35,970 nucleotides of DNA from an uncultured delta proteobacterium (lineage in GTDB: Bacteria > Myxococcota_A > Polyangia > Polyangiales > JADJMO01). The first letter of the stretch is position 1; each line of letters begins with the position of its first letter. Positions 1 to 35,970 of this stretch are shown here, piece by piece. The stretch covers positions 1 to 35,970 of the forward strand of contig CAIXWQ010000084.1 in assembly GCA_903923175.1 (NCBI GenBank), read 5' to 3'. The position numbers and the translations under genes were made by a program. The notes beneath the pieces were generated by a model. The model was not told where the DNA came from, searched no databases, and was given only the letters and a program-made list of their open reading frames with translations.

Positions 1-45
1 CCGTCGAGATTGTCGCAGCGCGTCGTGAATCCGCCTGCCAGGCGG

Positions 46-127
46 GGTGATCACGATGCGCCGAAACAGGTGATCACGATGGCGCGTTTTTGGTGATCAC
101 GATGCGGCGGTTTTGGTGATCACGATG
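46..127. repeat. Four tandem 23-bp repeats with a GTGATCAC palindrome
   Basis: The 13-mer GGTGATCACGATG occurs at 46, 69, 92 and 115, exactly 23 bp apart. The remaining ten bases vary around GCGCCG plus an A- or T-rich end. GTGATCAC is self-complementary, so each unit could bind a dimeric regulator on the same DNA face roughly every two helical turns. A 6-bp hairpin (CCGCCT/AGGCGG, 31-45) lies just upstream. Two readings fit: an operator array for the WYL regulator that follows, or the multiple terminal repeats typical of one end of an IS21-family element. The second would explain the missing start of the regulator. No transposase is visible. Confidence 0.75.
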
Positions 128-141
128 CGCCGGCGCGCGCA

Positions 142-1035
142 CTGCGGCGTCGGCGCTGGTCGCAGGCCGACCTCGCGAGGGAGCTCGGCATCTCCCCCGC
201 GGCGCTCCGAAAGCGCCTCATCGAGCTTCAGACGAGCGGGCTGCCGCTGGACGCCTCGGTCGAACACCCGCACGTGATTTGGCGGATCGACGCGAGCTGG
301 TACCCCGGCGCGCTCGTCATCGAGCAGCGTGAGGTCGCCGACTTGCTGCGCATCCTCCTCGAGGCGCCGCGCGGTCGCGGGCGCGAGCGCTTGCTCGCCA
401 AGCTGCGCGCGACGCACCCGAGCTCGGTGCCGCACGGCGCCGACGACGCGATGGTGCCCGCGGGGTTCAGCGAGCAGGAGCAGGCGCATCGCGCGCTGAT
501 CGAGGACGCGGCGCTGCAGCGCGTGCCGCTGCACTTCAGCTACGAGTCGCCGACGTCGAGCCCGTCGTTGTGGCGGCACGCCTCGGTGCAGCGGGTCTTC
601 GTCGGGCCGCAGCTCCGGTTCGTGGCCGTGTGCCATCGAAGCGGCGAGGCGCGCGTCTTTCGAGCGAGTCGGGTGCTTGCCGGGCGACTCGATCCGTCGA
701 CCGCATATCGCAGCTTGTCACGCGAGGCGGTCGACGCGATCGCCGCGCGCATGGTCGACGGGTTCGACGGCCCGGGCGCGGTCGTGCGCTGCGAGCTCGT
801 GCTGCTCGCCCCCGAGGCGCGCTGGACCGTGCAGCAGATCCCCGCCGCGCAGCCGCGGTTGGAGCCGGTCGCCGACGGCGTGCGCGTCGTGGTCGACACG
901 GCCGCCGTCGTCCCGCTCGCGCGGTGGGTCGTCGGGCTCGGACGCCTCGCGCGTTGCGAGAGCTCGGAGCTGCGCGAGGCCGTTCGAGCGCTGGCCGCGG
1001 AGGCACTGAAGGCCCCGCCGCGCGCGGGGGACTGA
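142..1035 (+). CDS. WYL-domain transcriptional regulator, 5' end apparently truncated
   Basis: The frame is open from 97 to the TGA at 1033-1035. It encodes an N-terminal helix-turn-helix (QADLARELGISPAALRKRL, about residues 10-28 counted from the CTG at 142), a linker and a WYL-like domain (about residues 110-190). WYL proteins bind DNA, often sense nucleic-acid ligands, and commonly sit beside CRISPR-Cas and other defence loci. There is no ATG, GTG or TTG in frame between the stop at 94 and the GTG at 274, and that GTG would discard the HTH. Either translation starts at the CTG at 142 or the first few codons were lost when the upstream repeats arrived. It precedes cas3 by 128 bp on the same strand, so control of the cas operon is plausible but inferred. 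Confidence 0.7.
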   Translation: MRRRRWSQADLARELGISPAALRKRLIELQTSGLPLDASVEHPHVIWRIDASWYPGALVIEQREVADLLRILLEAPRGRGRERLLAKLRATHPSSVPHGADDAMVPAGFSEQEQAHRALIEDAALQRVPLHFSYESPTSSPSLWRHASVQRVFVGPQLRFVAVCHRSGEARVFRASRVLAGRLDPSTAYRSLSREAVDAIAARMVDGFDGPGAVVRCELVLLAPEARWTVQQIPAAQPRLEPVADGVRVVVDTAAVVPLARWVVGLGRLARCESSELREAVRALAAEALKAPPRAGD

Positions 1036-1163
1036 ACACGGGCGCAGTCACGTCCAACCGCACGAGGGGTTGGGCCGAGAGGAGGACGCAGAGTGTCGCG
1101 GCTCGTCAGGTTCGATCGTCTCGACTCGTCGCAACGGCTGGGGCCTGCCGGAGGAATCCACGA

Positions 1164-3761
1164 ATGAACGCGTACTCGGACTGGTTCCAGAAGGTCGCCG
1201 GCGCGCCGCCCCACCCGTGGCAGGCGGAGCTCGGCGGCGACGCCACGCTGCGCGATCGCCTGCTCCGCATTCCGACCGGGTTCGGCAAGACGGCCGGCAC
1301 CGTGATTCCGTGGCTGTTCCACCGCGTGGTCCAAGGTGACCGGCGCTGGCCCACGCGCCTCGTCTTCTCGCTGCCGATGCGCGTCTTGGTCGAGCAGACC
1401 GAGCGCGCCGTGCGCGGTTGGACGCAGAGCCTCGCGGCCCCGCCACCGGTGTACGTGCTGCTCGGCGGCCGCGAAGAGGCACGCTGGCTCGATCAGCTCG
1501 ATCGCCCGGCGATCCTGATCGGCACCCAGGACATGCTCCTCTCGCGGGCGCTCAACCGCGGGTACGGCTCTGCGCGCGGCGCCTGGCCCATGGAGATGGG
1601 CCAGTTGCTCCGCGACGCCCTCTGGGTCGTGGATGAAGTGCAGCTCATGGACGTCGGGCTCGCGACGACCGCGCAGCTGCGTGCCTTCCTCGCCCAAGAC
1701 GAAGCGGCGCTCGGGCCCGCGCCGAAGCCCACGGCGATCTGGTGGATGAGCGCGACGCTCCAACCGCGTTGGCTGGAGACCGTCGACTACGCGCGCGTCA
1801 GCGCCGCGGCGCCCGCTTCCCAGACCTCGATCCCGCCCGCCGCGCGGACGGGCGCGCTCTGGGAGATCCCGAAGCTGCTCCGGCTCGAGCCCTCGGTCAG
1901 CGCCCCCGACGAGATCGCCAAGCGCGCCCACGCGCTCCATCAGGCCGGCCAGACCACGCTCGTGGTCCTCAACACCGTGGACCGAGCGAGCAAGACCTTC
2001 CGCGAGCTCCAGAAGCTCGTCGCCAAGCGCGGCGCCGCCGCGCCCGAGCTGCGGCTCGTGCACAGCCGCTTCCGCGGCGCCGAGCGCCGCCGCTGGGACT
2101 TCCTGCAGCGCGGCGCGACGGTCGCGGCCGCGGGGCGGATCATCGTCTCGACGCAGGTCATCGAGGCGGGCGTCGATCTCTCCGCGCAGTGCCTCGTCAC
2201 CGACCTCGCGCCCTGGGCCAGCCTCGTCCAGCGCTTCGGGCGGTGCGCGCGCTACGCCGGCGACACGGGCGTCGTCCACGTCGTGGGGAGCCCTGCCGAA
2301 GGCGCGAAGGCCGCGCCGTACACCGGTGAGGAGCTCGCGGCGGCGGCAGCGGCGCTCACGCAGCTCGGCACGCCGGACGTCGGCCCCCGTACGCTCGAAG
2401 CCGTCGAAGCGCGCTGGGCCGAGCACGAGCCCGAACGGCTCCGGGCCCTCTATCCGTACGCGCCGCTCCACGTCCTGCGGCGGCGCGACTTCGACGATCT
2501 CTTCGACACCACGCCCGATCTCTCGGGCGCCGATCTCGACGTCGGTCGCTACATCCGCACCGGCGAGGAGCGCGACGTCTCCGTCTTCTGGCGACCGATC
2601 GAAGACGACGGCCGCCGCGTGCTCGACGCCGTCGAAGCGCCGACCCGCGACGAGCTCTGCCCGGTCGCCATCGGCGACGTGCGCAAGTGGCTGGAGGGCT
2701 CGCACCGCGCCTGGGCGCGCGACTACGTCGACGGCCACTGGCATCGCGTGGAGCCGCGCCGGGTCTACCCCGGGATGCAGCTGCTGCTCTCCCACCGGGA
2801 GGGGGGCTACGATCCGATCGCCGGCTGGGACCCGAGCGCGAAGCTGCCGGTCTCGGCGCCCGAGTCCGACGCAGCCGACGCGGCGGCCGACACTCGACTG
2901 ATCGACGGGAGCGCCAGCGCCGACGCCGACGCGCTCGCCGTCGCGCAGTGGAAGACAATCGCGACGCACGCACGCGAAGCGGGCGAGGCCGCCGCCGACC
3001 TGGCGCGCGAGCTGGCGCTCCCCGCGGCGCTCGGCGACTGCCTCACCCTCGCGGCGCGCTGGCACGACGTCGGCAAGGGGCATGCGCAGTTCCAGGCGGC
3101 GATCCGCGACGACGCGCGCGCGCGAGCGGGCGGCACCGCCGTGCGCCGCGACCTCGCGAAGGCCCCTCACGACGCCTGGCGCCGGCCCGACCCGTACCCC
3201 GCGCGCCCCGGCTTCCGCCACGAGCTCGCGAGCACGCTCGCCCTTTTCGAGACGCTCCGCGCCGTCGATCCGCAACACCCCGCGCTGCTCGGCGACTGCC
3301 AGGAGCTGCTCGACGCCCTCGGCGTCGCGCCGGCCGAGGCGCCCGCGATCTCCCTGCGCGAGCACCCGCTCGGGCGCGAGCTCGCGGCCCTCGACGCCGA
3401 CGCCTTCGATCTCGTCGCGTACCTGGTCTGCGCGCATCACGGCAAGGTGCGCTGCGCGTGGTCGAGCACGCCACGCGATCAGGAGCGCGATCACGGCGGC
3501 ATCCACGGCGTGGTCGAGGGAGACCAGCTCGCCGCGCTCGAGCTCCCCGACGCCGCCGGCACGCCGGTGACGCTACCCACGCTGACGCTGTCGCTCGACG
3601 CCGCGGCGATGGGGCTCGGCCCGCGCTACGGCCGCTCCTGGAGCGATCGCGTCCAGGGGCTTCTGCGCCGCTGGGGCCCCGCCACGCTCGCCTACCTCGA
3701 AGCCTGCCTCCGCGTCGCCGACTGGCGCGCGTCGGCCCTCACCACGGAGACGCAGTCGTGA
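1164..3761 (+). CDS. cas3: Cas3 helicase-nuclease, type I-G (HD domain C-terminal)
   Basis: This 865-residue protein is recruited by the crRNA-bound Cascade complex to unwind and shred target DNA. The superfamily 2 helicase comes first: Walker A PTGFGKT at residues 37-43, then a DEVQ box (DExx motif II), and motif VI-like QRFGRCAR. The HD nuclease is C-terminal: His634-Asp635 in RWHDVGKGH, a downstream RHE, and AHHGK with His758-His759. Helicase-then-HD order is characteristic of the I-U/I-G form, whereas most Cas3 proteins have HD first. The ATG at 1164 has GGAGG nine bases upstream and the protein starts with a typical MNAYSDWF end. The intergenic gap to the WYL gene holds a small CCAACC/GGTTGG hairpin near 1055. 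The stop overlaps the csx17 start (GTGA), indicating translational coupling. Confidence 0.93.
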   Translation: MNAYSDWFQKVAGAPPHPWQAELGGDATLRDRLLRIPTGFGKTAGTVIPWLFHRVVQGDRRWPTRLVFSLPMRVLVEQTERAVRGWTQSLAAPPPVYVLLGGREEARWLDQLDRPAILIGTQDMLLSRALNRGYGSARGAWPMEMGQLLRDALWVVDEVQLMDVGLATTAQLRAFLAQDEAALGPAPKPTAIWWMSATLQPRWLETVDYARVSAAAPASQTSIPPAARTGALWEIPKLLRLEPSVSAPDEIAKRAHALHQAGQTTLVVLNTVDRASKTFRELQKLVAKRGAAAPELRLVHSRFRGAERRRWDFLQRGATVAAAGRIIVSTQVIEAGVDLSAQCLVTDLAPWASLVQRFGRCARYAGDTGVVHVVGSPAEGAKAAPYTGEELAAAAAALTQLGTPDVGPRTLEAVEARWAEHEPERLRALYPYAPLHVLRRRDFDDLFDTTPDLSGADLDVGRYIRTGEERDVSVFWRPIEDDGRRVLDAVEAPTRDELCPVAIGDVRKWLEGSHRAWARDYVDGHWHRVEPRRVYPGMQLLLSHREGGYDPIAGWDPSAKLPVSAPESDAADAAADTRLIDGSASADADALAVAQWKTIATHAREAGEAAADLARELALPAALGDCLTLAARWHDVGKGHAQFQAAIRDDARARAGGTAVRRDLAKAPHDAWRRPDPYPARPGFRHELASTLALFETLRAVDPQHPALLGDCQELLDALGVAPAEAPAISLREHPLGRELAALDADAFDLVAYLVCAHHGKVRCAWSSTPRDQERDHGGIHGVVEGDQLAALELPDAAGTPVTLPTLTLSLDAAAMGLGPRYGRSWSDRVQGLLRRWGPATLAYLEACLRVADWRASALTTETQS

Positions 3762-5920
3762 GCCTCCACGTGCACGCGCTCAGGGGCTGCGCGCCGACGC
3801 CGCTCGCGCACTACCTCAAGGCCCTGGGTGTCCTGCGCCTGGTCGCCACGCAACGCGACGAAGCGGCGCGGGGCTTCTGGAAGGACGACGTCTTCCACCT
3901 CGCGACCACGCTCGACCGCGACGCGCTGCTGCGGTTCTTCTGCGACGAGTACGCGCCGACGCCGATGCTCTCGCCGTGGAACGGCGGGAGCGGGTTCTAC
4001 CCGAAGGACTCCAAGGAGGGGATCAACGCGATCGCCACCTCGCCGGCCGCGCGCTTCGCGTCGTACCGCTCGGCGATCGAGCGAGCTCGCGCGCAAGTCT
4101 CGTCGCGCACCGAGAGCCCGAAGAAGGAGGCCAAGGACGCGCTGCTGGCCGAGTGCGCGCGCGAGTGGCAGGACGCCGAAGGCGCGTGGCTCGCGGCCGC
4201 CATCTCGCTCGAGCAGGACGGCACGCCGCGCTACCCGGCGCTCCTGGGGACGGGTGGCAACGACGGCCGGCTCGACTTCACCAACAACGCGATGCAGCGC
4301 CTCACCGAGCTGGTCGACGCCGCCACCGGCGAGGCACGACCGCACGCGCGACCGCTGGCGGAGCTCGCGCTCTTCGGTGGGCCCGTCCGGGGCCTCGAGA
4401 GCGGGCGAGCGATCGGGCAGTTCCTCCCGGGCGCGGCCGGCGGCGCGAACGGCACGGCCGGCTTCGACGCCGGGAGCCTCATCAACCCTTGGGACTTCGT
4501 GCTCATGCTCGAAGGCGCGCTCGTCTTCCGCGTCGCGGCGCTTCGTCGACTACAAGGCGCGGATCTCGCGCAGGCGGCAGCGCCCTTCGCGCTCCGCGGC
4601 GTGACCGAGGGCTACGCGAGCGCCTCCGACGCCGACGCCTCCGCGCGCGGCGAGCAATGGGTGCCGCTGTGGGGCCGCCCCGCGACGTTCGCCGAGACGG
4701 CGCGGATGTTCGCCGAGGCTCGGCTCTGCGGAGGTCGCCGCAGCACCCAGAGCGCGCTCGACGCGGCGCGCGCCGTCGCGCGTTTCGGGGTCGAGCGCGG
4801 CGTCACGGGCTTCGCGCGGTTCGCGTTCCTCGAGCGCAACGGGCAGGCCAACCTCGCGGTGCCGCTGGGCACGTTCGCGGTCGAGCACCGCCCCGACGCG
4901 CGGCTGCTCGACGAGCTCGACGGCTGGCTCGATCGCCTGCGCCGGGCCGCGCGGGAGAAGTCACCACCGACCTCGGTGGTGCGCTCGCTCCGGCGGATCG
5001 AGTCGCTCGCGATGGCCGCCTGCGGGCCCAGCGCGTCGCGCGAGACGTGGGCCTCGCTGGTCATCGAGCTCGGCGAGGCGGAGGACGCGTTCGCGCGGCG
5101 CGCGCACGCGACCGCCAAGTCGCACCTGCAGCCACTGCCGCTGCTGTCGGCAGGTTGGCTCGCCGCGCTCGACGACGGCTCCGCGGAGGTCCGCGTCGCG
5201 CTGGCGATCGCCTCGCAGCGTGCGCCCGTGCGGCACGGCGCGGCCGACGCGCTCGGGCCCATCCGCGCGCACTGCCTGCCGCTCGACGACTCGTTCCGAC
5301 GGTTCGCGACCGCCGGCAGCGCCGACCGGCCGCACCTCGTGGGCGATCCACGCGTCCTCTGGCGAGGCCAGGATCTGGCGAGCGATCTCGCCGCGATCGC
5401 GCTGCGGCGGGCCGTCGAGGCGCACGGCGCGGGGCACGAGGCGCTGCCGCTGATCGGGCAAGCCTTCGCCGAGCTCGCCGACGTGCGCGCGTTCGTCGAA
5501 GGGCGCCTCGACGACGCCCGCATCGCGAGCCTGGCGCGCGGGCTGATGGCGCTCGACTTCCGGCGCGAGCTGCGCGCCGGCGACGGCACTCGCGGGCCGC
5601 GCGAGCCCGCCGATCCGCTCCACGCGCTCTTCCGCGTCGCCTACCTGCCAGAGCCGGTCGGCGAGCTGCGGCCGCGCTGCGATCCGACCATCCTGCGCAC
5701 GCTCGTCGCCGGTCGGCTCACCGACGCGGTGCGCCTCGCCACCCGTCGGCTCGTCGCGATGGGAATTCGCCCGAAGCTCCAGCTCGCCGGCGGCGACGCG
5801 CGCCTCGCGCTCCGCCTCGCCGCCACCTGCGCCATCCCGATCGCGCGCGGGAACCTGCGCACGCTCATCGCCGCGATCGGCAAACCGTTCCACGCCGTCT
5901 CGACCCCGGAGGCCTCATGA
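3758..5920 (+). CDS. csx17: Csx17, large subunit (Cas8-like) of the type I-G effector
   Basis: This 720-residue protein opens with the family signature GCAPTPLAHYLKALGVLRLV (residues about 9-28) and contains LLGTGGNDGRLDFTNN, both diagnostic of Csx17 (Dpsyc subtype). In I-G systems Csx17 takes the place of Cas8, the large subunit expected to recognise the PAM and help recruit Cas3. The GTG start at 3758 overlaps the cas3 stop by four bases and is in frame with the signature. An upstream in-frame extension inside cas3 is a shadow and was discarded. The stop overlaps the csb1 ATG in the same way. Length fits the family. No truncation or frameshift is seen. Confidence 0.9.
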   Translation: MSLHVHALRGCAPTPLAHYLKALGVLRLVATQRDEAARGFWKDDVFHLATTLDRDALLRFFCDEYAPTPMLSPWNGGSGFYPKDSKEGINAIATSPAARFASYRSAIERARAQVSSRTESPKKEAKDALLAECAREWQDAEGAWLAAAISLEQDGTPRYPALLGTGGNDGRLDFTNNAMQRLTELVDAATGEARPHARPLAELALFGGPVRGLESGRAIGQFLPGAAGGANGTAGFDAGSLINPWDFVLMLEGALVFRVAALRRLQGADLAQAAAPFALRGVTEGYASASDADASARGEQWVPLWGRPATFAETARMFAEARLCGGRRSTQSALDAARAVARFGVERGVTGFARFAFLERNGQANLAVPLGTFAVEHRPDARLLDELDGWLDRLRRAAREKSPPTSVVRSLRRIESLAMAACGPSASRETWASLVIELGEAEDAFARRAHATAKSHLQPLPLLSAGWLAALDDGSAEVRVALAIASQRAPVRHGAADALGPIRAHCLPLDDSFRRFATAGSADRPHLVGDPRVLWRGQDLASDLAAIALRRAVEAHGAGHEALPLIGQAFAELADVRAFVEGRLDDARIASLARGLMALDFRRELRAGDGTRGPREPADPLHALFRVAYLPEPVGELRPRCDPTILRTLVAGRLTDAVRLATRRLVAMGIRPKLQLAGGDARLALRLAATCAIPIARGNLRTLIAAIGKPFHAVSTPEAS

Positions 5921-6885
5921 CTCTCGATCTGTCCGCGCTTCTCCCCGAAAAGGATCCCCGCCCCGCCCGCCTCCTCGTCGAGGCCGAGCTGCGGCCCGTG
6001 CAGGGCGCGCGCTTCCAGCCCACCGGCTTCCCCGATCTCGGCGCCGCAGTGTTCGATACGCGCGAGGGGCAGCGGCTGCTCGTCGAGAGCGCGCAGAGCA
6101 TGGCGAACCGCCTCGAGGCGGTCTGCTGGGATCGCGCGCGCAACGAGCTCGTACCCGAGCTCGCCGGGCTGTCGTACGTGCGCGTCGAGCGCCCAGACGG
6201 TCAGTTCCTGACCAGCTCCGTCATCGAGGCGCATCGGCTCAACTCGCCGTACATCCTCGAAGGCAAGGACCGCGGGCTGCTCAAGACGCTGGAGGCCGAG
6301 ACCAAGGGCCTCGACGAGGGCGCGCTGGAGCGCAGCAAGCTCGCGGCGATCGTGTTCGGCTACGACGCGAGCGCGCTGATCCACGGGCTGTTCCTCGCCA
6401 AGAAGGAGCTCGTGGGCGGTCGGCTGCGCATCGAGCGGGCGCTGTCGTCGTTCATCGAGGCCGAGGGGGTGCGCGTCGCGGCCTCCGGCGGCGTGAAGAA
6501 CGATCACGTCAACCCCTCGGGCGACACCGAGAAGGGCTTCGGCAACGTGCCCTTCCAGCGGGACGAGTACACCGCCGAGAAGGTCACCGCCTTCTTCTCG
6601 CTCGATCTCGCCGAGATCCGTGGCTTCGGGCTCGGGGCCGCGGGCGAGCGGCTGCTGGTCGCGCTCGCGCTCTTCAAGGTGCTCTCGTTCCTCGACGCGC
6701 CGATGCGCCTGCGCACGGCGTGCGACTTCGAGCTGCGCGGGACGCCGAAGATCGCTCGGCCCGAAGGCTTCCAGCTCCCGTCGCTCACGACCGTCCGCGG
6801 CGCGCTGCCTGCGCTGATCGACGCGTGCGCGAAGAGCTTCCGCGGGAGCAAGGGCGTCACCAAGGTCGCGTACGAGAAGGCCTGA
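5917..6885 (+). CDS. csb1: Csb1, Cas7-type backbone subunit (GSU0053 family)
   Basis: This 322-residue protein is the RAMP-fold Cas7 equivalent that polymerises along the crRNA spacer to form the Cascade backbone. Recognisable family features are the N-terminal PVQGARFQPTGFPDLG segment, the SAQSMANRLE helix, SSVIEAHRLNSPYIL, a glycine-rich stretch and the NDHVNPSG motif in the middle. It begins at an ATG overlapping the csx17 stop (ATGA) and ends four bases before csb2, so expression is coupled to both. Length matches Csb1 relatives of 300-350 residues. Confidence 0.92.
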   Translation: MTLDLSALLPEKDPRPARLLVEAELRPVQGARFQPTGFPDLGAAVFDTREGQRLLVESAQSMANRLEAVCWDRARNELVPELAGLSYVRVERPDGQFLTSSVIEAHRLNSPYILEGKDRGLLKTLEAETKGLDEGALERSKLAAIVFGYDASALIHGLFLAKKELVGGRLRIERALSSFIEAEGVRVAASGGVKNDHVNPSGDTEKGFGNVPFQRDEYTAEKVTAFFSLDLAEIRGFGLGAAGERLLVALALFKVLSFLDAPMRLRTACDFELRGTPKIARPEGFQLPSLTTVRGALPALIDACAKSFRGSKGVTKVAYEKA

Positions 6886-6889
6886 CGCC

Positions 6890-8488
6890 ATGCTCGCCAT
6901 CGCGGCTACGTTTCCGGCGGGGCGCTACCACGCGACGCCGTGGGGGATGCACGTCAACGAGGGGGCGATCGAGTGGCCGCCGAGCCCCTGGCGCTTCCTG
7001 CGCGCGCTGATGGCGACGGGCTTCGGTCGCCTCGGCTGGTCGAGCGTGCCCGCGGAGGCGCGGTCGCTCTTCGAGTCGCTCGCGTCGACGCTGCCGACCT
7101 ATCACTTGCCGGAGGCGCAGGCCGCGCACACGCGCCACTACATGCCGCTGTACGGCGGCAACACGACCGAGGTGATCGACGCCTTCGCCTACGTGGGCGA
7201 CGAGCCGCTGGTCCTGGCCTACGACGTCACGCTCGAAGGGGCCGAGCGCACGATGCTCGACGCGCTGCTCGGCGCCATGCCGTACCTCGGCCGCGCGGAG
7301 TCCTGGGTCGAGGCGCGACGCGTCGACGCGGTGCCCGGCGGGCTGCGCCCGTGCGTGCCTGCCGAGACGATCCCTGGCCCGGGGCTCGAGCGCGTCTCGC
7401 TGCTCGCGCCCGAGACCGCGGGGCGCTACGCGGCCTTCCGCGAGCAGGCCATCGCGCGCGAGCTGGGCGCGGCTAGCGCGGCTAGCGCGGCGAGCGCGGC
7501 GGCGAAGCCCGATGGCAGCAAGCCCCCGAAGAAGGGCGCTGCGCCGGCGCGCGCGAAGCTCGAAGGGCTCTTCCCACGCGACCTGATCGAGGTGCTCCGG
7601 ATCGACACGCCGACGCTCCAGAAGCAGGGATGGAGCGAGCCGCCGGGGACGCGCTGGGTGTCGTACTGGCGCGCGGCGGGGGCGCTCCGGGTCGGTCCGC
7701 GCGCGGCGCCGGCGCGACGGCACGGCGACCACGCCGACACGGCGCTGCTCGCGCTCTCGTCGGACGCCGTGCGCTCGGACGTGCTGCCGCCGATGCGCGA
7801 CGCCGTGCGCCGCCTCGGCGCGCTGCACGACGCGCTGGTGCGCGCCTCGGATCGGGGCGAGGCCGGGCCGGCGATCGTGTTCACCGGGCGCGTCGACGGT
7901 CAGCCGGTGCCGGCGCACGCGCACGCGAGCCTGATCCCGCTCTCGCTCGGCCGGCGGGAGGACCGGATGGACCACGTCCTGATCCACGCGCCGATGGGGC
8001 TCGACGGCGACGCGCGCGACGCGATCGCCCGCGTTCGCAAGACGTGGGCGGCGGGGCTGCCGGACATCTTCGTGTCGCTCGCCGGGGTCGGCCGCAGAGA
8101 GTCGTTCGCGTCGCTGGTGCCCGAGCTGGGTTCGAGCGCGATCTGGCGCTCGGCGACGCCATTCGTGCTGCCGCGTCATCTCAAGGCGAAGGGGAAGGAC
8201 ACGCTGGTCGGGCAGGTGCAGGCGGAGCTCGCGACGCGGGCGCTGCCTCCGGCCAAGCTCGTCGAGGTGAAGCTGGCGGACGGCTCGTACGTCGACGCCG
8301 GCCAGCTCGCGAGCGGGCCGCTGCGGCTCTCGCTCGACTTCCGACACTTCCGCACGGCGCGCGACGGTCGCCCGCCGCCCCAGAGCTCGACGTACGCGCT
8401 GCGCCTGACGTTCGACGCCACGCTGCGCGGCCCGATCGCGCTCGGGTACGCGGCGCACTTCGGGCTGGGCGTGCTGCGGCCGGAGTGA
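6890..8488 (+). CDS. csb2: Csb2, Cas5-Cas6 fusion (GSU0054 family)
   Basis: A 532-residue protein fusing a Cas5-like N-terminal part, which caps the 5' handle of the crRNA, to a Cas6-like C-terminal part, which cuts the repeat beside its hairpin. The N-terminus (FPAGRYHATPW, then EWPPSPWRFLRAL) is typical of the GSU0054 family. A low-complexity Ala/Ser linker of repeated AAS units (about residues 193-205), then a Lys/Pro-rich stretch, separates the two parts. The linker DNA is itself repetitive (7468-7500). The C-terminal part ends in a glycine-rich loop (GYAAHFGLGVL) as in Cas6 folds. I could not assign the catalytic residues by eye. Csb2 replaces a stand-alone cas6 here; none is present elsewhere. 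Confidence 0.9.
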   Translation: MLAIAATFPAGRYHATPWGMHVNEGAIEWPPSPWRFLRALMATGFGRLGWSSVPAEARSLFESLASTLPTYHLPEAQAAHTRHYMPLYGGNTTEVIDAFAYVGDEPLVLAYDVTLEGAERTMLDALLGAMPYLGRAESWVEARRVDAVPGGLRPCVPAETIPGPGLERVSLLAPETAGRYAAFREQAIARELGAASAASAASAAAKPDGSKPPKKGAAPARAKLEGLFPRDLIEVLRIDTPTLQKQGWSEPPGTRWVSYWRAAGALRVGPRAAPARRHGDHADTALLALSSDAVRSDVLPPMRDAVRRLGALHDALVRASDRGEAGPAIVFTGRVDGQPVPAHAHASLIPLSLGRREDRMDHVLIHAPMGLDGDARDAIARVRKTWAAGLPDIFVSLAGVGRRESFASLVPELGSSAIWRSATPFVLPRHLKAKGKDTLVGQVQAELATRALPPAKLVEVKLADGSYVDAGQLASGPLRLSLDFRHFRTARDGRPPPQSSTYALRLTFDATLRGPIALGYAAHFGLGVLRPE

Positions 8489-8492
8489 GCCG

Positions 8493-10349
8493 GTGGCGAG
8501 CCCGACCGAGGTCCGGGGCGGCGGTCAGCAGGGCGGGCCGCCCGGACACGCCGCTGACCAGCCGCGCGCGATCGAGGCGCCGGCGCTGGTGCCCGCCAGG
8601 ATGGTGAACGAGGTGCTCTACTGCGAGCGCATCGTTCACCTCGAGTGGGCCCAGCAGGAGTTCGAGCACAACGCGTACACGGCGGAGGGGAACGCGGTGC
8701 ATGCCCGCATCGACGCCGGGGGCGGCGCGTTGCCTGCGCCGCCGGCCTGGCGCGAGGTGGACGAGGAGGAGCCCGACGAGCCCGCGCCTTTCACGGCGCG
8801 ATCGGTGTGGCTGTCGTCCGAGCACCTGGGGCTCACGGCGAAGATCGATCTCGTCGAGGGCGACGCGGACGGTGCGGTCGTGCCGGTGGAGTACAAGCGG
8901 GGGGCCGCGCCCGACGAGCCCGCGGGGGCGTTCCTGCCGGAGCGCGCGCAGCTCTGCGCGCAGGTGCTGCTGCTGCGCGAGCATGGGTACCGCTCTGACG
9001 AGGCGGCGATCTGGTTCGCGAGGTCCCGCCGCCGCGTCGCGATCGTGATCGACGACGCGCTGATCGCGACGACCCTCGACGCCATCGCGCGAGCGCGCGC
9101 GGTCGTCTCGCGCGCGGAGCCGCCGCCGCCGCTCGAAGACAGCCCGAAGTGCGCGGGTTGCTCGCTGGTCGGCATCTGCCTCCCGGACGAGACGAACCTG
9201 CTCCGACGCGACCGCGGCGAGGCGCTCGAGCCGGCGACGGACGAGGACGTGGTCCCAGAGGAGCCGCTCGATCCGGATCCTTGGGGGCTTGCGGGCTCGG
9301 ATCGCTCGCTGGATCTCGGCTTGCGGCGCCTGCACCCGGCGCGCGACGACCGCCTTCCGCTGTACGTGCAGGAGCAAGGGGCGCGGGTGGGGCTGGATGG
9401 CGAGTGCCTGCGGGTGCAGTCGAAGGCGGGGTCGATCGTCGCGCGACTCGCGAACACCTCTCAGGTCGCGCTGATGGGGAACGTGCAGCTGTCGACGCAG
9501 GCGATGCGCGCGTGTCTGGAGCGCGACATCCCGATCTCGTTCTTCAGCTACGGCGGCTGGCACTATGGCCGCGCGGTGGGGCACGACTCCAAGAACGTCG
9601 AGCTACGGATCGCCCAGCACGCGGCCGCGGCCGACGCCTCGACGTGCCTGGCGCTCGCGAGGCGCTTCGTCGTCGCCAAGATCCGGAACGCGCGGACGAT
9701 GCTGCGGCGCAACCACGTCGAGGCGCTCGAGGTGGACCTGGGCGAGCTCGACCGCTTGGGCCACGAGGCCGCGACGGCGCCCGCGCTCGCGTCGCTTCTC
9801 GGCTACGAGGGGACGGCGGCGCGGCTCTACTTCGGCCGATTCACCGGCATGCTGAGGGGCGACGCAGCGGCGACGGGCGCGTTCGATCTGGAGGGGCGCA
9901 ACCGGCGGCCGCCGCGCGATCCCATCAACGCGCTGCTCTCGTTCGCCTACGCGCTGCTGGCGAAGGACTTCGCCGTCGCGCTGAGCGCGGTCGGGCTCGA
10001 TCCGCTCCTCGGCTTCTACCACCAGCCGCGGTTCGGGCGCCCGGCGCTCGCGCTGGATTTGATGGAGGAGTTCCGGCCGATCGTGGGTGACTCGGTGGTG
10101 ATCGGGGCGATCAACAACGGCGTGTTCGCGGCCTCGGATTTCGTGGTCACACCCGCAGCCGCCTCCCTGACCCCCGCAGCCCGCAAGCGGCTGATCGCGG
10201 CCTACGAGCGCCGCATGGATCAGCTGGTGACGCACCCCGTGTTCGGGTACCGCATCTCGTACCGACGCGTCTTGGAGGTGCAGGCGCGCCTGCTCGCGCG
10301 CTTGTTGCTGGGCGAGATCCGCGAGTACCCGTCGTTCCTGACACGGTGA
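8493..10349 (+). CDS. cas4-cas1: Cas4-Cas1 fusion, spacer-acquisition nuclease/integrase
   Basis: A 618-residue fusion. The Cas4 half (about 35-240) is a RecB-like nuclease: Cys44 in EVLYCERI, the PVEYKRG motif with Glu133 and Lys135, and a C-terminal cluster Cys220, Cys223, Cys229, giving the four cysteines of the usual Fe-S cluster. The Cas1 half (about 275-618) has the metal-binding triad Glu439 (LLGYEG), His510 (GFYHQP) and Glu525 (LMEEFRP). Cas4 trims prespacers and selects those with the right PAM; Cas1 with Cas2 inserts them at the leader end. Cas4-Cas1 fusion is a hallmark of I-U/I-G. The GTG at 8493 gives a 36-residue Gly/Pro-rich preface; the ATG at 8601 is an alternative start just before the Cas4 core. 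Confidence 0.93.
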   Translation: MASPTEVRGGGQQGGPPGHAADQPRAIEAPALVPARMVNEVLYCERIVHLEWAQQEFEHNAYTAEGNAVHARIDAGGGALPAPPAWREVDEEEPDEPAPFTARSVWLSSEHLGLTAKIDLVEGDADGAVVPVEYKRGAAPDEPAGAFLPERAQLCAQVLLLREHGYRSDEAAIWFARSRRRVAIVIDDALIATTLDAIARARAVVSRAEPPPPLEDSPKCAGCSLVGICLPDETNLLRRDRGEALEPATDEDVVPEEPLDPDPWGLAGSDRSLDLGLRRLHPARDDRLPLYVQEQGARVGLDGECLRVQSKAGSIVARLANTSQVALMGNVQLSTQAMRACLERDIPISFFSYGGWHYGRAVGHDSKNVELRIAQHAAAADASTCLALARRFVVAKIRNARTMLRRNHVEALEVDLGELDRLGHEAATAPALASLLGYEGTAARLYFGRFTGMLRGDAAATGAFDLEGRNRRPPRDPINALLSFAYALLAKDFAVALSAVGLDPLLGFYHQPRFGRPALALDLMEEFRPIVGDSVVIGAINNGVFAASDFVVTPAAASLTPAARKRLIAAYERRMDQLVTHPVFGYRISYRRVLEVQARLLARLLLGEIREYPSFLTR

Positions 10350-10357
10350 GGTAGGGC

Positions 10358-10648
10358 ATGCGGCAGACCTACGTCGTGAGCTACGACATCTGTGACCCGA
10401 AGCGCCTGCGCAAGGTCTTCAAGACGCTCCGCGGCTACGGCGACCATCTTCAGCTCTCGGTGTTCCGCTGCGAGCTGAGCGCCCGCGAGCTGGTGGAGTT
10501 GCGGACGAAGCTCGCGGCGGTCATGCATCAGGGCGAGGATCAGGTCCTCTTCGTGGACGTCGGGCCTGCGGAGGGGCGCGGCGCCGGCTCCATCTCCTCG
10601 CTGGGGCGGACGTACACTCACCCGGAACGGCATGCGCTCGTCGTCTGA
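10358..10648 (+). CDS. cas2: Cas2, adaptation complex subunit
   Basis: A 96-residue protein of normal Cas2 length, starting YVVSYDICDPKRLRKV with the conserved Asp10 after the first beta strand, followed by the usual LQLSVFRCEL strand. Cas2 dimers bridge two Cas1 dimers in the spacer integration complex. GAGGTAGGG lies just upstream of the ATG. It is the last cas gene and directly precedes the leader, the classic arrangement for acquisition at the leader-repeat junction. Confidence 0.96.
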   Translation: MRQTYVVSYDICDPKRLRKVFKTLRGYGDHLQLSVFRCELSARELVELRTKLAAVMHQGEDQVLFVDVGPAEGRGAGSISSLGRTYTHPERHALVV

Positions 10649-10849
10649 GCTCTCTCCGGGCGAGCGGTCCGGTGCCGCTCGAACCCCGGGGGGCGCTCGC
10701 AAGGCGCGCTTGGTCTTTGAAAACCCGTGGTTTCGAAGAGGTCCCGCGCGAACGGTGTGGATGCACATCGTGCGAAAAGGAGGCGCGCGCGGGACCTCTC
10801 GCGAACCGGGCGGCAAGCGCGCGGGATCGTTGGTAGGATCGGGGGGGCT
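10649..10849 (+). promoter_or_regulatory. CRISPR leader with a perfect 14-bp inverted repeat
   Basis: Non-coding stretch between cas2 and the first repeat. The left part has the locally A/T-richer GGTCTTTGAAAACC (10712-10725), which resembles leader-type promoter or integration signals. AGAGGTCCCGCGCG at 10737-10750 is perfectly complementary to CGCGCGGGACCTCT at 10786-10799. The 35 bases between include a small GCAC/GTGC hairpin. The inverted repeat could bind a regulator, position Cas1-Cas2, or form a hairpin in the pre-crRNA. Its assignment as leader rests on position, repeat orientation and lack of an ORF. The transcription start is not identified. Confidence 0.75.
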
Positions 10850-13236
10850 CTCTCCGTCGCTGAAGGGCGACGGCCACGTTGAAGCGGTTCGCGTTCGGCG
10901 CGTCTCGCGAGCCGTGCGACCTCTCCGTCGCTGAAGGGCGACGGCCACGTTGAAGCCGTCATGCCGAAGCTTCGGGCGGCGCTCGGGCGCATGCTCTCCG
11001 TCGCTGAAGGGCGACGGCCACGTTGAAGCGTCTTCTCGTCCTTCTTCACGAGCACCTCGAAGCGCGCCTCTCCGTCGCTGAAGGGCGACGGCCACGTTGA
11101 AGCCTACGGCGTACCTGCACAATGAACTGACCTCCTACCACTCTCCGTCGCTGAAGGGCGACGGCCACGTTGAAGCCGCATCGCCTGGCGTCGGTCGGCG
11201 CGGGCCCGCTCCTCTCCCTCGCTGAAGGGCGACGGCCACGTTGAAGCGGCTTCGACACGAAGCACGGCATGCACCTCGTACGGCTCTCCGTCGCTGAAGG
11301 GCGACGGCCACGTTGAAGCGCATGGGCTGGACTCACGCGAAGTTTGCGGTTTTCGCGCCTCTCCGTCGCTGAAGGGCGACGGCCACGTTGAAGCGCTGAC
11401 CTCTCCCGCGATCGCTGACCGCCCACGAAGGACTCTCCGTCGCTGAAGGGCGACGGCCACGTTGAAGCACGCAGACGCCGGACGTGCCCGTCAGCATCGA
11501 GCACTCTCCGTCGCTGAAGGGCGACGGCCACGTTGAAGCCGGTGTCAGGGTGTGCTTTCCGGGAAAGGAATCCGTCTCTCCGTCGCTGAAGGGCGACGGC
11601 CACGTTGAAGCACGTCGTCGACGTTCGCGGTGCCGAAGTGCTCCTTGCTCTCCGTCGCTGAAGGGCGACGGCCACGTTGAAGCAGGCTTGGCCATGGGTG
11701 GCGGCGCACCGTGACGCGAGGGCTCTCCGTCGCTGAAGGGCGACGGCCACGTTGAAGCCGGCTGCCCCCGCGTCGCGTCGTAGCGCTTCCACGCCTCTCC
11801 GTCGCTGAAGGGCGACGGCCACGTTGAAGCTCGTCGCCGTCCAACACCCCGACGGCGGGGAAGAGCCTCTCCGTCGCTGAAGGGCGACGGCCACGTTGAA
11901 GCTCGATGGGTCTGCTGACGAAGGCCGACCCAGAGTGGACTCTCCGTCGCTGAAGGGCGACGGCCACGTTGAAGCCTCAAGAGACGCCGACGGCGAGAAG
12001 CGGAGAGCCCCCCGCCTCTCCGTCGCTGAAGGGCGACGGCCACGTTGAAGCAGCACGGCGCCCGACTGCACGGCGAGGTGCACGAGCTCTCCGTCGCTGA
12101 AGGGCGACGGCCACGTTGAAGCTAGTGCGCGAGAAGCTTCGCGAGAGCGAGCACGATCCTCTCCGTCGCTGAAGGGCGACGGCCACGTTGAAGCAGGAAG
12201 ATCGAGTGAATCACAGCAGCCCCCGATCGCTCTCCGTCGCTGAAGGGCGACGGCCACGTTGAAGCCCGATGCACTGCCACGCGAGGTACGGCACGCGGTC
12301 CGCTCTCCGTCGCTGAAGGGCGACGGCCACGTTGAAGCGGCCTGGTGGTCGGCGCCAGCCGCTATTCGACGCGGTTGGGAAGCTCGAGCCGTCTCTCCGT
12401 CGCTGAAGGGCGACGGCCACGTTGAAGCGGCCTGGTGGTCGGCGCGGGCGAGACGGACTCGGCGCTCTCCGTCGCTGAAGGGCGACGGCCACGTTGAAGC
12501 CACCAGTAGGGCCGCGTGAGCACGAACTTCGCGCCGGCTCTCCGTCGCTGAAGGGCGACGGCCACGTTGAAGCCCGTCGTTGTTCGGGTAGCGGTCGATC
12601 GAGTGCTTCGAGCTCTCCGTCGCTGAAGGGCGACGGCCACGTTGAAGCACGCCCGCGCCGGCGATGCGCCGGTCGAGCTCCACCGCGCTCTCCGTCGCTG
12701 AAGGGCGACGGCCACGTTGAAGCCTCGGCGCGTGTGGCCGGCCCGTGCGGCCGTCGATCACCTCTCCGTCGCTGAAGGGCGACGGCCACGTTGAAGCTCG
12801 GCCATTCCGAGCGCCGCCTCCCGCCACGGCCCCCTCTCCGTCGCTGAAGGGCGACGGCCACGTTGAAGCCGATTCGCACGCCGTCAAGGACTGCACATCC
12901 GTCACGCCTCTCCGTCGCTGAAGGGCGACGGCCACGTTGAAGCAGCGCAAACACAAGCGGTGGCGACGGCGCACTGCGCGACTCTCCGTCGCTGAAGGGC
13001 GACGGCCACGTTGAAGCCGCCGTATGTGCGACGAGTGGATCGAGGGCGTCGCGCCTCTCCGTCGCTGAAGGGCGACGGCCACGTTGAAGCCTCAACCCCG
13101 AGATCGACGTCGAGGGGCTCGCGCCGTCTCTCCGTCGCTGAAGGGCGACGGCCACGTTGAAGCCCGGATGCGGCGCAATGGTGGAGACTGGACCCCAGGA
13201 CTCTCCGTCGCTGAAGGGCGACGGCCACGTTGAAGC
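10850..13236 (+). CRISPR. Type I-G CRISPR array, 33 repeats of 36 bp and 32 spacers
   Basis: The repeat begins CTCTCCGTCGC, has the loop TGAAGG, the arm GCGACGG, then CCAC and ends GTTGAAGC. CCGTCGC and GCGACGG form a 7-bp hairpin, and the last eight bases resemble the usual crRNA 5' handle (compare ATTGAAAC), so transcription is left to right from the cas2-side leader. Spacers are 35-40 bp except spacer 21 (12339-12392, 54 bp). Repeat 6 (11212-11247) has one substitution, G to C at its seventh base; the others I checked are identical, including the terminal one. No typical degenerate trailer repeat is seen: the array stops abruptly against a tRNA-Leu sequence. By eye I found no spacer matching the prophage in this window. 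Confidence 0.98.
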
Positions 13237-13237
13237 G

Positions 13238-13312
13238 GCGGACTAGGCAGTCGCGCCGGATTTAGGTTCCGGCGCCGAGAGGCTTGCGGGTTCAAGTCCC
13301 GCCCGTCGCACC
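13238..13312 (+). tRNA. tRNA-Leu(UAG)-like sequence lacking its own 5' acceptor strand
   Basis: From the D arm to the 3' end this is a normal tRNA-Leu: D stem GCG/CGC (13238-13240, 13252-13254), anticodon stem CCGGA/TCCGG around loop TTTAGGT with anticodon TAG (13263-13265), long variable arm GCC-GAGA-GGC, T stem GCGGG/CCCGC with loop TTCAAGT, acceptor 3' strand CCGTCGC (13303-13309), discriminator A and CC. The nine bases where positions 1-9 should be (13229-13237) belong to the last CRISPR repeat and do not pair. However, GCGACGG at 13218-13224 inside that repeat is perfectly complementary to the acceptor 3' strand, leaving 11 extra nucleotides before the D stem. Most likely this is a tRNA fragment used as an attachment site, not a working tRNA. 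Confidence 0.75.
13238..13312. other. Probable phage attachment site (tRNA-Leu core)
   Basis: The tRNA-Leu 3' portion abuts a convergent tyrosine integrase gene whose stop codon lies inside the D loop (13243-13245). Tyrosine integrases commonly recombine within tRNA 3' halves, and the recombined core then sits next to int. Core length cannot be measured because the other junction is outside the window. Orientation (tRNA 3' end facing the phage) fits a left junction or an unintegrated attP. A normal left junction would show an intact tRNA, which is not the case here. Confidence 0.7.
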
Positions 13313-14610
13313 CCTTGTTTTGCCGTGGTCTGCATTGCTCCGGATTTCCCTCCGTCGAGCGACGGGTCGCTGGCGACGATTGCCGACAACTCAGGGATGG
13401 CTTCGCTCAGTGGGAGCAGCTCCCCGAGGCCGAGCTCTTCGGCCTGGCGGGCCGCTCGGCGGTAGCGCTGGATCATCACCGACGACTTGTGGCCGGTTCG
13501 GTCGGAGACCCACTGCTCGGTCTTCCCGTTGGCGAGCGAGAGGGTGATGAAGGTCGCGCGGAGGTCGTGCGCTCGGAGGCGCATCCGCTTCTCGGTCGCC
13601 TCGAAGAGGACCGCGCGATCGATCCCCGCGGGCTTGAGGTCGCCGCGGAGCTGGCTCGCGAGGTGGCGCACGTTCGGGGGGACGATGCCGTCGCCGAAGA
13701 CGTAGGAGCCCTCGGTCCGCATCTTCCGCCAGGCGCGCAGGGCGGTCGCGACGCCGGGGGAGAGCGCCCAGGCGCGGGGGTCGTCGGTCTTGTTCTCCTC
13801 GAGGCGGAGCACCCCGCGGCGCAGGTCGATGTCGACCCACTCGATGAGCGCGGCCTCCGAGGCACGCGTCCCCTCGCGGTCGAGGAAGCCCTCGAGCATG
13901 CGGCGCTCGAGGGGGACGGCGGCGCACGCGAGGAGCGCGGCGTCCTCCTCGGGGTAGAGGTAGAGGCCGAGGCGCGGCTTGAGCGCTTTCGGGAGCCAGC
14001 CGAACGGGATCGGCGAGTGCGTGATCAGCTTCGCCGGGTAGACGGCGAGGCGGCAGATCCGAACGATCAGCTGCGCGATGTGCCGGCGCGACCGCTTGGG
14101 CATCGGGCGGCGCATGATCTCCTCGGCGTGGTCGAGGGTGAACGCCTTGATCGGGAGGTCGACGACGTAGGGCAGCACGTACGACGAGAGCCGGGCCCGG
14201 TTGCAGTTCTTGTCGTGGTCGACCGGGCGCACGTGATCGGGGTAGGCGCGGTGCAGGTCGCCCGAGAGCCACTTCTCGGCGAGCGTCTTGAAGGTCTCGC
14301 CCGCGGCGACCGGGATGGCGTCGCGCTCCTCGAGCCCATCGAGCACCCCCTCGAGCACGCGCAGCGCGGCGGCGAGGCGATCGCCCGCGGCGGCGGCGAG
14401 CTGCTCGAGCATCGGATCGATCAAGTCCGAGCGGCCCGCCTTCCGGAGCCGATGGACGGCCGACGCGAGGATCGCCCCGCGCTCGGTCGCCTCGGTCTCG
14501 GTCGTGCAGGTCGGCATCGCCTGCGACTTGCGCTTCTTCGGCGCGATCGAGAGCGAGACGTACCAGGTCCCCCGGCTCTCGTAGACGCTGCCGGTCGCCT
14601 TGCGGGCCAT
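13243..14610 (-). CDS. int: Tyrosine site-specific recombinase (phage integrase)
   Basis: A 455-residue integrase. The N-terminus (GSVYESRGTWYVSLSI) is the arm-binding domain; the catalytic domain carries Arg249 (EGTRASE), His348 and Arg351 (HDLR), His374 (RTGHKS) and the nucleophile Tyr383 (QRYRR). It cuts and rejoins DNA at the adjacent tRNA-Leu core to integrate or excise the phage. The ATG at 14610 overlaps the stop of the excisionase-like gene (ATGA). The last 22 residues (434-455, containing RAGLEPASLSAPEPK) are encoded antisense to the tRNA sequence and the stop is in its D loop. A much longer upstream extension of the frame is a shadow of the neighbouring genes. Confidence 0.93.
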   Translation of the reverse strand: MARKATGSVYESRGTWYVSLSIAPKKRKSQAMPTCTTETEATERGAILASAVHRLRKAGRSDLIDPMLEQLAAAAGDRLAAALRVLEGVLDGLEERDAIPVAAGETFKTLAEKWLSGDLHRAYPDHVRPVDHDKNCNRARLSSYVLPYVVDLPIKAFTLDHAEEIMRRPMPKRSRRHIAQLIVRICRLAVYPAKLITHSPIPFGWLPKALKPRLGLYLYPEEDAALLACAAVPLERRMLEGFLDREGTRASEAALIEWVDIDLRRGVLRLEENKTDDPRAWALSPGVATALRAWRKMRTEGSYVFGDGIVPPNVRHLASQLRGDLKPAGIDRAVLFEATEKRMRLRAHDLRATFITLSLANGKTEQWVSDRTGHKSSVMIQRYRRAARQAEELGLGELLPLSEAIPELSAIVASDPSLDGGKSGAMQTTAKQGVRRAGLEPASLSAPEPKSGATA

Positions 14611-15026
14611 CAGGCGCGCCCCCCGCTGCGGGTCTTTAGCCCGAGCTTGCGGCGCACCTGGTCGTCGAGCTCGCCAGCGCCCGGGATGACCGGCACGACC
14701 GTCGGCTTCGCCTGCGACCCACCCGAGAGCAGCCACGCGAGCACGTCCGCGCGGCGCGCGAAGACCCGCTTGCCGTGGCGGTAGCTCGGGAAGCGGCCGA
14801 GCCGGGCGGCCTTCAGGTAGCGCGCGCGCTCGCACGGCGCCGAGACCTGGTCGACGACCTCGTCGGCCGAGGGGCCCTGCGACGCGGCGATCCGCGGAAC
14901 CATCCGCTCGATCAGCGCGTCCGCGATCAGATCCACGACCTCGGAGAGCCCGAGGCGCGGCGCGCGCGGCGCGGGGTGCACGTCCGCGACGGCGGCTGCT
15001 GCTGCTCGACTCGCTCGCTCGGACAT
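14610..15026 (-). CDS. Excisionase-like DNA-binding protein
   Basis: This 138-residue protein has a C-terminal half resembling MerR/AlpA-type excisionase folds: RYLKAARLGRFPSYRHGKRV followed by FARRADVLAWLL (helix, winged loop, helix). The N-terminal part is Ala-rich and unrecognised. Directional factors of this type bend attachment-site DNA and steer integrase towards excision. The gene is immediately upstream of int on the same strand and overlaps its start by four bases, the usual int-xis pairing. The ATG at 15026 has GGGGAGG upstream. The excisionase role is inferred from fold and position. Confidence 0.65.
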   Translation of the reverse strand: MSERASRAAAAAVADVHPAPRAPRLGLSEVVDLIADALIERMVPRIAASQGPSADEVVDQVSAPCERARYLKAARLGRFPSYRHGKRVFARRADVLAWLLSGGSQAKPTVVPVIPGAGELDDQVRRKLGLKTRSGGRA

Positions 15027-15028
15027 TC

Positions 15029-15289
15029 TCAGACCTCCCCACCCTTGCGCACGACGAGCATGTAGCGTTGCCCGCCGAAGAGGCTCGCCCGCGCGCGACC
15101 GCACGTGGCGCACCGCGGCCCCGTGGTGACGCGCACGAGGTCGTCTCGCGTCGCGGCGGCGAGGGCCGCGTGCTCGCAGCACGCCGCGCCGACGGTGCCG
15201 AGCGGGTGCGGCATGTCGACGCAGACCGGCAGCTGGGCGACGTCGCAGACGGCGCGCGCGAACGTGATCTCGGGGTGGGTCGAGGACAT
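15029..15289 (-). CDS. Small cysteine-rich phage protein
   Basis: An 86-residue protein with a Cys-Cys-Glu-His pair (AACCEHA), several other cysteines (AVCDV, PVCVD) and a CATCGRA knuckle near the C-terminus, suggesting a zinc ribbon. GGAG precedes the ATG at 15289. It is two bases upstream of the excisionase-like gene in the leftward early operon. No family recognised; a nucleic-acid-binding or regulatory role is only a guess. Confidence 0.6.
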   Translation of the reverse strand: MSSTHPEITFARAVCDVAQLPVCVDMPHPLGTVGAACCEHAALAAATRDDLVRVTTGPRCATCGRARASLFGGQRYMLVVRKGGEV

Positions 15290-15291
15290 CG

Positions 15292-16233
15292 CTACTCCGC
15301 CGCGTCCTCGTCCGAGTCGTCGTCTGCATCGTCGACGCCCTTGCGCGCGACGGGCTTCTTCAGCTTCACGTCGTAGACGTGGTCGGCGTCGTCGTCGTCC
15401 GACAACGCTTCCTTCGCCTCGTCGAGAGTGTCGAAGGCGTCGAGCGTCTGGTCGTCGGTGCCGATCAGCAGGTAGCGCTCTCGGCCGGGCTTCGTGGCGC
15501 GCGCGACCCGGGGCGCGTCGTCGTCGTCGTCCTCCTCGGCGGCGGGGGCCGGCGGGGGAGCGGCGGCGCGCGCGGGGCGCTTCGCCGGGCTCGGCGAGCT
15601 CGCGGCCTTCGGCGCGCGCGCGGGCTGGCGGTACGTGGTGACGACGTCGCCGGCCATCGAGGCGGGGACGTGGCGGAGCGCGCGGGCGGGCTCGAGCTGC
15701 GGGACGGTCTCGGTCTCCTCGACCATCGCGTCGAGCGCATCGAGGAGGCCGGGGCCCCACGACGTGCCGAGCGCGAGGCGGACGATCCGCACCGCGGCAC
15801 GCGGCATGTCGAGGAGCAGGCGCATGTCGGCGGCGGTGAACGTCGGCTCGGTGCTACCCACGGCGGCGGCCCTCGGCGCGGGCGAGGGAGCGGGAGCCGC
15901 GGGCGGCGGCGGCGCCGCGATCGGCGCGGGCGCGGGGTCGATCGGCGCGATCGGCGCGCTGGTACGGGGGGGGGGCCTGCGCGGCGTCGAGGCGGGAGCG
16001 GCGCCGAGCTTCTTGAGGAGCTGCCGGCCCTTCGGCGTCAGGGCGACGGTGTGCATGAGGCCCTTGCCGCCGCCCTCGATGAGCCCCGCGGCGCGCGCGG
16101 GCGAGAGCGACATGCTCAGGATTCCGCGCGTGACACCGAGCGACGCGGCCATCTCGGCGTGCGAGTTGAAGGTCTCGCCCGCATCGAGCTTGGCGGCGAT
16201 CGCGACGAAGGTTCTCTCCTGGTACGGCTTCAC
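15292..16233 (-). CDS. Winged-helix protein with long Pro/Ala linker and acidic tail
   Basis: A 313-residue protein. The first 75 residues look like a winged HTH domain (FNSHAEMAASLGVTRGILSM as helix-turn-helix, followed by VALTPKGRQLLKKLG, a MarR-like wing). Residues about 80-130 are Pro/Ala-rich, the centre contains a predicted helical segment, and the C-terminus carries a short DDQTLDAFDTLDEAKEALSD module ending in a very acidic Asp/Glu tail. It sits in the leftward early operon, and its start overlaps the upstream gene by four bases. A DNA-binding regulator is likely; its target is unknown. Confidence 0.65.
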   Translation of the reverse strand: MKPYQERTFVAIAAKLDAGETFNSHAEMAASLGVTRGILSMSLSPARAAGLIEGGGKGLMHTVALTPKGRQLLKKLGAAPASTPRRPPPRTSAPIAPIDPAPAPIAAPPPPAAPAPSPAPRAAAVGSTEPTFTAADMRLLLDMPRAAVRIVRLALGTSWGPGLLDALDAMVEETETVPQLEPARALRHVPASMAGDVVTTYRQPARAPKAASSPSPAKRPARAAAPPPAPAAEEDDDDDAPRVARATKPGRERYLLIGTDDQTLDAFDTLDEAKEALSDDDDADHVYDVKLKKPVARKGVDDADDDSDEDAAE

Positions 16234-16502
16234 GGTGCACCTCCGGCGGACGCGACGGGCGCGAACGCGGTCTGATCGACGACGACGAATCCTGCGAATC
16301 CGAAGGGGAGCCCCGCGCGCACGCCGGCGATCGCGTGCTCGAGGAGCGCGATGCGCGCCGCGCGGAGCGCGTCCTCGCGCGTGCTGCGGCGCACGGCGCC
16401 GTCACCGAAGGCGACGAGGCGGCCGTGCTCGGGGCAGGTCACGACGAACCAGCCGCCGGGGCGGCGATCGTCCTGCTCGTGGGTGATGACGAACGCGATC
16501 AC
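16230..16502 (-). CDS. Small phage protein of unknown function
   Basis: A 90-residue protein beginning with GTG at 16502, within GTGA that also supplies the stop of the upstream gene. It contains FVVTCPEHGRLVAFGDGA, with Cys and His in a possible metal site, followed by an alanine-rich helix (REDALRAARIALLEHAIAG). The longer frame beginning at 16766 is a shadow. Coupling on both sides supports it as a real member of the early leftward operon. No family recognised. Confidence 0.6.
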   Translation of the reverse strand: MIAFVITHEQDDRRPGGWFVVTCPEHGRLVAFGDGAVRRSTREDALRAARIALLEHAIAGVRAGLPFGFAGFVVVDQTAFAPVASAGGAP

Positions 16503-16852
16503 CGGCGCGCCCCGACGAGCGCACGGTGCGCGCGGATGCCGGCGAAGACGCGCTCGAGCTCGTGGTCGTCGAGGAGGAAGCCCGCGCCGTCGCCGCGCTG
16601 CGCGACGAGCAGCGTGATCGGCGCCGCCGGCTTCTTCGGCGACAGCTCGAGCCACGCCTCGACGCGGGCCGAGGAGCGACCGATCTGCTCCGCGATCCAC
16701 TCGCGGGAGATCGTCGAGAGGGCCTTCTGCAGGAGCGACGCGGTCGCGACGCGAGCGGTATCCCACTGATCGGGCGCGCAGGCGCGCGTCTGCTCAGTAG
16801 GAGCCGGATCCGTGCACTCGGCGGTACGCGCCGCACCCTGCAGATCGAACAT
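16499..16852 (-). CDS. Phage protein with HTH-like centre
   Basis: A 117-residue protein with a helical segment TISREWIAEQIGRSSARVEAW (about residues 47-67) that resembles a helix-turn-helix, followed by LELSPKKPAAPITLLVAQRGD. The ATG at 16852 has GAGGAGG upstream. It heads the segment after the 73-bp gap that follows the DUF2303 gene. A DNA-binding role is possible, family unknown. Confidence 0.6.
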   Translation of the reverse strand: MFDLQGAARTAECTDPAPTEQTRACAPDQWDTARVATASLLQKALSTISREWIAEQIGRSSARVEAWLELSPKKPAAPITLLVAQRGDGAGFLLDDHELERVFAGIRAHRALVGARR

Positions 16853-16925
16853 GAAGCAGCCCTCCTCACGTCGAGACCATTGGCCGCGTCACCGCGGCCC
16901 GTGCACCCCTTCGGGCGCGGGCGAG

Positions 16926-17810
16926 CTACTCGGGCGAGCCGGCGAGCAACGGCAGCGCCGTCGCCTTCACGACCGCGGCGCGGACGTCACCGAACGCGTC
17001 CTGCAGCACGAGGTCGTGCCGGTAGAGCGAGTAGGCGAAGATCGCGCGGCCGTTCTCCATGCGGAACCGGATGCGCGCCTCGACGCGGTAGAAGGTCGCG
17101 TCGGCGCCCGCGAAGACGGGGATCCGGAGCAGGAACGCGCGGTAGATCTTCGTGCTCGTCTGGTCGTGCTCGAGCTTGTTCACAAGCTCGAACTCGCCGG
17201 TCACCTCGTCGACCTTGCGCGTGAACTCGCCCTTGGTGCGGATCGTGAGCTGCCGCACCATCGTCAGCACCTGCGCGGGCGACGGCATCTCGGAGTCGAG
17301 CGGCTGCGCCTCGAGGTTCGGGCTCGCGAGGTCGGAGAGGTTCTCCTCGATGAGCTGCGCGAACACGTCCTGCGTCATCGGCTGCTCGTTGCACTTCACC
17401 CAGAGCTGCCACTGCGGCGAGAGCGGGCACGCGTAGAGCGAGCGGTGCTTGCCCCAGCGCTGGCCCTTGTCGGCGATCGCTCCGGCGCGGTGGTAGTCGA
17501 AGACGGCGGTGAGCTTGACCTTCTCGACGTCCGCGAAGATCGCGCTGTCGGCGTCCTTGAATCGGTTCACGTGGTCGATGAACGACGGCAGCTCGGTGAG
17601 GGTCGCCTGCCCGCGGCGCGCGCGGGGCGCCTCGGCGCGGTCGTCCGCCTGCTTCAGCGCGGCGTCGAGAACCAGCACCGTTGTGCCCGCGGGCAGGACA
17701 GCAAGCGGGATCCCTTCGACGTCCGCGATGCGCTCGGCCGCGGACACGTTCATCAGCGCGGCGTCGATGATCGCCTGCGCATCGCTCTTCGTGGTGGTCG
17801 GGTCAGCCAT
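16926..17810 (-). CDS. DUF2303 (YfdQ-like) phage protein
   Basis: A 294-residue protein matching the DUF2303 pattern: an N-terminal segment with PLAVLPAGTTV, then SFIDHVNRFKDADSAIFAD, a central VFDYHRAG followed by WGKHRSLYACPLSPQW, a middle region with EMPSPAQVL and MVRQLTIRTKGEF, and C-terminal beta strands. Such proteins are widespread in temperate phage early regions (YfdQ of the CPS-53 prophage is the namesake); their biochemical role is unknown. It belongs to the leftward early operon with the 112-residue gene and the antirepressor. Confidence 0.8.
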   Translation of the reverse strand: MADPTTTKSDAQAIIDAALMNVSAAERIADVEGIPLAVLPAGTTVLVLDAALKQADDRAEAPRARRGQATLTELPSFIDHVNRFKDADSAIFADVEKVKLTAVFDYHRAGAIADKGQRWGKHRSLYACPLSPQWQLWVKCNEQPMTQDVFAQLIEENLSDLASPNLEAQPLDSEMPSPAQVLTMVRQLTIRTKGEFTRKVDEVTGEFELVNKLEHDQTSTKIYRAFLLRIPVFAGADATFYRVEARIRFRMENGRAIFAYSLYRHDLVLQDAFGDVRAAVVKATALPLLAGSPE

Positions 17811-17846
17811 GTTCGTGGTCCTCGTCTTCTCGGTGGCGGTCGGCGA

Positions 17847-18185
17847 TCAGGTGTTGGGCTTCGGCATCTGCACGACCTTGAAGGCCTGCTGCCGCGGGTC
17901 GTGACGGTGCACGCCGCCCTCTTCGTCGCTGAAGAGCACGGTCTCGTGCGTCGACTTGGTCGGCAGCTTCGTCGACACCTTCGGCTTCACGAGCACGGTG
18001 CGATCGCTGTCGGTGGTGATGCTCAGCGTGATCGTCAGCGAGCCGGCCTTGTGGGTCTCGAGGACGGCCTTCACGACGCGGGGGAGCAACTCGGTGAGTT
18101 GGTTGTGGAACTCGCCGTTGTCGAGATCGGTGAGCACGTCCTGGAAGTCGCGGCGCTTCAACTTGATGGTCTTCTCGTCGGCCAT
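17847..18185 (-). CDS. Conserved small phage protein upstream of DUF2303
   Basis: A 112-residue acidic/basic mixed protein (starts MADEKTIKLKRRDFQDVLTD) with a central beta-rich part (SLTITLSITTDSDRTVLVKPKV) and a C-terminal VVQMPKPNT. Its pairing with a DUF2303 gene is common in temperate phages, where such genes accompany recombination or replication functions, but I do not recognise a named family. AAAGGACC lies upstream of the ATG. Confidence 0.6.
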   Translation of the reverse strand: MADEKTIKLKRRDFQDVLTDLDNGEFHNQLTELLPRVVKAVLETHKAGSLTITLSITTDSDRTVLVKPKVSTKLPTKSTHETVLFSDEEGGVHRHDPRQQAFKVVQMPKPNT

Positions 18186-18224
18186 GGGGGCAGGGTCCTT
18201 TCGGGTCCGGGGAGGGGCGCGCGA

Positions 18225-19070
18225 TCAGGCGCGCGGGGTAGGGGAGGGCGCGCTCACGCCCTCGAGGCGGGGGAGCGGGTGCACGAGCTCGAGCTGCCGG
18301 CCGAGGGCCGCGGCGGAGACGTCGCGGAGCGCGGCGCGCCGCATCTCGGCGAGCTTCACGCGCGCGACGCCGAGGAGCGCCTCGGGGAGCAGATCCCAGG
18401 CGCGGCCCTCGCCGAAGAAGCCGAGCTCGGCGCGGAGCTGCGCGTGCGCGCGCGGGCCCTCGCGCTTCATCGCGCGCCGGGCGGTGTGGATGGACGACCG
18501 GAGCGCCGCGATCTCGGCGAGGGGGGCCTTGATCAGGTGGGTCGCGCGGGCGGAACCGATCGTGCAGGTGTCGGCGACCGCGCGCGCCTGGAGCGTCGCG
18601 CGGATCTCGCCGAGGATCGCGGACTTGAAGCCGGCGAGCTGCTCGGCGAGCTGCTGCGAGACGAGGGCCTCGACGGTCGCGGCGGCCGCGAGGGGGGCGG
18701 CGACCTGGGTCGTGACGCCGCGGCGGCCGAGGAAGTGGTCGGCGAGGACGCGGGCGGCCTCGACCTGGTAGCGCTCGAGCTTCGCGCGCACCCCCTCGGC
18801 GACGCGCGAGGGTTCGATCGTGCCGAGCCACATCGGGAGCGACTCGAGATCGAGGCAGACCACGTCGTATTTCTTGCCGTCGGGGCCAGTTGCGGTGCTC
18901 ATCACCGTGACTGCCCAAGGCTTGCCGGCGAGCTTCTTCCGCTGACTATCCGGGTCGATGCCGAGCGCGGCGCACACGCGGCGGATCGAGACCGCGACGC
19001 GCCCCTCCTCGGTGCGCACGATCTCGAGCTCGTCGCCGTGGAAGTTGAACTTCTCGATCGCCGTCGACAT
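18225..19070 (-). CDS. P22-type phage antirepressor
   Basis: This 281-residue protein begins with a P22_AR_N domain: EKFNFHGDELEIVRTEEGRV, then ISIRRVCAALGID-like recognition helix, SQRKKL, and DVVCLDLESLPMWLGTI, ending with EKYQVEAARVL-type residues (about 1-115). The remainder is helical, probably a C-terminal effector domain. Antirepressors bind and inactivate phage repressors to favour lytic growth. It is directly downstream of the Cro-like gene and a 73-residue gene, all read from the control region at 19575-19630. Its ATG overlaps the stop of the 73-residue gene. Confidence 0.85.
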   Translation of the reverse strand: MSTAIEKFNFHGDELEIVRTEEGRVAVSIRRVCAALGIDPDSQRKKLAGKPWAVTVMSTATGPDGKKYDVVCLDLESLPMWLGTIEPSRVAEGVRAKLERYQVEAARVLADHFLGRRGVTTQVAAPLAAAATVEALVSQQLAEQLAGFKSAILGEIRATLQARAVADTCTIGSARATHLIKAPLAEIAALRSSIHTARRAMKREGPRAHAQLRAELGFFGEGRAWDLLPEALLGVARVKLAEMRRAALRDVSAAALGRQLELVHPLPRLEGVSAPSPTPRA

Positions 19071-19291
19071 CAGGCAGCCTCCACGAGCCGAAGGAACGAG
19101 ACGGGGACCTCGCTGATCGTCGAGTCCGCCCAGCGCAGGATCGCGTCGCCGTGCGAGCCGAAGCCCTCGACCCGGCATGGCTTGCTCGGCACGAACGTGG
19201 TGCGCACCACGTCGCCAACGACGATCGCGCGCGAGGGCATCGGCGCATCGAAGGCGCCGGGGTACGGCTCGGGCGTCCGCGGGCGCGCCAT
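19070..19291 (-). CDS. Small phage protein between Cro-like and antirepressor genes
   Basis: A 73-residue protein with an SH3-like beta pattern (VGDVVRTTFVPSKPCRVEGFG, then AILRWADSTISEVPVSFLRLVEAA). It lies between two regulatory genes and overlaps the antirepressor start by one base. No family recognised. Its size and position beside an HTH gene are also what one expects of a small inhibitor or accessory regulator, which is speculative. Confidence 0.6.
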   Translation of the reverse strand: MARPRTPEPYPGAFDAPMPSRAIVVGDVVRTTFVPSKPCRVEGFGSHGDAILRWADSTISEVPVSFLRLVEAA

Positions 19292-19292
19292 G

Positions 19293-19574
19293 TCAGGCGG
19301 CCTTCTCGCCCGCGAGGCGGGGGCACGGACCGATCGACTTGAGGCGCTCGAGCTCGATCAGCTCGCGCCGCGTGAGCCAGGACTTCGCTGGCACGGCCCC
19401 GCCGGTCCACCGCGCGATCGCGGCCCGCACCGGCGCGCGCGGCTTCGCTTGCCTGCGGCACCAGCCATAAATCGAGACGTACGAGAGGCCGAGCATCGCG
19501 GCCGCCTCGCGCAGGCTGATCGAATGCTCCTGGAGAAAAGTGCGAAGTCGAACGGGGCCGTCGGGCAACGCCAT
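19293..19574 (-). CDS. Cro-like HTH regulator, first gene of the leftward early operon
   Basis: A 93-residue DNA-binding protein: RTFLQEHSISLREAAAMLGL followed by SYVSIYGWCRRQAKPRAPVRAAIARWTGGAV, a classic Cro/C1-type helix-turn-helix (about residues 10-57) with a helical tail. It is the first gene downstream of a strong promoter (TTGACA) overlapped by a 12-bp palindrome and its ATG is only a few bases past the predicted start point, so the transcript may be almost leaderless. In phages with this layout the first leftward gene is usually Cro, which shuts off the repressor gene. Confidence 0.8.
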   Translation of the reverse strand: MALPDGPVRLRTFLQEHSISLREAAAMLGLSYVSIYGWCRRQAKPRAPVRAAIARWTGGAVPAKSWLTRRELIELERLKSIGPCPRLAGEKAA

Positions 19575-19582
19575 GGTTCGTT

Positions 19583-19611
19583 TGTTATCTAACAGTAACG
19601 CCGTCTGTCAA
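19583..19611 (-). promoter_or_regulatory. Leftward early promoter overlapped by an operator palindrome
   Basis: On the minus strand TTGACA (19606-19611) is followed after 16 bases by GATAAC (19584-19589), or after 17 by ATAACA. The palindrome TGTTATCTAACA (19583-19594) covers the -10 element, and a second half-site TAACAGTAAC follows. A nearly identical palindrome occurs at 21602-21613. The likely ligands are the Cro-like protein or the divergent repressor candidate. Confidence 0.75.
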
Positions 19612-19630
19612 GTCCAGCCGAGGTCCCCCA

Positions 19631-20290
19631 ATGTTGGCCGCTCCTAACAGCTCGTCCGGTATCGGTTTTCGCGTGGCCGTAGACCGCGAGCGACTGCAGG
19701 TGACGGAGCTGGTCCGACGCAAGATCGCGGAGCTGCGCGCGCCGCCCCAAGAATTGACCTTCCGCGCGATCGAGAAGCTATGGGGCGTCTCGGCTGCGCA
19801 CGTCGCGAACCTCCACAACCGCAAGACGCTCGGCGTGGTTGGGGTCGACCTCGAGAAGGTCGTCGCCGAGCTCTACTTCAGCGGTTCAGTGGACGAGCTT
19901 CGTCGAGCCGCACGGGAGATCGACGTCGCCGATCCCGATGTACAGGGCGAACACGCGAACGCCAGAGATTCCGATCTCAACCCCTACGCTCGCGTGCGGG
20001 CGCGCGCTGACTTCCAAGCGCTGCCGCGATGGGCGCAGACCTTCTGGGCATCGCAGGTCCAGCCCCTGACCGGCTCGAGGCAGACGGACCGCGTAAAGGA
20101 GGCGCGCCTCCTCGACGAGCTCGACGCCATCATCCGCCAGGTTGCGAGCGGCGAGCTCACCGAGGAGAACGCGGTGACCGACACCGCTGGCGTCGCCCCC
20201 ACGCCGCCGCGTCGAGAGCCGACGCAAGTGCTTCCGCTCGCGAAGGGCCTCGACGAGCACGGACGCCCGAAGAAGCGGCCGGCGAGGTAG
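19631..20290 (+). CDS. HTH protein, candidate phage repressor
   Basis: This 219-residue protein is divergent from the Cro-like gene. Residues about 25-70 hold a helix-turn-helix (ELTFRAIEKLWGVSAAHVAN) and a following helix; the rest is helical with a basic C-terminus (KGLDEHGRPKKRPAR). It occupies the position of the lysogeny repressor across the shared control region, but the C-terminal half lacks a recognisable LexA/CI-type self-cleavage domain. Inactivation might instead depend on the ImmA/IrrE-type protease whose gene converges on it with no gap. The ATG at 19631 is chosen because it lies just after the control region; the repressor role is inferred. Confidence 0.65.
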   Translation: MLAAPNSSSGIGFRVAVDRERLQVTELVRRKIAELRAPPQELTFRAIEKLWGVSAAHVANLHNRKTLGVVGVDLEKVVAELYFSGSVDELRRAAREIDVADPDVQGEHANARDSDLNPYARVRARADFQALPRWAQTFWASQVQPLTGSRQTDRVKEARLLDELDAIIRQVASGELTEENAVTDTAGVAPTPPRREPTQVLPLAKGLDEHGRPKKRPAR

Positions 20291-21022
20291 TCAGGCCGCG
20301 AGCATCACGGCGACGCGGTCGGCGCCATCAGCGAGTCGGAACGCTCGGAGGCCGTCTCCCTCTGCTCGGCCCACGCGTAGGGCGATGCGGGCGAGAGGAG
20401 CGATGTCGTTCGCGGGAAGCACGAGCGGCCCCGCCATGTAGAGCACACGCTCGCGACGAAGAACGGCCACGCTCGCGCAGCCTACCTCGCCGAGCCGGAG
20501 CGCCAGCGACGTCGGCGGAAGCGTGCGAATGATGCTGCCGACCCGCTCCCCGCTCGCGCGCGACCGCACCCAGGCGCGGCGCACCAGCTCGGCCGGCGCA
20601 TGCCACGCCGCCGAGAAGCGGTTGCACCAACGCTCCTCGTGGACGCCTGGCGCGAGGTCGAGCGCCAGCGTCGCGATCACGATATGGCCGGCCTCGTGAC
20701 CGATCGCACCTCGGCGCTCTCGCCCCTTCTCACCTTGGCGGAGCATCACCGCCGGCTGACGGTACTCCGCGCCGACTCGCACCCACGCCCATCCGGTGCT
20801 GAGGGAAGATCGTGGGAGGTCATACACGAGAACGCCTGTGCGATCCGGAGATGCCTGCCAACGCCAGCGCGCAAGCGCGGTCTCGATCGGTGGAGCATCG
20901 TGACCGTCGAGACAGGTCTGGCGAGCCAGCGCGGCTGCGAAGTCGTCTGCGTCGTCGAGGGTGATTGCCAAGGATCCCATGCTCTGCGCGAGCCTGGTGT
21001 TCGTCACGCGGGCGCCGGACAT
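20291..21022 (-). CDS. ImmA/IrrE-type metallopeptidase
   Basis: A 243-residue protein with the zinc-protease motif HEAGH (His109-Glu110, His113) in GAIGHEAGHIVIATLA, preceded by a region matching the ImmA/IrrE core and followed by WCNRFSAAWHAPAELV, the usual downstream segment with candidate third ligand residues. ImmA of ICEBs1 cleaves the element's repressor after DNA damage or mating signals. Here the gene is tail-to-tail and abutting with the repressor candidate at 19631, which makes it the likely substrate. It is preceded by a small membrane-protein gene 16 bp upstream, so the two may be one operon. Confidence 0.85.
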   Translation of the reverse strand: MSGARVTNTRLAQSMGSLAITLDDADDFAAALARQTCLDGHDAPPIETALARWRWQASPDRTGVLVYDLPRSSLSTGWAWVRVGAEYRQPAVMLRQGEKGRERRGAIGHEAGHIVIATLALDLAPGVHEERWCNRFSAAWHAPAELVRRAWVRSRASGERVGSIIRTLPPTSLALRLGEVGCASVAVLRRERVLYMAGPLVLPANDIAPLARIALRVGRAEGDGLRAFRLADGADRVAVMLAA

Positions 21023-21038
21023 TGCGCGTCCGGCACGG

Positions 21039-21509
21039 TCAGCCCTCCCAGCCGACGCAGATCTCGTCCTCGAGGAAGACGCGGAAGCGATAGCGGTCGC
21101 CGCTGATCCATCCGTACTTGTACGTGTGCTTTCGCTTCGTCTTCATCACGTGTTCGTCGATCTCACCAGGTCGCCCGAGCGTCGCGACGACCATGGCTGC
21201 GGTCGCGCCTTGCCACACGCGACCCGTGAGGATTCGCGTCGCGGTTTCCTCGCCGAATCGGCCGAGTAGCTCTCGCCACCGAGCAGCCCGCGCGGCCTCG
21301 GCTTGAGCGGCTTCCATCCGCCGTACGTGCTCCGCGTGAGCTGCCACCGCTTGGCGAGCAGACTCTGCTTGAGCGGCGAGGCGGGCGACGTACTCCTCAC
21401 GATTTCGGCGGGTCGCTGCGGCGTCGCGTCGAAGGGTCACCGCAACGATCGTGACGACGCCGACGACAGCGAGCAGCAGGAGAAGCGCGAACGCCTCTTT
21501 CGGGGACAC
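21039..21509 (-). CDS. Membrane-anchored coiled-coil protein with BamE-like C-terminus
   Basis: A 156-residue protein: one N-terminal transmembrane helix (FALLLLLAVVGVVTIVAVTL, about residues 7-26), an Ala/Glu/Arg-rich coiled coil (about 30-85), and a C-terminal segment with VWQGATAAMVVATLGRP, then YKYGWISGDRYRFRVFLED, reminiscent of the SmpA/BamE fold. It has a GTG start at 21509 and lies upstream of the ImmA-like gene. It may be a lysogenic conversion (host-envelope) gene expressed from the prophage; that role is inferred. Confidence 0.65.
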   Translation of the reverse strand: MSPKEAFALLLLLAVVGVVTIVAVTLRRDAAATRRNREEYVARLAAQAESARQAVAAHAEHVRRMEAAQAEAARAARWRELLGRFGEETATRILTGRVWQGATAAMVVATLGRPGEIDEHVMKTKRKHTYKYGWISGDRYRFRVFLEDEICVGWEG

Positions 21510-21923
21510 GCCCGATCTTCGCGATTGATAGGCAATTCTGGAAAGGCCGTCGCGCGTTCAGGTCTGCGTCAGCCAACGATCTTGCGTCGGTCGAATGTTG
21601 GTGTTAGCTAACAACATGTCGCCGTCGCCGCAGGGGTTCCTGAGGGGTCGGAGGAGCGGGCCACGAGACTCCGGTCTCCCAGCGCCTTCCCTCCGGCTGA
21701 TCCACGCCGCCGACGCCACGTAGCTGCAGTCGAACCGCTCGCGGTCCGACGAAGCCTCTCGACGGTGGACACGCGCGTGCCGGGCGAACGTCCGCTCCCC
21801 GGGTTCAACCCGCGCGCGTCGAGGGGCTTCTCCGGACCGCGATCACCCGCTCACGAACGCTCTGCGCGTTCGAGGAGGCCGACGAGTCATGCCTTCGACG
21901 AACTACTTTCATGGGAGCGGCCT
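21510..21923 (+). promoter_or_regulatory. 414-bp control region with second operator, before the accessory operon
   Basis: No convincing gene is seen. It contains an ATTG/CAAT inverted pair (21524-21536) just upstream of the leftward membrane-protein gene and the 12-bp palindrome TGTTAGCTAACA (21602-21613), which differs at one base from the operator at 19583. Directly after it, ATG at 21616 opens a 35-codon frame of unclear status. The remainder is GC-rich with several short inverted repeats and could be a long 5' leader for the rightward operon starting at 21924. I see no clear -35/-10 pair here. Confidence 0.5.
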
Positions 21924-22106
21924 GTGAGCGCGTGCGGCGCGCACGACCTCGACGTGATCGAGGCGGGTCGCATCTTTAGGACGATCCGGGGCGTCGACCC
22001 CATCGAGCGCGCGTGGGCGATCGTCGTCGACATCGACGATCGGCGCATCGACTCGCGCAAGGGCCTCGAGCAGCTGCGCGCGATCGCGGCCGAGGTCGCC
22101 TCGTGA
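21924..22106 (+). CDS. Small phage protein, first gene of the rightward accessory operon
   Basis: A 60-residue protein from GTG at 21924, with GGGAG about ten bases upstream. It contains DLDVIEAGRIFRTIRGVDPI followed by a helix near the C-terminus (KGLEQLRAIAAEVA). A longer in-frame extension to 21765 has no conserved look and poor ribosome binding, so it was left out. Its stop overlaps the next gene's GTG. No family recognised. Confidence 0.55.
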   Translation: MSACGAHDLDVIEAGRIFRTIRGVDPIERAWAIVVDIDDRRIDSRKGLEQLRAIAAEVAS

Positions 22107-22318
22107 CGCCGCGCGCCGGGGTGCGCCTCGAGGAGGTCGCCGATCGCCTCGAGCGGGACGGGCGCGAGGACGACGCCGCGCGACTGCGGCGCCTGCGCGG
22201 CCGAGGGGACCGCGCGATCGCGGAGGCCCTCGATGAGCTGCTCCACCTCGAGCCGGCATCGTGCCGGGTGCGCGAGCGGGCGCGCGCGGCGCAGCGCGAG
22301 ATCGGACGGGCCGCGTGA
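22103..22318 (+). CDS. Small helical phage protein
   Basis: A 71-residue, Arg/Glu/Ala-rich, fully helical protein (RLEEVADRLERDGREDDAAR and similar). Its GTG overlaps the preceding stop (GTGA) and its TGA overlaps the following GTG, so it is translationally coupled on both sides. No family recognised. Confidence 0.55.
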   Translation: MTPRAGVRLEEVADRLERDGREDDAARLRRLRGRGDRAIAEALDELLHLEPASCRVRERARAAQREIGRAA

Positions 22319-23049
22319 ACGCCGTCATCGAGAAGATCCGCGCGCTGCGGGAGCTCGCGCGCGGGACGACGAACGAGCACGAGGCGCACGCGGCTGCGCG
22401 GCAGGCGGGGCGCCTCGCCGAGAAGCACCGGATCGCCGAGGCCGAGATCGACGCCGCGATCGAGGCGGGCGCGCGCGAGCCGGCGACGGTCGATCGGGCT
22501 CGGCCGGTGTACCGCGGCGGCGCCGTGCCGGGCTGGAAGCAGGCGCTCGTGCACACGATCGCGGCGCACTTCGGATGCGCGATCGTGCGGTCGCGCGTGC
22601 AGAAGATCGGGAGCCTGATGGTCGAGCAGCAGATCCTGCTCGTCGGACGGGCGGGGGACATCGAGCTGGCGCGCGAGACGATCGGCTGGCTCGCGCTGCA
22701 GATTGCGTCGCTTTGCCACCAGGCGGCGGCGGGGCGCGGGCGAGCCTACCGAGCGGCCTGGTCGGTCGGGTGCGTGCGCGGCCTGCGCGACCAGCTGCGC
22801 GCCGGGCAGCGGGAGGCGCGGGCGGAGGCCGCTTCGTGCGCGCTCGTGCGGCTCGACGCTCGGATCGTCGAGGCAGAGCAGGCGATCGGGCACCTCCCCT
22901 CGCGCTCGGTGCGCCCGACCGTCTCGGACGTGGGGGCCTTCGCGCGAGGCGTGGCAGAGGGGCAGCGGATGCCCGTCACGGCGGCGACGACAGAGCGGCG
23001 ACGCGTTGGGGCTCTTGAAGCCGCGGATGCGGCGTTGGTGCGCGCGTGA
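22315..23049 (+). CDS. DUF2786-domain phage protein
   Basis: This 244-residue protein starts with a DUF2786 domain (IEKIRALRELARGTTNEHEA then AAARQAGRLAEKHRI, residues about 5-45), followed by a DUF7168-like region with PGWKQALVHTIAAHFGC and a Cys/His-containing centre. DUF2786 proteins are common in phages and plasmids, and no activity is established. GTG start overlaps the upstream stop. Confidence 0.75.
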   Translation: MNAVIEKIRALRELARGTTNEHEAHAAARQAGRLAEKHRIAEAEIDAAIEAGAREPATVDRARPVYRGGAVPGWKQALVHTIAAHFGCAIVRSRVQKIGSLMVEQQILLVGRAGDIELARETIGWLALQIASLCHQAAAGRGRAYRAAWSVGCVRGLRDQLRAGQREARAEAASCALVRLDARIVEAEQAIGHLPSRSVRPTVSDVGAFARGVAEGQRMPVTAATTERRRVGALEAADAALVRA

Positions 23050-23201
23050 CCGGCTGCAGCTGCCGCGCGTTCTTCGCGATGCGCGTCTGGGGTGTCCTCG
23101 GGCTCGGCACCTCGCTCGAGCTTGCGACGCTCACCGGATGCCTGCGCTACGCCGCGCTCTGCGCGCGGGGAGGAGTGGTCAGTGATGTCTACGCCGCGTG
23201 A
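23046..23201 (+). CDS. Tiny cysteine-containing hydrophobic protein
   Basis: A 51-residue frame beginning with a GTG that overlaps the DUF2786 stop and ending 17 bases inside the next gene. It has a hydrophobic centre (VWGVLGLGTSLELATL) that could span a membrane, with cysteines on both sides. The GTGA coupling matches the style of the operon, which is the main support. It may be spurious. Confidence 0.4.
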   Translation: MTGCSCRAFFAMRVWGVLGLGTSLELATLTGCLRYAALCARGGVVSDVYAA

Positions 23202-23766
23202 TCCGAACGGCTGGGTCCAGATGGTCGACGGCACGCCGTTCTGGCCGATGGCGGCGGAGGTCGAGGACGTCGCGATCCGCAACATCGCGCACGCGCTCTC
23301 GAACATCTGCCGCTTCGGCGGGCACGTGCGGACGTTCTACAGCGTCGCGCAGCACTCGGTGCTCGTGAGCTTCGTCTGCGACCCCGCGGACGCGCTGCAC
23401 GGCCTGCTCCACGACGCGTCGGAAGGGCTCGGGCTCGTCGACTTACCGCGGCCGGTGAAGCACGCGGCGGCGCTCGCGGGGTACCGCGAGGCCGAGCGGC
23501 GCCTCGAGCTGGTGATCGCGCGCGCGTTCGGGTTGCCGGAGGAGATGCCCATCTCGGTGAAGCGGGCCGACGATGTGCTGCTCGCGACCGAGCGGCGCGA
23601 TCTCATGTCGACCCCCGCGATCCCGTGGTCGACCAGGGAGCAGACCTTCGAGCCGATGGCCGCGACGATCGAACCGTGGGCGCCGGAGCGCGCGCGCACG
23701 GCCTTCCTCGACCGCTTCGCCGAGCTGACCGGGTGGCGCGGCGGCTACCCGTGGGGGGCCGAGTGA
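23185..23766 (+). CDS. HD-domain phosphohydrolase (YfbR/5'-nucleotidase-like)
   Basis: A 193-residue HD protein: the first motif region RTFYSVAQHSVLVS contains His57, and LLHDASEGL carries the paired His76-Asp77, followed by a later Asp in VKRADDVLLATE. This pattern fits the YfbR-like 5'-deoxynucleotidases and phage HD nucleotidases that act on dNMPs. In a phage it could adjust nucleotide pools during replication. ATG at 23185 has GGGGAGGAG upstream. Substrate is not predictable from the sequence. Confidence 0.8.
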   Translation: MSTPRDPNGWVQMVDGTPFWPMAAEVEDVAIRNIAHALSNICRFGGHVRTFYSVAQHSVLVSFVCDPADALHGLLHDASEGLGLVDLPRPVKHAAALAGYREAERRLELVIARAFGLPEEMPISVKRADDVLLATERRDLMSTPAIPWSTREQTFEPMAATIEPWAPERARTAFLDRFAELTGWRGGYPWGAE

Positions 23767-24002
23767 ACCCGCTCGATCTGCTCCGGCGCGCGCGGGCCAC
23801 CGCGCTCCGGCTCGTCGCCGACGGGGCGAGCCTCCTCACGCGCCCGCTCGGGCTCGTCGTCCTGGTGACCGAGGACGCCCGCGACATCGCGCGGCGCGCC
23901 TACGCCGCCGAGCAGACGCTCGAGGCGTACGAGCGCGAGCTCCTCGGGGAGATCGAGCGGTCGCAGGGCACGTGCTCGGCGGCTCGGGGGATCGTCGGGT
24001 GA
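23763..24002 (+). CDS. Small helical phage protein
   Basis: A 79-residue protein with an N-terminal hydrophobic/amphipathic segment (LGLVVLVTEDARDIARRAY) and a coiled-coil-like C-terminal half (AEQTLEAYERELLGEIERSQ). It starts with GTG overlapping the stop of the HD gene and itself overlaps the next GTG. No family recognised. Confidence 0.5.
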   Translation: MNPLDLLRRARATALRLVADGASLLTRPLGLVVLVTEDARDIARRAYAAEQTLEAYERELLGEIERSQGTCSAARGIVG

Positions 24003-24172
24003 CGGCCTGGTACAAGCACGTGCCGACCGGCCGGGTCGGCATCGTCGTCGCAGCGGCGTGGCTCGAGGGGCACGGCCTGCTCGAGGTCGCCGGGCGGATC
24101 TCGCTGCGCCCCGTCGTCACGCACTGGCGCGATCTCGAGCTGGTGCGCGTGCAGCGCGGGAGCGCGCCATGA
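23999..24172 (+). CDS. Small beta-rich phage protein
   Basis: A 57-residue protein (starts AWYKHVPTGRVGIVVAAAWL) with an SH3-like strand pattern. GTG at 23999 overlaps the preceding TGA, and its own TGA overlaps the ATG of the methyltransferase gene. No family recognised. Confidence 0.5.
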   Translation: MTAWYKHVPTGRVGIVVAAAWLEGHGLLEVAGRISLRPVVTHWRDLELVRVQRGSAP

Positions 24173-24870
24173 GCGCCACCGGCCGCAGCGACGTCCGCCA
24201 CCCAGACGATTTCTATTCCACGCCCGCCTGGGCGACGATCGCGCTCCTCCGCGTGCTCGGGCTTCCGTCGCGAAGCACGGTGCTCGATCCCGCCTGCGGC
24301 GAGGGCGCGATCCTCGAGGTCGTCCGGCAGCTCGGGCACGTGACAGTCGGCGTCGAGCTCGACGCCGATCGGGCCGGCCGCGCTCGCGGGCAGGGCCACT
24401 TCGTCACCACGGGCGACGCGCTCGCGTTCGCGGAGTGGCCGGGGGCCGCCGACGCGATCGTGATGAACCCGCCCTACACGCTGGCGATGGAGTTCGTCGT
24501 GCGCGCGATCGCCGAGGCGCGCCCGTGGGGGATCGACGTTGCTGCGCTGCTCCGGCTGCCGTGGCTCGCGAGCGTCGGGCGCGCGGCGTTCCACCGCGAG
24601 CATCCGAGCGACGTGTGCGTGCTGCCGCGCCGTCCGGAGTTCGCGGCGTCGATCAAATGCAAGGGGCGCAAGCGCGAGAAGGGGGACGCGCGGCCGCCGT
24701 GCTCCTGGTCCGTCCTGCTGCCGATCGACGCGCCGCGCTTCTCGGCGTGCCCGTTGTGCGGCTCGAAGGTCGACACCGTGACGACCGACGCGACCGACTA
24801 CGCATGGTTCGTCTGGGGGCCGGGGCGAGGCGGGCGGTGGTCGATCCTCACCACACCGGAGGCTGCGTGA
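24169..24870 (+). CDS. DNA adenine-type methyltransferase
   Basis: A 233-residue class I SAM-dependent methyltransferase: motif I VLDPACGEGAIL (residues 38-49) binds SAM, an acidic VELDADR follows, and motif IV NPPY (100-103) is the catalytic tetrapeptide of N6-adenine (or N4-cytosine) DNA methylases. A late CPLCGSK could be half of a metal site. No restriction endonuclease is adjacent, so it is likely an orphan phage methylase that protects against host restriction. Target sequence unknown. Confidence 0.85.
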   Translation: MSATGRSDVRHPDDFYSTPAWATIALLRVLGLPSRSTVLDPACGEGAILEVVRQLGHVTVGVELDADRAGRARGQGHFVTTGDALAFAEWPGAADAIVMNPPYTLAMEFVVRAIAEARPWGIDVAALLRLPWLASVGRAAFHREHPSDVCVLPRRPEFAASIKCKGRKREKGDARPPCSWSVLLPIDAPRFSACPLCGSKVDTVTTDATDYAWFVWGPGRGGRWSILTTPEAA

Positions 24871-25316
24871 GCGCGCGCCGATTCGGTTCTCCGCCCGCGT
24901 GCCCGGTGGTGCACACGAACATCGACGACTTCTGGCTCGCGCTCGCGTTGGTTGCAGAGATGCCGGGCGGGGTAGTTCCGATCGCGAGGGCGATGCTGCT
25001 CGCGCACGGCGGCGAGATCCTTGTGCCGATCGACGCCGACGAGCTGCGCGCAGTGCGCGCGTGGAAGCGCGCGGTGCAGCCGCGCCGCAGGGTGACGGGC
25101 TCCTTGCGCGACGCGATCGACGGGCTATGCGCGCGCGGCCTGGTCGATTGGACGGAGCTCGCCGGGTACAGGATCTCGCCGGATGGAGACGTGAGGATCA
25201 ACGCGCCCGAGTTCGCTTGGTGGCGATGGGAAGCGGCGCTTTTCGCGCCGATCGCTCGGCGTGTTGAAGCGTCGCGCGCCGAGAAGCGCACGAAGACGGA
25301 GGCCGGCCATGCGTGA
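24867..25316 (+). CDS. Phage protein with winged-helix-like centre
   Basis: A 149-residue protein. Residues about 75-110 (RVTGSLRDAIDGLCARGLVDWTELAGYRI) look like a winged-helix DNA-binding segment, and WWRWEAALFAPIARRVEAS follows near the basic C-terminus. The GTG start overlaps the methyltransferase stop, suggesting coupled synthesis. No family recognised. Confidence 0.5.
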   Translation: MSARRFGSPPACPVVHTNIDDFWLALALVAEMPGGVVPIARAMLLAHGGEILVPIDADELRAVRAWKRAVQPRRRVTGSLRDAIDGLCARGLVDWTELAGYRISPDGDVRINAPEFAWWRWEAALFAPIARRVEASRAEKRTKTEAGHA

Positions 25317-25854
25317 CGTCCCCACTCGAGCGCTCTCGATCCTGCAGCCATGGGCGCACGCGATCGTGCACCTCGGTAAGCGCATCGAGAACCGCGACTG
25401 GCGCACTGGCTGCTCCTACCGCGGGGAGATCCTGATCCACGCGTCGAAGGGCATCGGCTCGATCGATGCGTTCGACAGCGCCGTCGAGACGATCCGGGCG
25501 ACGGTCGCCGAGGATTCGTGGCTGGACTTCCTCGGCGAATGCATCGACCAAGGCGACGACGATCGGTGGCGGCCGAGCGACTTTCTGCCCCGCGGCGGCA
25601 TCGTGGGGCGCGCGCGGATCGTGGGCGTCATCGACAACCAGCGTTGCTCGGAGCAATGGCGGGCGCGGATCGGAGCGCCCGCCTTCGCCGACGAGATCCG
25701 CGACCTCACTCCGGATGAGGCCGCATGGTGGACGGGCGGCTTCGCCCTGGTGCTCGCCGATGTGGAGCCGGTGCCGTTCGTCGCGTGCCAGGGGGCGCTC
25801 GGCCTCTGGACGGTCACGCCGGATGTGCGGGCGGCGATCGCGAGGGGCGCATGA
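25309..25854 (+). CDS. ASCH-domain protein
   Basis: A 181-residue protein with the ASCH/PUA-like pattern: ALSILQPWAHAIVHLGKRIENRDW then YRGEILIHASKG at the N-terminus, with the later IVGRARIVGVID and LVLADVEPV strands that close the barrel. ASCH domains bind RNA or nucleotides and occur in phage proteins often next to methyltransferases and Gp37/Gp68. Its ATG lies within the last codons of the upstream gene (8-bp overlap). Confidence 0.8.
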   Translation: MRDVPTRALSILQPWAHAIVHLGKRIENRDWRTGCSYRGEILIHASKGIGSIDAFDSAVETIRATVAEDSWLDFLGECIDQGDDDRWRPSDFLPRGGIVGRARIVGVIDNQRCSEQWRARIGAPAFADEIRDLTPDEAAWWTGGFALVLADVEPVPFVACQGALGLWTVTPDVRAAIARGA

Positions 25855-26033
25855 AGACCATCGATCAGCGCGCGCGCGACTGCGTCGCGTGGATCAGGGC
25901 GTACGACGCGCACGTCGCCGGGCGACTGCGCGCGCCAGCCGAGAAGGACCGCGACGACGCGGAGTACATCGCGAGGGCGATCTCGCTCGCGATCACGGCG
26001 GAGCGGCGCGCGGTGAAGCGCGAGAGGGTGTGA
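25851..26033 (+). CDS. Small helical phage protein
   Basis: A 60-residue, strongly helical and basic protein (DQRARDCVAWIRAYDAHVAG then YIARAISLAITAERR). ATG overlaps the ASCH stop (ATGA), and its TGA overlaps the next ATG (TGATG). No family recognised. Confidence 0.5.
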   Translation: MKTIDQRARDCVAWIRAYDAHVAGRLRAPAEKDRDDAEYIARAISLAITAERRAVKRERV

Positions 26034-26968
26034 TGGGTAAGACCTCGATCGAGTGGACCGACGTCTCGTGGCCGGTCGTGAACGGTTGCCGGCGCGTGAG
26101 TCCGGGGTGCGAGCGGTGCTACGCCGAGCGGCTGGCCGCGACGCGCCTGCGTCATCTGCCAAAATACGCGGGGCTTGCGACATACGCGAAGGGGGGCCCG
26201 CGTTGGACGGGGGCCTCGCGCTTGTGGGAGTCGGATCTCGAGATGCCGCTCCGGCTGCGCAAGCCGTCGCGGATCTTCGTCGCCGACATGGGCGATCTCT
26301 TCTACGAGGCCGTGCCCGACGAGGTGATCGATCGCGTGTGGGCCGTGATGCTGCTGTCGCCGCACCACACGTTCCAGGTGCTCACCAAGCGCGCCGAGCG
26401 CGCGCGCCGGTACCTGACCGACTCGAAGCTCTACGAGCGCGTGATGCGCGAGGCGAATGCGTGGCGGGCTGCGCGTCCGAAGCTGGCGCAGATCGGTCTC
26501 TCGTGCCCGGTGACGATGCCGGCGCCGTGGATCTGGCTCGGCGTCAGCGTCGAGGATCAGCGGCGCGCGGACGAGCGAATCCCGCACCTGCTCGCGACGC
26601 CGGCGGCGGTGCGGTTCCTCTCCTGCGAGCCACTGCTCGGCCACGTCGATCTGACGCGTGTCGCGATCAGCGCGGACTGTACCGAAGACGTGCTCGGCGA
26701 CGGCGAGTGGCATGGCGAGCCCGATGCGCCGCCGTGGATCGATTGGGTGATCGTCGGCTCCGAGTCCGGGATGCACCCGCGCCCGATGGCGATCGAGTGG
26801 GCCGTCTCGCTCCGTGAGCAGTGCGCGGCCGCGAAGGTCGCGATCTTCACGAAGCAGATCGGTACGCCCGAAGGTCGCGAGCAGGGCGACGTCAAGGGTG
26901 GCGATCCGCGGTGGTGGCCCGAGACCGCCGGCGGGTGGCCTCGCGAATTCCCGGCGGTCCACCGATGA
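26033..26968 (+). CDS. Gp37/Gp68 family (DUF5131) three-cysteine phage protein
   Basis: A 311-residue protein that starts KTSIEWTDVSWPVVNGC with the family's three-cysteine motif Cys19-x6-Cys26-x2-Cys29 (GCERCYAE), and later FVADMGDLFYEAVPDEVIDRV, FQVLTKRAERA, WLGVSVEDQ, RFLSCEPLLG and WVIVGSESG, all typical of DUF5131. The cysteine pattern resembles an Fe-S or radical SAM-like site, but the reaction is unknown. It is often accompanied by a TcmP-type partner, which is not visible here. Confidence 0.9.
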   Translation: MGKTSIEWTDVSWPVVNGCRRVSPGCERCYAERLAATRLRHLPKYAGLATYAKGGPRWTGASRLWESDLEMPLRLRKPSRIFVADMGDLFYEAVPDEVIDRVWAVMLLSPHHTFQVLTKRAERARRYLTDSKLYERVMREANAWRAARPKLAQIGLSCPVTMPAPWIWLGVSVEDQRRADERIPHLLATPAAVRFLSCEPLLGHVDLTRVAISADCTEDVLGDGEWHGEPDAPPWIDWVIVGSESGMHPRPMAIEWAVSLREQCAAAKVAIFTKQIGTPEGREQGDVKGGDPRWWPETAGGWPREFPAVHR

Positions 26969-27159
26969 GCGCGCACCACCCGATCGCGCACCTCTCGAAG
27001 GTCTACGCCGAGTGCGAGCACCCGTTCCTCGCGAAGCGTGCGACCGCGCGGTTCTGCGTGGAGCCGCGGTGCGTGACCCGAAGGAAGAACCGAGCCTACG
27101 CCGACGCCTGCGCGGCGCGGAAGGCCGCGGCGGAGCGATCGATTTCGACTGAGACGTGA
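26965..27159 (+). CDS. Small cysteine-containing protein following Gp37/Gp68
   Basis: A 64-residue protein with cysteines in AECEHPF and RFCVEPRCVTRRKN, a possible Zn site built as C-x-H and C-x5-C, and a basic C-terminal helix. The ATG overlaps the preceding stop. Could be an accessory partner of the Gp37/Gp68 protein; unproven. Confidence 0.5.
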   Translation: MSAHHPIAHLSKVYAECEHPFLAKRATARFCVEPRCVTRRKNRAYADACAARKAAAERSISTET

Positions 27160-27180
27160 TCACCGACCAGGAGCATCCCG

Positions 27181-27603
27181 ATGGCGAGCAAGACGAAGAA
27201 GCAGGCGAAGATCGCGGCCACGTTCAAGCGGCCCGCGAAGGTCGAGACCCGCCAGCCGACGCAGCAGGTGCGCCAGGGGGACGTCTTCCTGATGCGCACC
27301 GACCGGGTGAGCGGGGAGATCGAACCGATGCCGCGCGATCCGCGTGGGATCGTGATCGCCGAGGGGGAGACGAGCGCGCACTACCACGCGGTGATCGGTG
27401 GTGACGCGAAGCTCTCGCGGTTCAAGGACGGACGCGCGGAGCAGATGCTCGAGGTCACCAGCGACGCCGAGCTGCGCGTGATCGGGGGCGGCTCGGGGGC
27501 GGTCGAGCGGCACACGCCGATCACGATCACGCCGGGCAAGTACCTCGTGCGCATCCAGCGCGCGTGGGACTCCGCGAACGTCGCGCGCCAGGTCCAGGAC
27601 TGA
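27181..27603 (+). CDS. Phage protein paired with DUF6745-type protein
   Basis: A 140-residue protein: basic N-terminus, then VRQGDVFLMRTDR, EGETSAHYHAVIGG (two His residues close together) and HTPITITPGKYLVRIQRAWD, a beta-rich, cupin-like pattern. It immediately precedes the large repeat-containing gene and the two are usually linked in related phages, to my knowledge. Function unknown. Confidence 0.65.
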   Translation: MASKTKKQAKIAATFKRPAKVETRQPTQQVRQGDVFLMRTDRVSGEIEPMPRDPRGIVIAEGETSAHYHAVIGGDAKLSRFKDGRAEQMLEVTSDAELRVIGGGSGAVERHTPITITPGKYLVRIQRAWDSANVARQVQD

Positions 27604-27646
27604 GCCGAGCGCGCCGATCATTTCACTCGAGAGGAGCAGCACCGCC

Positions 27647-29011
27647 ATGACGAAGACGACCGCGAAGCCGAAGATCTACACGCTCACCGACGAACACCGC
27701 GCGCAGCTCGATCCGTGGGCGAAGAAGTGGATCGCCAACGCGATGTCCACCAAGCCGATGGACTCCACCGATCGCGCTGCGATGACGGAGGCCGTTCACG
27801 GCATGTACCGCGCTGCGGGCCTCGAACTGCCGAAGGTGATCGTGTGGGTGCCGTCGCCAATCGTGGCGCAGTTCGCCGCGGGGTTTGCGAGCGCCATCAT
27901 CCATCTTCGGACGACCGCGACGCGTTCGTCCGGCGACGTCAGAGCCGCGACCAGAGCCGCGACCGACGCCGCGACCTACGCCGCGACCAGAGCCGCGACC
28001 AGAGCCGCGACCGACGCCGCGACCTACGCCGCGACCGACGCCGCGACCAGAGCCGCGACCAGAGCCGCGACCAGAGCCGCGACCAGAGCCGCGACCGACG
28101 CCGCGACCGACGCCGCGACCAGAGCCGCGACCAGAGCCGCGACCAGAGCCGCGACCTACGCCGCGACCTACGCCGCGACCTACGCCGCGACCGACGCCGC
28201 GACCGACGCCGCGACCGACGAGATCGATCGTTCGTGGTGCACGCCGGTGGGGCCGCAGATGGCAATGCTCGCGCGCGAGCTCGGTGGCTCCGATTCGGCG
28301 CTACTGCTCTCCGTCGCAGCGACCGCGTGGAACATGCGCGATCCGGGCAACCAGTGGTCGAGCTGGCCGGCGCTCCTGTCGTTCTTCCGCCACGTCGCGC
28401 ACCTCGACGAGTGCGGGGTCGACTACAGCAAGTGGGCGCACTTCGAAGCTGCCGCGATCCACGCGGGGCCGCGCTTCATGCATCGCGATTTCTGCATCGT
28501 CAGCGACCGGCCCGAGGTGCTCACCGTCGACGCCGAGAACCGCCCGCACAACGACACGGGGCCATTCTGCCGGTGGCGCGACGGGATCTCGCTCTACGCG
28601 ATCCACGGCGTCTACGTGCCGCGGTTCGTCGTCGAGAATCCCGAGCAGATCACGGTCGAGAAGATCCACGCCGAGCGAAATGAGGAGCTGAAGCGCATCA
28701 TGATCGAGCGCTACGGGCTCACGCGCTACGTGCGCGACGCGAAGTTCAAGATCCTCGACGAGGACAAGGACCCGCTCGGGCAGTCGCGCCGCCTGCTGCA
28801 GCACGGCGATCTCCTCGTCGTCGAGCTCGTGAACAGCACGGTCGACGCGGACGGCACGCGGCGCGTCTACCACGTGCCGTGCGAGGGCGAGCTGCGGCCG
28901 ATGCTGCCCGACCGCACCCTCGGCGTGGCCCAGAAGCTCACGTGCCAGAACGCGGTCGCTTCGACCTTCGGGCTCACCGGAGATCGGTATCGGCCCGACG
29001 TCGAGACGTGA
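27647..29011 (+). CDS. DUF6745-like protein with 23 tetrapeptide repeats
   Basis: A 454-residue protein. Residues 1-98 form a helical N-terminal domain. Residues 99-190 are 23 consecutive tetrapeptides X-Ala-Ala-Thr, where X is Arg, Asp or Tyr. The C-terminal domain (about 195-454) contains [47 protein letters not shown] and a final [16 protein letters not shown], matching the DUF6745 pattern. The repeat is in perfect frame and contains no stop. Function unknown; a solenoid-like or extended helical spacer between two domains is inferred. Ribosome site GAGAGGAGC precedes the ATG. Confidence 0.75.
27941..28216 (+). repeat. Twenty-three 12-bp in-frame tandem repeats
   Basis: Each unit is NNN-GCC-GCG-ACC. 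Only the first codon changes: AGA (Arg), GAC (Asp) or TAC (Tyr). The order of residues is R R D Y R R D Y D, R R R R D D, R R R Y Y Y D D. The nine constant bases look identical in every unit. AGA is a rare codon in DNA this rich in G and C. Copy number is expected to vary by replication slippage in 12-bp steps, which would keep the frame. Confidence 0.95.
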
Positions 29012-29415
29012 TGCCCCTCGTCGTCCTCACGGCGCGCGTCGGGTATCGCGATCGCGACAGCTTCGACGTCACGGCTTCGACGGGCGGCGCGGGCTGGGGC
29101 GCGCCGTTCGCTCCGTCGTGGCACCTGCTGCGTCCCCTCCTCGAGCTGCAGCGGCTCGAGGATCTCAGCGTGGAGGACTGGAGCCGGTGCGTCGACGCCT
29201 ACACGCGGGAGATGCGCGCCAGCTACCGCGCGAACCGATGGGCGTGGGATCGAATTCTGGCGCGACGGCGCGCGGTCCTCCTCTGCTCCTGCGCGACCCC
29301 TGTCCGCTGCCACCGGCGCGTGCTGGCGGAGATCCTCGTGCAGCTCGGGGCCGCGTACGGCGGGGAGCTGCGTCCGGTTCCGGCGCAGGCCTCGCTGCCG
29401 GGGCTCGGGCGATGA
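29011..29415 (+). CDS. DUF488-like phage protein (paralogue A)
   Basis: A 134-residue protein. The C-terminal part carries ASYRANRWAWDRILARRRAVLLCSCATPVRCHRRVLAEIL, matching the Cys and Cys-His-Arg signature of DUF488-type proteins. Its start overlaps the stop of the repeat protein (TGATG). A clear relative is at 29811-30299. The catalytic role of the cysteines is unknown. Confidence 0.7.
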   Translation: MPLVVLTARVGYRDRDSFDVTASTGGAGWGAPFAPSWHLLRPLLELQRLEDLSVEDWSRCVDAYTREMRASYRANRWAWDRILARRRAVLLCSCATPVRCHRRVLAEILVQLGAAYGGELRPVPAQASLPGLGR

Positions 29416-29810
29416 GCCTCGCGAGGCGCATCGCGAAGCAGGCGCCGGCGTGGGGGACGTGGGCGCCGCGTGGGCTCGTGTCTCCGAGCGGCAAGCGGGC
29501 GCCGGCGAGCGTGCACACGGTGCTTCTGAACGAGGCTGCGGGGTACCTCGTGCAGATCTCGACGGTCGCCACCGCGCTCGGGCCCGTAGATCACCTCTGG
29601 ATCACGCACCGATCGGGGGCGACGATCCGCTCCTGGACCGACCTGCAGCGAATCAAGCGCGAGGTCCTCGCCGACGGGGCCGACCGCCTGGGCGTCGAGG
29701 TCTATCCGCCCGAGGACGCCGTCGTCGACCAGGCGAACATGTACCACCTCTGGGTGTTTCCCCTCGGCTACGCGCTGCCATTCGGGCTCGAGCCGGGGGC
29801 GGCGAAGTAG
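29412..29810 (+). CDS. DUF7694-like phage protein
   Basis: A 132-residue protein with HLWITHRSGATIRSWTDLQ then IKREVLADGADRLGVEVYPP and NMYHLWVFPLGYALPFGL, a conserved set I associate with a small phage family (DUF7694, uncertain). It is sandwiched between two paralogous DUF488-like genes, with an ATGA overlap on the left and its TAG directly before the next ATG. Function unknown. Confidence 0.65.
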   Translation: MSLARRIAKQAPAWGTWAPRGLVSPSGKRAPASVHTVLLNEAAGYLVQISTVATALGPVDHLWITHRSGATIRSWTDLQRIKREVLADGADRLGVEVYPPEDAVVDQANMYHLWVFPLGYALPFGLEPGAAK

Positions 29811-30299
29811 ATGCCGCTCGAGGTCCTCACCTGTCGCATCGGCACGCGCGCCGCGCGCGATCCCGACGTGCTCGTGATCACCCGCGAGGAGGCCGACGCC
29901 GAGGGTCAGCCGGGCGTCTTCGCGCCGAGCTGGGCGATCCTGCGGCCCGTCCTCGACGCGCGCGCGCGGCAGCGCGGCGGCTTCGTCTTCGGCGGCAGCG
30001 ACGAGGAGCGCGCGGCCGCGCTCACGGAGGCGCGCGAGCTCGAGCTGGCCGCCTGGCGCGTCTACGTCCCCGCCTTCCTCGAGGAGATGCGGGCGAGCTA
30101 CCGGCGCCACCGCGTGGCGTGGGAGCGCCTGCTCGCGCGCGATCGCGTCGTCCTCGCCTGCGCCTGCAAGGCCCCCGAGCGCTGCCACCGCACGATCCTC
30201 GCGACGGCCATCCTGCCGAAGCTGGGCGCCGTCTACGCGGGGGAGCGGGCGTCGAGGCGCGACGGCGTGCACCTGGAGCTCGTCGAGGTCGCGACGTGA
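29811..30299 (+). CDS. DUF488-like phage protein (paralogue B)
   Basis: A 162-residue protein sharing with the gene at 29011 an N-terminal MPLEVLTCRIG, the APSWAILRPVL segment and the C-terminal EMRASYRRHRVAWERLLARD, ACACKAPERCHRTIL. A central Ala/Glu-rich insertion makes it longer. Probably a local duplication with divergence, since the two flank one gene. Confidence 0.7.
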   Translation: MPLEVLTCRIGTRAARDPDVLVITREEADAEGQPGVFAPSWAILRPVLDARARQRGGFVFGGSDEERAAALTEARELELAAWRVYVPAFLEEMRASYRRHRVAWERLLARDRVVLACACKAPERCHRTILATAILPKLGAVYAGERASRRDGVHLELVEVAT

Positions 30300-30499
30300 A
30301 GCGGCGACACGGCGAGCGGACCGACGTCGATGCCGAGTGCCGCCTCGTTGCCGTTCGTGACGTGATCGGCGAGGCGTGGGAAACCTTCCCCTACGCGCCC
30401 GAGCTGCGCGCCTACATCGCCGACGGCGTGTGGCGCATCCGGCTCGCCGTGAGGCCGATCGCGATCCTGGCGAGCGCGGCGACCGCGACGATGCACTGA
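30296..30499 (+). CDS. Small phage protein
   Basis: A 67-residue protein with GTG overlapping the preceding stop. It contains VIGEAWETFPYAPELRAYIA and a hydrophobic tail (RPIAILASAATA). No family recognised. It is the last gene before an intergenic promoter. Confidence 0.45.
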   Translation: MKRRHGERTDVDAECRLVAVRDVIGEAWETFPYAPELRAYIADGVWRIRLAVRPIAILASAATATMH

Positions 30500-30533
30500 C
30501 GCCGCGCGTTGGCCTATTGTTGATATCTACTAC

Positions 30534-30561
30534 TTGACTGGCTCGCGGTAGGCGCTATCAT
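30534..30561 (+). promoter_or_regulatory. Sigma-70-like promoter
   Basis: TTGACT (30534-30539), a 16-bp spacer and TATCAT (30556-30561), with TATACT immediately overlapping downstream. This A/T-rich island stands out in very GC-rich DNA, between a stop at 30499 and the ATG at 30604. GATATC at 30522-30527 is a small palindrome just upstream. It should drive the two genes that follow independently of the main operon. Confidence 0.7.
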
Positions 30562-30603
30562 ATACTCGTGGCCGGGCGGACCGGGCGCGAGGAGGATAGG
30601 GCG

Positions 30604-30921
30604 ATGACGAGCTACCAGATCATCAGCAGCGCGGGCGTCGAGATGGGCGTGTACGAGGCCGCGACGGCTGCCGAGGCGCTCGATGAGATGGCGCGCGACG
30701 CGGGCTACGAGAGCCAGGCGGACGCGGCCGCGCAGGTCGGACCCTTCGATGGGACCGTGCGCGAGCTCGAGCCCGGCACGCTCTGCGACTACGACACCGC
30801 CGAGGCGATCCGCCTCGCTACGCGCGAGGAGCTGATCGCGAGCATCACCGCCGCGCGCACCGACGGCGGTGCCGGCGTCATCCTGGTCAGCGGGCGGCGC
30901 TGCTACGTGAGCGCCTCATGA
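30604..30921 (+). CDS. Small phage protein with its own promoter
   Basis: A 105-residue protein: SYQIISSAGVEMGVYEAATA followed by ALDEMARDAGYES, then GGAGVILVSGRRCYVSAS at the C-terminus. The ATG at 30604 follows GAGGATAGGG. It overlaps the next gene (ATGA). Similar small proteins are common in phages, function unknown. Confidence 0.6.
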   Translation: MTSYQIISSAGVEMGVYEAATAAEALDEMARDAGYESQADAAAQVGPFDGTVRELEPGTLCDYDTAEAIRLATREELIASITAARTDGGAGVILVSGRRCYVSAS

Positions 30922-31295
30922 CCCCCTGGGCTGCGTGCCGCCTGTACACCCCCGGCGCATCGGCGCCGGTGGTCGTGACCGCCCGGTCCGCCGGCCGCGT
31001 GGCGCTCCTGCGCGGCTGGGCGGAGGGCGACCGGCGCAAGGTCGTGCGCGTGGTCGACGGCCGCGGCGAGGACCTGGCGCCGAGCGACGTCGACTGGTCG
31101 GGGATGCCCGGCGGCGAGCCGGAGCGGCGTGCGGGGCCGCCGACCACCACGGGGCGCGGTAGCGAGGGTGCGCGCCAGATCCTGGTGCGCGTGTCGGCCG
31201 AGGAGCATGCGGCGCTCAGCGAGGCAGCAGAGCGTGCCGGGATGCCCGTCGCGGCCTGGCTCCGCGGGCTCGGGATGAGCGTCGCGCGGAGGTAG
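30918..31295 (+). CDS. Protein with C-terminal ribbon-helix-helix-like domain
   Basis: A 125-residue protein. The N-terminal part is beta-rich with Arg/Ala; the C-terminal QILVRVSAEEHAALSEAAER then AGMPVAAWLRGLGMSVARR is a good match to a CopG/MetJ-like ribbon-helix-helix domain as in plasmid mobilisation and antitoxin proteins. It could regulate its own promoter at 30534. No toxin gene is paired with it. Confidence 0.65.
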   Translation: MTPWAACRLYTPGASAPVVVTARSAGRVALLRGWAEGDRRKVVRVVDGRGEDLAPSDVDWSGMPGGEPERRAGPPTTTGRGSEGARQILVRVSAEEHAALSEAAERAGMPVAAWLRGLGMSVARR

Positions 31296-31313
31296 GCGGC
31301 CACAAAACGACGA

Positions 31314-31358
31314 AAGCCCGACCCCCTCGCGGGAGCCGGGCGGCGTGTTGTCGGGCTT
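31314..31358. terminator. Terminator between convergent operons
   Basis: AAGCCCGAC (31314-31322) pairs perfectly with GTCGGGCTT (31350-31358), with a 27-base loop that can itself fold. On the minus strand the stem is followed by TTCGTCGTTTTG, a T-rich tail, so it best serves the leftward late operon. It also lies 18 bp after the stop at 31295, so it can work in both directions. Confidence 0.7.
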
Positions 31359-31375
31359 GAGAACGCGGTGGATGA

Positions 31376-31630
31376 TTAGTGCCCGAGATACTTCGCGATC
31401 CACCCCGCGGCGGCGCCGAGCGCGATCGCGATGCCGTAGATCTTGTGGCGATCGCCCTCAAGGACGCGCAGCCGGCGCTCCTGGTCGGGCGTGGTGACGG
31501 TCTCGTGCGTCGTCTGCCAGGCGAGCTGAAGGGCCTGCGCCTTGTCGACGGTGGCGAGGTCGCCACGCATGTCGTCCAGCTTGCCGTCCATCTTCGTCAG
31601 CAGGTCGTAGATCTGCGAAGTGTCGCTCAC
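31376..31630 (-). CDS. Holin-like (XhlA-type) small membrane protein
   Basis: An 84-residue protein: an amphipathic, coiled-coil-like N-terminus (DLLTKMDGKLDDMRGDL), a middle EERRLRVLEGDRH-like stretch and a single C-terminal transmembrane segment (IYGIAIALGAAAGWIAKYLG, about 64-81). This is the layout of XhlA-type holins or holin-associated proteins. The GTG at 31630 with GAGAGGAG nine bases upstream was preferred; an ATG at 31735 would add a Pro-rich extension. Two small genes upstream lies the GH25 endolysin, so a lysis role is likely. Confidence 0.65.
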   Translation of the reverse strand: MSDTSQIYDLLTKMDGKLDDMRGDLATVDKAQALQLAWQTTHETVTTPDQERRLRVLEGDRHKIYGIAIALGAAAGWIAKYLGH

Positions 31631-31734
31631 GGAAAGCGGCTCCTCTCGGGAGGGGTCGGTGGGTCGGACGGTAGACTGCGGCGGCGGCAACGGGGAGAGC
31701 AGGCGGAGCGGGGGCGGCGGCGCGAGCGCAGGCA

Positions 31735-31950
31735 TCAGGGCTCCTCGGTCGTGGGGTCCTCGGGCAGCCCGGCGGCGCGCCGGCCCTCCGCGAGGATGTC
31801 GGCGATGCGCAGGGCGCGCGGCGAACTCGGGCGCGTGCGCGGGCCCGTAGACGGCGCCGGCGGCGGGAGCGCGGGCCGCGGGTGCACCGGCGGCGGTGCG
31901 GGGAGCGTGTCGGGGGCGTCGTCGGGCTCGGCGCGGGGGTCGGGCCTCAC
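31735..31950 (-). CDS. Proline-rich small phage protein
   Basis: A 71-residue protein, Pro/Ala-rich at its N-terminus and with RALRIADILAEGRRAAGLPE near the end. The GTG at 31950 overlaps the stop of the upstream gene (GTGA). Low-complexity and unrecognised. It may be a spanin or lysis accessory by position, but it has no signal or lipobox. Confidence 0.45.
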   Translation of the reverse strand: MRPDPRAEPDDAPDTLPAPPPVHPRPALPPPAPSTGPRTRPSSPRALRIADILAEGRRAAGLPEDPTTEEP

Positions 31951-32258
31951 GGGACCTCCGGCAGGTCGACCGTCTGGCCGGCAAGCGCGTGGGTGCAGTC
32001 GGCGAGGAACTCGATGCGGCCGTCGCGGATGAATGTGTGGCAGCGCGGCGTCTCGTACCGCTTCCCGTGCTCGTCGAGCGCGGGGTGCGGATGGCAGAGC
32101 ACCGACGGCGAGAGCGTCGGCCGCTCCATGTCGCCGTTGAAGCCCCACGCGTTGGGGCCGGACGTGGGCACGACGTGCGGCGCGGCGCAGCCGGGGCAGT
32201 CCCAGTGCACGCCGTAGGGCGACCCGTCGCCGTGCGTGACCGGCTTCACGCGGGGCAT
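31947..32258 (-). CDS. DUF6527-like zinc-ribbon phage protein
   Basis: A 103-residue protein with HWDCPGCAAPHVVPT (Cys-x2-Cys), NAWGFNGDMERPTLSPSVL, a His/Cys pair (CHTFIRDGRIEFLADCTHAL) and a C-terminal valine-rich end. The pattern fits the DUF6527 family. It lies between the endolysin and the Pro-rich gene. Function unknown. Confidence 0.7.
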   Translation of the reverse strand: MPRVKPVTHGDGSPYGVHWDCPGCAAPHVVPTSGPNAWGFNGDMERPTLSPSVLCHPHPALDEHGKRYETPRCHTFIRDGRIEFLADCTHALAGQTVDLPEVP

Positions 32259-32986
32259 CAGGGGATCCCCTCAAGCGCCGCGCGCTCTGCCTCGGTGAGC
32301 GGAGCGTCGGAGGCTGCGGCGCGCGGGACCTCGCGCGGGTCGTCGAGGAGCAGCGCCAGGTCGGCCTCGCTGCGTACGACGTCGAGGTCGCAGGCCACCG
32401 AAACCCCGGGGGCGTGGCCGTTGCCCGAGAGCTGCCACATCAGCCAGTCGTCCCACGCGTCCGGGAGCTCAGGCGCGTCGGTGTAGGCGGGCAGCCAGAG
32501 CGAGAGCTTCGCGAGCGGCGAGGAGCGCGTCAGCCCGATCTCGCGCGCGAACCACTTCCCCACGTACAGGACCGGCGCGAGGCCGAAGAGCAGCTCGAGC
32601 TCCTCGGCCATCGCCTCGCACTCATGCAGGGGCTGCCCCCCGCGCGTCTCGAGGTCGATCGTGGGGCGCAGGTCGCGCCCGCGCTGCCAGTCCTTGCAGC
32701 GGTCGCGGAGGATGCGTGCCTGGTCACGGCCGGGCGCGTCGCCGTGCACCGGGTGGTAGGGGCCGCAGGGGAGCTGCGCCGAGTGCGCGCCGGTCCAGTT
32801 CTTCACCCACCGGTCGTCGGGCGTGCTCCAGGTCGACTCGCCCTCGCGGACGTAGAGGAACCGCCAGCCCGCGGCCTTCATCGCGTCGAAGTCGACGCCG
32901 AGCTGGAACTTCGAGATATCGCCGCCGCAGAGCCAGCCCGGCTGGATGCGTCGCGCGATCATCTTCGGGTCGTCGAGAGTCGTCAT
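32258..32986 (-). CDS. GH25 lysozyme (phage endolysin)
   Basis: A 242-residue muramidase: GGDISKFQLGVDFDAMKAAG at the N-terminus with Asp23, WRFLYVREGES, the catalytic-site strand with Asp111 and Glu113 (IDLETRGG), KLSLWLPAYTDAPELPD and LMWQLSGNGHAPGVSVACDLDV. These are the ordered GH25 signatures. It cleaves the glycan backbone of peptidoglycan to release phage, or to help entry. The absence of a signal peptide fits a holin-dependent endolysin. Overlaps (ATGA) link it to the neighbours on both sides. Confidence 0.92.
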   Translation of the reverse strand: MTTLDDPKMIARRIQPGWLCGGDISKFQLGVDFDAMKAAGWRFLYVREGESTWSTPDDRWVKNWTGAHSAQLPCGPYHPVHGDAPGRDQARILRDRCKDWQRGRDLRPTIDLETRGGQPLHECEAMAEELELLFGLAPVLYVGKWFAREIGLTRSSPLAKLSLWLPAYTDAPELPDAWDDWLMWQLSGNGHAPGVSVACDLDVVRSEADLALLLDDPREVPRAAASDAPLTEAERAALEGIP

Positions 32987-33189
32987 CTAGCCCTCACGCC
33001 TTCCCTCGGTGGATCGAACATCACGAAGTGACTCGCGGCGGGAAGGGCCTCGAGCGAGGAGCGCGATAGCCGCGCGCTCGCCGTCTCTCCGTGGCACCAC
33101 GCGCGGATCAGAAGCGTCTCACCGAGCTCGTACCAGGACGACTGCGAGTAGTCGGGGGGGCGACAGCAGCGGTCGCACCACTGGATCAC
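32983..33189 (-). CDS. Small cysteine-rich protein upstream of the endolysin
   Basis: A 68-residue protein starting IQWCDRCCRPPDYSQSSWYE, with three cysteines in a CxxCC group and a further AWCHGE. It may bind a metal. GTG at 33189 overlaps the preceding stop. No family recognised. Confidence 0.5.
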   Translation of the reverse strand: MIQWCDRCCRPPDYSQSSWYELGETLLIRAWCHGETASARLSRSSLEALPAASHFVMFDPPREGVRAR

Positions 33190-33875
33190 GGCGCGCTCAC
33201 GACCACCGAGATCGGGGCGACGCCCGGACCCGGGTAGCGCTTCTGCGTCGTGTCGGGGAAAACCACCTTGAAGCGCAGCCGGTAGAGCCCGACGGGGAGC
33301 GACGAGAGCACCGGGTGCACCTTGCCCGCCGCGGCGTCGACGACGCTACAGGGGACCTGGGAGACCGTCGACGAGCCATCGGCGCCGAGCTCGCCGACGA
33401 CTGTCGCGCCGGCGAGAGATACGACGAGGCCCGCGGCGAGCAGCTGCACGACGGTGTCGTCGGTGTCACCGACGATGATCTGGATGCTCTGCATGGTGAT
33501 CCCTCGCTGGCTGATCGCCACGGTGCGCAGCTGGATGGTGATCGATGCGTCGAGGATCGGGGCGTCGTCGAAGGCGACGGTGCGAAGCACGGGATAGAAC
33601 GCGCACGCGTACGGCGGCGCGCCGCCGAACACCGGGACGACGTAGGTCGCGACCCCGAGGCCGATCCACGGCGAGAGCCAGCCGGAGCCCGAGCCGGCGT
33701 AGGCGAACGTGCCGCCGCCGGTGGCGCGCAGCGCCGAGAAGGCGCCCGCGCCCGCAGCCGAGTAGGTGACGGCGCCCGCGCCGGCGGCGACGAGGGGGCG
33801 AAACGCGCCGGCGCCCGCGCCCGTGATGGGCGTCGGCAGGTCCTGTTGCACGAGCGGGACGAAAGCGCCGAGCAT
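33186..33875 (-). CDS. Baseplate-like structural protein (BppU-type C-terminal domain)
   Basis: A 229-residue protein. Residues about 1-75 are a Gly/Ala-rich repeat region (GAGAGAFRPLVAAGAGAV and variants). From about 128 on, QSIQIIVGDTDDTVVQLLAAG then LAGATVVGELGAD and LSSLPVGLYRLRFKVVFPD resemble the N-terminal domain of baseplate upper (BppU) proteins. A possible internal ATG at 33494 lies nine bases after GAGGG and would yield this domain alone. It is part of the leftward late operon. Confidence 0.7.
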   Translation of the reverse strand: MLGAFVPLVQQDLPTPITGAGAGAFRPLVAAGAGAVTYSAAGAGAFSALRATGGGTFAYAGSGSGWLSPWIGLGVATYVVPVFGGAPPYACAFYPVLRTVAFDDAPILDASITIQLRTVAISQRGITMQSIQIIVGDTDDTVVQLLAAGLVVSLAGATVVGELGADGSSTVSQVPCSVVDAAAGKVHPVLSSLPVGLYRLRFKVVFPDTTQKRYPGPGVAPISVVVSAP

Positions 33876-33910
33876 GGGTGTCCTCCTCGGCGCCTCCGCC
33901 CTCTCGACGA

Positions 33911-34540
33911 CTACTGCGGGACTTCTTCCCAGGTGAGGCCGAAGAGCATCAGCGGCGTCGTGCCGGCCGCGGCGATGCCCATCAGGGCGAAGTAGTTTCC
34001 CGGCGTGACGATGTACTCGCCGGCGACTTCGTCGATCAGCGGCGGGTTGAAGCTCGCCGTAGTCGCGAGGAACGCGCCGAGCGTGTACGCCGGGCGCAGG
34101 ATCGCCGGAGCGTTCGTCCACGTGCCGCCGCTCCAAAGGATCCCGGCGCCCGTCGCGGCGTTGCCGAGGAGGTTGCTCTTCGGCGTGACCTGCGCGCCGC
34201 CGGTCGGGTTGACGGACTGCGCGGCGGCGCCGTAGACGATCGAGCCCGCACCGAGAGTGCCCGAGACGTAGCCAGCCGACGAGCGCAGGACGACCAGGTT
34301 CTTGCCGGAGCCGGGCGGGTTGTAGAGCCCGAGAGGCACGCCGGCGGTAGCGAGCGCGGTGCCGGGCGCGACGCCGGCCACGGGGTTGGAGCCGCCCCAC
34401 ACGTTGCCTCGGTAGACCGCCTCGTAAAATCGGCCGTGCGCGTCCTGCGAGACAAGTTCGCCGGCGCGACCGAGGCGCGGGGGCTGCTGCGCGCCGTCCT
34501 GGAGCTGCTGCACGCCGACACGAAATTCAACCTGGGCCAT
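33911..34540 (-). CDS. Phage structural protein, head- or tail-fibre-like
   Basis: A 209-residue protein, rich in Gly/Ala/Thr and predicted beta strands (GNVWGGSNPVAGVAPGTALA, then GVPLGLYNPPGSGKNLVVLR and ILWSGGTWTNAPAILRPAYT). Such composition is typical of trimeric phage surface proteins. It sits between the BppU-like and the longer tail protein. The N-terminus is Gln/Arg-rich (FRVGVQQLQDGAQQPPRLGR). No firm family. Confidence 0.65.
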   Translation of the reverse strand: MAQVEFRVGVQQLQDGAQQPPRLGRAGELVSQDAHGRFYEAVYRGNVWGGSNPVAGVAPGTALATAGVPLGLYNPPGSGKNLVVLRSSAGYVSGTLGAGSIVYGAAAQSVNPTGGAQVTPKSNLLGNAATGAGILWSGGTWTNAPAILRPAYTLGAFLATTASFNPPLIDEVAGEYIVTPGNYFALMGIAAAGTTPLMLFGLTWEEVPQ

Positions 34541-34570
34541 GTTCTCTCCGTGCCTGCCAATGGGCGGGCG

Positions 34571-35599
34571 TCAGTTCTCAGACAGGCCCGACAGCGACGG
34601 ATTCGCGCCAGCGGGCAACAGGTGCACGAGGACCGTGCGGATGTCCGTGAGAAGCATCACGGCTTGCTCGAGGAGGGCGCGGTTGTCCTCGTCGTAGGTG
34701 CGCAGCGGCGTCGAGCCGTTGCGCTGCACGACGCTCGCCGTGCGCGCGAGGCCCTGCTCGTCAGCCCCGCCGATCACGAGGGGCGCGGCGGTCTGCTTCG
34801 CGCCCGTGGCCTGCGCGCCGACCACGCCGGAGTTCGGCGACAGCGCGACGACGAGCGCGGGATCCGCAGCGGCGGCAGCCGTGCTCGCAGCCTTCACGGC
34901 CGCGGCGCTGACGCCGTCGGTGAGCTGGAAGAAGCCCTTGCGAGCAACCACGTCCATCGTCGGCATCTGGTTCGCGCCGTCGGTGATCGCCACGTAGCCG
35001 CGTCGCGTGGTCGCATCCATCGCCGGCATCGCGAAGGTGCCGTCAGTGACCCTCACGCCGTACCAGGTCGAAAGCGTGTTGGCGCCGGCTGGGCGCGTGA
35101 CGATGCCGAGCGCGTTCGCGCTCGCGGGCGACGCGTACATGTGCGGCTGCGGCAGCACGCTCCCGATCTCGACGAGCTGCTCGACGGCGATGCGTGTGGC
35201 CTCGATGGCCTCGCGCAGCGACGGATCGGTCAGCGACGTCGCGAGGGCATTGGTCCCGCCGCTCTGCACCACGGCAGCGAGCGCGCCGTCTGCGCCTCCG
35301 TCGGCGATCCCCACCGATAGCGGGCGCTGCGGCGTGTGCTGGTCGAACGTCGCAAGCGCGTCGACGGGAGACGGCACGTCGAGTCCGGAGACCTGTACGA
35401 CGTCTGCGGTCGCTCCGTCGCCGCCTCCGTCAACGATCGCCACGGGGAGCGGGTTCGTCGCGGAGACCGGACCGCCGTCGACGCCGTGCGCGCCCGTGTA
35501 GATCTTCGACGCAGGGATCTTCACCCCGCCGCCGACGTCTTCCGCGCGAGCGCTGTCGCCGCCGCCGACGGAAGGATTCAGCGCGATATTGTCGGCCAC
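34571..35599 (-). CDS. Phage structural protein, tail- or baseplate-associated
   Basis: A 342-residue protein with repeated short motifs of the form PLxVxIxDGGxDGA (around 50-65 and 92-105), a central helical part (SLREAIEATRIAVEQLVEIG) and a C-terminal helix (EDNRALLEQAVMLLTDIRTV). This repeated-motif and coiled-coil pattern is common in phage tail proteins. Family not certain. Confidence 0.6.
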   Translation of the reverse strand: MADNIALNPSVGGGDSARAEDVGGGVKIPASKIYTGAHGVDGGPVSATNPLPVAIVDGGGDGATADVVQVSGLDVPSPVDALATFDQHTPQRPLSVGIADGGADGALAAVVQSGGTNALATSLTDPSLREAIEATRIAVEQLVEIGSVLPQPHMYASPASANALGIVTRPAGANTLSTWYGVRVTDGTFAMPAMDATTRRGYVAITDGANQMPTMDVVARKGFFQLTDGVSAAAVKAASTAAAAADPALVVALSPNSGVVGAQATGAKQTAAPLVIGGADEQGLARTASVVQRNGSTPLRTYDEDNRALLEQAVMLLTDIRTVLVHLLPAGANPSLSGLSEN

Positions 35600-35613
35600 T
35601 GGTCAGCCTCCGA

Positions 35614-35970
35614 TCACGCGGGGAAGGTCTCGGTGTACGACGCGATCGTCGCGCTCGCGCCAGCGACGAAGGGACTCGCGGCGAAGTTCAGGTTCGCGCC
35701 CGAAGTCCCCGCCGACCCATCGAGGATCGCGCCGTGCGCCAAGTCGGTGAGGCGGTACCAGGCGGGCGCGCCGCTCGCCGTGATGGTCGCCGCGGCGATC
35801 GCGGCTGCCGTCGCCACGCCGCCCGAAGAGGCGCCGAAGGGCGTCGCGGACAACGGGAAGCGCACGAGCAGGTTCTGCGTCGCGACCGCCGTGTCCGCGT
35901 CGGCCGGCTGCACGCCGTCGTACACGTCGATGAATCCGTTGGCCGCGGCGGCGAGCGTCGAGTCGAGCGC
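35614..35970 (-). CDS. Phage structural protein (5' end beyond window)
   Basis: The frame is open to the window edge and continues upstream of the apparent GTG at 35925 (residues ALDSTLAAAANGFIDVYDGV at the edge), so the true start lies outside. The visible 118 residues include VYDGVQPADADTAVATQNLL then APAWYRLTDLAHGAILDGSAG and a C-terminal beta segment, characteristic of a small phage structural family (as in many siphophages). Leftward late operon. Confidence 0.7.
   Translation of the reverse strand, partial: ALDSTLAAAANGFIDVYDGVQPADADTAVATQNLLVRFPLSATPFGASSGGVATAAAIAAATITASGAPAWYRLTDLAHGAILDGSAGTSGANLNFAASPFVAGASATIASYTETFPA

Follow-up and report, generated by a model that had tools for sequence, protein, structure and literature searches.

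A tRNA-Leu-like sequence at the distal end of a type I-G CRISPR array looks like the attachment junction of a temperate prophage

Introduction

Why does a CRISPR array run, without any gap, into a tRNA? The question is raised by a stretch of 35,970 nucleotides (hereafter the window), the complete contig C84 of a metagenome bin (10.7 Mb in 1422 contigs, 3.75% contamination), in which the last, perfect repeat of an array (13201-13236) is followed directly by tRNA-Leu(UAG), from its position G9 at 13237 to its 3′ end at 13311. A sequence-only reading had described this join, with coordinates and base pairs that proved exact, and had rightly recognized a tyrosine-integrase att junction. It offered three explanations: an episome carrying both array and phage, two islands in tandem with the CRISPR island ending in a tRNA remnant, or a pseudo-spacer directed against tRNA-Leu or att sites. 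tRNA genes are used as phage integration sites because their sequence is conserved, and in haloarchaea some spacers are reported to match tRNA genes. Here we ask which DNA lies on each side of this junction, and how the two came together.

Results

An ordinary type I-G locus, unusual only at its distal end

The left part of the window carries a type I-G CRISPR-cas operon on the forward strand (274-10648). PADLOC profiles identify a WYL regulator (274-1035), cas3 (about 1164-3761; Cas3g), cas8g/csx17 (about 3773-5920; Cas8g), cas7g/csb1 (ending at 6885; Cas7g), cas5-6g/csb2 (6890-8488; Cas56g), a cas4/1 fusion (8493-10349; Cas4/Cas1g) and cas2 (10358-10648; Cas2g), all adjoining the array. A presumed leader, assigned by its position only, separates cas2 from the first repeat (10649-10849), and the array itself, on the same strand, comprises 33 repeats and 32 spacers (10850-13236). 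The 36-nt repeat, CTCTCCGTCGCTGAAGGGCGACGGCCACGTTGAAGC, is perfect in 32 of the 33 copies, the last one included, and carries a single mismatch in the other, while 31 of the 32 spacers measure 35-40 nt and one measures 54 nt. With its full gene set, its Cas4/1 fusion and a 36-nt repeat ending in GTTGAAGC, the locus resembles other type I-G systems and is an ordinary member of the type, which departs from it only at the distal end of the array.

Two further features of this region deserve mention. The 54-nt spacer is number 21 (12339-12392), and its first 16 nt are common to spacer 22 (12429-12464), an oddity that may reflect aberrant acquisition or recombination. At the left end of the contig (1-140) there are repeated GGTGATCACGATG motifs, with a 94% copy at C361 and weaker copies elsewhere; they probably belong to a mobile element that ended the contig.

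The acceptor-stem match is a coincidence

ARAGORN calls a tRNA-Leu(TAG) at 13231-13313, and the Rfam tRNA model gives the junction 28.2 bits, below its cut-off of 29. The sequence-only reading had drawn attention to GCGACGG in the repeat (13218-13224), complementary to CCGTCGC in the acceptor 3′ strand (13303-13309). Both motifs are present, and an intact tRNA-Leu(UAG) with the acceptor GCGACGG, which that reading had suggested looking for, does exist in this genome, on C1358. The meaning given to the match does not hold. A random 36-nt piece of window DNA contains GCGACGG with a probability of about 0.018; a related genome, G040, combines a tRNA-Leu acceptor of GCGAGAG with a type I-G repeat that likewise has the GCGACGG stem; and folding of the RNA leaves the repeat in a hairpin of its own. 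We therefore dropped acceptor complementarity as the cause of the join. A working chimeric tRNA, which had already been considered the least likely outcome, can be rejected given the sub-threshold score, the altered D loop, the lack of a contiguous 5′ acceptor strand and the intact gene elsewhere.

A temperate phage begins inside the anticodon loop

The sequence from 13237 to 13311 looks, by sequence comparison, like an attL-type junction of a temperate prophage. Its 51-bp core (13261-13311, forward strand) is the same, base for base, as the 3′ half of the host's tRNA-Leu(UAG), with identical copies on C103, C1358 and C1253 and a nearly identical one on C480, and it lies beside the gene of a tyrosine integrase (13243-14619, reverse strand; PF00589, phrog_1). 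The integrase-side junction does not restore a complete tRNA, positions 1-8 being missing. The core is followed by an integrase-side attP arm (13312-13383, forward strand) common to C103 and C480, and one end of C103 has a left arm, GTCGAGGCGGT, then the 51-bp core and then 68 nt of this integrase arm, that is, an attP whose left arm differs from the left side of the window junction. Overlapping the start of the core is a perfect 8-bp inverted repeat around a 7-bp loop, GCGCCGGA TTTAGGT TCCGGCGC (13253-13275; in full, GCGCCGGATTTAGGTTCCGGCGC), the anticodon stem-loop of the tRNA. This 23-bp element is likely the core site of the integrase, with a 7-bp overlap; a class of tRNA integration with crossover in the anticodon loop has been described (PMC4383910).

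The integrase reading frame crosses the att core antisense to the tRNA, as judged from the translations, an overlap also seen in two relatives (L042 and L044). Beyond the core the C-terminus of the protein differs among C84, C103 and C480, and attP thus lies within the int coding sequence. In this family, the frame can cross the antisense strand of the target tRNA, with integration swapping the C-terminus.

Phage genes fill the remainder of the window (14620-35970) and continue into C481 and C103. Those within the window include a nucleotide phosphatase (23221-23766), a DNA methyltransferase (24058-24870), a DUF5131 protein (25466-26968) and an endolysin (32258-32986); a gene with a DUF6745 domain (27647-29011) holds twelve-base tandem repeats in 23 registers (27880-28275). 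C103 encodes tail sheath, tail, protease, portal, terminase and replication proteins, and the phage appears to be temperate, contractile-tailed and myovirus-like. C84 leads into C481 through a 141-nt overlap, and together with a short unseen link between C481 and C103, the part of C84 from 13261, C481 and C103 would make up one temperate phage of an estimated 52 kb or so, whose ends meet in the attP on C103. The contig overlaps of 141 and 119 nt presumably correspond to k-mers of the assembler. C480 (L011, 1-13152) also has this att core and integrase arm, along with an integrase of its own (8246-10075); its first 141 nt are common to C103 and its last 141 nt to C481. This second element may be a small circle related to the phage, or a satellite of it. 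No relatives of the integrase or the terminase were found in IMG/VR, and the closest integrase relatives in named genomes are in Myxococcota bins.

Integrated relatives adjoin intact tRNAs, and the fragments compared lack the D arm

The family of this integrase is present in 58 of 179 genomes of the order, with up to 8 copies in one genome. Among 39 other copies examined, 16 adjoin a complete tRNA, and none has a convincing CRISPR repeat beside it. Integrated relatives with the integrase on the same side of the core have an intact tRNA next to it (Cys, Asn, Phe, Ser, Lys, Arg, Gly, Ala and others), as in L042 (tRNA-Cys) and L044 (tRNA-Asn). The displaced or attP fragments of the family, about ten of which were compared (tRNA-Leu in G001, G002, G004 twice, C103 and G138; tRNA-Lys in G003; tRNA-Arg on C219 of this genome; tRNA-Leu-like in G165 and G084), begin at the anticodon loop and carry no D arm. 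From these comparisons, we conclude that the family recombines in the anticodon loop (TTTAGG) and that the window from 13261 rightwards is phage. In one further arrangement (L137; G004:C20, 6395-9243), a single tRNA-Leu core is flanked by two convergent integrases of the family.

The native tRNA-Leu(UAG) locus is empty in the assembly. Spread over C1358 and C1253, it is intact, contiguous with host flanks and syntenic on both sides with a genome of the same genus, which places the window junction elsewhere than at the native site. The overlap between C1358 (L012, 5283) and the end of C1253 (L013) measures exactly 141 nt and begins with TTTAGG. It suggests that a second, unbinned left context is joined to the same host flank.

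The 24-nt D-arm piece comes from the integration target

The host side of the junction comprises 24 nt (13237-13260, forward strand), GGCGGACTAGGCAGTCGCGCCGGA, spanning tRNA-Leu position 9 to the anticodon stem. This piece is identical to the tRNA-Leu consensus at 21 of 24 positions and to the host's own tRNA-Leu at 19, and on sequence grounds its D-arm and anticodon-stem part is real tRNA homology. The 24 nt to the left of comparable tRNA-Leu(UAG) att cores in the fragments match tRNA-Leu at only 4-11 positions, in contrast to the 21 in the window, which argues that the D-arm piece was contributed by the integration target and not by the phage or a displaced remnant.

Three properties of the piece bear on what that target was. 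It starts exactly at the 3′ end of the repeat, as any spacer has to, whereas a random breakpoint would fall there about once in 73 times. Its stem bases are of a foreign type (CGCGCCGGA versus CGCACCGGG in the host, with two diagnostic stem bases differing); those of the anticodon stem are often seen beyond the host's family, which fits an origin in foreign DNA. Three D-loop bases separate the piece from the 21 aligned tRNA-Leu(UAG) genes. Finally, a spacer of 35-40 nt starting at the repeat would end at 13271-13276 (at 13273 for 37 nt). The 23-bp stem-loop, the element that an anticodon-loop integrase would be expected to require, would thus lie completely or almost completely within it.

A second copy or source of the 24-nt piece was found neither in 184 genomes of the order and 379 of the phylum nor in the viral collection, viral contigs and plasmids searched. 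The variant D loop was absent from the phage-borne tRNA-Leu genes inspected, and the 438 spacers of related I-G arrays hold no matches to tRNA-Leu beyond chance. The 32 spacers of the window array include none that matches this phage.

Discussion

The exact start at the repeat end, the foreign stem bases and the fit of the stem-loop within a spacer's length lead us to prefer the following reading, to which we give a probability of about 0.45-0.5: the phage used a tRNA-derived CRISPR spacer as its secondary attB, and the prophage therefore lies within the array and splits its immune memory. In this scenario, the host would have carried a 35-40 nt spacer resembling tRNA-Leu(UAG) from position 9 to about 45 (13237 to about 13273), perhaps acquired from a mobile element with a degraded tRNA copy or from a foreign tRNA. 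As this spacer would have held the whole anticodon stem-loop, the integrase could have used it as a secondary attB, with the phage supplying the 3′ half (the core, 13261-13311) and everything to its right. Integration would then have split the array after repeat 33, leaving the older spacers beyond the prophage and abolishing the crRNA of the split spacer. Of the earlier explanations, the pseudo-spacer comes nearest to this proposal, although it is better understood as an integration target than as an anti-tRNA guide. A self-targeting or homing guide is not supported, as the 37 nt from the repeat end differ from the host tRNA at 5 of 37 positions, which falls short of the near-perfect match expected of a tRNA-targeting guide; the searches turned up no protospacer.

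The attP and the integrase-side junction of such a prophage are both present, and repeat-spacer units are seen to its left. The putative spacer abuts exactly on a repeat, and in the present sequence it has a repeat on its left only, the phage replacing its 3′ side. The far junction that integration into a spacer predicts (phage left arm, TTTAGGTTCCGGC and a repeat) is absent from the bin, as is any attR; the bin holds no CRISPR repeat on other contigs, and the core joined to a repeat was seen in no sequence compared. Degenerate repeats at C141, C900, C1227 and C312 are chance matches. C103 runs into attP without a fork and not into a repeat. These absences weigh against integration into a spacer, as do the failure to find a source for the 24-nt piece, its three distinctive D-loop bases and the lack of tRNA-Leu matches beyond chance among the 438 spacers of related arrays. 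Low coverage could account for the missing far junction.

The missing repeat is better explained by the main rival, in which the trailer end of the array already abutted a truncated tRNA-Leu pseudogene, for example because of a deletion or because the CRISPR island had brought it along by horizontal transfer, and the phage entered that pseudogene without any spacer being involved. The D-loop bases do look decayed, no repeat was found beyond the phage, and another I-G array in the order (L080) also ends in a perfect repeat bordering plain sequence. However, this requires a truncation whose breakpoint coincides precisely with the 3′ end of a perfect repeat, and the stem bases are not of the host-family type; it explains the exact abutment and the foreign bases worse, and we consider it unlikely. 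The two possibilities make different predictions. If a spacer was the target, the C103 left arm should be found joined to TTTAGGTTCCGGC and then CTCTCCGTCGCTGAAGG, and possibly phage-free cells should carry the uninterrupted spacer GGCGGACTAGGCAGTCGCGCCGGATTTAGGTTCCGGC followed by a repeat; if the target was a tRNA pseudogene, TTTAGGTTCCGGCGCC...CGTCGCAC followed by non-CRISPR sequence would be expected instead.

That two islands entered one tRNA-Leu site in tandem, the CRISPR island ending in a displaced tRNA fragment and the phage following it, is improbable. Tandem island arrays in tRNA genes are known (PMC4383910), genomes of the same family have other elements at tRNA-Leu(UAG), and the contig break at TTTAGG plus 90 host bases points to a second left context of the native site that was not binned. 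In contrast, the displaced fragments of the family never include the D arm present in the window, and the native locus was assembled without an insert. Where compared in the host's family, related I-G loci and tRNA-Leu were not on the same contigs. The attP of the phage on C103 and the empty native tRNA locus together indicate that the CRISPR locus is neither phage cargo nor part of a tandem of islands at the native tRNA.

A chimeric assembly or a mixture of strains, joined through the shared 51-bp core, strikes us as somewhat more improbable again: the sequence comes from a contaminated, fragmented metagenome bin in which the core recurs in several contigs, but the join of repeat and D arm at 13237 lies outside that core, and the 141-nt contig overlaps suggest k-mers long enough to bridge 51 bp. 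Least probable of all is the unintegrated attP of an episome or phage carrying the CRISPR-Cas locus, for although no attR was seen and both halves lie on one contig, C103 joins the same integrase arm to the phage's own left arm, and its structural genes complete a phage without cas genes.

The proposed arrangement has partial parallels among described systems. Prophage integration into CRISPR direct repeats has been reported in Streptococcus pyogenes (Varble 2021, as cited in PMC10359306). As described there, a temperate phage likewise lies within an array and interrupts it, as we infer for the window; the direct repeats are the attachment site in that case, while here it would be a tRNA-like spacer of a type I-G array in a myxobacteria-like genome. 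In the Myxococcus phage Mx8, attP lies inside the integrase gene and integration gives int a new 3′ end (PMC6070905); our phage shares this arrangement, the only respect in which the two were compared, and differs in its target, tRNA-Leu(UAG) or a mimic of it. With the islands that enter tRNA anticodon loops (Islander, PMC4383910), it has in common a crossover in the anticodon loop and a 3′ half restored by the element, whereas the recipient 5′ half in the window is 24 nt fused to a CRISPR repeat and not an intact tRNA gene. A limited literature search found no precedent for a spacer in the role of attB.

If spacers are able to take up tRNA or att sequence, recording it has a cost, as the immune memory is itself turned into a landing site. 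Should this reading be correct, it would add a second route, beside integration into repeats, by which temperate phages disrupt CRISPR arrays.

What the first reader, a model, noticed from the sequence alone, without database searches (positions are those of the whole stretch)
27941..28216. Three-letter tetrapeptide code: 23 units of (R/D/Y)-Ala-Ala-Thr
Within the 12-bp units only the first codon varies and only among AGA, GAC and TAC, in an irregular order. Replication slippage would be expected to change copy number in frame, and the irregular order suggests selection or repeated local shuffling. The array separates two conserved domains and could be a length-tunable spacer, a charged helical rod, or a surface that binds DNA or ice-like regular lattices. 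I know no described role.
Basis: seen in the sequence. Interest (0 to 1): 0.5.

Follow-up and report, generated by a model that had tools for sequence, protein, structure and literature searches.

The report
Shuffled four-residue repeat in phage protein
A prophage protein carries 23 near-identical four-residue units in which one residue changes from unit to unit; many other phage proteins have the same reshuffling design, and one of them is reported to help a phage overcome bacterial defences.

Summary
In detail: 27941-28216 holds 23 exact 12-bp units, [AGA|GAC|TAC]GCCGCGACC, found nowhere else in the 10.7 Mb assembly. They lie inside a 454-aa DUF6745 gene of a prophage-like element. They are not an oddity of this gene. 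By unit motif, 44 of 50 viral-contig DUF6745 loci carry tetrapeptide units before the same domain, against 1 of 80 loci from bacterial genomes. Within arrays, scaffold codons are almost always identical down to the wobble base. The most variable codon shows 3 synonymous against 93 amino-acid changes (31 arrays), where neutrality predicts about 20 synonymous. Related arrays use different scaffold wobble bases, so arrays are homogenised internally. An M. abscessus prophage and a viral contig with 3 kb of identical flanks have 45 and 18 units. So repeat turnover shuffles the array while selection favours variety. Mycobacteriophage Tweety gp54 has the same design with unrelated ends; reviews describe it as a counter-defence protein tuned by repeat number. 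My best reading is a counter-defence protein of that kind, with the array setting its target range. Array design, turnover and selection are shown across the class; the function of this gene is inferred.

The parts
27941..28216 (+). tetrapeptide array, 23 x 12 bp, [R/D/Y]-Ala-Ala-Thr
27647..29011 (+). gene of the array protein, 454 aa, ATG to stop
   Evidence: relatives
27647..27940 (+). N-terminal domain (about 95 aa), shared with array-bearing relatives
   Evidence: alignment; model, confident for about residues 10-90; N-domain HMM hits
28442..29008 (+). DUF6745 domain (PF20530)
   Evidence: Pfam E 1.4e-28 over residues 266-454; genome search match at these coordinates
27181..27603 (+). upstream partner gene, 140 aa, small protein with a 'QGDV' motif; homologues precede many DUF6745 genes
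   Evidence: found by an HMM built without it, E 1.5e-13; 31% identity to the gene before the M. abscessus prophage homologue; no Pfam family
13243..14619 (-). context: tyrosine integrase, its end overlapping a tRNA-Leu gene (13231-13313)

Best explanation
The gene encodes a phage-type DUF6745 protein made of a fixed N-terminal domain, a hypervariable tetrapeptide array and a fixed C-terminal DUF6745 domain. The 12-bp units are kept alike by slippage or unequal recombination, which also changes their number and order. Selection preserves residues 3 and 4 as a scaffold (here residues 2-4) and favours variety at residue 1 and, in many arrays, residue 2. Shown: the anatomy in the window, and the turnover and selection across relatives. 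Inferred: as in Tweety gp54, the array sets how the two end domains engage a defence protein of the host or of a resident prophage, so frequent array changes let the phage retune its counter-defence. Length would set spacing; the identity and order of residue 1 would add specificity.
For: Units before the C-terminal domain in 44 of 50 viral-contig DUF6745 loci by unit motif, or 38 of 50 by a stricter lag-4 score (L032 also scored there but its repeat precedes the gene's apparent start). The same two tests find 1 of 80 bacterial-genome loci, L069. At the most variable codon, 3 synonymous against 93 amino-acid changes in 31 arrays (20.5 synonymous expected); at the least variable codon, 6 and 0 (outlier L037 left out, with it 7 against 104, 23.7 expected, and 7 and 1). 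A separate set of 33 XAAT arrays gives 7 against 120, 26.5 expected. The Ala-Thr codon pair agrees at 0.998 within and 0.244 between ten related arrays. L012 (M. abscessus prophage) and viral contig L019: 1500 of 1500 bases identical on each side, 45 against 18 units. The window lies inside a clade of 15 rows, 14 with AT-type arrays, support 100/99. In four Tweety-family records titled complete genome, gp54 has 46, 36, 28 and 14 units next to 330 of 330 identical bases, and variable codons keep their third base there. Tweety escape mutants with changed repeat number overcome a prophage defence (review passages in PMC9262239 and PMC8549241).
Against: Tweety gp54 has no detectable homology to DUF6745 outside the array, so its function cannot be transferred by descent. 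No defence target is known, and PADLOC gives no match for this protein. Copies without arrays exist in 79 of 80 bacterial-genome loci, so the domain has some other basic role. In the window alone only two codon changes are visible, too few for a test of selection, and no block duplication is detectable (P 0.92). The assembly has 1422 contigs, so the copy number of 23 could be an assembly product. L037 has 14 synonymous among 41 unit changes. A few scaffold codons do vary within arrays. L012 shares no more order with L019 or L020 than shuffling gives (P 0.19 and 0.85).
Confidence: 0.45

Rival explanations
1. The array is only a length-tunable linker or rod between the two domains; residue 1 does not matter.
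For: Low model confidence and helix-like drawing of the array. The reviews explain the Tweety mutants by repeat number.
Against: Residue 1 shows a strong excess of amino-acid changes and few synonymous ones, which a neutral linker position would not. All six combinations of residues 1 and 2 occur in L012, L031 and L050.
Confidence: 0.2
2. A neutral minisatellite in a dispensable gene: slippage in a GC-rich repeat, with chance founder variants.
For: Order in the window looks random. Phages can do without such a gene: PMC2884959 notes that Llij lacks the Tweety gene (passage).
Against: Neutral change would be about a quarter synonymous; observed 9 of 145 codon changes in 31 arrays (37.7 expected). 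Ala-Thr at residues 3-4 is kept over a clade in which relatives share about 40-54% identity with the window protein.
Confidence: 0.1
3. The array is a binding surface for a repetitive target such as nucleic acid, cell-wall polymer or another helix, not linked to defence.
For: A regularly spaced variable residue, most often Arg, Gly, Trp, Asp or Tyr (partly because two scan patterns demanded NGG codons), suits contacts with a target.
Against: No fold or partner evidence: no PDB match at E 0.001 or better. Scaffold types differ widely between relatives.
Confidence: 0.2
4. Targeted mutagenesis (a diversity-generating retroelement) writes codon 1.
For: Variation is concentrated at first and second bases of particular codons.
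Against: No template copy elsewhere in the assembly. The only RVT_1 hit is on another contig, C956. Adenines in the scaffold codons CAG and ACC are nearly always unchanged (CAG changes in single units of L022, L024 and L037).
Confidence: 0.03

Closest known systems
Mycobacteriophage Tweety gp54 and relatives (PMC2884959, PMC9262239, PMC8549241: passages read)
   Same: 12-bp tetrapeptide array between unique end domains. Wobble bases of the variable codons are fixed and first and second bases vary. Copy number differs between close relatives. The 2007 paper already reads the pattern as consistent with selection for variation.
   Different: No detectable homology in the end domains; units mostly [G/W/Q/R/E][S/Y]AA, not [R/D/Y]AAT; found in mycobacteriophages; its function was tested by others, this one was not.
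DUF6745 genes of Actinomycetota genomes with the upstream 'QGDV' gene
   Same: Same C-terminal domain family and same gene pair (74 of 77 loci with enough upstream sequence).
   Different: No array in 79 of 80.
Bordetella phage BMP-1 bbp36 variable region 2 (known to me only from the passage in PMC2884959)
   Same: In-gene tandem repeat with 9-20 copies depending on isolate.
   Different: 24-bp element; not compared here.
TAL effectors and PRDM9 zinc fingers (recalled, no call)
   Same: Nearly identical repeat units with variation concentrated at contact residues, as a comparison of design.
   Different: Much longer units, known fold, DNA binding; no homology claimed.

Membership tests
DUF6745 (PF20530) | match to the Pfam model above its curated cut-off | tested here: met
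   100 bits against a cut-off of 27, residues 266-454
AT-array clade of phage DUF6745 proteins | placement in the clade on a tree of the C-terminal domain | tested here: met
   15 rows, 14 labelled AT, support 100/99; the 15th, L066, is cut off and holds a remnant of such units by eye
Tweety gp54 family | in-frame tetrapeptide array with variation concentrated in one or two codons | tested here: met
Tweety gp54 family | homologous end domains | tested here: not met
   no Pfam match for gp54 and hhalign probability 0.6%, E 0.09
Tweety gp54 family | copy number varies between close relatives | tested here: inconclusive
   met in other DUF6745 loci; no second allele of the window's gene was found
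Tweety gp54 family | counter-defence activity tuned by the array | not testable with these tools
   needs phage and defence assays
Diversity-generating retroelement target | template repeat and nearby reverse transcriptase | tested here: not met
   the assembly is fragmented
Known anti-phage defence proteins (PADLOC) | match to a PADLOC model | tested here: not met
   0 families at E 0.01 for the array protein and its partner gene; the relative L012 has one weak match, PDC-S55, E 0.0047

The most novel reading that the evidence does not exclude
Phages share a general, fast-evolving recognition module: a tetrapeptide array whose scaffold is held constant by concerted evolution and whose first residue, with the second in many types, is shuffled like a code under diversifying selection. 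It has been fitted into at least three protein backgrounds without detectable relation: DUF6745, Tweety gp54, and a group ending in a 'SFDGxxWRLH' segment. It would be a reverse-transcriptase-free way for phages to vary protein contacts, used against bacterial defences.
Probability: 0.35. Interest if true: 0.85.

Novelty: new variant of a known kind. Interest (0 to 1): 0.6.

Why it matters
A single described oddity, Tweety gp54, becomes one example of a widespread phage design with a measurable signature of selection. If the arrays set the target of counter-defence, their sequences record which defences phages have met, and the link between array order and target can be tested directly in laboratory strains. 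It would also give phages a simple, recombination-driven way to diversify a protein.

Tried and rejected
Ice or DNA lattice binding: no good support; scaffold types such as xAAT, xDQL, xASV and xQNI have little in common beyond the period of four. The antifreeze row (Z 3.7, rmsd 40.6 over 142 residues) is told above. Pentapeptide-repeat membership: the period is 4, not 5. Retroelement-driven mutagenesis: no template, no nearby reverse transcriptase. Fold searches: Foldseek on PDB with the window model gave no match at E 0.001 or better; VIA-align's best Z was 4.0, a partial C-terminal match to topoisomerase I that I cannot tell from noise; the viral library, searched with the second model (L023), returned at E 0.001 or better two DUF6745 proteins and two uncharacterised fragments. 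Pfam matches on the array of L012 (DUF2939) look like repeat artefacts. Three of the nine Microcystis-phage records were read and have no array. The first viral scan with the window protein alone found no relative.

Limits of the counts. The 50 viral loci include near-duplicates and cut-off genes. In one search (194 arrays, 81 synonymous against 852, 244.7 expected) the QL and SV scan patterns fixed the wobble base of codon 1, so I rely on the homology-found set and the wobble-free XAAT set. From 42 homology-found arrays I dropped five under 10 units (L036, L044, L052, L053, L056), then five near-duplicates (L019, L020, L021, L051, L057), leaving 32; L037 was left out in one version and both results are given. 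The simulation assumes equal mutation rates and minimal numbers of changes. Of the 69 SV frames without a DUF6745 hit, 26 are cut off at a contig end. In one search the anchor was not found in four of nine Tweety relatives (Melissauren88, Wee, SG4, Squirty) and Shauna1 gave 321 of 330, so the identity claim covers Tweety, DeadP, Taj and KristaRAM only; my bounds give Tweety 46 units where the paper gives 48. The within-array agreement is for units drawn with replacement. The tree used 18 of 79 array-less genome rows, drawn at random.

Full report
What is there. The window holds 23 perfect 12-bp units at 27941-28216, [AGA|GAC|TAC]GCCGCGACC, coding (R/D/Y)-Ala-Ala-Thr. They lie in a 454-aa gene (27647-29011) whose residues 266-454 match Pfam DUF6745 at E 1.4e-28. 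Three successive units occur nowhere else in the assembly. The order of the three letters is compatible with chance.

Where it lies. The surroundings look like an integrated phage: an integrase at 13243-14619 whose end overlaps a tRNA-Leu at 13231-13313, an anti-repressor, a phage nucleotide phosphatase and a DNA methyltransferase, and a GH25 endolysin. I did not look for both attachment sites. A second DUF6745 gene without an array lies on contig C160 of the same assembly. In both loci a small 'QGDV' gene precedes it; an HMM built without the window's copy finds that copy at E 1.5e-13. DUF6745 is rare in the phylum: 4 of 377 genomes at E 0.001, 3 of 377 over the cut-off, this one included; among 56 relatives, this one included, only this genome has it.

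Relatives. Two protein-guided scans of viral contigs gave 50 loci. By unit motif 44 of 50 carry tetrapeptide units before the C-terminal domain; by a stricter lag-4 score 38 of 50. In the genome collection both tests find 1 of 80 loci, L069. The units differ: xAAT, xSAT, xDQL, xGQL, xDQV, xDAV, xSAV, xASV, xANL, xQNI, xSSL. On a tree of the C-terminal domain the unit type follows descent: 19 changes for nine labels against a shuffled mean of 43. The window falls in a clade of 15 rows, 14 labelled AT, with support 100/99.

Turnover. The M. abscessus prophage locus L012 and the viral contig locus L019 are identical over 1500 bases on each side, yet hold 45 and 18 units and share only the first five and last three. 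L021, with identical downstream flank, holds 20 units of a cut-off array and shares runs of 8 and 7 units with L012 and L019 (shuffle P 0.002 and 0.004). L020 is 99.6-100% identical in BLAST-aligned flanks (698 and 300 bases; ungapped over longer stretches 1417 of 1500 and 1017 of 1111) and has 61 units in an order no more like L012's than chance (P 0.85). Short-read assembly could alter such arrays. But in records titled complete genome, Tweety, DeadP, Taj and KristaRAM have gp54 arrays of 46, 36, 28 and 14 units beside 330 of 330 identical bases. Nine of 29 arrays of 15 or more units contain a repeated block longer than shuffling gives, as block duplication would leave; the window's is not among them.

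Selection. Within arrays the scaffold codons are nearly always the same down to the wobble base. In the AT clade the Ala-Thr codon pair agrees at 0.998 within arrays and 0.244 between them (ten arrays, 45 pairs), the mark of concerted evolution. Over 31 arrays found by protein homology, one per near-identical family and without the outlier L037, the most variable codon shows 3 synonymous and 93 amino-acid changes, where 20.5 synonymous are expected. The second codon shows 0 and 38 (9.1 expected) and the least variable codon 6 and 0 (1.7 expected). With L037 the first figure is 7 and 104 (23.7 expected). A separate set of 33 XAAT arrays, found by a pattern that leaves wobble bases free, gives 7 and 120 (26.5 expected) at the most variable codon and 5 and 37 (10.1 expected, P 0.04) at the second. 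For the most variable codon none of 5000 simulations reached the observed value in any of the three versions. The counts assume equal mutation rates and minimal change. The window alone, with two changes, cannot be tested.

Structure. Two AlphaFold models, of the window protein and of the xDQV-type protein of L023, give confident end domains and arrays mostly at pLDDT 30-50, drawn as helix. That gives no sign of a globular array but does not establish a helix. No informative fold match was found.

Other backgrounds. In a DNA-pattern scan for XAAT units, 60 frames had at least 8 units, 39 of them varied, and 34 of the 39 have DUF6745-protein N- or C-domain hits. For the QL type it is 87 of 99 array frames, for the SV type 56 of 125. 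Of the 69 SV frames without a hit, 32 read SFDGxxWRLH after the array (39 with a looser motif), with several kinds of N-terminus by eye. Seven non-DUF6745 array proteins from the QL and SV scans have no Pfam family at E 0.01. One XAAT exception, L150, has a DUF7666-like start below the cut-off (E 0.0026).

The gene pair. The 'QGDV' gene stands close upstream on the same strand in 74 of 77 genome loci with enough upstream sequence, and in 14 of 31 such loci of the homology-found viral set (45 of 98 with the pattern-found viral loci, which overlap). Its function is unknown.

What is known. No paper in the held library mentions DUF6745. Searches for tetrapeptide or hypervariable repeats in phages led to Tweety gp54 and, in the listings seen, to no survey of such arrays. 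From passages of PMC2884959: 48 units, third codon positions invariant, pattern consistent with selection for variation, function unknown. From passages of PMC9262239 and PMC8549241: gp54 is a counter-defence protein, and escape mutants with more or fewer repeats overcome the Phrann or MichelleMyBell prophage defences. The primary paper is not held. Gp54 shares the array design but not, detectably, the end domains.

Reading. The anatomy is shown in the window. The turnover and the diversifying selection are shown for the class. That this gene is a counter-defence protein tuned by its array is inferred from Tweety gp54 by likeness of design, at about 0.45. The main doubts are the lack of homology to gp54 outside the array, the existence of array-less DUF6745 genes in bacterial genomes, and the absence of any known target.

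Noticed in passing
window 1176-13237: A cas operon (Cas3, a GSU0053-type Cas protein, a Cas4-Cas1 fusion and Cas2 by Pfam) followed by a large array of a roughly 36-base repeat at 10849-13237, which ends beside the tRNA-Leu and integrase of the prophage-like element.
   Followed up: partly
window 29011-29412 and 29811-30296: Two neighbouring genes of the DUF488-N3a family follow the array gene, with weak PADLOC candidate matches.
   Followed up: no
L001 (G000 contig C160): A second DUF6745 gene with its 'QGDV' partner and no array in the same assembly.
   Followed up: partly
L017: A DUF6745 domain in another genome of the phylum follows repeats that read, by eye, like leucine-rich repeats: a different repeat in the same position.
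   Followed up: no
L375, L419, L424, L450 and others: A family of viral proteins with SV-type tetrapeptide arrays and a C-terminal segment reading SFDGxxWRLH in many of them, without Pfam match in those tested.
   Followed up: partly
loci: The 'QGDV' gene and DUF6745 form a conserved pair in Actinomycetota genomes (74 of 77 loci with enough upstream sequence); function unknown.
   Followed up: partly
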